NCBI GenBank assembly: GCA_025465355.1 | Contig: JAODNN010000142.1 | Location: 1-45,440, forward strand | Source: Blastococcus sp. | GTDB lineage: Bacteria; Actinomycetota; Actinomycetes; Mycobacteriales; Geodermatophilaceae | Reading direction: 5' to 3' | Length of the DNA stretch: 45,440 bases | In this document: positions 1 through 45,440 of the stretch, piece after piece | How the letters are laid out: the number at the start of each line of letters is the position of its first letter | Numbering within the stretch: the first letter of the stretch is position 1 | The notes under the pieces: model-generated | Seen by the model: only the letters and a program-made list of their open reading frames with translations | The model's database searches: none | What the model was told of the DNA's origin: nothing | Translations under genes and position numbers: made by a program

Positions 1-86
1 AGCCTACGGACGACGCCGAGTGACCCGTGTCCCCGATCCGGCGCGGGCACTCGGAACTGTCGGTGGTCCGACCTAACCTCGGACGC

Positions 87-1025
87 ATGACGGCGATGGT
101 GCACGACGAACAGGTCTCCGAGCCGGCGGCGGAGGCAGAGGACGCTCGCGCTCCGCGCCGGCCCTCCCTGTCGCCCAGCCGCGCGGCCGACTTCAAGACC
201 TGCCCGCTGCTCTACCGTTTCCGCACCATCGACCGGCTGCCGGAGCGCAAGAGCCTCGCCGCCGTCCGCGGCACGCTGGTGCACGCCGTCCTCGAGCGGC
301 TCTACGACCTCCCCGCCCCCAGGCGGACCGTGGAGGCCGCCCAGGAGCTGCTCGCGCCCGCCTGGGCCGAGCTGCGTGAGGAGCCGGGGGTCGCTGACCT
401 TTTCGCCGTGGCGCAGGAGGAGGGCCGGGACAGCACGCCGGCCGCCCCCGAGTCCGTCGACGCCTGGCTCGCCTCAGCCGGGAAGCTGGTCGAGCGGTAC
501 TTCACCCTGGAGGACCCGACCCGCATCCAGCCGGACGGCCGGGAGGAGCTGGTCGAGGTCACGTTGCCCGACGGGCTGCTGCTGCGGGGCTACATCGACC
601 GACTGGACGTCGCGGCGAACGGTGCGCTCCGGGTGGTCGACTACAAGACCGGGTCCACGCCGCGGGAGGCCTTCGAGGGCAAGGCCCTGTTCCAGATGAA
701 GTTCTACGCCCTGGTGCTCTGGCGGACCCGGGGCGTCGTGGCCAGCCAGCTCAAGCTGCTCTACCTGGCCGACGGCGAGGCGCTGACCTACGCCCCCGAC
801 GAAGGTGAGCTGATCCGCTTCGAGCGCACCCTCCAGGCCATCTGGTCGGCCATCGAGCGGGCGGTGGCGACGGGCGACTTCCGGCCCAACAAGACGCGGC
901 TCTGCGGCTGGTGCGACCACCAGGCGGTCTGCCCGGCGTTCGGGGGCACTCCCCCGGCGTTCCCCGCCGAGGCCGCGGCCGCCGCCGGCTGGCAGACCCG
1001 GCTACCGGTCGTCGAGCTGGACTGA
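87..1025 (+). CDS. RecB-family PD-(D/E)XK nuclease with Fe-S cysteines
   Basis: Predicted 312-residue Cas4/AddB-like nuclease acting on DNA ends. The nuclease core is visible as VVDYKTG near residue 205, the D...(D/E)xK part of the PD-(D/E)XK fold. An early cysteine (FKTCPLLYRF, near residue 37) and a C-terminal CGWCDHQAVC cluster match the four-cysteine 4Fe-4S arrangement of AddB/Cas4-type nucleases. There is no helicase domain, so it is a stand-alone RecB-like exonuclease of the kind common in Actinobacteria. The frame is open upstream to 27, but ATG 87 gives the usual N-terminus, shortly before the conserved LSPSRAADFKTCP segment. It is monocistronic and convergent with the HAD gene. The family is secure; the cellular role (repair or end processing) is inferred. 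Confidence 0.85.
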   Translation: MTAMVHDEQVSEPAAEAEDARAPRRPSLSPSRAADFKTCPLLYRFRTIDRLPERKSLAAVRGTLVHAVLERLYDLPAPRRTVEAAQELLAPAWAELREEPGVADLFAVAQEEGRDSTPAAPESVDAWLASAGKLVERYFTLEDPTRIQPDGREELVEVTLPDGLLLRGYIDRLDVAANGALRVVDYKTGSTPREAFEGKALFQMKFYALVLWRTRGVVASQLKLLYLADGEALTYAPDEGELIRFERTLQAIWSAIERAVATGDFRPNKTRLCGWCDHQAVCPAFGGTPPAFPAEAAAAAGWQTRLPVVELD

Positions 1026-1054
1026 AGGGGTCCGATCGCCGCGCGCAGCGGCGA

Positions 1055-1798
1055 TCAGGCGGCCGAGGCCTGGAGGTCGGCGTCCGCCAAGACGGCTGCG
1101 AGCTCGGCGGGTCCGACGCCGAGCAGCCCCTCCCGCAGCGTCAGCGCAGGCGCCGGATGCACGACCTGGATGGTCGGCACGCCGAGCACCGCCGCACCGG
1201 AAGCCAGGCCCGCGGCGATGCCGGCCTGCGAGTCCTCGACGACGACGCATTCCGCGGCCTCCACGCCGAGCGCGTCCATCGCCAGCAGGTACGGCGCCGG
1301 ATCGGGCTTGCGCGCCGGCACCTCGTCTCCGCACAGAGTGTGGTCGAACGGGTCGCTACCCAGGTCGTCGCAGATGGTGCGCAGCACGATGTCGGCGAGT
1401 CGGCGCGGCGTCGTGGTCACCAGGGCGGTGGCCAGTCCCGCCTCCCGCACCGACAGCAGCAGGTCGGCGGCGCCCGGACGCCAGGTGATCTCCTCCGCGA
1501 GCATTCCCGCCGTGGTGTCCTCCACCCACTGCGCGTCCGTGCGCAACTGGGCCTCGCTGCGGGTGACGCCGATGTCGCGGTAGAGGATCTCGATCGACGT
1601 CCGCATGCTCGTGCCCACCGTGGCCCGGCGGGCCTCCGGGGACAACCGGCCGCCGAGCCGCCGTGCCAGCGTGAACAGCGCCTCGCCCCAGTACTGCTCG
1701 GTCTCCACGAGGGTGCCGTCCATGTCCAAGAGGACCGCCCGCAACGGAGCGACCACTGGATCGGGCACGTGCTCTCCACATCGTCCAGTCATCGCCAT
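1055..1798 (-). CDS. HAD-superfamily hydrolase (phosphatase/phosphomutase-like)
   Basis: About 247 residues. Motif I is LLDMDGTLVETE (nucleophile Asp and general acid Asp), motif II is the Thr of LVTTTPRR, motif III is the Lys of ARKPDPAPY, and motif IV is VVVEDSQAGI. A helical cap lies between motifs I and II, as in subfamily I HADs (phosphoglycolate phosphatase and beta-phosphoglucomutase types). All catalytic residues are present, so it should be an active phosphohydrolase; the substrate cannot be told from sequence. It is the last gene of the minus-strand run metH > epimerase > HAD, 36 bp after the epimerase. Start choice is uncertain: ATG 1798 or 1792, or TTG 1816. Confidence 0.8.
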   Translation of the reverse strand: MAMTGRCGEHVPDPVVAPLRAVLLDMDGTLVETEQYWGEALFTLARRLGGRLSPEARRATVGTSMRTSIEILYRDIGVTRSEAQLRTDAQWVEDTTAGMLAEEITWRPGAADLLLSVREAGLATALVTTTPRRLADIVLRTICDDLGSDPFDHTLCGDEVPARKPDPAPYLLAMDALGVEAAECVVVEDSQAGIAAGLASGAAVLGVPTIQVVHPAPALTLREGLLGVGPAELAAVLADADLQASAA

Positions 1799-1834
1799 CG
1801 CCACCACAGTAGGCAACCGGCCGGCGCCGGCCGA

Positions 1835-2812
1835 TCAGCGAGTCGTGTAGATCCCCGTCGTCGTCGGGTGGTAGCCCTTGGCTCCCACGCTGGTCGCGAG
1901 CGCGCTCTCCGGCGTTTCACCGGCGCGAAGCCTGTTGAGCGCGTGGCGGAAGTCATAGCGCGGTTCCCACCCCAGATCGGCCCGCGCCCGGGAACTGTCG
2001 TAGACGCGGTCGATACCGGGGAACATCCGCCAGCCCATCCGGTCGAAAACCTCCCGGTAGTCCGGGAAGAGCCGCGCCACCACCGCGGGCGCGTCCCGGC
2101 GCAGCTCGGCGAGGTCGCCCCGCTGGAACGGCGTGCTCGCACTGACGATGTACCGGCCGAACCCGACCCGGCGAGCCCCCGTCAGGGCGGCCACGTGCGC
2201 CTCCACCACGTCCGACAGGTCGACACGCCGGTAGAGCAGCTCGTTGACCTTGACGTTGGCATCCGCGTACTCGGAACGCACCTGCTCGCTGTCGTCCTCT
2301 TCGGGGAAGAACCGGGAGGTGCGCAGCACCACGCAGGGCAGGCCGTGGTCGCGGGCGACGAGTTCGCACAGGTCCTCGGCCGCGACCTTCGTGACCCCGT
2401 AAATGTTGCGTGGGCGCGGAACGACGTCCTCGGTGATCCAGGCGGCGGGCTCGCCCTCCCCCGGTGTCAGCGCCCGCCCGAACGCGCTGGTGGTGCTGGT
2501 GTGGACGAACGCTCCGACGCCGGCGGCGACCGCTTCCTCCAGCAGGATCAGTGTTCCGGTCACGTTCGTGTCCACGAACGCCTGCCGGGTGTGGGACAAC
2601 ACGTGCGGCTTGTGCAGGGTCGCGGAGTGCACCACGGCGTCCGCACCGGCAACCGCTGCCCGGACCGCGGCGCGGTCGACGACCGATGCGACGACGTCGG
2701 TGTGCTCCGAATCCAGGAGGTCGAGGCCGACGACGTCGTGCCCGGACTCGCGCAGTGTCCGGACGAGCGCCTCTCCCAGGTGTCCGGCACTGCCCGTCAC
2801 CAGGACGCGCAT
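1835..2812 (-). CDS. NAD(P)-dependent epimerase/dehydratase (extended SDR)
   Basis: 325 residues, Rossmann fold of the extended short-chain dehydrogenase family. The cofactor loop TGSAGHLG lies at residues 6-13. A catalytic YxxxK is seen as YGVTK, with an upstream Ser/Thr cluster (HTSTTSAFG). Such enzymes epimerise, dehydrate or reduce nucleotide sugars or related carbonyls; the substrate is not evident. The frame stays open far upstream inside metH, but ATG 2812 immediately precedes the Rossmann beta-strand (MRVLVTGSAG) and is clearly the start. The metH stop is 101 bp upstream, and that gap holds a large hairpin (2852-2903), so co-transcription with metH is uncertain. Confidence 0.85.
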   Translation of the reverse strand: MRVLVTGSAGHLGEALVRTLRESGHDVVGLDLLDSEHTDVVASVVDRAAVRAAVAGADAVVHSATLHKPHVLSHTRQAFVDTNVTGTLILLEEAVAAGVGAFVHTSTTSAFGRALTPGEGEPAAWITEDVVPRPRNIYGVTKVAAEDLCELVARDHGLPCVVLRTSRFFPEEDDSEQVRSEYADANVKVNELLYRRVDLSDVVEAHVAALTGARRVGFGRYIVSASTPFQRGDLAELRRDAPAVVARLFPDYREVFDRMGWRMFPGIDRVYDSSRARADLGWEPRYDFRHALNRLRAGETPESALATSVGAKGYHPTTTGIYTTR

Positions 2813-2830
2813 CGGCCCCGCCCCGGTCGG

Positions 2831-2903
2831 CCGGCCCCCGTCCAGAGCCGGCCCCCGTGCAGGGTCCCGCGGCGAGCGGAGCGAGTCGTGGGGGGCACGG
2901 GGG
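2831..2903. repeat. Intergenic direct repeat and long hairpin between metH and epimerase
   Basis: The 11-mer CCGGCCCCCGT occurs at 2831-2841 and 2848-2858. CCCCCGTGC at 2852-2860 pairs perfectly with GCACGGGGG at 2895-2903 around a GC-rich loop containing GAGCGGAGCGAG. It could be a terminator-like attenuator or a dispersed REP-type element. No U-tract follows on either strand, which argues against a simple intrinsic terminator. Confidence 0.5.
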
Positions 2904-2913
2904 TCCTTCGACT

Positions 2914-6714
<3,801 letters not shown>

Positions 6715-6753
6715 AGGCGATCCTCAGTGGTCTCTTCGATGTGCGGTGGAAGC

Positions 6754-6809
6754 CCTGGACGCCGGCTCCCCGGTGGGCCGGTCCAGGCGGGTGCGTTGCC
6801 GGGCCTGGA
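6754..6809 (-). promoter_or_regulatory. Possible structured leader of metH with alternative pairings
   Basis: On the minus strand, TCCAGGC (6809-6803) pairs perfectly over 7 bp with GCCTGGA (6788-6782). The middle segment also pairs with TCCAGG at 6759-6754, which would enclose a second small hairpin (6777-6781 with 6762-6766). The two arrangements exclude each other, as in attenuators and riboswitches. The last segment is about 40 nt before the metH start. It matches no riboswitch consensus I could recall; in GC-rich DNA such pairings can arise by chance. Confidence 0.3.
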
Positions 6810-6927
6810 GGACATGGTCTCACTTCGCGCGCGTTGCGCTCGCGTAGATACCTGCCGACGTCAGGTCCGGTCTCTCGGCGGGACGCAGATCCCAGCCGAA
6901 GGCCGCGACCGACGTAGGCTGGGAGAG

Positions 6928-7791
6928 GTGATCGACCCGACGTCCCCACATGAGGACCTGCCCCAGCTGACCGACCCCGTGGTGGTCGTCGCCTTCGAGG
7001 GCTGGAACGACGCTGGGGACGCCGCGACCGGGGCGGTCGAACACCTGGAGCTGATCTGGGATGCGAAGCCACTGGCCGCGCTGGACCCGGAGGACTACTA
7101 CGACTTCCAGGTCAACCGGCCGACGGTCTCCCTGGTGGGCGGCCTGAGCCGTCGCATCGAGTGGCCGACGACCCGGATCTCCGTGGCCCGGCCGCCGGGC
7201 AGCGAGCGGGACGTCGTCCTCATCCGCGGCATCGAGCCCAACATGCGTTGGCGCGGGTTCTGCGCGGAACTCCTCGACCTGCTGCGCGAGCTCGACGTCC
7301 AGATGGTCGTGGCCCTCGGCGCGCTGCTTGCCGACACGCCGCACACCCGCCCCACCCCGGTCAGCGGCACTGCGTACGACGCCGAGTCGGCCCGGACCTA
7401 CGGGCTGGAGACCTCCCGCTACGAGGGGCCGACCGGGATCCTCGGCGTCTTCCAGGACGCCTGCGTGCAGGCCGGGCTTCCCGCGATCAGCTTCTGGGCC
7501 GCCGTTCCGCACTACGTCTCGCAGCCGCCGTCGCCGCGAGCGACCGTGGCGCTCCTGCAGCGGGTCGAGGAGGTGCTCGAGCTGACCGTGCCGCTCGGCG
7601 CCCTGCCGCAGCAGGCCGACGACTGGGTCAAGACCGTCGACGAGATGGCGAACGAGGACGACGAGGTCGTGGAGTACGTGCGTTCCCTCGAGGAGCGGGC
7701 CGCCGAGGTCGACCTCTCGCAGGCGAACGGTGACCAGATCGCCCGGGAGTTCGAGCGCTACCTGCGCCGCCGCGGCTCCTCCCCCAGCTGA
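6928..7791 (+). CDS. PAC2-family (proteasome-assembly-chaperone-like) protein
   Basis: 287 residues. The PAC2 fold is suggested by VVVAFEGWNDAGDAATGAVEHL near the N-terminus, then VLIRGIEPNMRW, VVALGALLADTPHTRP and the C-terminal helical part. Actinobacteria that have 20S proteasomes and Pup carry PAC2-like proteins, but their function there is not settled. I chose GTG 6928, preceded by GGGAGAG, because residues read from ATG 6727 lack conservation-like features and the conserved region starts soon after 6928. It diverges from metH and converges on dgt, with a 22-bp palindrome between the two stops. Confidence 0.8.
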   Translation: MIDPTSPHEDLPQLTDPVVVVAFEGWNDAGDAATGAVEHLELIWDAKPLAALDPEDYYDFQVNRPTVSLVGGLSRRIEWPTTRISVARPPGSERDVVLIRGIEPNMRWRGFCAELLDLLRELDVQMVVALGALLADTPHTRPTPVSGTAYDAESARTYGLETSRYEGPTGILGVFQDACVQAGLPAISFWAAVPHYVSQPPSPRATVALLQRVEEVLELTVPLGALPQQADDWVKTVDEMANEDDEVVEYVRSLEERAAEVDLSQANGDQIAREFERYLRRRGSSPS

Positions 7792-7795
7792 AGAA

Positions 7796-7817
7796 GGCCC
7801 CGTCCCGGGACGGGGCC
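7796..7817. terminator. Perfect 22-bp palindrome, probable bidirectional terminator
   Basis: Positions 7796-7806 (GGCCCCGTCCC) are exactly complementary to 7807-7817. It lies between the convergent PAC2 and dgt genes, and the last base is the third base of the dgt TAG stop codon. On the minus strand it is followed by TTCTTC, a weak U-tract; on the plus strand there is none, as is common for actinobacterial terminators. Confidence 0.7.
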
Positions 7818-8869
7818 TACAGCGGCGGCAGTAGCGGGGTCATCCGGATCGTCGCGTCGGAATCGAAGAGCCGGTCGTGCATCGACAGCGCGAACCGGTC
7901 GGTCATTCCGGACACGTAGTCGACGACCTGGGTCACCGCGTCGGCCTCGGTGTCGCGGTAGCTGGCGGGTATGAGCTCGGGGTGGGCCAGGTGGTGGTCG
8001 ACGAGCCGCCGGATGACGTCGATGGCCACGTGCTTCTGCCCCGCGGCGGTCTGCGAGTTGTAGACCCGCTCGAACATGAAGGCCCGCAACTCGTGCATCG
8101 CCTCGAGCGGCGCGGGTGCCATGACGACGGCGCCGGCGGTGTTGCCGGGCGAGAGGCTCCCCTCGACAACGGCCTCGATCATCGTGCCGACCATCTCGCT
8201 GCCCGGCTCGCCGAAGACGTCGCGGGCGCGCTCGGGGAGGTCCTGGAACCGCACCACGCCGGCCCGGATGGCGTCCAGCGCGTCGTGGGAGAGATAGCCG
8301 ATGCGGTCGGCGTAGCGGACGCACTCGCCCTCGTGGGTGGACGGAGGCGGATCGATCTTCCAGCTGTGCGCCCGGACGCCGTCGCGCACCTCCCACGTCA
8401 GGTTGAGCTGCTCGAGCACCTCCACGATCCGCACACCCTGGGCGGCGTGGTGCCAGCCGCCGGGAACGTAGGGCTCGAGCGCGTCCTCACCCAGGTGCCC
8501 GAACGGTGAGTGGCCGAGGTCGTGCGCCAGGGCGATCGCCTCGGCCAGGGTCTCGTTGAGCGCGAGGGCCCGGGCGAGCGAACGAGCGACCTGGGTGACC
8601 TGCAGCGTGTGGGTCAACCGGGTGACGTAGTGGTCGCCGTCAGGGTTCAGGAAGACCTGCGTCTTGTGCTTGAGCCGGCGGAAAGCCTTGGCGTGCAGGA
8701 TGCGGTCGCGGTCGCGCTCGAAGGCGGTGCGCAACTGGTCCTCGGGTTCGGGGTGCGCCCGTCCGCGCGTCGCCGACGAGCGGACCGCCGCAGGTGCCAG
8801 CTGCTCCTCAGCTCGTTCCCGCGCCGCCCGGTCGGTGAACCGGAACGTGCTCGCGGGAGCCGCCGTCAT
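7817..8869 (-). CDS. dgt: Deoxyguanosinetriphosphate triphosphohydrolase-like protein
   Basis: 350 residues, HD-domain dNTPase that would hydrolyse dGTP (or other dNTPs) to nucleoside and triphosphate. Signature residues are visible: [27 protein letters not shown], the HD pair in [13 protein letters not shown], and a downstream Asp in [11 protein letters not shown]. The start ATG 8869 overlaps the mshC stop as ATGA, so it is translated by coupling with mshC; an upstream in-frame start at 8899 would lie inside mshC. Length and motifs fit the bacterial dGTPase-like family type 2. It ends at a palindromic terminator. Confidence 0.92.
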
Positions 8870-10146
8870 CCGCGGTCCAGCGCCGTCGGCTCCGCACACG
8901 GCTCCAGTGCCACGCCGAGCAGGGCGTCCACGGCATCACACACCATGCGCGGCGCCTCGTCCTCCAGATCGGCGTCGTCCCCCGCCAGGCTCTGCTGTGC
9001 CCAGGCATCCACCAGCGCGATCGCGCCCGGCGTGTCGAGGTCGTCGGCGAGTCGCTCGCGCAGTCCGAGCAGCACTGCCGCGGCGGGTGCGCCGGCGTCC
9101 AGCGCGACCGCCCTCCGCCAGGTGGCCAGCCGCTCTTCCGCGGTCGAGAGCAGGTCCGCCGTCCAGAAGCGGTCGGTGCGGTAGTGCCCGGAGAGCAGCG
9201 CCAGGCGGATCGCCATCGGGTCCACACCGTCGCCGCGCAGGCGCGAGACGAAGACCAGGTTGCCCTTGCTCTTGCTCATCTTCTCGCCGTCGAGACCGAT
9301 CATCGCCGTGTGCACGTAGGCCCGGGCAAAGGGCTTGGTGGCGGTCAGTGCCTCGGCATGGACGGCGGAGTACTCGTGGTGCGGGAACACCAGATCGCTG
9401 CCGCCGCCCTGCACGTCGAAGCCCATGCCGATCGTGTCCAGCGCGATCGTCGCGCACTCGATGTGCCAGCCAGGCCGGCCGGCGACACCCTGCGGACCAG
9501 GCCACGACGGCTCGCCGGGGCGCTCGCCACGCCACAGCAGCGGGTCGAGCCGGTTGCGTTTGCCCGGACGGTCGGGGTCACCGCCACGCTCGGCGAACAG
9601 CCGGAGCATGGTCGCCTCGTCGTAGCCGGACTCCCCACCGAACCCGGGTGCCTGCGCCACGTCGTGGTAGACGTCGCCGGACCCGTCGTCGAGGACGTAG
9701 GCCAGGCCTTCCTCGAGCAGCGTCTCGATCCGCACCACGATCCGCGGGATCGACTCGACCGCGCCCACGAAGTTCTCGGGCGGCAGGATCCCCAACGCCG
9801 TCATGTCCTCGCGGAAGAGCGCGGTCTCGCGCATGGCGAGGACGATCCAGTCCTCGCCGTCCCGCTCGGCACGCTCGAGCAGGGGATCATCGATGTCGGT
9901 CACGTTCTGCACGTAGTGGACGGCGTGCCCTGCGTCGCGCCACATCCGGTTGATCAGGTCGAACGCAAGAAAGGTCGCGGCGTGACCGAGGTGCGTGGCG
10001 TCGTAGGGCGTGATGCCGCAGACGTACATCCGCGCCGTCCGGTCCGGCGTGGTGGCGACCACCTCTCCCCGGGCGGTGTCGTGGAGCTTGAGTACGGGAC
10101 CGGACCCCGGCAGGGTCGGCAGCAATGGAGCAGGCCAGGCGAGCAC
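8866..10146 (-). CDS. mshC: L-cysteine:1D-myo-inosityl 2-amino-2-deoxy-alpha-D-glucopyranoside ligase
   Basis: 426 residues. It joins cysteine to GlcN-Ins with ATP in the third step of mycothiol synthesis, using a cysteinyl-tRNA-synthetase-like fold. The start MLAWP, zinc-ligand-type C43 (YVCGITPYD), class I HIGH-like HLGH (52-55), WHIECATIA and the KMSKS motif ([10 protein letters not shown], near 290) are all present. It lacks the tRNA-binding C-terminal domain of true CysS, as expected of MshC. It overlaps dgt by ATGA and diverges from a mycothiol-dependent-enzyme homologue at 10,260. Confidence 0.95.
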
Positions 10147-10170
10147 AGCACGAGCCTAGATCGGGGTCCT

Positions 10171-10189
10171 GACGCCGCTCCGCGGCGTC
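10171..10189. promoter_or_regulatory. Inverted repeat in the mshC / isomerase divergent region
   Basis: GACGCCGC and GCGGCGTC form a perfect 8-bp stem with a 3-nt loop, 25 bp upstream of mshC and 71 bp upstream of the divergent gene. It could be an operator for either gene or a leader hairpin of the mshC transcript. Confidence 0.4.
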
Positions 10190-10259
10190 CGCCGGGGTGT
10201 GTTCCGTCCGGCAGGTCACCTACCGTCCTGGGGCAGGGTCCGCCGACAGAGGATGAGCG

Positions 10260-10976
10260 ATGGAGCGCGAGGGGTACCTGGAGGTTCTGCGACGGACCGA
10301 CGCCCGGTTCGCCGAGGCCGCCGCACAGGCGGTCCTGGCGCGCGGCTGGTCCGCGCCGGTGCCCGGCTGTCCCGGATGGACCCTCGCCGATCTCGTCTGG
10401 CACCTGGCGGAGGTGCAGCACTTCTGGGCGTGGGTCGTGCGCACCCGCGCGCAGGACCCGTCCGGTTACGTGGAACCGGAACGCCGCCCGAACGACGAAC
10501 TGCTGGCCTGGCAGGTCGTCCAGAGCGTCGAACTGGAGACGGCGCTGACCCGAGCGGATCCCGCCGAGCGGGTGTGGACGTGGGCTCCTCAGAAGGATGT
10601 CGCGTTCGTGCTGCGCCGGCAGGTCCATGAGGTGGTCGTGCACACCGTCGACGTGGAGCAGGTGCTCGACGACTTCCGCCCGGTGCCGACAGATGTCGGC
10701 CTCGACGGGCTCGACGAGTGGCTCGAGGTGTGGGTCCCCCGCACGCTGCCGAACGGGCCGCCGGAGAACGCCGAGCCGGTGGCCTTCCACGCCGTGGACG
10801 CCCACGCCGAGCGCATGCTCTTCGCCGGGTCCAAGCCGTTTCCCATCGCCACGGTGACCGGCATCGCCGGAGACCTGATGTTGGAGGTCTGGCGACGGGT
10901 GCCGTACGAGGTGTTGACGGTGGACGGTGACCCGGTCCAGGCCACCGCGATGATCGAACTGGTGGAACTCGAGTAG
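10260..10976 (+). CDS. Maleylpyruvate isomerase family mycothiol-dependent enzyme homologue
   Basis: 238 residues, DinB-like four-helix N-terminal domain followed by an MDMPI C-terminal domain. Recognisable blocks are WSAPVPGCPGWTLADLVWHLAEVQHFWAW and RRQVHEVVVHTVDVEQ. The conserved histidines (WHLAE, and HEVVVHTVD) are those that bind divalent metal in mycothiol-dependent maleylpyruvate isomerase. The family uses mycothiol as cofactor in isomerisation or thiol transfer; most members have no known substrate. Its place beside mshC fits a mycothiol link but is not proof. The ATG has GAGGATGAGCG upstream as a weak RBS. Confidence 0.75.
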   Translation: MEREGYLEVLRRTDARFAEAAAQAVLARGWSAPVPGCPGWTLADLVWHLAEVQHFWAWVVRTRAQDPSGYVEPERRPNDELLAWQVVQSVELETALTRADPAERVWTWAPQKDVAFVLRRQVHEVVVHTVDVEQVLDDFRPVPTDVGLDGLDEWLEVWVPRTLPNGPPENAEPVAFHAVDAHAERMLFAGSKPFPIATVTGIAGDLMLEVWRRVPYEVLTVDGDPVQATAMIELVELE

Positions 10977-11027
10977 CGGGTCAGGCTGACAATTCGCGAT
11001 CACGGGCGACGTGTGGACCGGAGCAGG

Positions 11028-11438
11028 TCACCACGTGAGGTAGGACATGGCGGCCAGCAAGCGGCGGCGCTCGAAGTCGTTACCGCGAACGATTATCCGG
11101 TCGGCGATGCACTCGATGGCCGCGGTCGTCTCCTGGTAGTAGATGTGCTGCATCGTCTCGGCGAGCAGCACGCAGAGGATCCGCGGACGTTCGGGCAGAC
11201 CGACGGCCACTGACTGCACCAGACCGTTGTCGATGAGGACCGTGAAGTCCATCTGCACGTCCGGCATCCGGACGACGAGCGGCCAGTCCTTCCACCTCGA
11301 CACCGCCGCGACGGTGTCCTTGTTCAGGTTCCACCTGTGCATGTAGAAGTCCTCGAGGATGTCCCGGAGGTATGGCCCGGTCGCCGTCTCCGGACGAGGG
11401 ATGAAGTGACTGCCTGTCGGATCCTGGACCTGCGGCAT
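11028..11438 (-). CDS. Small SCP2-like (sterol-carrier fold) protein
   Basis: 136 residues. The C-terminal half (FTVLIDNGLVQSVAVG... TTAAIECIADRIIVRGNDFERRRLL) follows the strand-helix pattern and IxVRGD-like end of SCP2-type lipid-binding domains; I rate this match moderate. No signal peptide or membrane segment is present. The start ATG 11438 is well supported by GGGAGAGAG directly upstream. It lies 79 bp after the MFS gene on the same strand and is probably the last gene of the catabolic operon. It might bind a hydrophobic pathway intermediate; this is inference. Confidence 0.5.
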   Translation of the reverse strand: MPQVQDPTGSHFIPRPETATGPYLRDILEDFYMHRWNLNKDTVAAVSRWKDWPLVVRMPDVQMDFTVLIDNGLVQSVAVGLPERPRILCVLLAETMQHIYYQETTAAIECIADRIIVRGNDFERRRLLAAMSYLTW

Positions 11439-11517
11439 CTCTCTCCCTAGTCGTGGCGACGCGCGTGCTTCGAGTGGGTATTGCGAGTTCGAGCCGGACG
11501 GGCGGTCTCCCGGCGAG

Positions 11518-12705
11518 TCAGGTCGCCGCTTTCGGGACCCGCCGGATGAGACGGAGTGCGGCCGCGCAGAAGGCCACGGCTATGCACGCGGCCGCGGTCA
11601 GATAGACGACGAGGTAACTACTCAGCGCGGCCAGAGCACCCAGCCCCAGACCGCCGAACGCGATACCCAGGTCGAACGTCAGATTCCACACCGAGGAGGC
11701 GAGCGCCCCCTCGCCGGCGCTCGCCTGTGCCATGACCGCGACCAGTGAGGCGGTGGCCAGTCCGCCGATTCCCGTCCCGGCCATCAGCGACGCCAGCATG
11801 AGCCCCCAGCCCGTGATCCAGGCCGTGAGGAGGACTCCCAGCAGGCTGAGTCCCAGCAGGGGCACCGCGAGCAGGTCCGGACGAACGGCGTCAGCGATCG
11901 GCCCGCAGAAGAATCGTGCAGCTGCGAAGCCTGCCCCGAACAAGAGCAGTGCGCCCGGGGCATCGGCCGAGGAAAGCGGAAGGAAGCTGTAGACGCCGCC
12001 ATATGCCACGGCGCACGGCAGGAAGAGCAGCGAAGGCTTCATCAGGCGACCGTCCCGCCATACCCCCGACAGGCCGCGGCTTCCCGCCTCGACCGTCGCC
12101 ATCGGTCCCGGCGAGGCACGACGCACGATGCCGAGGCTCCACAGCGTTCCCAGCGGGACGAGCAGAGCCACCAGGTACACAACGGTGCCCCGTCCGGCCT
12201 CCAGCATCACGAGACCAAGAGGCGGCGCCACCACTCCGGTGAACGACGTGGCAAGCCCATAGATCCCGAGGGCGCTGCCTCGCCGGCCACGCGGGGTGTA
12301 GGCGGACACCAGCGCCACGCCGACAACCGTCAGAATCCCGAACCCCGCGCCCCGGACAGCTGTCGCCAGGAGTACGGGCCACAGCCCGCCAGTCCAGCTG
12401 TAGACCGGCGCCGGGAGCGCCAGGAGGAGAAGGCTCCCCATGACGAGCAGGTGTGGTCGGACCCGCATTGCGATCCGCGGGAGCCAGAATTGGACAAGGA
12501 CCGTCGTCCCCATGAACACCGCTGTGGACAGTCCGGCACCGAATCGTCCCCCGTGGCCGGCAGCAAGCACCGGGACCACCGCGAACAACAGATAGAGGCT
12601 GCCGAACCCGGCTGCGCTCAGTATGAGCACGGCCAGGTTCGGCGAAATGGCGCCGGAGCGGGCGGCCGTCACCGTAGCCGCCCCCGTCGAGCCAGCAGCC
12701 GGCAA
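11518..12705 (-). CDS. MFS transporter
   Basis: 395 residues with about 10-12 hydrophobic segments spread over the whole length and short basic loops (RGRRGSALGIYGLATS between mid segments). This is the pattern of a major facilitator. It probably exports or imports a small organic molecule by proton coupling; the substrate is unknown. The first codon here is TTG 12705; GTG 12672 is an alternative start that removes 11 residues. It follows the SDR stop by 12 bp in the same operon, so it may move a pathway substrate or product. It would be a second transporter beside the ABC system. Confidence 0.85.
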   Translation of the reverse strand: MPAAGSTGAATVTAARSGAISPNLAVLILSAAGFGSLYLLFAVVPVLAAGHGGRFGAGLSTAVFMGTTVLVQFWLPRIAMRVRPHLLVMGSLLLLALPAPVYSWTGGLWPVLLATAVRGAGFGILTVVGVALVSAYTPRGRRGSALGIYGLATSFTGVVAPPLGLVMLEAGRGTVVYLVALLVPLGTLWSLGIVRRASPGPMATVEAGSRGLSGVWRDGRLMKPSLLFLPCAVAYGGVYSFLPLSSADAPGALLLFGAGFAAARFFCGPIADAVRPDLLAVPLLGLSLLGVLLTAWITGWGLMLASLMAGTGIGGLATASLVAVMAQASAGEGALASSVWNLTFDLGIAFGGLGLGALAALSSYLVVYLTAAACIAVAFCAAALRLIRRVPKAAT

Positions 12706-12717
12706 GGGGCCGCCTGT

Positions 12718-13476
12718 CTAGGCGACACCACGGCCGCCATCGACGGGGATGTTGGTGCCCGTGATCCACGAGGATGATGGCGACAACAGAAGGGCGACGA
12801 GGTGCGCCACATCGGCCGGTTCGCCGACCCGTCCCAGCGGGAATCGGTCTCGCCACTCGCTCAGCAGATCCTCGTACGCGCTGGGACTCATCCCCGCCGC
12901 GATGTAGATGCCACTGCGCACCATCGATGGCGAGACCACATTGACCCGTATTCCACTGGGCGCCAGCTCGTGTGCCAACGTCCGGGACAACGCCTCCACG
13001 GCGCCCTTGGTCCCGGTGTACACCGCAGTGCCCGGCCAGGTCCGTTGCGTCAGCAGCGAACTCACGTTGACGATTGAGCCGCCCTGGACGCGCAGGAAGG
13101 GTTCCGCCGACCGACAGGTGTACAGCGTCCCGAAGACATTCACCTCGAACTGGAGGCGTATCTGCTCCTCGGTCACCTGGGCCAGCGACGCCTCGACCAG
13201 CGCGCCGGCGCAGTTGACAAGGCCGTCGAGGCGGCCGAAGTGCTCAGCGACGTCCCGCACCATCGCGTCGACGGCAGCTGGGTCGCGGACGTCGCACGCG
13301 TACGGCCGGATGCCGGGAAGTTCGGCCACGCCCGGCCCCGTGGCTCCGCTGCGCGAGACCGCTGCGACCCGGAATCCGCCGGCGACCAGCGCCTCGACTA
13401 TTCCGAGACCGATCCCGGACGATGCCCCGGTGACGACAGCGACTGGACCGTCTGCACTCCCGGTCGCCGTTGTCAC
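12718..13476 (-). CDS. SDR-family oxidoreductase
   Basis: 252 residues, classical short-chain dehydrogenase. TGASSGIG at about 17-24 binds NAD(P); NCAGA, the catalytic Ser (NVSSLL), YTGTK and the C-terminal ITGTNIPVDGG are all present, so it should be active. It probably oxidises or reduces an alcohol or carbonyl intermediate of the adjoining pathway. GTG 13476 overlaps the RidA stop as GTGA, giving translational coupling and showing that the frame open further upstream is not used. It is followed 12 bp later by the MFS gene. Confidence 0.9.
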   Translation of the reverse strand: MTTATGSADGPVAVVTGASSGIGLGIVEALVAGGFRVAAVSRSGATGPGVAELPGIRPYACDVRDPAAVDAMVRDVAEHFGRLDGLVNCAGALVEASLAQVTEEQIRLQFEVNVFGTLYTCRSAEPFLRVQGGSIVNVSSLLTQRTWPGTAVYTGTKGAVEALSRTLAHELAPSGIRVNVVSPSMVRSGIYIAAGMSPSAYEDLLSEWRDRFPLGRVGEPADVAHLVALLLSPSSSWITGTNIPVDGGRGVA

Positions 13477-13910
13477 ACCTCGTCCACGCTTGCTGAGGTT
13501 CCTCGCACCGCTATCGCCTCGATCTCCACCCGCATGCCGGGAATCGCCAGCGCGGACACTTCGACGAGTGTGCTGGCGGGTCGAGCCGACCCGAAGTACT
13601 CGCGACGCACGTCGTTGATGACTGCCCGTTCGGACATCTCGGTGACATATACGATCACCTTGGTGATCTGCGTGAAGTCGCTGCCTGTTGCATCGAGAAT
13701 GAGCTTCAGGTTTTCGTGGACCTGCCGCGCCTGCGCCTCGATGTCGTCGCTGACCAGGCGGCCCGATGAGTCGACGGGTGCACATCCTGAGATGAACACC
13801 AACGGTCCGGCCACTACAGCATCCGTGTAGTGACTGATCGGCTCGGCCAGACCGGGTACCCGGAATTCTTCCCGTGTCCAGTGCTCCACACTTGTCACGT
13901 CATCATCCAT
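13473..13910 (-). CDS. RidA/YjgF-family enamine/imine deaminase
   Basis: 145 residues, trimeric RidA fold. The family's key arginine is present in the GSARPASTLVEV block and the terminal IEAIAV strand is conserved, so it belongs to the catalytic type that hydrolyses enamines/imines to ketones and ammonia. It has a longer N-terminus than housekeeping RidA (about 130 residues). It lies 3 bp after the alpha/beta hydrolase and is coupled to the SDR by GTGA. Such placement suggests a dedicated pathway step, as in 2-aminomuconate-type deaminases, rather than general damage control; this is inference. Confidence 0.88.
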   Translation of the reverse strand: MDDDVTSVEHWTREEFRVPGLAEPISHYTDAVVAGPLVFISGCAPVDSSGRLVSDDIEAQARQVHENLKLILDATGSDFTQITKVIVYVTEMSERAVINDVRREYFGSARPASTLVEVSALAIPGMRVEIEAIAVRGTSASVDEV

Positions 13911-13913
13911 TCG

Positions 13914-14723
13914 TCAGAGATTGCTCGACGCGATGAGGAATTCCTCGATCGCTGCATTCAGCTGTTCCGGTCGCTCGAGCCAGAGGAAGTGGCCAGCACG
14001 GGGGATCTCGCGAAGGACAGCGCCCGGGATCAGTTCCGCGATAGTGCGGTTGTACCAAGGAAGGGTGATCAGGTCCTCTTCCCCGTACACCACCAGGACG
14101 GGACACCTTATCTGTGATAGTTCGTCCCGGGTCTCATGTCCGAGATCCGCTTCGAAATGGCGGGTGTAGGCATGCACCGGTTGCGCCGACGAGTGGGCCG
14201 CGAATACTTCCTGGACGCGGGCGACCACCTCCGGCTCGTGATCCACGATCGATGGGGCGAACATCCAGAAGCTGAACGCCTGGAACACTTCCCGAGGTGC
14301 CTCCTCGAGTGCCCGCTTCCTCGCTTCGAACCACTTGCGGATGTGATGTTCACGGCGGCTGGACGACCATGTGGAGACCAAGCAAGCGGTGCGGACTCGT
14401 TCCGGCTGGGTGATGGCCAACCGCTGTATCACCGCCGCGCCAAGGCTGAAGCCGGCGAAGTGTGCGGACCGGAGTCCCAGATGGTCCATGAGGCCTGAGA
14501 CGTCACGGCTGAACATGTCGACGCTGTACGGCTCATCGGGCGCCGAACTGGCCCCCGTGCCCCGGAGGTCGAAGGTGACGCATCTGAAGGACTTCCGGAA
14601 GCACTCGACTTGATGCTCCCAGACGCCTCCCCCCACACCGGTTCCCCCGACGAACACGAAGGGTTCGCCGTCGCCATCGATCTCGTAGGAGATCGACACA
14701 CCGTTGATATGCGCGATCGGCAC
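13914..14723 (-). CDS. Alpha/beta hydrolase (enol-lactonase / amide hydrolase type)
   Basis: 269 residues. The nucleophile elbow is GFSLGAA (Ser near 97), the acid is in VVYGEEDLI and the His in RAGHFLWLE, a complete catalytic triad. The oxyanion region GGTGVGGGVW differs from the usual HG. The closest groups by pattern are 3-oxoadipate enol-lactonase and the hydrolases that act after pyridine-ring opening (N-formylmaleamate deformylase, AAMS hydrolase). GTG 14723 has GGGGA about 8 nt upstream and follows the monooxygenase stop by 10 bp. Its coupling with a ring-opening-type monooxygenase suggests it splits that enzyme's acyclic product. Confidence 0.88.
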   Translation of the reverse strand: MPIAHINGVSISYEIDGDGEPFVFVGGTGVGGGVWEHQVECFRKSFRCVTFDLRGTGASSAPDEPYSVDMFSRDVSGLMDHLGLRSAHFAGFSLGAAVIQRLAITQPERVRTACLVSTWSSSRREHHIRKWFEARKRALEEAPREVFQAFSFWMFAPSIVDHEPEVVARVQEVFAAHSSAQPVHAYTRHFEADLGHETRDELSQIRCPVLVVYGEEDLITLPWYNRTIAELIPGAVLREIPRAGHFLWLERPEQLNAAIEEFLIASSNL

Positions 14724-14733
14724 CGGGGGTCCC

Positions 14734-15861
14734 CTATGCCCCGTACGGCGTGTGCCGCGCGGCTCGGTTGAACTGGTTCTGCACCCACGGGAGCGCCGTC
14801 GCGAACTGCAGGAACCTGGTCCGCTGGGGTGACAGGTTCTCGGGCCAGTGGCCGACGATCTTCCCGTAGAGCTGGGACCAACGCTGGACATGGTCGGTGA
14901 GGGGTCGCTCGACGGCTTCCCAGGAGCGCAGAGCACCCGGGATGTCCTGTGCCGAGTCGACCGCGGCCGCGAGAGACACGACGTTCGTGAACGTCATGTT
15001 GGCGGCCTGGCCGAGGTTCGGCGGCTGGCCGTGGGCCGCGTCACCGATCACGACGGCTCTCCCGGAAGACCAACGTCGGCACGTGACGTTGACCGCCCGA
15101 TCCCAGCGCCCCTCCTCCGGAAAGCGCTCGATGATCGCCTCGTGCTCCGGGAAACTTTCCAGCCACGTCGCCTTGTCCACAGGGACGCGGCGCGCGCGGA
15201 CGTCATCGACGGAACAGGCGAGACAGATGTAGTTGAAATCGTCAGTGCACGGGCAGTACAGGAGGCGGCGACTGCCGTTCCAGTACTCGCTGATGACGCT
15301 GTCGGAGTAGTCCGGCAGACGTGGGATCAGGAGCCGGATGTAGCCCTCCCACAGGTAGTCGACCTTCTTCGTCAGGAAGAGGGACTCACGCAGCTTCGAG
15401 TAGGCGCCGTCGGCTGCCACGACCAGGTCGGCTCGCAGCGTTGTTCCGTCCTCGAGAATCACTTCCCCGTCCGGCGTCGCCGAACGGACAGGCGAGTCCG
15501 TGACGATCTCCGCCCCGTACTTCGTGGCGCCGGCGATGAGTGCGTCGTAGAGGTCGGCCCGAGGCGGGAGCAGCATCCGGTCCCCGTCCGCGAAAGGCCG
15601 CTCCATCATCGCCTGTCCGTCCTGGTCACGGATGTCGAACGCGGAGATGGACTTTGCTCGCGCCATTGCCTGATCTGCGACGCCGAGGACCCCGAGCGAC
15701 TTGAGGCCGTTCTCCCAGATCCAGATCCCGGCGCCGAACATCCGGAGCTCCGATGCCCGTTCGTGCACCCGGACCGTCCACCCCCGCTGCCCGAGGGCTG
15801 TTGCCATGGCCAGGCCGGCCAACCCGCCGCCGACGATCTCCGCGTGCCTTGCTTTCGCCAT
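14734..15861 (-). CDS. FAD-dependent monooxygenase, MHPCO-like (possible pyridine-ring-opening)
   Basis: 375 residues, class A flavoprotein monooxygenase. FAD dinucleotide loop GGGLAGL (about 10-16), the DG motif VAADGAYSKLRE and the GD motif VVIGDAAHGQPPNLGQ are all present. From memory, the N-terminal block (AEIVGGGLAGL, GWTVRVHERASELR, FGAGIWIWENGL) and LLYCPC closely follow 2-methyl-3-hydroxypyridine-5-carboxylate oxygenase (MHPCO), whose active-site Tyr lies in the equivalent ILYSPC. That enzyme hydroxylates and opens the pyridine ring. Other candidates are 6-hydroxynicotinate- or salicylate-type hydroxylases. ATG 15861 has AAGGA 5 nt upstream. No transmembrane or signal sequence is seen. 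The alpha/beta hydrolase follows at once. Confidence 0.85.
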   Translation of the reverse strand: MAKARHAEIVGGGLAGLAMATALGQRGWTVRVHERASELRMFGAGIWIWENGLKSLGVLGVADQAMARAKSISAFDIRDQDGQAMMERPFADGDRMLLPPRADLYDALIAGATKYGAEIVTDSPVRSATPDGEVILEDGTTLRADLVVAADGAYSKLRESLFLTKKVDYLWEGYIRLLIPRLPDYSDSVISEYWNGSRRLLYCPCTDDFNYICLACSVDDVRARRVPVDKATWLESFPEHEAIIERFPEEGRWDRAVNVTCRRWSSGRAVVIGDAAHGQPPNLGQAANMTFTNVVSLAAAVDSAQDIPGALRSWEAVERPLTDHVQRWSQLYGKIVGHWPENLSPQRTRFLQFATALPWVQNQFNRAARHTPYGA

Positions 15862-15936
15862 CAATTCCTTCTCTTCTCTCGACCGACGACACCTGTCGGC
15901 GTAGGCCCCTATTGGAGGGGAGGAATGGTTGGGGTG

Positions 15937-16962
15937 CTATTTCCGTCGAATCCGGTCCGCAACGACTGCCACGATCACGGTGAGACCCGTGACGAGCAAC
16001 TGAGCATTGGACGAGACGCTCAGCAGATTCATCGAATTGGAGAGCAGAGTGAGCAGCGCGACTCCGTAGAAGGCGTGGCGCGCTCGCCCGCTGCCGCCTG
16101 TCAGCGCGATACCGCCGATGATGACCGCCGCAATGGCCTGGAGTTCCAGGCCCGTTCCCGCGGTCGGCTGCGCCGCCGCGACCCGCCCAGTCAGCAGCAG
16201 ACCCGCGAGACCTGCCAAGGTCCCCGATGCGACGTATGCCGCCGTGATGTATCGCCTGACCGGGACGCCGGCGTAAGTCGTCGCCGTGCGGTTGCCGCCC
16301 AAGGCGTACAGGTACTTCCCGAATCGTGTGTAGGCGAGGAGCGCAGCGACCAGCAGCAGCGTGATGAAGGCCAGCACGAAGGAGATGGGTACTCCGAGGA
16401 TCTTCTGGTAGCCGAGCGGATTGGTGAACGAGGTCGGCAGCCCGTAGACGGGGAGACCGCCGGTGACGGTCAGAGCCGTGCCGCTCGCCACGGACAACAT
16501 GCCCAGCGTCACGATGAACGGCGAGACGTCGAAGCGAGCGACCAATCCTCCGTTCACCACGCCGACGACCGCTCCGCACGCCAGCCCGGCGAGGACACCG
16601 AGCAGGACGCCGTGGTCGACCATGACCGTGGCGGCCACCACACCCGAGAGCGCCGCCACCGCGCCGATCGAAAGGTCGAGGCCACCAGAGATGATCGTGA
16701 TGGCCGCGGCGGAAGCCAGCACGGTCAGAACCGACATCTGCCGGAGGATGTTCTGCAGGTTGCTGATCCGCAGGAAACTCGGCTCGAGGAGCGCCGTGGC
16801 GACGAACAGCAGCAGGACCAGCAGGGGCAGCGCGAGGTCAGGGCTGAGCAGCAACTTCCGTACCCGAGCCAGCCGCGCTCCCCCACCTGGCTCGGGGCTC
16901 ATGACCTCGGGCCCGGCCCGCGTGGCGGAGTCGTCCACGTTCACGTGCGCCTGCATCTGCAC
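15937..16962 (-). CDS. ABC importer permease, RbsC/branched-chain-type
   Basis: About 341 residues. An N-terminal cytoplasmic stretch is followed by 8-10 hydrophobic segments with the sugar-type permease landmarks IISGGLDLSIGAVAALSG and ALGGNRTATTYAGV, and the cytoplasmic-loop pattern FITLGM-like (SPFIVTLGMLSVASGTAL). It should form the membrane channel for the adjoining ATPase and lipoprotein. Start is GTG 16962, 9 nt after GAGGAG, or ATG 16956; both lie 13-19 bp after the ATPase stop. The frame upstream overlaps the ATPase and is not used. The monooxygenase follows after 75 bp. Confidence 0.9.
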   Translation of the reverse strand: MQMQAHVNVDDSATRAGPEVMSPEPGGGARLARVRKLLLSPDLALPLLVLLLFVATALLEPSFLRISNLQNILRQMSVLTVLASAAAITIISGGLDLSIGAVAALSGVVAATVMVDHGVLLGVLAGLACGAVVGVVNGGLVARFDVSPFIVTLGMLSVASGTALTVTGGLPVYGLPTSFTNPLGYQKILGVPISFVLAFITLLLVAALLAYTRFGKYLYALGGNRTATTYAGVPVRRYITAAYVASGTLAGLAGLLLTGRVAAAQPTAGTGLELQAIAAVIIGGIALTGGSGRARHAFYGVALLTLLSNSMNLLSVSSNAQLLVTGLTVIVAVVADRIRRK

Positions 16963-16975
16963 CTGCACCAACTCC

Positions 16976-18523
16976 TCAGGACGTTGCCTCGTCGTCGAGC
17001 GTCGCCGTAGCGCTGAGCGCCGCCTCAAGCACGTTCTCTTCGTTCAGTGCGGTGCCGCTGAAGGTGGCGGCCAGGGTTCCCCGGTAGAGCACCACGGCCC
17101 TGTCCGCGAGCACGAGCAACTCGGCGAGATCGGCCGTCAGGAACACCACCGACATGCCCTGGCGAACGTTCTCCCGCAAGGCGTCGTAGATCTCGGCACG
17201 AGAACCGACGTCCACGCCGACAGTGGGGTCCTTGAGCACCAGCACCGGCGTTCGGCAGCCCAGCGCCCGGGCCAGGAGCGCCTTCTGCTGGTTACCGCCA
17301 CTCAGGGTCGTGATTCCAGAGCGCAGCGATCCGCCGCGGACCCGCATGCGGGTCGCCTCCCGCTCGGCGTAACCGCCGGTCACCTTCGGCCTGAGCCATC
17401 CCCAGCGAGTGAGACGGTGCAGATTGGACAGGCTGATGTTGTCCTGGATCGACAAGGTGGGCACGATGCCGGCGCGACCGCGCTCGCCAGGCAGGAAAGC
17501 GACCCCGTTTTTCAGGGCCGCGCTGACTCCCGCTCTGCTGCGGACCCGCCCCTGCACGAACACCTCGCCCGAATCCGGCCGCAACGCACCGGCAAGGACC
17601 TCGGCCAATTCGTTCACGCCGCACTGCCCGACGCCGTACACCCCGAGGATCTCGCCGCTGAGCGCCTCGAAACTGACGTCCCGTAACGCCCCGGGGACGC
17701 AGACGTCACGCAATTCGAGCAAGGGCGCGCCCGTCACCGAACCGAACTCGACGGGCTGCCGGCCCACCGATACTCGCCGTCCCACGATGTGCTCGACCAG
17801 TTGGTCTTCGGGAACGTCGGCACTGCACTCCGCCACGACGGCGCCGTCCCGCATGACCGTCACCAGGTCCCCGACCCGCGAGACCTCGTCCAGGTGGTGG
17901 GTGATGTACAGAACGGCTACGCCCTCGTCGCGTGCACGACGGATCACGTCGAACAGCAGGGACCGCTCCTGCTTGTTCAGTGCTGCCGTCGCCTCGTCGA
18001 AGATCAGCACTCGCGGCTTCCGGAACAGCGCCTTCGCGACGGCGACGAGATGGCGCTGAGAGCCCGTCAACTGTTCCACACGGACATCTGGGTCGATCCC
18101 GGGTGCCACCTTCGCAAGAAGCTCGATGGTCGCCGCTCGCATGCCTCGCCGGTCGAGGATCCCCAGCCTGGTGAATGCCTCCTCACTGCCGAGCGTGACG
18201 TTGTCCACCACGGTCATCTGCGGCACGACAGTGGTCTCCTGATGCACTACCTCGATCCGGGCCTGCCGCGCGTGGCCGGGCGAGTGGCCGGCGACAGCCT
18301 GCTGGTCCAGTTCGACCGTGCCCCGGTCGGGCGCCTGTATCCCGGCGAGCACCTTTCCCAGGGTGGATTTTCCCGCGCCGTTCTCGCCGAGCAGCACGTG
18401 CACCTCGCCGGCTCTGAGTTCGAGGTCGACGGCACGCAGTGCGACGGTGTTCCCGAACCGCTTGTGAACGCCCCGGAGAGCAGCGATGACCTGTGGCGCT
18501 GGGCCGGAGCCCTGCCCGTTCAC
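16976..18523 (-). CDS. ABC importer ATP-binding protein, double-domain RbsA/XylG type
   Basis: 515 residues with two ATPase halves. First half: Walker A GENGAGKST, signature LTGSQ, Walker B VLIFDEATAAL. Second half: a degenerate Walker A (GVYGVGQCGVN), an intact signature LSGGNQQK and an altered Walker B (VLVLKDPTVGVDVG, Lys-Asp where the family has Asp-Glu). RbsA proteins normally have a weak second Walker A; the altered Walker B suggests only one productive ATP site. Start is GTG 18523, overlapping the stop of a 10-codon mini-ORF as GTGA. It lies between the lipoprotein and permease genes. Confidence 0.92.
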   Translation of the reverse strand: MNGQGSGPAPQVIAALRGVHKRFGNTVALRAVDLELRAGEVHVLLGENGAGKSTLGKVLAGIQAPDRGTVELDQQAVAGHSPGHARQARIEVVHQETTVVPQMTVVDNVTLGSEEAFTRLGILDRRGMRAATIELLAKVAPGIDPDVRVEQLTGSQRHLVAVAKALFRKPRVLIFDEATAALNKQERSLLFDVIRRARDEGVAVLYITHHLDEVSRVGDLVTVMRDGAVVAECSADVPEDQLVEHIVGRRVSVGRQPVEFGSVTGAPLLELRDVCVPGALRDVSFEALSGEILGVYGVGQCGVNELAEVLAGALRPDSGEVFVQGRVRSRAGVSAALKNGVAFLPGERGRAGIVPTLSIQDNISLSNLHRLTRWGWLRPKVTGGYAEREATRMRVRGGSLRSGITTLSGGNQQKALLARALGCRTPVLVLKDPTVGVDVGSRAEIYDALRENVRQGMSVVFLTADLAELLVLADRAVVLYRGTLAATFSGTALNEENVLEAALSATATLDDEATS

Positions 18524-18552
18524 CGGGCCGCGAAGATGTCGTCGGATCGCAT
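18520..18552 (-). CDS. Ten-codon leader mini-ORF coupled to the ABC ATPase
   Basis: ATG 18552 begins MRSDDIFAAR-stop, preceded by a purine-rich GAGAGGGGGAACG ribosome site just after the lipoprotein stop. Its TGA overlaps the GTG start of the ATPase as GTGA. The ATPase itself has no obvious SD. The mini-ORF may serve to reinitiate ribosomes at the ATPase start. Whether the peptide has a function is unknown. Confidence 0.4.
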   Translation of the reverse strand: MRSDDIFAAR

Positions 18553-18563
18553 CGTTCCCCCTC

Positions 18564-19688
18564 TCAGGCGGGTGAGAAGCCCTTGGGAGCCCAGTCGAGG
18601 ATCATCGGGTCGAACTTGCCGACGGTCTCCGGCGTGATGGGGGGCAGCTCGACGTACAGAACCTTCTCGGGGTACTTCTCGTCGCCTTCGGCCGCCTTGG
18701 CGCCGGCCATTTCTTTGCCCTCGATCGCCCGGATCGCGTACTGGACGGCGAGTCGCCCGACGAGCTGACCCGGCTCGGCGTAGCAGAACTGGATTTCGCC
18801 CGCCGCGATCATGTCTTTGGCGGCACTGGAGAGGGATGAGGTGGCGACGAAGACCTTGCCCGCGCGCCCCGCATTGCGCAGTGCCAGGACCGCTCCTTCG
18901 GCAGTCAGACTGACGGCCGAGAAAACCGCATCGATGCTGTCGCCACGTTTCTGCAACCAGTCTTCCATCGTGGTCTGTCCGGCGGCGCGGTCCGGGTTGA
19001 GCCACGCCTGCTCGACGATCTCGATGCCCGGGTAGTTGGCCGCCAGTTCTTCCTTGAAGCCTCGGTCACGCAGGATGGCCCAGTCGGCACCGTTCGGGCC
19101 GTTGAGCATGACGACCTTTCCCTTTCCATTCAGGTGCTTGCCGATCGCGTCCGCCATGCGGTGGCCCGCTTCGATGTGCGAGAACGTGACACCGGCGCTC
19201 ATGGCGCCCGTACTGGCGAGGTTGCCGGCACCGATGACCTTGATGCCCGCCCGCTGAGCGTTATCGAGGGCCGGCGCGATCCCGACTCGGTCGACCGGAG
19301 CGACCAGGATGGCGTCCAGCCCGCGCTGCGTCATGTCATCGACCTGCGACAACTGCTTGCCGAGATCGGCGTACGAACCCGCCTCATTGCTGGAGACCAC
19401 CTCGAGACCGGCCTTCTTGGCCTCGTCCTCGATGCCGTAGGCGACAGAGACCCAGAACGGATCCCGGAACTGAGGGAGCGTGTAGCCGATCTGGTATTTC
19501 TTTTCGGCCGTGAGGCGAGGAAGAAGCCCGTTGAGTTCAACAGCGGCATTCCCGGAGGCGGCCGGTGAACTGTCGGTGGTTCCCGCGCTGCTGCCACTGC
19601 AGGCGGACACCGCCGTGGCGGCCATGAGAAGACCTGCCATAAATGTGACCGCCCGCCTGAGACGGTGAGGGCGCGAAGTGTGCATCAT
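18564..19688 (-). CDS. Sugar-type ABC substrate-binding lipoprotein
   Basis: 374 residues. N-terminal basic residues, a hydrophobic core (about 14-26) and a lipobox AVSAC place the lipidated cysteine at residue 30. After a Ser/Gly-rich linker comes a type 1 periplasmic-binding fold: YQIGYTLPQFRDPFWVSVAYGIEDEAKKAG, LDAILVAPVDRVGIAPAL, and GKVVMLNGPNGADW. It captures the ligand outside the membrane for the ribose-type importer. The ligand is unknown; such proteins also bind nucleosides, autoinducer-2 and non-sugar compounds. ATG 19688 has AAGGAG 10 nt upstream. It is the first gene of the tight operon, with 200 bp of non-coding sequence upstream. Confidence 0.92.
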   Translation of the reverse strand: MMHTSRPHRLRRAVTFMAGLLMAATAVSACSGSSAGTTDSSPAASGNAAVELNGLLPRLTAEKKYQIGYTLPQFRDPFWVSVAYGIEDEAKKAGLEVVSSNEAGSYADLGKQLSQVDDMTQRGLDAILVAPVDRVGIAPALDNAQRAGIKVIGAGNLASTGAMSAGVTFSHIEAGHRMADAIGKHLNGKGKVVMLNGPNGADWAILRDRGFKEELAANYPGIEIVEQAWLNPDRAAGQTTMEDWLQKRGDSIDAVFSAVSLTAEGAVLALRNAGRAGKVFVATSSLSSAAKDMIAAGEIQFCYAEPGQLVGRLAVQYAIRAIEGKEMAGAKAAEGDEKYPEKVLYVELPPITPETVGKFDPMILDWAPKGFSPA

Positions 19689-19888
19689 TGTGGGGCGTCT
19701 CCTTCATGACCGAGTCGCACCGATGCGGAATGCCTCGGTGCTCGATGTGCTCACGCCGATCCTTGCGTTCTGCGCTATGTGGTCGAATACCGGAATGAAC
19801 GGCCGCGGGGAGAAGCTGTTCGCGCGCAGCCTCCGCACGCGGTCCGAGCCGCCTACGCCGGTTGCGTTCCCACCCGACCTCTTCCCGC
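19689..19888. other. 200-bp non-coding gap, likely promoter region of the catabolic operon
   Basis: It separates the amidohydrolase stop from the lipoprotein start. It is less GC-rich than its surroundings near 19,760-19,800. I see the AAGGAG site of the lipoprotein gene but no clear -35/-10 pair or dyad. Confidence 0.35.
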
Positions 19889-21340
19889 TCAGTCGATGTG
19901 CCGGGCGCCCGTCTCGCGGTGCGACAGGGCAGACACCAGGTCGTTGGCCTCTTCCGAGGTCCGGAGGTCGTGCACCTGGACGCCGTCGGACTCCGCGGCG
20001 CTCACCGGGTCAGCCGGGTCGAGGCCGCCGTACACAACGTCGTAGGTCAGGTCACCGACGGAGTAGCCGATTCCCCGTTCGTGCGGCCAGGACCGGGCCA
20101 CCTTCTCTTCGTCGAACACGACGACGGCCCCGCCTTGGATGACCGTCTCTATGCATTCGCGGCGCTGCAGCACACGGATGTCCTTCACCGGATCACCGTT
20201 GACGATGATCAGATCGGCGATCATTCCGGGAGCCACGACGCCGACCTTGCCGTCGAGGCCCAACATGAGGGCACCGTTGCTGGTACCGGCCTGGATCGCT
20301 TCCACCGAGGTCAGCCCGGCGTAGTCCATCAGCAGTTCCAGCTCGCGCGCATGCCACACCCCGTAGGGCGTCAGCGAGAAGCCGCTGTCGGTCCCGAGGG
20401 CGAATTTCACCCCGGCCTGGCGCGCCCGCGTCATCGCGTCGCCGGTCCGGTCGAGCATCCGCTTCATGCCCTCGCGCAGCGGCTCGGGTGCTCCCACCAA
20501 GTGTCCGAAGTCGCCGGCGTTCGAGAGCAGAAGGAGTGTCGGTACCAGCGGCGTCCCCGACTCCGCCAGCCGTCCGATGGTGCCGTCGTCCATGATGTTG
20601 CCGTGCATGATCCAGTCGATGCCGGCACGGACGGCGGCATCGACCTCGGCTGATCCCCTCGCGTGGATCGTCACCTTCTTGCCGAGCTGGTGCGCGAGGT
20701 CGGCCACGATCTTCATCTCGTCGTCGGTGAACGACTGGTACTGGCCGAACGGGCTGTCGGCGAGCTTGATGAGGTCGACACCGTTCTTCACCTGGTGCCG
20801 GACCTCGTTGATCATGCCGTCCACGTTGTTGTGCAGGACGCCGATCGAGCCCTCCGGGACCCCTACGGAATCGGGGAACCAGTCGGTGAGGCCGTTGCTG
20901 GTGGTGATGTACCGGCCGGCCGCAGTCATCCGCGGCCCCTGCACGATGCCGTCCTTGATGGCCTCCCGCAGGCCGACACCGATGTAGTAGCTGCCCCCGG
21001 GCTGCGAGATGCCGGTGACGCCCGCGCGCAGCACCTTCTGCGCGTTGAAGGCGGCCTTCAGCGTCCGAAGTTCCGGGCTGGTGTAGAGGTCGATCTCCTC
21101 CTCGCTGCGGCTCTCCCCGTAGGTCATGTGGCAGTGCGCATCGATGAGGCCGGGCATGAGCGTCTTGCCCGTCGCGTCGATCTCGGTGAGCTCCTCGCCC
21201 CGCGGGACGAGGCTGCGACCGACGTGCGGCCCCACGTCGGAGATCAGCTCGTCCTTGACGAGGACTGACGCGCCGGACACGGGCGGATTCCCCGCGCCAT
21301 CCACGATTGTCGCGTTCGTGATCAGCAGCCAGGACGGCAT
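19889..21340 (-). CDS. Metal-dependent amidohydrolase (imidazolonepropionase/prolidase-like)
   Basis: 483 residues, amidohydrolase-superfamily barrel. Metal ligands are complete: HxH in DAHCHMTYG, a candidate carboxylated Lys in GVDLIKLADS, His in VTIHARGS, His in IMHGNIM and Asp in LGTDSGFS. The composite beta-sandwich is formed by N- and C-terminal segments (MIADLIIVNGDP). It hydrolyses an amide, lactam or similar bond; substrates in this group include Xaa-Pro-type dipeptides and cyclic amides. About 65 residues (ARSWPHERGIGYS... to the end) extend beyond the usual terminus. ATG 21340 has AGAGGAAG upstream. It lies 100 bp after the regulator gene. Confidence 0.88.
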   Translation of the reverse strand: MPSWLLITNATIVDGAGNPPVSGASVLVKDELISDVGPHVGRSLVPRGEELTEIDATGKTLMPGLIDAHCHMTYGESRSEEEIDLYTSPELRTLKAAFNAQKVLRAGVTGISQPGGSYYIGVGLREAIKDGIVQGPRMTAAGRYITTSNGLTDWFPDSVGVPEGSIGVLHNNVDGMINEVRHQVKNGVDLIKLADSPFGQYQSFTDDEMKIVADLAHQLGKKVTIHARGSAEVDAAVRAGIDWIMHGNIMDDGTIGRLAESGTPLVPTLLLLSNAGDFGHLVGAPEPLREGMKRMLDRTGDAMTRARQAGVKFALGTDSGFSLTPYGVWHARELELLMDYAGLTSVEAIQAGTSNGALMLGLDGKVGVVAPGMIADLIIVNGDPVKDIRVLQRRECIETVIQGGAVVVFDEEKVARSWPHERGIGYSVGDLTYDVVYGGLDPADPVSAAESDGVQVHDLRTSEEANDLVSALSHRETGARHID

Positions 21341-21439
21341 CGGCTTCCTCTTCTGCGCTTCTCGGCGGGGATCCCAGCGAGCGGGACCGATGGTGGAGAA
21401 GTCTGGAGAGGGTGCCGTGAAGGAAGGCGAAATCTCCCG

Positions 21440-24400
21440 CTAGTGGCGGAAATCCCGGAGCAGTGCGGCGGTGGCACCCGACGGCTGGGCGCCGATTTCA
21501 CGCAGGGCCTCCTCGCAGCGCCGGTACGCGGCGATGACGCGGTCGTGATCCCCCAGCGCCGCGGCCAGCCGCATGAGCAGGCGCCAGGCGGCCTCCCGGT
21601 ACGGATCGGTCGCGACCACCTGCTCTGCCAGTCGGCGCGCCTCCCCGAGCTGTCCGATGGTGCACGCCACCTCGGCCGCCTCCAGCCGGGCGCTGCGCAC
21701 CAGTTCGTCAAGGCGCTGGCGCCGGTCCTCGGCCCAGACGGACGCCACGGTCGGCAGGTACGGACCACGGTCGGCAATGTCGAGCGCCGCCACCAGCAGC
21801 CGCAACCGTTCCTCGCCCCGCACGGAGGTGGCTTCGCCGAGGAGGCCGATGAGGCGTCGGGACTCGGTGGCGACTCGCGCGGAGGGGCTCAACCGCAGAG
21901 TGCCTGGCCGGGAGGTGGGATCCAGCACATCCGGCACAGCCTTACGAAGCTTGAGGGATGCCTGCCGGAGGTAGGCCGTCGTCGAGGTGTCTCGGCGGCC
22001 CTCGAAGAGCGCATCCAGCAGCCGCTGGCGCGAGACTTCCTCGCGCTCGGCATTCGCCAGGTACGCCAACAGTTCGACGCTCTTGCTCAGCCCCGGGTTC
22101 ACCTCGGAGCCGTCGATCGTGAGCGCCGTTCGCCCGAACTCGACGACCTCGACCGTCGCTGATCCCACTTCCGGGCCCTGAACACCCCGTACCAACAGCG
22201 CTCGGCCGAGCTGGTGCCACTCGGAGTCGGCCCCGGGCTCGAGGTCGATGCGCCGGGCCAGCACGTCGGGGAACTCGGTGAGCACGGACAGCAGCATGTG
22301 TTCCGACCCTTGACGCCGGGCGGCCACGCGTGCGGTCTCCGCGGCGACATCGGCCGCCTCCTCGCGCCCGCACCGCCACTCTGCTTCCGAGAGGTACACC
22401 GCCGCGACGGGCAGGTGCAGCAGTCGTTCACCGCGCTGCATGCTCTCAACGGCCCGACGCAGGTGCGCCGCGGCGGCTCTGGGAGCCCCGGAATAGAGCT
22501 CAGCCAGACCGGCGAGCATGTCGCGTTGCTCGACGAGGAAGGCGTACCGGCTCCCGACGGGGTGGGCAGCCAGGCGTTCGAGCACGGTGTGCGCCGCTGC
22601 GGGATCCTTGTGCAGACGCAGCTCGAACTCTGCCTCGATCAGCAGGCTGTACGTCTCGAACATCACCGATCCGGTGGCCTGGATGCGACGGCGGCCCTCG
22701 TGCAGAAGGCGCCAGGCCTCCGCGTGGTCTCCCACCTCCAGCATCAGGCGGGGCCCGAGCAGCCCCAGCAGCCAGACGCTCTGGTCGGAACTGTTCACGA
22801 GCCGGTGGTACAGCTCGAAGGCCCGCTCCGTGTGCCCGGTCGTCAGCAGCGCGCTCACCATCCAGGACTCTGCCGCCTTCGCCGCCCAGGGAGACTGCGG
22901 TACTGCGGTGAGCAGCCCCAGTCGCCCGAAGTCGAAGTGCGCGCGCAGCACGAGCGCGTCCATCGGTCCCCCACTGAGGGCACCCAGGGAGGACGGGGCG
23001 ATGTCCGCTGGCTCGTCGCGCACGACCGCCATGGCATAGCGCACCGCGTCGAGGTCAGGCCCCTGCGGCGCGACGTCCAGGACACGGTCGATGTCCTCCA
23101 CGCGGCCCGCATGCAGGTAACACCACGCCATGAACCCCGCAGCCCGTGCCGACGACCCCGCCAGTTCCTGTCGTTGGCCCGACTTCTCGAGCCGATCGGC
23201 CAAGGCGATGCCGGCGCCGAAGTCCTCCCGGACGACCGCGAGCATGAGTTCTGCGGCAGCGAGAGAGATGTCCTCCTCGCCCCGGACAGGTGCGAGCGTC
23301 TCGAGCCACCTCTCGGCCAGGCCGAAATCGGTGCGCTCGATCAGCCGCTCCACCACCGGGTGGATGATCGCGAGCGCCTCGGCCAGAAGGCCGGCACCGA
23401 GGTACTCCTGCACCGCCTCCTCGTCGTGGTGCTCCTGCGACAGCAAGCGGGCGTGCGCACGGTGGAGTTCCCGCTGCTCGTGCTCAGGTCGCCGAGCAAG
23501 CCGCTTGAGGAGGAACTCGCGGAACCGCGGATGGCAGAGCATCACGGTTGCCGAACGGCTCCAGCTGACAGGTAACCGGTGGCGGGACAGGGAGTGCATC
23601 CGAGCGAAGGAATGGGCCACGCCCAGCGCCTGCGCGTGGGCTGCGGTGACCTCTGTCAGGACGGAGGTGCTGATCAGGAATTCGGCGTCCGCCTCGCTGA
23701 GTTGCCCGAGGATCTCCGTCGACAGGTACCCGTGGAGCGGATCGGCTTCACCGCCGAGCCCGAGGACGTGGTCGGGCGCCCGCCAGGCCTCGAACAGGAC
23801 CCCGGTCATCCAGCCGCCGGTCTCGACGATCGCGTCGACCGGGTCTATGTCGGCACGGCCACTGGCGGCCAGTGCGGCGCTGGCCTCCTCGACGGTGAGG
23901 GCCAGATCCTCCTCCCCGATCGCGGCCACCCACGGCGAGGCGCCCACGCTCGAGCGAAAAGGCAGCTCCACGCGGCTGGCGATGATGAGCCGGGCCGAAG
24001 GTGGAAGGTAGCGGGCGAACGCGCCCAGTACGTCCACCGCCTCAGGATCGCCGGCCAGGCGCTCTGCGTCGTCGAGCACAACCAGCAGTTGCCGGTCCCC
24101 TACCGACTCGGCGAGCAGCCCGGCGACCTCGGCGTGCGGAAGCTGGGCAGCCAGAGCGGCCGCCGCGACGCCGGTCACCTGGGGGACGTGGAGAGCCAGG
24201 GCGGCCTCCAGGTACACCAGCAGTCGGCCCGTGGACACGTCGGTGGCATCGAGGTCCAACCAGGCCAGCGGTCGCTGGAGGCGCTGGGCAGCCTGCAGGA
24301 TCGCGGTCGTCTTTCCCGCACCCGCGGAGGCGTACACGCACACCAGTCGGTGCTGGTCCAGCAGTCCGTTGAGCAGGGTCTCCAGTCTGAGCCGCGGAAC

Positions 24401-24544
24401 CACCGACTCCGAGAGTGGTGGAGGGACGATCTTGCGTCGGATGACCCAGGACGGTCCCCCGGATACAGCGGCCCCCGCCTCGTCGTCCGACTGGGTCGGG
24501 ACAGCTTTCCGTAGGGGCTCGCCCCACCCCTGCGTCGCTTCCAT
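21440..24544 (-). CDS. STAND ATPase-TPR regulator with C-terminal SARP/BTAD DNA-binding module
   Basis: 1034 residues. The N-terminal MalT-like STAND ATPase has Walker A ASAGAGKTT (72-80) and Walker B LLVVLDDAERL (near 155). A long alpha-helical repeat middle (about 330-760) resembles TPRs. The C-terminal part holds a winged helix of the OmpR/SARP type (VEFGRTALTIDG to GTLRLSPSARVATE, about 780-885) and then a BTAD helical domain to the end. It thus looks like a ligand-sensing, ATP-dependent transcription activator that ends in a SARP module instead of a LuxR HTH. It is on the same strand as and directly upstream of the amidohydrolase and transport genes, so it probably controls them. Confidence 0.85.
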   Translation of the reverse strand: MEATQGWGEPLRKAVPTQSDDEAGAAVSGGPSWVIRRKIVPPPLSESVVPRLRLETLLNGLLDQHRLVCVYASAGAGKTTAILQAAQRLQRPLAWLDLDATDVSTGRLLVYLEAALALHVPQVTGVAAAALAAQLPHAEVAGLLAESVGDRQLLVVLDDAERLAGDPEAVDVLGAFARYLPPSARLIIASRVELPFRSSVGASPWVAAIGEEDLALTVEEASAALAASGRADIDPVDAIVETGGWMTGVLFEAWRAPDHVLGLGGEADPLHGYLSTEILGQLSEADAEFLISTSVLTEVTAAHAQALGVAHSFARMHSLSRHRLPVSWSRSATVMLCHPRFREFLLKRLARRPEHEQRELHRAHARLLSQEHHDEEAVQEYLGAGLLAEALAIIHPVVERLIERTDFGLAERWLETLAPVRGEEDISLAAAELMLAVVREDFGAGIALADRLEKSGQRQELAGSSARAAGFMAWCYLHAGRVEDIDRVLDVAPQGPDLDAVRYAMAVVRDEPADIAPSSLGALSGGPMDALVLRAHFDFGRLGLLTAVPQSPWAAKAAESWMVSALLTTGHTERAFELYHRLVNSSDQSVWLLGLLGPRLMLEVGDHAEAWRLLHEGRRRIQATGSVMFETYSLLIEAEFELRLHKDPAAAHTVLERLAAHPVGSRYAFLVEQRDMLAGLAELYSGAPRAAAAHLRRAVESMQRGERLLHLPVAAVYLSEAEWRCGREEAADVAAETARVAARRQGSEHMLLSVLTEFPDVLARRIDLEPGADSEWHQLGRALLVRGVQGPEVGSATVEVVEFGRTALTIDGSEVNPGLSKSVELLAYLANAEREEVSRQRLLDALFEGRRDTSTTAYLRQASLKLRKAVPDVLDPTSRPGTLRLSPSARVATESRRLIGLLGEATSVRGEERLRLLVAALDIADRGPYLPTVASVWAEDRRQRLDELVRSARLEAAEVACTIGQLGEARRLAEQVVATDPYREAAWRLLMRLAAALGDHDRVIAAYRRCEEALREIGAQPSGATAALLRDFRH

Positions 24545-24724
24545 CCCCGCTCCCGTCCGAGGCCGGGACCGTCGTCATGTGCCTCGGCCCCGCGTGCGCC
24601 GACGTGCCCGGGTGGCGGCAGTATGCCCTTACCACATTGCGGAAAGGGGACGTGCCACCCGGTGGCGTAGGCACGGATCACGGTGGCCCGGCACGGCCAG
24701 AACGACGCAGTCGCGGTAAGCGCG

Positions 24725-25594
24725 TCAGTTCTCCTGGCCGACGAACCAGTGACGCATCTCGCCGATCCCCTCCACGCTGCTGACCAGTTCGTCGCCGGGC
24801 GACAACCACCGGGGCGGGACCCGCCCCATGCCGACGCCGGAGGGCGTACCGGTGAAGACGACGTCACCTGGCAACAGCGGCACCACGGCCGAGAGCTGCT
24901 CCAGGATGGCCGGGATCCCGAACAGCAGCTTTGAGGTCCGCCCTTCCTGGACCACCTCACCGTTGAGGGAGCAGACGAGTGCCAGGTCGTCGGGGTCATC
25001 GAATTCGTCCGGAGTCACGAGCCACGGGCCCACCGGGCCGAAGCGAGGGAACGACTTCGCCAGGCTGAACTGGGGCGCCGGTCCGGCCATCTGCGACACC
25101 CGCTCGGAGAGGTCCTGCCCTACGGCCAGGCCGGCCACGCAGGACCATGCGTCCTCCGCGCGCACGCGCTCCGTCCGCCGTCCGATGACCACCACCAGCT
25201 CGACCTCCCAGTCGGTGTGCCCACCGGCAGGAAGGACGACGCTGCCGTAGGGACCAGTGATGCAAGCAGGGAACTTCGTGAAGACCGGGGGCGCGCTGTC
25301 TGGCGCGGCGAAACCGCTCTCGGCGGCATGTTCGGAGTAATTCAGCCCGATTGCGAAGACCTGTGGGGGCCGAGGGGCCGGCGACCTCAACCGGGCCGGC
25401 TCGTACGCCTCACCTCTGACGCCGCCGGCGGTTCGTGCCCAGGCCCGAAACTCGTCCCACCGGTCGTAGACGCGTTGCGGATCGGCGTCGAAGCGCCCCT
25501 CGCTGGCGCCTTCTACGTCGATGGCACGGGCTGTCGGCGTCGTCCGGTCCCCCGTGAGGAGTGTGAGTCGGCCGTCCAGGTTGGCGATGCGCAT
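24725..25594 (-). CDS. Fumarylacetoacetate hydrolase family protein
   Basis: 289 residues. The FAH-type barrel is shown by VFAIGLNYSEHAAES, the metal-binding DWEVELVVVIGR (two acidic ligands) with AVGQDLSERVSQ downstream, and the C-terminal FTGTPSGVGMGR. Members cleave C-C bonds of acylpyruvates or hydrate/decarboxylate oxo-dienoates in aromatic degradation. ATG 25594 has GAGGAG 9 nt upstream. It lies 180 bp upstream of the STAND regulator on the same strand and could be the first gene of the catabolic block, acting late on an oxo-acid; that link is inference. Confidence 0.88.
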   Translation of the reverse strand: MRIANLDGRLTLLTGDRTTPTARAIDVEGASEGRFDADPQRVYDRWDEFRAWARTAGGVRGEAYEPARLRSPAPRPPQVFAIGLNYSEHAAESGFAAPDSAPPVFTKFPACITGPYGSVVLPAGGHTDWEVELVVVIGRRTERVRAEDAWSCVAGLAVGQDLSERVSQMAGPAPQFSLAKSFPRFGPVGPWLVTPDEFDDPDDLALVCSLNGEVVQEGRTSKLLFGIPAILEQLSAVVPLLPGDVVFTGTPSGVGMGRVPPRWLSPGDELVSSVEGIGEMRHWFVGQEN

Positions 25595-25672
25595 CGCGGG
25601 AGTCTCCTCGCCTCGGCGTGAAGAATTCCGAAACCGGGTTTCCTCAGCCGGCGGATCGGACTCTGTTCGCGC

Positions 25673-26071
25673 TCAGGGCCAGGTCGTGGCATGGCGGTCG
25701 AACTCCTCACCGGTCTGGATGCCGACCACGCAGAAGACCAGCCCCGACGGATCGGTCATCTGCCAGAACCGGCCACCGATCTCCGCCAGGCGTCGGGCGC
25801 CAAGGGCCTCCAACCGGGCCACCTCGGCGGGGATGTCGTCGGTCTCGATGTCGACATGCCACCGCGGTGGCGTCCCGGACCCGGTGCGCTGCACCTCGAC
25901 GTGCCAGCCATCCGCGAACGAACCGAGCGACGACCAGTCCTCGTCGGTGTCATCCGGCTTCGCGGGGTGGCCGGTCGCGGCGGCCCAGAACGCCCGCCCG
26001 GCAGCGTGCGCTTCCGGCGGGAGGTCGAGAAGCAGGATCGAGAGTCTGCTGCGATGCGGCATGTCCGGCAT
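25673..26071 (-). CDS. VOC-family (glyoxalase-like) protein
   Basis: About 132 residues. The paired beta-alpha-beta-beta-beta modules are seen as LSILLLDLPPEAHAAGRAFWAAATG and the C-terminal GRFWQMTDPSGLVFCVVGIQ, typical of the vicinal-oxygen-chelate fold with ADPEGNxFC-like ending. The family covers glyoxalases, dioxygenases and antibiotic-binding proteins, and many members are uncharacterised. ATG 26071 or 26062 is the likely start; the frame further upstream is low-complexity. It follows no gene closely and may be monocistronic. Confidence 0.72.
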   Translation of the reverse strand: MPDMPHRSRLSILLLDLPPEAHAAGRAFWAAATGHPAKPDDTDEDWSSLGSFADGWHVEVQRTGSGTPPRWHVDIETDDIPAEVARLEALGARRLAEIGGRFWQMTDPSGLVFCVVGIQTGEEFDRHATTWP

Positions 26072-26194
26072 GGTCAGCGCACAAGGCGGGTCCTGTCGAG
26101 CGGGGGGCCGGAGGCCTCCCCGGGGCAGGACGGGCAACGGCTGAGCGGCACAGGGGAACGGCTCCTGGCCGCGGTGGCGTCCGGTGGACGACGA

Positions 26195-26956
26195 TCAGAA
26201 CGGCGGCCACGGGAGCGCCGGCCATTCACCGCTCGGCTCGGGGTGCCGGCCGGTGCGCAGCAGTTCGGCGACCCGCTCCTGCGTGCAGCGCACCTCCCGG
26301 CGGGTCAGGTGCTCGTGCAACTGCTCACCGAGATCCCCGCGCAGATCGTCGCCGAGGCGCTCCAGCATCTCGACCGCCTCCGCGGGCAGCCGCTTGCCGG
26401 CCCAGCGCCACAGCAGCGTGCGCAGCTTGGGATCGGTCGAGAAGCAAATGCCGTGGTCGACGCCGTACACGTGCCCATTGCGCATCGGGATGATGTGGCC
26501 GCCCTTCCGGTCGGCGTTGTTCACCACTGCGTCGAACACCGCCATCCGGCGCAGCCCGGCATCATCGCGGCGGACGAACGCGCCGAGGTCGATCATCGGA
26601 TCGCCGTCCATCCACAGTTGCACCATGCCGGGGCCGAAGGGGCCGTCCCGCAGGATCGTGGGCGGGACGACGTGCCAGCCAGTGGCCTCCGAAACCAGGT
26701 AGGCCGAGATCTCCCGGCCGGCGAGCGTGCCGTCGGGGAAGTCCCAGAGCGGCCGCTCCCCCGCCACCGGCTTGTAGACGCACTCGGCCGACAGCGTGCC
26801 GGTACGGATCGAGCCGACGAGCGTGACGTTGCTGGCGTCGAGCAACCGGCCCTCGAGGTCGATCTCCCCGTCGCGGAGCAGGAGCTGGGCCTCGGCGTCG
26901 TCGTCCGGTGCCCGCAGATCCGGGATGTCGGCCGGCTCGACGGGATGTTCGCTCAT
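26195..26956 (-). CDS. SCO1664-family protein (PI3/4-kinase-like fold)
   Basis: 253 residues. YKPVAGERPLWDFPDGTLAGREISAYLVSEATGW resembles the ATP-grip part of phosphatidylinositol-3/4-kinase-like proteins, and FDAVVNNADRKGGHI plus GVDHGICF look like its catalytic (D..N) and metal-binding (D) loops. This family is widespread in Actinobacteria and has no assigned substrate. ATG 26956 lies 19 bp after the DUF3090 stop; the longer frame to 27,073 overlaps DUF3090. Its constant partners, DUF3090 and the histidine phosphatase, are both present upstream, so the three probably act together. Confidence 0.85.
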   Translation of the reverse strand: MSEHPVEPADIPDLRAPDDDAEAQLLLRDGEIDLEGRLLDASNVTLVGSIRTGTLSAECVYKPVAGERPLWDFPDGTLAGREISAYLVSEATGWHVVPPTILRDGPFGPGMVQLWMDGDPMIDLGAFVRRDDAGLRRMAVFDAVVNNADRKGGHIIPMRNGHVYGVDHGICFSTDPKLRTLLWRWAGKRLPAEAVEMLERLGDDLRGDLGEQLHEHLTRREVRCTQERVAELLRTGRHPEPSGEWPALPWPPF

Positions 26957-26975
26957 GAGCAGGACCAGCCGCGGC

Positions 26976-27527
26976 TCAGCGGCGGTAGCCGTTCTGCCGA
27001 GGGCACACGTGCCCGACCGGGTCCAGCGGCAGCGAGCACAACGGGCAGGACGGGCGCCCGGCCGCAACCACACGACGAGCGCGTGCCACGAACGCCCGCG
27101 CCGCCATCGGAGTGATCGTCACCCGCAGGGCGTCCGGGCCCTCCTCGCTGTCGGAGAGGATGGCGTCCTCGTCGATCGGCTCGTCGGTGGCGGCGACGGC
27201 CTCCACGACGACAGCCTCCGACGTGCCGTCCCAGGCCAGGCCCATGGCCGCGACCCGGAACTCCTCGTCGATCGGGGCGGTCAGGGGCTCCAGGTCGTCG
27301 ACGTCGGCATCGGGCGGGATGACCGTGCCGGCCCGGCTGGCGACCTCGTCGAGGAGCTCGTTCATCCGGTCGGCGAGAACCTGCACCTGCGACTTCTCCA
27401 GCGCCACGCTCACCGTCCGGCCGGAGCCGTCGGAGGCCTGCAAGTAGAAAGTGCGGTCCCCTGGCTGGCCCACGGTGCCGGCGACGAACCGGGCCGGGCG
27501 TTCGAAGAGATAGACCTGACGGGACAC
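26976..27527 (-). CDS. DUF3090 family protein with C-terminal zinc-finger-like motif
   Basis: 183 residues starting at GTG 27527. The N-terminus (VYLFERPARFVAGTVGQPGDRTFYLQA) is typical of DUF3090. The C-terminus carries CPLCSLPLDPVGHVCPR, a C-x2-C-x8-H-x-C arrangement able to bind zinc. No catalytic motif is evident. In Actinobacteria this gene usually sits between an MSMEG_4193-type phosphatase and the SCO1664 kinase-like gene, as here. Function unknown. Confidence 0.88.
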   Translation of the reverse strand: MSRQVYLFERPARFVAGTVGQPGDRTFYLQASDGSGRTVSVALEKSQVQVLADRMNELLDEVASRAGTVIPPDADVDDLEPLTAPIDEEFRVAAMGLAWDGTSEAVVVEAVAATDEPIDEDAILSDSEEGPDALRVTITPMAARAFVARARRVVAAGRPSCPLCSLPLDPVGHVCPRQNGYRR

Positions 27528-27591
27528 GCGCCCAGGTTACGCGGGCGGACACCGCGCCCGCCTGCGACGACACCGACTTCGGACGGTGGAG

Positions 27592-28290
27592 TCAGGCTCC
27601 CGAACCGGCTCCGCCGCCGACGACGGCGTCCGAGGACGCCTTGCTCCGGCGACGGCGCTTCGGCGGCGGGACCAGTGCCGACAGGTCCCCGCCGATGTCG
27701 TTGACACGGCTGACGAACGGCCGCGTCTCGGTGTAAGTGACCACCGAGATGGACGCCGGGTCGACGACGATCCGCTGGAACTGGTCCAGGTGCAGGCCCA
27801 GCGCGTCGGCGAGGATGGCCTTGATCACATCGCCGTGACTGCACGCCAACCAGACCGCGTCGGGGCCCAGAGTCGCGTTCCAGGCGCGGACGGCGGCCAC
27901 CGCGCGGGCCTGGGTCTGCGCCAGCCCCTCGCCCTCCGGGCCTGGGAAGACCGCCGCCGACGGATGCTGCTGGACCACCTTCCACAGCGGATCCTTGACC
28001 AGTTCCTTGATGGTCCGTCCGGTCCAGTCGCCGTAGCGGGCCTCGCCGAGGCGGTCGTCGGTCTGCACGGCCAGCTGCCGCCCGGCGGCGACCGCCTCGG
28101 CTGTCTCGCGACAGCGCTCGAGCGGGCTGCTGACGACCGCGGCCAGCGGAACTTTCGCCAGCCTCTCCCCCACCGCCTGCACCTGTGCCCGACCGGAGTC
28201 GTCGAGCTGCACGCCCGGGGTCCAGCCCGCCAGGACGCCGCCGGCATTCGCCGTCGTCCGGCCGTGCCGGAGCAACACCACGGTGGTCAC
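27592..28290 (-). CDS. MSMEG_4193-type histidine phosphatase
   Basis: 232 residues. The phosphohistidine motif RHGRT lies at residues 8-12; the second Arg is in SSPLERCRETAE, the acid Glu in GEARYGDWTG and the second His in ACSHGDVIKAIL, so the active site is complete. A basic tail (PPKRRRRSKASSD) follows the catalytic domain and may bind nucleic acid or partners. Start is GTG 28290. It lies 64 bp upstream of DUF3090 and forms with it and SCO1664 a conserved triad of unknown pathway. Confidence 0.9.
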   Translation of the reverse strand: MTTVVLLRHGRTTANAGGVLAGWTPGVQLDDSGRAQVQAVGERLAKVPLAAVVSSPLERCRETAEAVAAGRQLAVQTDDRLGEARYGDWTGRTIKELVKDPLWKVVQQHPSAAVFPGPEGEGLAQTQARAVAAVRAWNATLGPDAVWLACSHGDVIKAILADALGLHLDQFQRIVVDPASISVVTYTETRPFVSRVNDIGGDLSALVPPPKRRRRSKASSDAVVGGGAGSGA

Positions 28291-28327
28291 GGCGCCGAGC
28301 CTAGGCGGCGGCGCCTCCGGGACCGGG

Positions 28328-29161
28328 TCAGGTGGGGTTCAGGACCCCCGCCCCGACCAGCGCGAGGACCAGCAGACCGAGCACCACCCGGTAGATCACG
28401 AACGGCACGAAGCTGCCCCGGTCGAGGTAGCGCAGCAGCCAGGCGATCACCGACAGGCCCACCCCGAAGGCGAGCACGGTGGCGACGATCGTGGGCGCCC
28501 AGTCGACCTGGGCGCCGTGGACGCCGCCCTTGAACGTCTTGTAGACCTCGTACAGCCCCGAGCCGAGCACGGCGGGAATGGCCAGGAGGAACGAGTAGCG
28601 GGCCGCCGCTGACCTGGTGTAGCCGAGGAACAGCCCGGCGGTGATCGTCCCGCCGGAGCGGGAGACCCCCGGGATGAGCGCGAGCGCCTGCGCGACCCCG
28701 TAGACGAGGCCGTGGCCCACGGTCAGATCATCCAGCCCCCGCCTCTTCGCACCGACCCGGTCTGCGACGTAGAGGAACAGCGAGAAGACGACGAGCGCTA
28801 TGGCGATGATCCGCAGGTCGCGGAGGTCGGTCTCGATCTGTTTCTGGAACAGCAGGCCGAGAACGATGATCGGGATGCTGCCGACGATGATCAGCCATCC
28901 CATGCGCGCATCGGGATCGCCGCGGCGCTCGCGATTGAACAGCGAGCTCACCCAGGCGGTGACGATCCGTCCGATGTCACGGGCGAAGTAGACGAGGACG
29001 GCGAGCTCCGTGCCGATCTGGGTGATGGCGGTGAACGCCGCGCCCGGGTCGCTCCAGCCGAACGCGGCGCCGACGATCCGCAGGTGCGCGTTGGAGGAGA
29101 TCGGCAGGAACTCCGTCAGACCCTGGACGATCCCGAGGACGACTGCCTCGAACCAGCCCAT
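28328..29161 (-). CDS. uppP: Undecaprenyl-diphosphatase
   Basis: 277 residues, polytopic membrane protein of the BacA/UppP family that recycles the cell-wall lipid carrier by hydrolysing undecaprenyl diphosphate. The two family motifs are present: [23 protein letters not shown] near the N-terminus and [15 protein letters not shown] in the middle, supplying the catalytic Glu, Ser and Arg. About eight hydrophobic segments are seen. ATG 29161 is the standard N-terminus (MGWFEA); the frame upstream is spurious. It lies 37 bp upstream of the histidine phosphatase and may be co-transcribed. Confidence 0.94.
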
Positions 29162-29378
29162 GCCCGTCAGCCGATTCCGAGGAGCGTGGGGCGGACGACG
29201 AAGGGGGCCGGGGCCCCGCAGAGGAACGACACGTGGCGGCACTCTAGGGGTCCGAACCTGAACACGGTCTCAAGGTGGTGTCGACGCTCCCGTTTCCCGA
29301 CGGGCGCGCCGCGTCGCCGTCCCCAGGCCGGTGTCGCGCGGCCGGCCGCGGAGGTGACCACCGGTAAGTTGGCCCTCC

Positions 29379-30359
29379 GTGGAGCAACGGGCGCTGGGGC
29401 GCAGTGGCCTGGTCGTGTCCCGGTTGGGGCTGGGCACCATGAGCTGGGGCCGCGACACCGACGAGGACGAGGCGGCCATGCAGCTGACGGCGTTCGTCGA
29501 CGCCGGCGGCACGCTCGTCGACACCGCGGATGTCTACTGCGATGGCGAGAGCGAGCGCACCCTCGGCCACCTGCTCGCCGACGTCGTCCCCCGGTCGGAC
29601 GTGCTGGTCGCCACCAAGGCGGTCGGCCGCACCACGGCCGGGCCGATGGGGCGGGGAGCCTCCCGTGGGCATCTGCTGGCCGCGCTCGACGCGTCGCTGG
29701 AGCGACTGGGGCTGGACTACGTCGACCTGTGGCAGTTGCACGCCTGGGACGACGTCACTCCGCTCGAGGAGACGCTGGCCGCCGTCGACCTCGCCGTCTC
29801 GTCGGGGCGCGCGCGGTACGTCGGGGTCAGCAACTTCACCGGTTGGCAGACCGCCCAGGCCGCTACCTGGCAGCGCGCGTGGCCGGGCCGCACCCCGCTG
29901 ATCAGCACGCAGGTCGAGTACTCCCTCCTGCAGCGCGGAGTGGAGCGCGAGGTCGTGCCGGCCGCCGAGGCGCTGGGCATGGGAGTGCTCGCCTGGTCGC
30001 CACTCGGCCGGGGGCTGCTGACCGGCAAGTACCGGCACAACACGCCTACCGAGTCCCGCGGGGCATCCCCGCAGTGGCAGGGCTTCATCGACGGGCTCCG
30101 CTCGGCCACGTCCGACCGGATCGTCGAGGCCGTGATCACCGCCGCCGAGGGCCTGGGCACCAGCCCGCTCGCGGTCGCCCTCGCCTGGGTGCGCGACCGC
30201 CCGGGCGTCGTCGCACCGATCGTCGGCGCACGCACCGCGCAGCAGCTCCAGGCGTCCCTGGACGCCGACGGCGTGACGTTGCCCGCCGCGATCCGCACCG
30301 CCCTGGAGGACGTCTCGGCCCCGCCCTTCAGCTACCCCGAGCGCCGCTCGGAACGGTGA
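29379..30359 (+). CDS. Aldo/keto reductase
   Basis: 326 residues, NADPH-dependent (beta/alpha)8 barrel. Catalytic tetrad candidates are Asp and Tyr in TLVDTADVYCDG, Lys in LVATKAVG and His in DLWQLHAWD; VGVSNF and the C-terminal APIVGARTAQQL bind cofactor. The subgroup resembles the actinobacterial AKR5/YhdN-like reductases. GTG 29379 is the start. It is divergent from uppP across 217 bp in which I see nothing specific, and its stop overlaps the next gene's start as GTGA. Confidence 0.88.
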   Translation: MEQRALGRSGLVVSRLGLGTMSWGRDTDEDEAAMQLTAFVDAGGTLVDTADVYCDGESERTLGHLLADVVPRSDVLVATKAVGRTTAGPMGRGASRGHLLAALDASLERLGLDYVDLWQLHAWDDVTPLEETLAAVDLAVSSGRARYVGVSNFTGWQTAQAATWQRAWPGRTPLISTQVEYSLLQRGVEREVVPAAEALGMGVLAWSPLGRGLLTGKYRHNTPTESRGASPQWQGFIDGLRSATSDRIVEAVITAAEGLGTSPLAVALAWVRDRPGVVAPIVGARTAQQLQASLDADGVTLPAAIRTALEDVSAPPFSYPERRSER

Positions 30360-32308
30360 CGGTCATGAGCGCGCCCACAGCCACCGCCGGGCCTGGCGGT
30401 GACCCCGTCTTCACGGCTTTCTGCGCCGCGGGCCTGTGGCCGGGCCTGGGCAAGCGGACGGCGGCCGAGCTGCCGGCCGCCGGGATCAGCACGCCGGACG
30501 GCGTCTCGGCCGACCGGCTCATGAAGCTGCCCCGCGTGGGACGGCAGCGCGCCGAGCGGCTGTTCTCCAGCTTCCTGTCCGCACAACCCACCTACGAGGT
30601 GGTCGGGATCCTCGTCGGGGCAGGCCTGGAAGCGCGGCTCGCCGCCGGGGTGGCCGACGCGCTGGGTCCGGACGCCGCCCGGCGGCTGCGCGACGACCCG
30701 TGGGCCCTGCTCGGCCTCACCGGCGTGAAGCTGGGTGACGCCGACCGGCTGGCGATCGCCGTGCTGACCAATGCCGACCGGCAGGACACCCGCCGCGGCC
30801 GCGCCATCGTCGCGCTGACCCTCCGGACGGCGACCCGCGACGGGCACACCGTGCTTCCCGCGGCCCTGGTCGTGGCCGCCCTCCAGGCGGAGGGGATCAC
30901 CGATCCGGCCGCGGCGATCGTGGCCGCCGTCGACTCCGGGGACGTGCTGGAACACGAGCCTCCGCTCCCGGAGGACCCCGACGACGCGGAGGCCGAGGCC
31001 ATACGCACGTTGTCCCTGGCCCGCTACGGGATGGCCGAGGAGGCGGTGGCCGAAGGCGTCGCCCGCCTGGCGGCCTCCGCCGAGCGGATCGCGGATCCCG
31101 CGTCGGTGCGCTCGGTGGCCAAGGGCCTGGACAAGGCCCAGCAGGCCGCGGTCGCCCAGGTGCTCGGCGCCGGGGTCAGCCTGCTCACCGGTGGCCCGGG
31201 CACCGGCAAGAGCCGGACGGTCGCCGCCGTCGTCGAGCTGTTGCGGGCCAAGGGCACCGACGTCGCACTGGCCGCGCCGACCGGCCGGGCGGCGAAGCGG
31301 CTGGAGGAGCTCACCGATCACCCCGCGGTGACGGTGCACCGGCTGCTGGGCGCGCAGGGCACGTCAGGCGGGTTCGCCCGCAACGAGGAGTGGCCGCTCG
31401 ATGCCGACGTCATCGTCGTGGACGAGGCCTCGATGCTGGACGTCGAGCTGACCGCGGCCCTGCTGGAGGCCTGCCCCGACGGCACGCACCTGCTGCTGGT
31501 GGGCGACCCGGCCCAGCTGCCCTCGATCGGGCCGGGACACGTGCTGGGCGATCTGATCGACTCCGGCGCCGTCCCGGTGACCGAGCTGACCACGCTGTAC
31601 CGGCAGGCCGAGGGTGGCGCCATTGCCCGGCTGGCAACCGCGGTGCGCGGCGGGGAGCTGCCGGTGGTGGACTCCCCTGACCGCGAGGTGGTGGTCGTGC
31701 CGGCCACCGGCAGCGCGGCGGCCTCCCGCCGGGTCGTCCAACTGGTGACCGACTCCATCCCGCGGGCGCTGGGCATCGAGCCGGGGTCCGTCCAGGTCGT
31801 GACGCCGGTCCATCGCGGGCCGGCCGGGACGATCGAGCTCAACAAGGCGCTCAAGGCGGAGCTCAATCCTGGCGACGGGACCGTGTGGGGGTTCGACGTC
31901 GGCGACCGGGTCGTTGCGACCGCCAACCACCTGGACCTGGAGCCCACCGGGTTCGCCAACGGCGAGGTGGGTGTCGTGACCGGCACCGGCGAGGGCTCGA
32001 TCGACGTCGCGTTCGCCTCCGGTCCGGTGACCGTGACCGGGCAGGCGCTGTCGGATCTGCGGCACGGCTGGGCGATCACGGTGCACCGCGCACAGGGCTC
32101 GGAGTGGCCGGGCGTCGTCGTCGTCCTGCCGCCGGAAGCGGGCGGGATGCTGTCGCGGCCGCTGGTCTACACCGCGCTCACCCGGGCGCAGCGGCACCTG
32201 TCGATCGTGCACGCGAGCGGATCGGCCCTGGCGCGGGCCGTGCGCGAGGTCGACGTCCGGCCGCGGCGCACCCGGCTGGCCGCGTTGCTGGCCGACGCGC
32301 ACAGCTGA
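30356..32308 (+). CDS. RecD-like DNA helicase (RecD2/TraA type)
   Basis: 650 residues. Helix-hairpin-helix repeats at the N-terminus (WPGLGKRTAAEL, KLPRVGRQRAERL) are followed by a superfamily 1B helicase core: Walker A GGPGTGKSRTV, APTGRAAKRL, Walker B VIVVDEASML, GDPAQLPSIGPG, a late motif TVHRAQGSEWPGVVVVLP and YTALTRAQ. It is a 5'-3' helicase acting outside RecBCD. It is somewhat short for RecD2. GTG 30356 overlaps the AKR stop as GTGA; ATG 30365 is an alternative. Upstream codons in this frame are antisense to other genes and are not part of it. Confidence 0.9.
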   Translation: MTVMSAPTATAGPGGDPVFTAFCAAGLWPGLGKRTAAELPAAGISTPDGVSADRLMKLPRVGRQRAERLFSSFLSAQPTYEVVGILVGAGLEARLAAGVADALGPDAARRLRDDPWALLGLTGVKLGDADRLAIAVLTNADRQDTRRGRAIVALTLRTATRDGHTVLPAALVVAALQAEGITDPAAAIVAAVDSGDVLEHEPPLPEDPDDAEAEAIRTLSLARYGMAEEAVAEGVARLAASAERIADPASVRSVAKGLDKAQQAAVAQVLGAGVSLLTGGPGTGKSRTVAAVVELLRAKGTDVALAAPTGRAAKRLEELTDHPAVTVHRLLGAQGTSGGFARNEEWPLDADVIVVDEASMLDVELTAALLEACPDGTHLLLVGDPAQLPSIGPGHVLGDLIDSGAVPVTELTTLYRQAEGGAIARLATAVRGGELPVVDSPDREVVVVPATGSAAASRRVVQLVTDSIPRALGIEPGSVQVVTPVHRGPAGTIELNKALKAELNPGDGTVWGFDVGDRVVATANHLDLEPTGFANGEVGVVTGTGEGSIDVAFASGPVTVTGQALSDLRHGWAITVHRAQGSEWPGVVVVLPPEAGGMLSRPLVYTALTRAQRHLSIVHASGSALARAVREVDVRPRRTRLAALLADAHS

Positions 32309-32341
32309 GGAGGACGCGCCGCCTGCGTCCGGATGCGGGGT

Positions 32342-32614
32342 TCAGTCGATGTCGTCGGCCTCGTCGATGCGGACCCCGGTCTCCTGCTCCAGGACGTCGG
32401 CCTCGTCGGCCTCGTGGTTCCCCAGCGGCACGTGGGGAGGACCGACGTCGCGCACCCGCGCGTCCAGCTGCTGCTCGATCGCGTCCGCCTCCGGTACGTC
32501 CTCGGGCGGCGGGGCGGCGTCAGCAGCGGTGACGACGGCGGGTGGGTCGACCTCCTCCTCCTGCTCCATGCGGTCGGCCTCGGGCACCTCGATCGGGATG
32601 TCGGGATCTGTCAC
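32342..32614 (-). CDS. Small acidic protein with three EAD-x-x-EQ repeats
   Basis: 90 residues, very rich in Asp/Glu/Pro and without cysteine. Three copies of a short motif are seen: VPEADRMEQEEEV, VPEADAIEQQLDARV and DEADVLEQETGVRI. Low hydrophobicity suggests disorder. GTG 32614 has a strong GAGGGAGG site 5 nt upstream, which supports expression. It is convergent with the helicase and divergent from the DUF5703 gene. I do not recognise a named family. Confidence 0.7.
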   Translation of the reverse strand: MTDPDIPIEVPEADRMEQEEEVDPPAVVTAADAAPPPEDVPEADAIEQQLDARVRDVGPPHVPLGNHEADEADVLEQETGVRIDEADDID

Positions 32615-32749
32615 GTGGTCCTCCCTCGTCGTGCGACTGGCGGCTCACGGTCCATCCTGCCGTTCGGATCAGGCGCCGGCTGCCCCGGATTCGCCCAGCG
32701 AGGTGACCACCACGTGACCGGACGCCGAACTGCATGCACAATCGGGGCG

Positions 32750-32953
32750 ATGGAGGCGGCCGCGGATTACCAGTACGCGCCGCTGCGGATCCCGCCGGGC
32801 ACGTCCCGGTCCGCAGCGGCGACCATGTTGAGCCTGCAGGCCGAGAACGGTGGCTGGGAACTTGCCCGCCTCCAGCTGCATGCCGACGGCACCCGCAAGG
32901 TGATCCTGCGCCGACGCTCGCGGCTGTCCTATCTTCCGGGTCCGGTCATCTAG
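32750..32953 (+). CDS. DUF5703 family small protein
   Basis: 67 residues. YQYAPLRIPPGTSRSAAATMLSLQAENGGWELARLQLHADG followed by a basic RKVILRRRSR tail is the actinobacterial DUF5703 pattern. It has no known function. It is divergent from the acidic-repeat gene (135 bp apart) and 52 bp upstream of the IclR gene on the same strand. Confidence 0.8.
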   Translation: MEAAADYQYAPLRIPPGTSRSAAATMLSLQAENGGWELARLQLHADGTRKVILRRRSRLSYLPGPVI

Positions 32954-33005
32954 ACGCTGCGCTCAGCGGGCGTCATCGTGTGCTCGACACCGCGAGGGGG
33001 CGGGC

Positions 33006-33755
33006 ATGGGCGCACGACCGACGCTCATCCAGTCGGTACAGCGGGCCCTCCGGCTGCTCGAGGTCATTGCCGAGCACAACGGCCGGGCCCACCCCAAGGA
33101 GATCGCCCGCGCCGCCGGCCTTTCCCTCACCACGACCTACCACCTGCTTCGCACCTGCGCCCATGAAGGGTGGCTGCAGCGCCTGGACGACGGCTCCTAC
33201 GTGCTCGGCCACCGGATCGACCTCGTCCGTGAGCACGGAACCGCGGCCCGAGGTCTCGCTCATGCCCGCCCGGCCCTGGAGTGGCTGCGCGACGAGCTCT
33301 GCGGAGCGGTGTACCTGGCCCGCTACCTCGACGGTGAGATCGTGGTCGCCGAGATCGTGGACAGTGCCCGGGCACCCCGGATCGATCTCTGGGTGGGGAT
33401 CCACGATGCCGGGCACGCCACCGCGCTCGGCAAGTGCATCCTCGGCCAGCTCGCGGCCACCGACCGGGAGGACTACCTGGCCCGGCACCCGCTGCACGAC
33501 CTCACGCCGCGCACCGTGGTCGATCGCCGCCGGCTCCAGCTCCCGCCGCCCGGTGGCATCGCTGTGGACGACGGCGAGTACGCCATCGGAGTCTCCTGCC
33601 TGGCTGCGGCGGTGGTCACGGCCGGCGGTCCACTCGGCGCGGTCGGGGTCGTCAGCGCCCCGACGGTGATGCGGCAGCCGTCCGTCCGGCGGACGCTCCT
33701 GGCCGGCGCCGAGCGGGTGTCGCACGCGCTGACGCTGGGTGTGCCCGCTCCCTGA
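33006..33755 (+). CDS. IclR-family transcriptional regulator
   Basis: 249 residues. A winged helix at about 8-65 (VQRALRLLEVIAEHNGRAHPKEIARAAGLSLTTTYHLLRTC) is followed by the IclR effector domain (ARPALEWLRDELCGAVYLARYLDGEIVV, GHATALGKCILGQL, YAIGVSCLAAAV). These regulators bind small aromatic or carboxylic effectors. The MIP18-type and amidohydrolase genes follow on the same strand after 66 bp, so they are its probable targets. Confidence 0.9.
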   Translation: MGARPTLIQSVQRALRLLEVIAEHNGRAHPKEIARAAGLSLTTTYHLLRTCAHEGWLQRLDDGSYVLGHRIDLVREHGTAARGLAHARPALEWLRDELCGAVYLARYLDGEIVVAEIVDSARAPRIDLWVGIHDAGHATALGKCILGQLAATDREDYLARHPLHDLTPRTVVDRRRLQLPPPGGIAVDDGEYAIGVSCLAAAVVTAGGPLGAVGVVSAPTVMRQPSVRRTLLAGAERVSHALTLGVPAP

Positions 33756-33821
33756 CCGGCAGCGTCACCATCTGAAATCGGGGCCCTGTCCCGGGAGCGG
33801 CGCGGGTCCGACGATGGCCGC

Positions 33822-34193
33822 ATGACCACTTCCGCCGTTCCCGCATGGGCGGTGCGCGCGCTCTCGGACGTGTACGACCCGTGCTGTCGCGAGAAGGGCA
33901 TCTCCGTGGTCGACATGGGGCTGCTCCGGTCGGTCGCCGTCCGCGACGGGCACGCCCGCGTCGAACTGCTGCTCACCTCGGGCTGGTGCCCGTTCGCCAC
34001 GCGCGTGCTCACCGACGTCGAGGACGCGATCCGGACGCAGCCGGGCGTGGACAGCTGCGCGGTCGAGATCGTCTGGGACGAGGCATGGACGACCGATCGG
34101 CTGTCGGAGTCCGCCGTCCGCAAGCTGCGGTTCCTGCCCGACCCGTCGGCCGTCCCCGACCGCGCGGCCTATCTCGCGTCCCACCGGCCCTGA
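33822..34193 (+). CDS. MIP18/DUF59-family metal-sulfur cluster assembly-type protein
   Basis: 123 residues. The DUF59 fold is seen in GISVVDMGLLRSVAVRDGHARVELLLTSGWCPFATRVLTDVEDAI, with the conserved cysteine in WCPF, and an extra CC pair at 21-22. Relatives (PaaD, SufT, MIP18) help insert Fe-S or diiron centres. The amidohydrolase begins 15 bp downstream. From memory, the same pair accompanies soluble diiron monooxygenase operons; no monooxygenase gene is in this window. Confidence 0.8.
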   Translation: MTTSAVPAWAVRALSDVYDPCCREKGISVVDMGLLRSVAVRDGHARVELLLTSGWCPFATRVLTDVEDAIRTQPGVDSCAVEIVWDEAWTTDRLSESAVRKLRFLPDPSAVPDRAAYLASHRP

Positions 34194-34208
34194 ACCGAGG
34201 AGAAGATC

Positions 34209-35219
34209 ATGATCGGCGACGCATTCGTGTTCGACGGGGTCGCCCACCCCTTCAACTTCACGGCGAAGAACGCCTACGGCCCGCCCGGTCAGATGTTCGC
34301 CAACCACCTCTACGCCTTCCACAACGTCCTCACGCCGGAGAACGAGCCGAAGCAGACGGCGGAGGAGTTCCTGAAGGAGTGGACGCCGGCCGACATCCGG
34401 CAGATGGTCTACGAGGAGTCGGACACCGACATGCTCGTGGCGATGCCGCTGCCGCTCACCGACCTCTTCCGCGACGGCCTCTCCCCCTGGGAGACGTGCG
34501 CGGAGCTGGCCACCCGCGACCCGGACCGGACGATGTTCTGGGGCTCGGTGAACCCGCTGGAGGGGCGCCGGGCGCTCGACCTCATGGAGCGGCAGGTCGG
34601 CGAGTTCGGGGCGAAGGCGTTCAAGTTCTACAACGTGCGCTACGACTACGGATCACCGTTCCCCTGGCGCATGGACGACCCGAAGATCGCGTTCCCGGTG
34701 TTCGAGAAGGCGCAGGAACTGGGCATCAACCTGATCGGCGTGCACAAGGGTGTGCCGCTGGGCCCGCAGCCGGTCGAGGCCACGCAGACGTGGGACATGG
34801 ACGGCGCCGCGGCCGCCTTCCCCGACATCAACTTCGTGATCTTCCATGTCGGGCTGCCGTTCATCGACGAGACCTGCTGGCAGCTGATCCGCTTCCCGAA
34901 CCTCTACGCGTCGATCGCCGCGACGATCAACTTCGTCGTGCGCGCGCCGCGGTTGTTCGCCGAGATCCTGGGCAAGCTGCTGTTCTGGTGCGGCGAGGAC
35001 AAGATCATCTACGGGTCGGAGGCGCCGATCTGGCAACCGCAGTGGGCGCTGCAGGCGTTCAAGGACTTCTCCATCCCGCAGGACCTCTGCGACGGCTACG
35101 GCTACCCGCAGCTGACCGACCAGGCCAAGCGGAAGATCCTCGGCGAGAACCTGCTGCGACTGCACGGCATGGACGTCGAGGCGACGAAGGCTCGCCTGGG
35201 GCGGCCCCAGTCGCACTGA
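34209..35219 (+). CDS. Amidohydrolase-family (amidohydro_2) protein
   Basis: 336 residues, TIM-barrel amidohydrolase of the decarboxylase-like branch. The first metal motif is reduced (FDGVAHPFNF, one His where DxHxHP is usual). Later ligands are His in LIGVHKGVP and His in VIFHVGLPF; the last acidic ligand region reads IIYGSEAPIW. It resembles the amidohydrolase encoded beside propane/phenol-type diiron monooxygenases, thought to assist their maturation, rather than a confirmed hydrolase. ATG 34209 has GAGGAGAAG upstream. It forms a two-gene unit with the MIP18 gene. Confidence 0.82.
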   Translation: MIGDAFVFDGVAHPFNFTAKNAYGPPGQMFANHLYAFHNVLTPENEPKQTAEEFLKEWTPADIRQMVYEESDTDMLVAMPLPLTDLFRDGLSPWETCAELATRDPDRTMFWGSVNPLEGRRALDLMERQVGEFGAKAFKFYNVRYDYGSPFPWRMDDPKIAFPVFEKAQELGINLIGVHKGVPLGPQPVEATQTWDMDGAAAAFPDINFVIFHVGLPFIDETCWQLIRFPNLYASIAATINFVVRAPRLFAEILGKLLFWCGEDKIIYGSEAPIWQPQWALQAFKDFSIPQDLCDGYGYPQLTDQAKRKILGENLLRLHGMDVEATKARLGRPQSH

Positions 35220-35225
35220 CGTCCG

Positions 35226-36053
35226 TTACGAGCTCCAGTGAGCCGGCCGGTCGACGGCGACAGGTAGGCATGTCGACATGTCCCCCCGCGCCGCGGTGAC
35301 CTGGGGCTGGGTGAGGAACAGGCAGCCCGTGAGGTCGGCGCCGCGGAGATCGGTGGCACGGAGGTCGGCCCCGAGCAGGTCGGTGTCGCGGAGGTCCGCG
35401 CCGTGCAGGTCTGCCCCGATGAGATAGGCGCCGCGCAGGCTCGCGCCGCGCAGATCCGCGCCGGCCAGCTTCGCGCCCATCAGATCGGCGCCGGCCCGGT
35501 CGCGCGCCCGGCGGGGCAGATCCGCACGCGCCAGCTCGCTCACGCGATGCAGCAGGTCACCCGCCCGACGGCTGTGGGCGGCGATGTCGAGGACGGCGAG
35601 CTCGCCCGGGCCACTCCGGGTGTGCTGCTCCGTCTCGTGCTGCAGCACCCGCGCCTCGTCGTACAGCGGGGCCGCGGCCGGCAGGGTCAGCGCCTCGGCC
35701 AGGTACCAGAGCAGTTCGTGCAGCTGCCGCATTGCGGGCAGGACGGCGAACATCGGGCGGGCGAGCTCCGGCGTCGTCCGCCAGTCCCGGCCCTCGAACG
35801 TGACCTGGGTGAGCTGCTGGCCGGCACCGAAGCAGTCGAACACCGTGCAGCCGGGGAACCCGCGCTCGCGCAGGTCCGCGTGGATCCCGCAGCGGAAATC
35901 GTCCTGCAGGTTCCGGCATGGCTCCCCCGCCGGCTTGTCGACGGCGAAGTCGGCCGAGCGGAAGAACGCGGGCGCGACGCAGCACAGGGCGGCGCACCTC
36001 GAGCAGTCCGCCCGCAGGTGTGCCCTGGCAGCCGCGAGGTCAGTCTCGTTCAG
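35226..36053 (-). CDS. Pentapeptide-repeat protein with cysteine-rich N-terminus, probable CTG start
   Basis: 275 residues. The N-terminal part has a dense cysteine pattern (CSRCAALCC, PCRNL, FRCGIH, GCTVFDCFGAG), suggesting a metal centre. The middle is helical. The C-terminus has about eleven A(D/N)LxG-type repeats (GADLMGAKLAGADLRGASL and on), which form a right-handed beta-helix. No ATG, GTG or TTG lies in frame upstream of the cysteine region; CTG 36053 overlaps the quinone-oxidoreductase stop as CTGA, so it is the likely start. A GTG near 35,845 would remove most cysteines. Function unknown. Confidence 0.78.
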   Translation of the reverse strand: MNETDLAAARAHLRADCSRCAALCCVAPAFFRSADFAVDKPAGEPCRNLQDDFRCGIHADLRERGFPGCTVFDCFGAGQQLTQVTFEGRDWRTTPELARPMFAVLPAMRQLHELLWYLAEALTLPAAAPLYDEARVLQHETEQHTRSGPGELAVLDIAAHSRRAGDLLHRVSELARADLPRRARDRAGADLMGAKLAGADLRGASLRGAYLIGADLHGADLRDTDLLGADLRATDLRGADLTGCLFLTQPQVTAARGDMSTCLPVAVDRPAHWSS

Positions 36054-37006
36054 GGGACGAGCACGACCTTGCCGACGGTGCTGCGGTCGGCCAGCTTGGC
36101 CAGCGCCTGCGGGGCCTGATCGAGGGGCAGCACCTCGCCGACCAGGGGGTCGACGTAGCCCTCCTCGACCAGCCGGGTCAGCTCCTCGTGCACCAGGCCG
36201 ATCCGCGGGGGGTCCATCTTCCGGTAGAGGCCCCAGTGCAGGCCGACGACGCTGTAGTTCTTGACCAGCAGGTGGTTGGCCGGGGCCTCCGGGATGCGGC
36301 CACTCGTGAACCCCACGACGACGATCCGCCCCTCGAAGGCGATGCACTTCCGGGACTTGTCGAACACGTCGCCACCGACCGGGTCGTAGACGACGTCGGC
36401 ACCGTGACCGCCGGTGACCTCCTTGACGATCGGGACGAAATCCTCGGCCGTGTAGTCGATGACGTGGTCGGCCCCGAGCTCGCGGCAGACCTCGACCTTG
36501 CGCGGCCCTCCGGCGGTGGCGATCACCTTGGCGCCGGCGGCCTTGCCGAGCTGGATGGCCGCCGTCCCGACGCCGCCGGCTCCGGCGTGCACCAGCAGCC
36601 ACTCCCCCGCCTGCAGGTTCGCCCGGCGGTGCAGGCCGACGTACCCGGTCTGGTAGGTCAGGAAGAGGGACGCGGCCTTCTCGTCGGAGAGGTCCTCCGG
36701 CGCCGGGAAGGCGCCGTCGGCGTCCATGAGCGCGTACTCGGCGAATGCGCCCGGGCCACCCGACGGCGAGCCGATGACCCGCTGCCCGGTCCCGACGATC
36801 TCGCCGCACAGCTCCACGCCCGGCGTGTAGGGCAGCGGCGGCTTCTCCTGGTACATGCCCATCGCCATGAGGACGTCGGGGAAGTTCAGCGCCGCCGCCC
36901 GCACCTTGACCAGCACCTGGCCCTCGCGCGGTGTCGGCTGCTCGACCTCGTCGAAGCTCATCACCTTCGAGGGGTCGCCGAGTTCGTGTACCCGCCATGC
37001 ACGCAT
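36050..37006 (-). CDS. NADPH:quinone oxidoreductase-family zinc-free MDR
   Basis: 318 residues of the medium-chain dehydrogenase/reductase family. The GroES-like N-terminus has ALNFPDVLMAMGMYQ and PYTPGVELCGEIVG; the Rossmann part has HAGAGGVGTAAIQLGKAAGAKVIAT and GADHVIDYT. The catalytic and structural zinc cysteines of alcohol dehydrogenases are absent, as in quinone oxidoreductases. ATG 37006 starts the conserved MRAWRVHELG; the frame upstream is spurious. A 23-bp dyad lies 60 bp upstream, and the pentapeptide gene overlaps its 3' end. Confidence 0.92.
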   Translation of the reverse strand: MRAWRVHELGDPSKVMSFDEVEQPTPREGQVLVKVRAAALNFPDVLMAMGMYQEKPPLPYTPGVELCGEIVGTGQRVIGSPSGGPGAFAEYALMDADGAFPAPEDLSDEKAASLFLTYQTGYVGLHRRANLQAGEWLLVHAGAGGVGTAAIQLGKAAGAKVIATAGGPRKVEVCRELGADHVIDYTAEDFVPIVKEVTGGHGADVVYDPVGGDVFDKSRKCIAFEGRIVVVGFTSGRIPEAPANHLLVKNYSVVGLHWGLYRKMDPPRIGLVHEELTRLVEEGYVDPLVGEVLPLDQAPQALAKLADRSTVGKVVLVP

Positions 37007-37065
37007 GCCCGCGACCCTGCCAGACGGCGGCACCGCCCGCGCCACCTGCCCGGCCCCTGGCCGCG

Positions 37066-37088
37066 GATGATCAGGTGACCTGATCATC
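37066..37088. promoter_or_regulatory. 23-bp perfect dyad, probable operator of the quinone oxidoreductase gene
   Basis: GATGATCAGGT (37066-37076), a central G, then ACCTGATCATC (37078-37088): eleven base pairs of perfect symmetry around one base. It is centred about 70 bp upstream of the gene's ATG, a usual place for a repressor or activator site. The symmetry is odd-centred, so a dimeric protein binding site is more likely than a hairpin. Confidence 0.65.
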
Positions 37089-37114
37089 GCGCGTCCGAGC
37101 TCACGGCCGACGGC

Positions 37115-37145
37115 GAGCCAGGACGCACGATGGTGAGCCAGGACG
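37115..37145. repeat. Two direct copies of an 11-mer, 20 bp apart
   Basis: GAGCCAGGACG occurs at 37115-37125 and 37135-37145, in the gap between the SDR stop and the quinone-oxidoreductase promoter. The spacing is two helical turns, which would put both copies on one face of the DNA. It may be a tandem regulator site or chance. Confidence 0.35.
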
Positions 37146-37181
37146 ACCTGAGCCGTGGGGCGAGTTCCCGAACCGGCGTCG

Positions 37182-37982
37182 TCAGCGCATGGACGGCGGG
37201 CGCAGCGCGTCGGGGACGACGGCCGTCTCGCCGGACGCCGTCTTCGCGCTCGGCACGCCCTTGAACCGGTACGGGACGGCGCCGATCCCGGGCTGGACGA
37301 TGTAGGCGGCACCCGGCTCACCCGAGGTCCAGGCCGCGACCATCGCGTCGGCGACCTCCTCGGCGGTCAGCACCGGGAACCCGGCCTTCTCGAACTCCTC
37401 GCGGATCGGGTCGATGATCGCGGTGTCGGCGAAGCCCGGGCAGATGGCCGTGATCGAGATGCCGTCGGCGGTCAGCCGCGGGGCCATCGACCGGACGAAC
37501 GCCACCGCCCCGCCCTTGGCCACGCTGTACCCGGGGTCCGTGCTCATCGGGGACAGCCCGGCCAGGGACGCCGTCACCACGACGGCGCCGCCGCCGGCCC
37601 TGCGCAGGGCCGGAAGGGCCGCCTCGGTGCCGTAGACGACGCCGAACAGGTCGATGTCGACCACGCGGAGAAACTCGTCGACGTCGAGGGTGTCGCGGGA
37701 ACTACCCGCGATCCCGGCGTTGAGGAAGGCGGCATCGAGCCGGCCGTGCTCGGCCTCGATCTGTTCGACGACGGCCTTGTTGGCCGCCCGGTCGGTGACG
37801 TCGAGGGCCACGAACGGCGCGCCCAGGTCGGTGGCCACCTGCCGGTTCCGCTCGCTGTCGAGATCGGCGACGACGACGGTGATCCCGAGTGCCCGCAGTT
37901 TCGCGGTGAGGGCGCGACCGAAGCCGCCGGTCCCCCCGGTGATCAGTGCGACGGAACCGGGCGCGGGAGTGGGAGACGTCAC
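37182..37982 (-). CDS. SDR-family oxidoreductase
   Basis: 266 residues, classical SDR. TGGTGGFG binds cofactor, NAGIAG and the catalytic Ser (TASLAGL) and YSVAK are intact, and the PGFADT segment follows. Length and motifs fit an active NAD(P)-dependent dehydrogenase/reductase of unknown substrate. GTG 37982 is the start. The M20 peptidase stop lies 34 bp upstream on the same strand, so both may be co-transcribed. Confidence 0.9.
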   Translation of the reverse strand: MTSPTPAPGSVALITGGTGGFGRALTAKLRALGITVVVADLDSERNRQVATDLGAPFVALDVTDRAANKAVVEQIEAEHGRLDAAFLNAGIAGSSRDTLDVDEFLRVVDIDLFGVVYGTEAALPALRRAGGGAVVVTASLAGLSPMSTDPGYSVAKGGAVAFVRSMAPRLTADGISITAICPGFADTAIIDPIREEFEKAGFPVLTAEEVADAMVAAWTSGEPGAAYIVQPGIGAVPYRFKGVPSAKTASGETAVVPDALRPPSMR

Positions 37983-38016
37983 CCTCGCATCACACCACGC
38001 GGCGAGCGGTGCCGCG

Positions 38017-39345
38017 TCAGACGTTCCGGAGGAAGCGGTCGAGCACCCGGACGCCGAACTTCAGGGACTCGACCGGCACCCGCTCGTCGATGCCGTGGAA
38101 CAGCGAGGCGAAATCGAGCTCCGGCGGCAGGCGCAGCGGCGAGAAGCCGAAGCACCGCATGCCGAGACGCTCGAAGCTCTTGGCGTCGGTGCCCCCGCTC
38201 ATGGTGAACGGCACCGGGCGGGCGCCCTCGTCCTCGGCCTTCAGTGCGGCGACCATCTGATCCACCAGCGGGCCGTCGAACGTCGTCTCCACCGCCTGGT
38301 CGTGGACGATCCACTCGCGCTGGATGCCCTCCCCGATCAGGGACGCGACCTGGCGCTCGAACTCCTCCTCCTGCCCGTAGAGGAAACGGCCGTCGACGGT
38401 CGCGCTCGCCGTCCCGGGGATCACGTTGGCCTTGTAGCCGGCATCGAGCATCGTCGGATTGGCCGTGTTGCGCAGGGCCGCGCCGATCATCCGGCTGATG
38501 CTGCCCAGGCGGGCGAGTGCCTCGTCGGGCGAGTCCGGGTCGATCTGGATGCCGTACGCGTCGCTGACCGCGTCGAGGAACTGCCGCATCGGCGGGGTGA
38601 GCACGGTGGGCAGGCGGGCGGAGCCCAGGCGGGCCACGGCCTGGCAGAGCCGAGTCACGGCATTGTCGTCGTGCACGAACGAGCCGTGCCCGGGCTTGCC
38701 ACCGGCGGTCAGCCGCATCCAGGCCAGCCCCTTCTCGGCCGTCTGCACGAGGTAGAGCCGCAGGTCGTCGCGGACAGTGATGCTGAAGCCGCCGACCTCG
38801 CTGATCGCCTCGGTGCAGCCCTCGAACAGGTCCGGGTGCTCGTCGACGAGGAAGCGGGCGCCGAGCGTGCCGCCGGCCTCCTCGTCGGCGACGAAGGCCA
38901 GGACGATGTCGCGCGGCGGCCGGACGCCGGTGCGAGCCCAGTCGCGGACCAGCGCCAGGACCATGGCGTCCATGTCCTTCATGTCGACCGCACCCCGGCC
39001 CCAGATGTAGCCGTCGCGCTCCTCGCCGGAGAACGGATGCACGCTCCACTCGGCCGGATCAGCGGGGACGACGTCCAGGTGACCGTGCACCAGGAGCGCC
39101 GGACGGCTGCTGTCGGTCCCCTCGATGCGGGCGACGAGGCTCGCCCTGCCCTGTTCGGACTCGTGGACCTCCGACTCGATGCCGGCGTCGGCGAGCTTGC
39201 AGGCGACCCACTCGGCGGCCTTCCGCTCCCCCGCGCCCGTCGCCGTGTCACCGGTGTTCGTCGTGTCGATCCGGATGAGGTCCGAGAGCAGCTCGGCCAC
39301 CTCGTTCTGAGCACCGGCGAGCGTCGGGGTGGGGGTGTCGGCCAT
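38017..39345 (-). CDS. M20/M25/M40-family metallopeptidase
   Basis: 442 residues. Dinuclear zinc ligands are visible: HGHLDVVP (His, Asp), WGRGAVDMKD (bridging Asp), ADEEAGG (catalytic Glu and ligand Glu), and a late His in LFHGIDERVP. The dimerisation lid (GKPGHGSFVH) is present between them. It would cleave peptides or N-acyl amino acids in the cytoplasm, like ArgE/DapE/CPG2. ATG 39345 starts MADTPTPTL; the ten upstream codons are dispensable. Confidence 0.92.
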   Translation of the reverse strand: MADTPTPTLAGAQNEVAELLSDLIRIDTTNTGDTATGAGERKAAEWVACKLADAGIESEVHESEQGRASLVARIEGTDSSRPALLVHGHLDVVPADPAEWSVHPFSGEERDGYIWGRGAVDMKDMDAMVLALVRDWARTGVRPPRDIVLAFVADEEAGGTLGARFLVDEHPDLFEGCTEAISEVGGFSITVRDDLRLYLVQTAEKGLAWMRLTAGGKPGHGSFVHDDNAVTRLCQAVARLGSARLPTVLTPPMRQFLDAVSDAYGIQIDPDSPDEALARLGSISRMIGAALRNTANPTMLDAGYKANVIPGTASATVDGRFLYGQEEEFERQVASLIGEGIQREWIVHDQAVETTFDGPLVDQMVAALKAEDEGARPVPFTMSGGTDAKSFERLGMRCFGFSPLRLPPELDFASLFHGIDERVPVESLKFGVRVLDRFLRNV

Positions 39346-39430
39346 GACCCCGATCGTGCCACCGGTGCCTCTCACGACTCAGGTCGAGGCTCGTCTATGC
39401 TTCCCCTGGCGCTCGCGAGGGCGCCCACCT

Positions 39431-39515
39431 GTCCGGGTGGCGGAATGGCAGACGCGCTAGCTTGAGGTGCTAGTGCCCTTTATCGGGCGTGGGGGTTCAA
39501 GTCCCCCCTCGGACA
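39431..39515 (+). tRNA. tRNA-Leu (anticodon GAG)
   Basis: 85 nt with a class II long variable arm. The acceptor strands GTCCGGG (39431-39437) and CTCGGAC (39508-39514) pair with one G-U, and the discriminator is A. The anticodon arm CTAGC-TTGAGGT-GCTAG carries GAG, reading CUC. The T arm GGGGG-TTCAAGT-CCCCC is perfect. CCA is not encoded. Its 3' end recurs at 41,425 and 42,705. Confidence 0.95.
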
Positions 39516-39516
39516 C
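39501..39516 (+). repeat. att-like core at the tRNA-Leu 3' end (copy 1)
   Basis: This 16-mer at the tRNA 3' end, GTCCCCCCTCGGACAC, recurs with one mismatch (fourth base C to G) at 41,425-41,440 and 42,705-42,720. tRNA 3' ends are the usual integration targets of actinobacterial integrative elements. Confidence 0.55.
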
Positions 39517-39717
39517 AAGATCAACACCCATGTGCTCCGAGCCGGTCGGGGTTGTGTGGTTTCGGATGTAGGCACATCGTCCCGCTGCCTGAAGCACTGC
39601 GTCGGCGAACGGCGCGCTACAGGGCGGCGGCCGCTCCCTTCAGCCCAGCCGGCTCTCCACACCGGCATCGGCAGTCACCCACCCATCAGCCGTCGAGCGA
39701 CATCTCCGGTGCGGCAG

Positions 39718-40212
39718 CTACGGCTCATCGGTGAAGGGCGGCGGACCGAGGATCTCGATGCCGCCGTTGACAGCTCCTGACTGTCGGATCCGGTCGAAGT
39801 CGACGACTCGCACGGTCTCGGGTGTCAGGGGCTCGCTGGCGCCGAGGTAGAAGGCCTCGCAACACCCCGGCGTCTGCAGACAGAGGATCTTCGTGCCGTC
39901 CGCTGTCACGAGGAACGCGTGCGGCACACCGCGGGGCGCGACAGCCAGCCCGCCGGCAGCGATGCGCTCGTCGATCCCGTCGAGGTGCATGACGATCTCG
40001 CCCTTCAGGACGTACATGGTCTCGTCCGCCTCAGAGTGGATGTGCAGCGGCGTCCGCTTCCCCTTGTCCATCGCGTCCTCGAACAGCACGAACGCGCCGC
40101 CAGTCTCCGCAGCGGTCGCCAGCCAGGTGTGGATTCCTCCGCCGTAGAACCACCGCCGCTCGCCCTCTCCGGCCTGCCGCACGATGGGCGGGAGTGTTCT
40201 GGCAGCTGTCAT
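39718..40212 (-). CDS. Cupin-domain protein
   Basis: 164 residues. The cupin metal motif is seen as PLHIHSEADETMYVLKGE (HxH...E) with the second half PRGVPHAFLV (His). This is a single-domain cupin such as those in quercetin-dioxygenase-like or binding proteins; the substrate is unknown. ATG 40212 has GGAGG 6 nt upstream, better than the longer frame. It diverges from a TetR gene across only 57 bp holding two dyads, so TetR probably represses it. Confidence 0.85.
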   Translation of the reverse strand: MTAARTLPPIVRQAGEGERRWFYGGGIHTWLATAAETGGAFVLFEDAMDKGKRTPLHIHSEADETMYVLKGEIVMHLDGIDERIAAGGLAVAPRGVPHAFLVTADGTKILCLQTPGCCEAFYLGASEPLTPETVRVVDFDRIRQSGAVNGGIEILGPPPFTDEP

Positions 40213-40234
40213 GGCGGACCTCCGGGGTCCTTCG

Positions 40235-40270
40235 TGGGACTCAAGTTCCATCAAGGACACTCTAGTACCA
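40235..40270. promoter_or_regulatory. Two operator-like dyads between cupin and tetR genes
   Basis: Site 1 (40235-40250) is TGGGACTCAAGTTCCA, symmetric as TGGnACTnnAGTnCCA. Site 2 (40255-40270) is GGACACTCTAGTACCA and keeps ACTnnAGTnCCA. Centres are 20 bp apart, and site 2 reaches the A of the tetR ATG. This is how a TetR-type regulator commonly controls itself and a divergent target. Confidence 0.6.
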
Positions 40271-40920
40271 TGACCGGCATGTCAACCCAGTCGGCGGAGA
40301 TGACCGGCAGATGGCGGCAGAAGCAGCGCACTCGCGAGGCGCTCATCGCCAGCGCGCGCGATCTCGTGACGCTTGGGACGACGCCCACCGTCGAGCAGGC
40401 CGCGGAACGGGCGGGGATCTCGCGAACCACCGCCTACCGATACTTCACCAATCAGCGGGCACTCCTACTGGCAGCACATCCGGAAACCGGCACCACCTCG
40501 CTCCTGCCGCCTGACGCATCAGATGATCCGGCGGCGCGCCTGAACGCCGTGGTCGAGCGCTTCACCCAGCTGATCAGCGACACCGAACCGCAGCAGCGCA
40601 CCATGCTCCGGATGGCCCTGGACCCCGGTGAGAGCCACACCGACCTGCCCTTGCGTCAGGGCCGCGCCATCGGCTGGATCGCCGAGGCACTCGAGCCGCT
40701 CCGCGGCACACTCACCGATGGCCAGGTGCATCAGCTCGCCCTGGCGATCCGCAGCGCCACAGGGATCGAGGCACGAGTCTGGCTGACCGACGTCGCACAA
40801 CTGTCGAACGAGGACGCGATGGCCGTGATGCGCTGGTCCGCGCAAGCGCTGCTGGCTGCAGCCCTCGCCGGCCAGGCTCCGCCGACGAGAGCGATCGACG
40901 CACGCCCCCGGCGGCGCTGA
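40270..40920 (+). CDS. TetR-family transcriptional regulator
   Basis: 216 residues from ATG 40270. The N-terminal HTH is RTREALIASARDLVTLGTTPTVEQAAERAGISRTTAYRYFTNQRALLLAA, a clear TetR DNA-binding domain; the C-terminal two-thirds is helical ligand-binding sequence without recognisable family. ATG 40279 or 40300 (with GGCGGAG upstream) may be the true start, because 40270 has no RBS and overlaps an operator-like dyad. It diverges from the cupin gene, its likely target. Confidence 0.87.
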   Translation: MTGMSTQSAEMTGRWRQKQRTREALIASARDLVTLGTTPTVEQAAERAGISRTTAYRYFTNQRALLLAAHPETGTTSLLPPDASDDPAARLNAVVERFTQLISDTEPQQRTMLRMALDPGESHTDLPLRQGRAIGWIAEALEPLRGTLTDGQVHQLALAIRSATGIEARVWLTDVAQLSNEDAMAVMRWSAQALLAAALAGQAPPTRAIDARPRRR

Positions 40921-40998
40921 ACACCGGCGGGGCCTTCGTCGTTCCCGAAACGGCCTGGTCGGTCAGCCGCCGGCGGCCAAGCTTCGGCCCATCTGCTC

Positions 40999-41376
40999 GT
41001 GCACGGCCTGAATTCCCTGCAAAGGCCGCATCATGACGCGGAACTCGACGATCCGGCCACGACGAAGCCGACGTGCGCGCCGCGCTGGCCGCACGCCGCC
41101 GGTGAGCCGACCTCGGACCTTCACCGTCGTCCTGTCCGCGGCGGCAATCGCGCCATCGAACGCGACATTCCTGAGGCGGTCGCCGTCGCCGTCGTCGGAT
41201 TCTTGTTCGGGCCGCTCGCCGCCGATCCTCACCGGGTCGGCAACCCCTTGCGATTCGATCTGGAGGGTTACTGGTCCGCCCGCAGGGGCCAGTACCGAGT
41301 GATCTACTCGATCCACGATGACCAAGTCCTGGTACGGGTTGTCCGCATCTCGCACCGCGCCGACGCCTACGGGTGA
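40999..41376 (+). pseudogene. Frameshifted antitoxin-RelE/ParE toxin pair
   Basis: Remnant of a two-gene toxin-antitoxin operon. The antitoxin end reads DEADVRAALAARRR-stop (41061-41105), while its upstream part (HDAELDDPATT) is in another frame. The toxin GTG 41102 overlaps that stop as GTGA and reads SRPRTFTVVLSAAA, then continues after a frame change near 41,145 as RAIERDIPEAVAVAVVGFLFGPLA and RFDLEGYWSARRGQYRVIYSI...RISHRADAYG-stop at 41,376. The RelE core residues survive but both genes need a frameshift to be read. The antitoxin N-terminus is missing, and 40,921-40,998 holds nothing I can assign. Confidence 0.7.
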
Positions 41377-41424
41377 CAACCGCCGTCAGCGGCGAAAGCC
41401 GACAGCCGTGTGCGTATGTACCGT

Positions 41425-41440
41425 GTCGCCCCTCGGACAC
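41425..41440 (+). repeat. att-like core (copy 2)
   Basis: GTCGCCCCTCGGACAC matches the tRNA-Leu 3' end in 15 of 16 positions and copy 3 exactly. It shares a further upstream GTACC with copy 3, so copies 2 and 3 come from the same junction type. Confidence 0.55.
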
Positions 41441-41448
41441 CGAGTTGA

Positions 41449-41479
41449 ATCCCCGCGGTCGCTGACCGTGGGGATTTTT
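41449..41479 (+). terminator. Intrinsic terminator beside att-like copy 2
   Basis: ATCCCCGCGGTC (41449-41460) pairs with GACCGTGGGGAT (41464-41475) over 12 bp with one G-U, loop GCT, followed by TTTT. This is a clear rho-independent terminator for the plus strand, ending the toxin-antitoxin remnant. From 41,480 to 41,803 I see no gene or signal. Confidence 0.8.
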
Positions 41480-41803
41480 CGTCTCATCCCATCCCAGCAG
41501 CGCGGAATGCCCTCAGCTCGCCTCGCCGCGGCTCTGGCTCGAGCACGCACACGCAGGACGGCCACGGCGCCCAGGAGAGCCAGATCCAGGGCCGCCCGGG
41601 CTGCGGCCGACACCGGGATCCGGGCATCGGCAGGGCGGCCACGGGGTAGCTGCTCGGGTGGCGCACGCCGCGACCCGAGCCGAGGGCGGGCTGGTGCGCC
41701 GCGCCCTGCCGGCCCGCAACGGACCGCCCCGGCGCACGGGGCCCCAGCGACCGCGACCGGCCTGCAGGGGCCGACCCGGAGGACCAGCGCACTGGAGGCA
41801 GCC

Positions 41804-42517
41804 ATGGCCAGGATCGTGATCGTGCTCTCGGGCAGCGACCACTGGACGCTCAAGGACGGCACCCGTCACCCCACCGGCTACTGGGCCGAGGAGTTCGCGG
41901 TGCCGCACCGCACGTTCCGCGACCGCGAGGTGGAGGTACAGATCGCCACCCCGGGCGGGGTGCGCCCCACCGTGGACCCGGTGAGCCTGACCCCGGAGCG
42001 CAACGGCGGGGACGCGCGGCGCGCCGAGGAGTTGCGACGCTACATCGCCGACCTCCCGGACCTGGCGCACCCGGCCCGGTTGGAGGACGTCAGCCAGCGG
42101 GTCGGTGAGATCGACGCCGTGTTCATCCCCGGCGGCCACGCACCGATGGAGGACCTCCCCGGCAGCGCGCCGCTGGGCCGGTTGCTGACCGAGCTGTACG
42201 ACTCGGGCCGGGTGGTGGCAGCGGTGTGCCACGGGCCCGCCGGGCTGCTGTCGGCCAACCGGGGGGACGGCAGCTGGCTGTTCGCCGGGAAGCGACTGAC
42301 CGGGTTCACCAACGAGGAGGAGCAGCAGGGCGGCCTGGCTGCTCAGGCGCCGTGGCTGCTGGAGGACCGGCTGCGCGAACGCGGCGGGCAGTTCGAGGCG
42401 GGTCCCCCGTGGCAGCCGCACGTCGTGGTGGACGGTCTCCTGGTCACCGGGCAGAACCCGGCGTCCTCGCACGACACGGCCGCCGCGACGCTGACGGCGC
42501 TGCACGTCCCGGCCTGA
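41804..42517 (+). CDS. DJ-1/PfpI-family type 1 glutamine-amidotransferase-like protein
   Basis: 237 residues. The nucleophile elbow is VVAAVCHGPAGLL (Cys-His), preceded by VFIPGGHAPMEDL; the N-terminal MARIVIVLSG and YWAEEFAVPH carry the helper Glu. This is the Hsp31/HchA-like branch (glyoxalase III, deglycase or chaperone claims for relatives). ATG 41804 has GGAGG 5 nt upstream; the longer open frame upstream is not real. It is the only intact gene between att-like copies 2 and 3. Confidence 0.87.
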   Translation: MARIVIVLSGSDHWTLKDGTRHPTGYWAEEFAVPHRTFRDREVEVQIATPGGVRPTVDPVSLTPERNGGDARRAEELRRYIADLPDLAHPARLEDVSQRVGEIDAVFIPGGHAPMEDLPGSAPLGRLLTELYDSGRVVAAVCHGPAGLLSANRGDGSWLFAGKRLTGFTNEEEQQGGLAAQAPWLLEDRLRERGGQFEAGPPWQPHVVVDGLLVTGQNPASSHDTAAATLTALHVPA

Positions 42518-42981
42518 CCTGCCCTGACGCCCACCGCAGCGACGGGCGACACGCACCACTCACCGCCACAACACTCGGACGTCGGTGCGCCGCGGGAAAC
42601 CAAATCAGTCCGCTGTGACAGCGCTGTCCCATGGGGGTGACCCGCGCGCATATCGATCAGGGGCTCACGGCCGCTGCAGCGCAATCCGTTGGCCTACGTA
42701 CCAAGTCGCCCCTCGGACACCAACTCGCCTCGGCGTCCCTGCAGGTCAGGGCCCGGGGTCCTGTTGTTGAGGGCTTGGAGGCGGCCTCGTGATTCCACCG
42801 TGGTGCTTCGTGGCCACCGGGCGGGATCACACCCCGCCGCTGAGCAGCGCGGCGAAACGACCGACGGCGCCGCAGCGCCATGACCGCGTCGGTCGGGCAG
42901 GCGACGGCCAGTGTGGTCAGCCCGAGTTCGCCGCCCAGGCACGACGTGTCGAGGCGGCTCCGTCGGCCGAGCTGCCCGGGG
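42518..42981. other. Gene-free stretch holding att-like copy 3
   Basis: 464 bp with no supported gene. The only signal is the tRNA-Leu-end copy at 42705-42720. A 12-bp palindrome GACAGCGCTGTC lies at 42617-42628, and no promoter is evident. Confidence 0.5.
42705..42720 (+). repeat. att-like core (copy 3)
   Basis: Identical to copy 2 over 16 bp. Here the tRNA match extends two to three bases further left (CAAGTC), giving 18 of 19 with the tRNA T arm and acceptor strand. Confidence 0.55.
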
Positions 42982-43797
42982 CTAGATCCGGAAGAACAAG
43001 TTCAGGTACCGGTCGGCCACGGTGCGGTCCCCACGAATGGTGCCGGCGTTGCTCCGCCCGAACGCCGTGAGTACGAAACTGCCAGGGTCGAACTCGAGGA
43101 CGGGCGACAGGTCGCCGACGCTCCCCGGCTGGTAGTCCATGCCACCGGGGCCGACCGAGACGCGGGTGTCGCCCGCGTTCGGCCCGCTGGTGATCCGGAT
43201 CCCGAGCTCACACGGCTCCGCGTTGCCGGCCGCGACCGTGTACTTCCACAGCACGAACATGAACGGGGTCAGTAAGTCGGCCGCCTCGCCGTCCAGGCCG
43301 TGCGCGCGGCCGGAGCCCTGGCGGGCGTCCCAGGAGTGGACTGCGTAGTCCATGAGCTGAAACGCCGGGTAGAAGAACGCCGGCAGCGGGCCCATGTAGA
43401 AGTGGGAAACCAGCAGGTTCGTCCAGTCGTCCTCAGACAGGGCCTCGAGGATCTCCATCATCTTGGCGCGATCGGTGCGCAGCCGTTCCACCAGCGCCGC
43501 CCGGGGCTCGCTGCGGAGTGCTTGAGCCTGCGCGTCGACCCGGGCCGCCATGCCGGGCAGCCCGTAGGCGGGGTCCATCTCGCCGCCGCTGCGGGCCGCG
43601 TCGAAGGCGACGAAGTAGGCCTCGGTGGTGTCGACGATGTGCGCCACGAGGTCGCGGACCTGCCAATGACCGGCACCGGTTGGCGCCTCCCAGACCGCGT
43701 CGTCGTCGACCAGCTCGAAGAACTGGTCGCCCTCTGTGCGCACCACCCGGAGGATCGTGTCCTTGGCCTCGTAGGACATGGCGTTCCATCTGCTCAT
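42982..43797 (-). CDS. DinB-fold mycothiol-dependent enzyme homologue (TIGR03086-like)
   Basis: 271 residues. The N-terminal DinB-like bundle is seen as WEAPTGAGHWQVRDLVAHIVDTTEAYFVAFDAARSG with metal-type His in VAHIVD and later YAVHSWDARQG. The C-terminal domain is of SCP2/MDMPI type (ELGIRITSGPNAGDTRVSVGPGG... DRTVADRYLNLFFRI). It is a second homologue of mycothiol-dependent isomerases in this window; the reaction is unknown. ATG 43797 has GGGAGC upstream. It lies between att-like copy 3 and the IS remnants. Confidence 0.75.
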   Translation of the reverse strand: MSRWNAMSYEAKDTILRVVRTEGDQFFELVDDDAVWEAPTGAGHWQVRDLVAHIVDTTEAYFVAFDAARSGGEMDPAYGLPGMAARVDAQAQALRSEPRAALVERLRTDRAKMMEILEALSEDDWTNLLVSHFYMGPLPAFFYPAFQLMDYAVHSWDARQGSGRAHGLDGEAADLLTPFMFVLWKYTVAAGNAEPCELGIRITSGPNAGDTRVSVGPGGMDYQPGSVGDLSPVLEFDPGSFVLTAFGRSNAGTIRGDRTVADRYLNLFFRI

Positions 43798-44004
43798 CTC
43801 GGCTCCCTTGCCTCGGTGATGAGAACTCGGCAGCGGCTGCCGGGAGGCCTGGGACTCCCGGTGAAGTCGATGACCGTTCAACTTTGCCCCTCTGTGGGCC
43901 GCTCCACTAGAGCCGCCGACGCGATCGTCCGGTGCCGTGCGCGCTGAACAGCGCGACGCCCGGCCTGTCGCCTCGCGTACCCGTCGCCGGGGCTCTGTCG
44001 GCGC

Positions 44005-44235
44005 AACGCCGCGGCCGAGTCGCTGATCGGCCTGTTCAAGACCGAGGTGATTCGTCGCCGCGGCCATGGTCGGGGCTCGACCAGGTCGAGATCGCGACTC
44101 TGGAATGGGTCGACTGGTTCAACAACCGGCAGCTGCACAGCGCCTGCGGGAACGTTCCACCCGCCGAGTACGAGCAGCAGCACTACCGTCAGATCGCCGC
44201 CCTCGAGACCCTCGAGGCGGCAGAACCGAGTGGTG
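44005..44235 (+). pseudogene. IS3-family transposase fragment (C-terminal part, frameshifted)
   Basis: Plus-strand remnant of an OrfB transposase. It begins NAAAESLIGLFKTEVIRRRG (catalytic Glu of DDE) and, after loss of one C near 44,063, continues PWSGLDQVEIATLEWVDWFNNRQLHSACGNVPPAEYEQQHYRQIAALETLEAA. The N-terminal two-thirds with the two Asp residues is missing. It is of a different IS3 subgroup from the element beside it, which interrupts its 3' end. Confidence 0.8.
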
Positions 44236-44269
44236 TGCCCCGGCTTCTGTGGAGTCCGGTTGCGGGACT

Positions 44270-45112
44270 TCATGCCACGGTTATTGATGTCCGGTTCTCG
44301 AACTCTATGGGTGTGAGCCAGCCGAGGGCGGAGTGCCGGCGGCGGCGGTTGTGGAAGATCTCGAGGTAGTCGAACATCGCGTTGGCCAGCTCGATGCGGG
44401 TGTTCCAGCGCTGTCGGTCGAGGAGCTCGACCTGCATGCGGGACCAGAAGGACTCGATGACGGCGTTGTCGTAGCAGTCGCCGATGGATCCCATCGAGGG
44501 CAGCAGGCCGGACTGCTTGGCGCGGGTGGTGAAGGCCCAGGAGCCGAACTGCACGCCGTGATCGGAGTGGATGATCGTGCCCGCCGGCGGCCGGCGCGTG
44601 TTGATGGCCATACCCAGGGCGTTGGTCACCAGTGCCGCGGTCGGTGAGGAGTCGATCGACCACCCGACCACCCGCCGTGAGCACACGTCCAGCACGACCG
44701 CGCAGTAGACCTTGCCTTCCCGGGTCGGGTGCTCGGTGATGTCGGTGACCCACAGCTGATCGGTGCCCTCGCGGGTGAAGCGTCGGTCGACGAGGTCGGT
44801 GGCCAGCAGGTCCGGGCGGGCGCGGCGCCATTTCGGGGCGCCGGTGACCCCCTTGAGCCCGGCGCGGGCCATCAGCAACTCCACGGTGCCGTGACCGACG
44901 ATGAGGCCGCGGCCCATGGTCAGTTCGGCATGGACTCGTCGATAGCCGTAGGTCCCGCGGGAGGCCAGGTGAACGTGCCGGATTGTCTCGGTGACCAAGG
45001 CGTGCCGCACCGCCCGGGCCGACGGGCCCCGGCTGCGCCACGCGTAGTACCCGGAGTCGGTGACGTTCAGGACTCGGGTGGCTGCCTGCACCGGTAGCCC
45101 CTCGGCGGCCAT
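44270..45112 (-). CDS. IS3-family transposase OrfB
   Basis: 280 residues from ATG 45112. It has an HTH_21-like region (SGYYAWRSRGPS), then the rve integrase core with the DDE triad: VTDITEHPTREGKVYC, IIHSDHGVQFGS and DNAVIESFWSRMQVE. It ends NRRRRHSALGWLTPIEFEN. The active site is intact. It is normally made as an OrfAB fusion by -1 frameshifting; here the orfA TAA and orfB ATG overlap as TAATG, which also allows separate OrfB synthesis. Confidence 0.93.
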   Translation of the reverse strand: MAAEGLPVQAATRVLNVTDSGYYAWRSRGPSARAVRHALVTETIRHVHLASRGTYGYRRVHAELTMGRGLIVGHGTVELLMARAGLKGVTGAPKWRRARPDLLATDLVDRRFTREGTDQLWVTDITEHPTREGKVYCAVVLDVCSRRVVGWSIDSSPTAALVTNALGMAINTRRPPAGTIIHSDHGVQFGSWAFTTRAKQSGLLPSMGSIGDCYDNAVIESFWSRMQVELLDRQRWNTRIELANAMFDYLEIFHNRRRRHSALGWLTPIEFENRTSITVA

Positions 45113-45417
45113 TACCGCGATGGCCTCGAATCGCCTTTTGGGGGCACCACCTTGCCCAGCAGTTCGCTGGCCCGCCGGTGGATGGCCAGCTCTGCCTCGA
45201 GCTCGGCGATCCTGCGCTTGGCGGCACGAAGCTCGGCGCGCTCGGGCGTCGTCAGTCCCGGCTCGAGGCCTCGGTCGATGCGGTCCTGCCGCAGCCAGGA
45301 GTAGATGGTCTGCCCGCTGATCTCCAGGTCGAAAGCCACCTGGGACACCTTGCGCCCCGACGCCACCAGATCCAGCACCTTGCGCCGGAACTCCGGCGGA
45401 TACCCGCGTCGTCCCAC
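45112..45417 (-). CDS. IS3-family transposase OrfA
   Basis: 101 residues from GTG 45417, with GAGGAGGGG upstream. It contains the HTH of this family (YPPEFRRKVLDLVASGRKVSQVAFDLEISGQTIYSWLRQD) and a leucine-zipper-like coil (RAELRAAKRRIAELEAELAIHRRASELL). It binds the element's ends and controls transposition. Near its 3' end is the slippery heptamer CCCAAAA. Confidence 0.93.
   Translation of the reverse strand: MGRRGYPPEFRRKVLDLVASGRKVSQVAFDLEISGQTIYSWLRQDRIDRGLEPGLTTPERAELRAAKRRIAELEAELAIHRRASELLGKVVPPKGDSRPSR
45136..45142 (-). promoter_or_regulatory. Programmed -1 frameshift heptamer in orfA
   Basis: In the orfA frame the sequence reads C CCA AAA, an X XXY YYZ heptamer. Slippage by -1 continues as RRFEAIAVMAAEGLP, joining smoothly to OrfB. 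This is how IS3 elements make the OrfAB transposase. Confidence 0.7.
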
Positions 45418-45440
45418 AGCCCCTCCTCAGGGGTCAGGTG

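Follow-up and report, generated by a model that had tools for sequence, protein, structure and literature searches.

A candidate kpi-like hydroxypyridine catabolic island in Blastococcus and a set of four of its genes that recurs in other genomes

Introduction

Arthrobacter sp. IN13 degrades 4-hydroxypyridine by the kpi pathway. As described in the accessible parts of the paper (PMC7356986), KpiA (374 aa, PF01494), a 4-hydroxypyridine 3-monooxygenase placed nearest a 4-quinolone 3-hydroxylase, hydroxylates the ring, which is opened not by a flavoprotein but by the amidohydrolase-family KpiC (475 aa, 52.1 kDa, PF01979); KpiB (295 aa, PF00561), side by side with KpiC in its Table 1, and KpiD (288 aa, PF01557) belong to the same set. 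The activity of KpiC, termed a novel dioxygenase, was seen with cell extract, and the product was unpurified. According to the same text, the route is known from one strain, its last enzyme was never obtained in working form, and the formiminopyruvate hydrolysis step was left open. The pyd genes of Rhizobium TAL1145, for 3-hydroxy-4-pyridone (mimosine), share the proposed intermediates as far as the accessible texts describe them (PMC3637104, PMC7356986).

Other relatives of the proteins considered here are known from different settings. In MHPCO, of vitamin B6 degradation, the accessible text reports that Tyr82 together with Tyr223 is important for substrate deprotonation (PMC6180312). KnmB1 of karnamicin biosynthesis is described, in the portion available, as a flavoprotein 45% identical to MHPCO that hydroxylates a pyridine (PMC9838390). 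Among Rid proteins, RutC and RidA are described in a catabolic-operon setting (PMC8113886, PMC4433059, accessible parts), and the 2-aminomuconate deaminase of the aminophenol pathway is likewise given as a Rid protein in the available text (PMC6742747). Among the literature matches listed, only PMC7356986 was on the subject of KpiC, and by title no paper dealt with a pyridine-catabolic cluster combining a flavin monooxygenase and RidA. In literature since 2020 on hydroxypyridine, amidohydrolase, extradiol dioxygenase or RidA, the gene set appeared in no title or abstract start besides PMC7356986.

Results

The stretch analyzed (hereafter the window) comprises 45,440 nucleotides of contig JAODNN010000142.1 of Blastococcus sp. 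(assembly GCA_025465355.1), a soil actinobacterium. It contains a 14.6-kb island of about twelve minus-strand genes (11028..25594), flanked by an MDMPI-domain gene (10260-10976) on one side and a glyoxalase-like gene (25673-26137) on the other, the chromosomal backbone resuming past 25594. The island is missing at the equivalent chromosomal site in all nine relatives read, where the flanking genes lie 9–1014 bp apart (tblastn ends), and its G+C is 0.676 versus 0.707 and 0.714. Two Blastococcus MAG contigs share gene content and order with the window at protein identities of 73–94%, L001 covering the genes from the importer ATPase to a 136-aa protein and L002 those from the flavin monooxygenase to the same protein; the arrangement is thus more than chance.

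A preliminary description had presented 11028-19688 as an operon of eight genes for N-heteroaromatic catabolism, on one strand, with gaps of at most about 80 bp and several stop/start overlaps. The operon is real and its family guesses agree with the Pfam and NCBIfam assignments, but its frame was too small, since the unit runs to 25594: an amidohydrolase (gap 200 bp), a BTAD-type regulator (99 bp) and an FAH-family gene (180 bp) continue upstream on the same strand. Within 11028-19688 there are nine minus-strand ORFs, with intergenic distances from high to low coordinate of 40, −53, 72, 4, 3, −10, 12 and 79 bp. The largest gap is therefore as small as described, and overlaps are present, but they number two, of which that of −53 depends on the longest permease start. 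A riboswitch search of 10000-27000 gave no Rfam match at the gathering score.

The flavin monooxygenase, alpha/beta hydrolase, amidohydrolase and FAH protein of the window (376, 271, 483 and 289 aa) fall into the same Pfam families as the Kpi enzymes of the accessible text. The combination had been called unknown from described pathways; its core is the kpi set, which was missed because the region then considered leaves out two of the four genes. What the window adds to that core is a Rid protein, an SDR, an MFS transporter and the 136-aa protein, together with a ribose-type importer. RidA is not mentioned in the kpi paper (PMC7356986). Furthermore, uptake differs, since the window has an Rbs/TorT ABC importer and the MFS transporter whereas the kpi text gives the permease KpiP; regulation differs, with a BTAD protein in place of the FadR- and AraC-type KpiR1/KpiR2; and gene order differs. 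The amidohydrolase and hydrolase genes of the window are apart, in contrast to the adjacent KpiB/KpiC of the published table.

The FAD monooxygenase (FMO; 14734..15864, minus strand, 376 aa; PF01494, E 7.7e-22) belongs to an MHPCO-like clade and is a candidate for a KpiA-like role. The codon after the 15864 start is ATG, giving the start at 15861 that was reported earlier. The supposed resemblance to MHPCO was borne out: MHPCO is the closest solved structure (PDB 3all and others), and MHPCO accounts for each of the top five PDB matches (E 1.4e-59 to 1.1e-58). NicC, at E 1.1e-15 against 1.4e-59 for MHPCO, is ruled out as the closest kin. Kinship with salicylate/HpxO-type enzymes is also ruled out, since a node with 100/100 support parts the FMO clade, including MHPCO and the FMOs of loci L007 and L008, from two HpxO/3HB6H-type FMOs on the opposite side of the tree. 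MHPCO and the L007 and L008 FMOs form a group that excludes the window FMO (92/98, marked open); the L007 FMO gene adjoins aqdC1 and the L008 FMO gene adjoins meqE.

The preliminary description had pointed to the Tyr of LLYCPC and a substrate Arg as residues to check. The Tyr aligned with MHPCO Tyr214 rather than Tyr223, while the Arg before LLY, which corresponds to MHPCO Arg211, is kept. Tyr223 itself is kept (FNY in the window), as is Arg181; Tyr82 is replaced by Phe and Tyr54 by Trp. Position 211 is Phe in both FMOs that adjoin quinolone dioxygenase genes. No literature on the role of Arg211 was found among the matches listed, and a carboxylated substrate thus stays a guess.

These results bear on the possibility that the FMO opens the ring as MHPCO does, with a 3-hydroxypyridine carboxylate as substrate and the amidohydrolase, hydrolase, Rid and FAH proteins processing the acyclic amide or enamine. 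We regard this as unlikely. MHPCO as the strongest PDB similarity and the retained Arg181, Arg211 and Tyr223 argue for it, and no classical-family ring-cleaving dioxygenase was identified among the island proteins. In contrast, the FMO falls outside the MHPCO group and has lost both Tyr54 and Tyr82, the partner of Tyr223 in deprotonation according to the accessible text (PMC6180312). Arg181 and Tyr223 are not diagnostic of ring opening, since every one of the 24 aligned clade FMOs has them, and both outgroup FMOs have Arg181 as well. Likeness to MHPCO does not imply ring opening either, because the MHPCO-like KnmB1 hydroxylates a pyridine and KpiA was placed nearest a quinolone hydroxylase; KnmB1, which is biosynthetic, and the window FMO are likened here by their descriptions, that of KnmB1 from the available text. 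The ring opening implied earlier for the FMO is therefore not favored.

The candidate ring opener is instead the amidohydrolase (AMH; 19889..21340, minus strand, 483 aa, 51.4 kDa; PF01979, E 1.7e-36), encoded 4 kb from the FMO and not adjoining the alpha/beta hydrolase gene. AMH and KpiC, compared by family and size as given in the accessible kpi text, are both PF01979 proteins of 483 aa/51.4 kDa and 475 aa/52.1 kDa. From fold, size and gene company, we lean towards AMH being a KpiC-type extradiol dioxygenase. All of the metal ligands HxH, K, H, H and D, which we take to be the canonical amidohydrolase set, are kept in the alignment, and this intact, hydrolase-type site counts against the dioxygenase reading. 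AMH has TSNGLTDW in place of the TTGGHAD found in 9kov (“trum-mut”) and in an Xaa-Pro dipeptidase, its top two matches in the PDB. An AlphaFold model of AMH alone was unusable (pLDDT 36.6).

Alternatively, AMH could be a true amidase that frees a (hetero)aromatic amine or acid from an amide conjugate, after which the ring would be degraded in an aminophenol- or paracetamol-like manner by the oxygenase, hydrolase, Rid and FAH proteins. The retained metal ligands, the peptidases, ochratoxinase and phenylurea hydrolase among the PDB relatives, and the Rid nature of 2-aminomuconate deaminase (PMC6742747, accessible part) are consistent with this. We consider it quite unlikely, given the loss of TTGGHAD, an island without a benzenoid ring-cleaving dioxygenase, a Rid protein without the Arg that RutC and a Variovorax Rid keep, and a LigB gene in two sister loci whose motif points to 3-hydroxy-4-pyridone (see below).

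The alpha/beta hydrolase (13914..14729, minus strand, 271 aa; PF00561, E 5e-26), for which a KpiB-like deformylase role is proposed, is closest in the PDB to esterases and 3-oxoadipate enol-lactonase and is esterase/PcaD-like by NCBIfam. The NicD kinship suggested earlier was not recovered, with no NicD in the best 60 of 298 PDB matches, and the FMO and hydrolase PDB matches together rule out the NicC/NicD analogy. The Rid-family protein (13473..13910, minus strand; PF01042, E 2.9e-30) had been called a RidA deaminase, but alignment with RutC and other Rids shows Ser at the catalytic Arg (Arg105; Arg104 in RutC). This Arg is absent from the Rid of all eight AMH loci. The position is Ser in the window, BX2 and G787, as well as in the contigs L001 and L002, and Asn in G034, G782, G845 and both copies of G808, whereas RutC keeps Arg, as does the Variovorax Rid encoded beside a 3-hydroxyanthranilate dioxygenase gene. 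The FAH-family protein (24725..25594, minus strand, 289 aa; PF01557, E 2.3e-60) is KpiD-like, with formylpyruvate cleavage as its proposed role; its best PDB match is “Putative HpcE protein” 6v77 (E 8.1e-93).

Another N-heterocycle as substrate, such as a pyrrole, pyrimidine or 4-quinolone, would be in keeping with the FMO relatives encoded beside quinolone dioxygenase genes and with hydrolase and Rid scores for the RutD and RutC models, although these do not reach the cut-offs. We judge it very unlikely: among the ten island proteins covered there was no AqdC/MeqE-type dioxygenase, RutA or RutB family match, and FMO position 211 is Arg, where both quinolone-linked FMOs have Phe. A Rut-type pathway is excluded by the lack of RutA and RutB among these matches and by the Rid without its catalytic Arg.

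The importer consists of a TorT/RbsB-like substrate-binding protein (18564..19688; PF13407, E 2.6e-52; best NCBIfam TorT PRK10936, 120 bits, under the cut-off of 200), an AraG/RbsA-type ATPase (16976..18523; Pfam/NCBIfam) and an RbsC-type permease (15937..17028; PF02653, E 6e-36; longest-ORF start, the true one possibly further in), all on the minus strand. The regulator is a large ATPase/BTAD protein of 1034 aa (21440..24544, minus strand; PF03704, E 3.6e-10). An SDR (12718..13482; PF13561, E 1e-61), an MFS transporter (11518..12705; PF07690, E 2.2e-20) and the 136-aa protein (11028..11438), likewise on the minus strand, would be accessory. The last is kept in the two Blastococcus MAGs (73–74% identity to L001/L002) and matched nothing in Pfam or NCBIfam at E ≤ 0.001; an AlphaFold model with two relatives was unusable (pLDDT 42.0).

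AMH, alpha/beta hydrolase, Rid and FAH genes form a quartet that lies within 3546–5177 bp in all seven other loci whose AMH is 56–69% identical to that of the window (BX2, G034, G787, two copies in G808, G782 and G845; six genomes or records). L001 and L002, contigs that begin inside or after the importer, were left out of the AMH counts, and on the same grounds the FMO–amidohydrolase count among clade loci took in 22 of 24. The hydrolase gene is directly beside AMH in six of the seven, BX2 being the exception. FAH identity to the window protein is 57% in BX2, 49% in G787 and 37–39% in G034, G808, G782 and G845, and that of the hydrolase only 21–29% across the seven. The importer type varies among the AMH loci, the BTAD regulator has no match there at E ≤ 1e-5, and no SDR is present near the quartet. 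Two loci with AMH relatives at 32–37% have no Rid or FAH match and so lack the quartet. Against plasmids, AMH matched 2 records at E ≤ 1e-60 and 283 at 1e-20, one of the 40 listed from the latter exceeding 60% identity; the two quartet-less loci just mentioned, in R. ruber (32%) and Novosphingobium (37%), are among the weaker of these plasmid relatives. The Rid matched 12 plasmid records at 1e-15 (BX2 57%, others 35–42%), including an Arthrobacter D5-1 stretch that has an amidohydrolase gene, while neither an alpha/beta hydrolase nor an FAH gene is annotated within 6 kb. A search for AMH relatives found none in 138 genomes of one genus and none in the one genome of a single-genome family.

The oxygenase differs among quartet loci. 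In BX2, G787 and G808 the AMH set is accompanied by an HpaB-type or HpxO/3HB6H-type hydroxylase, types among which we know of no ring opener; this argues against ring opening by an MHPCO-like FMO as the reaction upstream of the set. In G782 and G845 a LigB gene with the PydA motif DDHFENH adjoins AMH inside the module, and in these loci the ring may be opened by something other than AMH, because the PydA-like LigB stands beside it; the AMH set then stands with a LigB ring opener in the manner of a lower pathway, a point in favor of ring opening by the FMO in the window. DDHFENH-type LigB occurs in two of the six other module-bearing genomes or records, both times in the module, and the motif is missing from six further LigB relatives that these genomes or records contain. 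The window differs from the pyd-like loci in that its own genome (95.35% complete) has no LigB relative at E ≤ 1e-10. In L004, a control for PydA motifs, a WICG string occurred in some reading frame and DDHFENH did not.

Discussion

Our analysis supports the N-heteroaromatic catabolism proposed earlier, since the FMO is MHPCO-like and kept apart from HpxO/3HB6H types and its operon partners are conserved in other genomes; the outcome that had been set beforehand as refuting that proposal did not occur. On balance, we consider it somewhat more probable than not that the island was acquired horizontally as a catabolic unit for a 4-pyridone-type hydroxypyridine and works like the kpi pathway. The substrate would be 4-hydroxypyridine or a substituted relative of it, perhaps one with a carboxyl group. 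This kpi-like reading is based on the genes present, the conserved set of four enzymes, the insertion and aligned active-site residues, from which we infer the reactions.

The Rbs/TorT-type importer would take the compound up, and the FMO would hydroxylate the ring, as proposed at the 3-position, to give a 3,4-dihydroxypyridine. AMH, as a KpiC-type extradiol dioxygenase, would open the ring to an N-formyl-formiminopyruvate-type product, from which the alpha/beta hydrolase would remove the formyl group. The Rid protein may assist the enamine/imine hydrolysis, and the FAH protein would convert a formylpyruvate-type product to pyruvate and formate. In favor of the kpi-like reading we count the enzyme set and its sizes, quartet conservation, the hydrolase gene beside AMH in six of the seven other loci, the genome without LigB, the lost TTGGHAD and the FMO clade; against it we count the LigB beside AMH in G782 and G845, the hydrolase-like AMH metal site and PDB matches, the cell-extract basis of the KpiC activity with its unpurified product, the weak hydrolase identity, the separation of AMH from the FMO and hydrolase genes in the window, and importer and regulator families unlike those of kpi.

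More tentatively, the quartet may be a mobile dihydroxypyridine ring-opening cassette in actinobacteria that several upstream hydroxylases can feed; its AMH might then be an oxygenolytic dioxygenase on a second hydrolase fold after NicX, and the Arg-less Rid lineages might act on a substrate outside the classical RidA mechanism.

With seven loci spread over six other genomes or records, the quartet provides homologues for testing oxygenolytic ring cleavage by the amidohydrolase fold. It also places an Arg-less Rid protein near formiminopyruvate hydrolysis, the step left open in the accessible kpi text (PMC7356986). The exchangeable oxygenases around a fixed quartet suggest a way of re-targeting a catabolic cassette, a point of importance when pyridine-degrading soil actinobacteria are to be predicted.

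Insertion and rarity of the island

The minus-strand gene run at 11028-19688 is present as noted in the preliminary description, with a maximum gap of 79 bp against the approximately 80 bp claimed; however, nine genes were counted instead of eight, and the several overlaps amounted to two. The run encodes a TorT/RbsB-like binding protein, an RbsA-type ATPase, an RbsC-type permease, a PF01494 monooxygenase (the MHPCO-like FMO, 14734-15864), an alpha/beta hydrolase, a Rid protein, an SDR, an MFS protein, and a 136-aa protein (11028-11438) that had no family match in Pfam or NCBIfam. The last is 73–74% identical in two Blastococcus MAGs, where it is operon-terminal as well. Their contigs keep the gene order of the window from the ATPase (L001) or the FMO (L002) to the 136-aa protein, at 73–94% identity. 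Upstream, the run extends on the minus strand through an amidohydrolase (AMH, 19889-21340), a BTAD/ATPase regulator (21440-24544), and a fumarylacetoacetate-hydrolase-family (FAH) protein (24725-25594).

The island is flanked by backbone genes: an MDMPI-domain gene (10260-10976), with a tRNA-synt_1e gene, presumably MshC-like, beyond it, and on the other side a glyoxalase-like gene (from 25673), followed by a gene that we take to be SCO1664-like, DUF3090, and a histidine phosphatase. In L001 and L002 the genes border on this same edge of the chromosome, with MshC-like and HD genes next in both; the MDMPI gene is whole in L001 and aligned only as a fragment in L002. DUF3090 was matched in 55 of 57 family genomes. 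In all nine relatives whose site was fetched (eight of the same genus, one of the same family), the MDMPI and glyoxalase genes lie 9–1014 bp apart, and no island gene was matched between them at E <= 1e-6. Since the site is empty in all nine, 11028-25594 is an insertion of ~14.6 kb. Its G+C content is 0.676, versus 0.707 and 0.714 in the flanking DNA. At the right window end, two ORFs (44270-45417) look like a transposase pair, which we assume to resemble the IS3 type.

FMO relatives were found in 10/200 order genomes at E <= 1e-40, 3/394 class genomes at 1e-75, and 7/397 order genomes at 1e-84, all counts including the window's own genome and the genome sets overlapping. None of the seven other same-genus genomes in the 397-genome set, two of which were without a match in the 200-genome set as well, matched at 1e-84; an eighth, G759, lay outside the FMO search and has an empty island site. 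AMH was matched in 2/394 class genomes at 1e-110 (own genome included), in 5 of the 118 genomes that share the genus of G034 (at 1e-90; the count takes in G034 itself, and a single genome carries two copies), in 0/138 genomes of another genus, and in 2/72,556 plasmid records at 1e-60, one at 67% identity.

A conserved quartet with varying oxygenases

The alpha/beta hydrolase, Rid, and FAH proteins accompany AMH within 3546–5177 bp in all seven other loci found with a 56–69% identical AMH: the Rhodococcus rhodochrous BX2 plasmid (L068) and genomes G034 (L023), G787 (L086), G782 (L088), G845 (L093), and G808 (L089 and L091). Near distant amidohydrolases of R. ruber (32%) and Novosphingobium THN1 (37%), no Rid or FAH match was found within 8–10 kb at E <= 1e-5. 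The SDR, MFS, 136-aa, and BTAD proteins had no counterparts near the quartet in the seven loci; one 27% SDR match, in a stretch fetched beside L091 (L092), is distant from it.

The oxygenase varies between quartet loci. It is an MHPCO-like FMO in the window and G034 (54% identical), HpaB-type in BX2 (NCBIfam HpaB-2, 673 bits, under the cut-off of 885), an FMO of the 3HB6H/HpxO type in G787 and G808 (the scan covered one G808 copy of two), and LigB in G782 and G845 (PF02900, E 1.2e-40 in G782). The two LigB proteins are 96% identical and thus count as one piece of evidence, not two; the PydA motifs that they carry are both absent from six other LigB relatives. The importer varies too, being of the Rbs type in the window and G034, the NMT1 type in G787, and the branched-chain amino-acid type in G845 and the second G808 copy. 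Transposase genes border the BX2 locus on either side. Immediately behind the AMH module in G782 and G845, an Mg-chelatase-like AAA protein and a 659-aa protein are encoded (L088:8063-11436 and L093:11982-15355).

The monooxygenase and its amidohydrolase partners

The FMO tree (27 rows) places the window, L001, L002, and G034 in one group (95/90), eight TorT-cluster FMOs and L069 in a second (100/99), and MHPCO with the FMOs adjoining aqdC1 (L007) and meqE (L008) in a third (92/98, marked open). All 24 clade FMOs that were aligned with MHPCO have its Arg181 and Tyr223. At the position of Arg211, which we take to be a carboxylate contact, L007 and L008 carry Phe and the remaining 22 keep Arg; in the window FMO, Tyr82 is replaced by Phe and Tyr54 by Trp. 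Likeness to MHPCO is no proof of ring opening, because KnmB1, 45% identical to MHPCO, is described as a pyridine hydroxylase (PMC9838390). The MHPCO/NicC-NicD scheme proposed earlier is not favoured.

An amidohydrolase-family gene occurs in 14 of 22 MHPCO-like FMO loci (L001 and L002 were left out of the 24, as their contigs stop short). AMH itself lies 3–4 kb from the FMO in two (window and L023), and relatives of the L003 amidohydrolase lie within ~1.3 kb in 12 (L003, L006, L025, L026, L027, L028, L029, L030, L031, L033, L036, L069); the best family of this type is PF07969 in the two scanned (L003, L006). The pairing therefore recurs with different subfamilies. The L003 query had no match at 1e-20 in L004, L005, L007, L008, L009, L032, L034, or L035; L004 carries a different annotated amidohydrolase gene 9 kb off.

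In a separate second FMO clade (L003, L006, L025–L029, L036), the partner amidohydrolase belongs to a different subfamily, PF07969 in the case of L003 and L006. A TorT-like binding protein and importer are present wherever enough sequence was read (all except L036); the loci include some on R. pyridinivorans and Arthrobacter plasmids. In the window's own genome, L033:10170-12787 holds a second MHPCO-like FMO (36–38%) with an amidohydrolase directly after it; this amidohydrolase, one of the 12 L003-type cases, is 29.7% identical to the L003 protein.

Amidohydrolase and Rid proteins

All eight AMHs keep the ligands HxH, K, H, H, and D, which we take to be the canonical amidohydrolase set; thus, the metal site has no dioxygenase mark. 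TTGGHAD, common to the two best PDB matches, is replaced by TSNGLTDW in the AMH clade, and HAHG of 2qs8 by HARG. These motif changes say that the AMH substrate differs; they do not tell the reaction type.

The RidA deaminase of the preliminary description is not borne out, since the arginine needed for enamine deaminase activity is replaced by Ser in the window Rid. This arginine is required in RidA and RutC (PMC8113886, PMC4433059), and Ser occupies the position in ~10% of RidA proteins (PMC4433059). In our alignment, no Rid of the eight loci has Arg at the RutC Arg104 column: Ser is found in the window, BX2, and G787, as in L001 and L002, whereas the Rids of G034, G782, G845, and the two G808 copies have Asn there, inside a loop of greater length. 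Arg is kept in E. coli RutC and in a Variovorax Rid adjoining a 3-hydroxyanthranilate dioxygenase gene. Consistent replacement, in two sequence types with the same partners, suggests a dedicated Rid function; as a guess, its substrate may be the enamine or imine remaining after deformylation. The Variovorax SRS16 plasmid (L004) has an MHPCO-like FMO near dioxygenase, Rid, and 3-hydroxyanthranilate dioxygenase genes.

Comparison with the kpi pathway

In Arthrobacter sp. IN13, the kpi cluster (PMC7356986) comprises an FMO, a hydrolase, an amidohydrolase, and an FAH protein. KpiA (PF01494, 374 aa) converts 4-hydroxypyridine to 3,4-dihydroxypyridine (R. erythropolis, NMR). KpiC (PF01979, 475 aa, 52.1 kDa) gave +32 Da on 3,4-dihydroxypyridine, interpreted as extradiol ring opening, in cell extract with an unpurified product. 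The product of KpiC with KpiB, an alpha/beta hydrolase, was interpreted as 3-formylpyruvate; the final step, by the FAH protein KpiD (288 aa), was proposed, and no functional protein was obtained. The AMHs of the eight loci (474–489 aa, 51.1–53.1 kDa) are likened to KpiC by family and size.

Our results indicate that the island is real and inserted, and that it serves catabolism, with an N-heteroaromatic ring very probably as the target. We lean slightly towards a hydroxypyridine pathway of the kpi type in which the amidohydrolase opens the ring.
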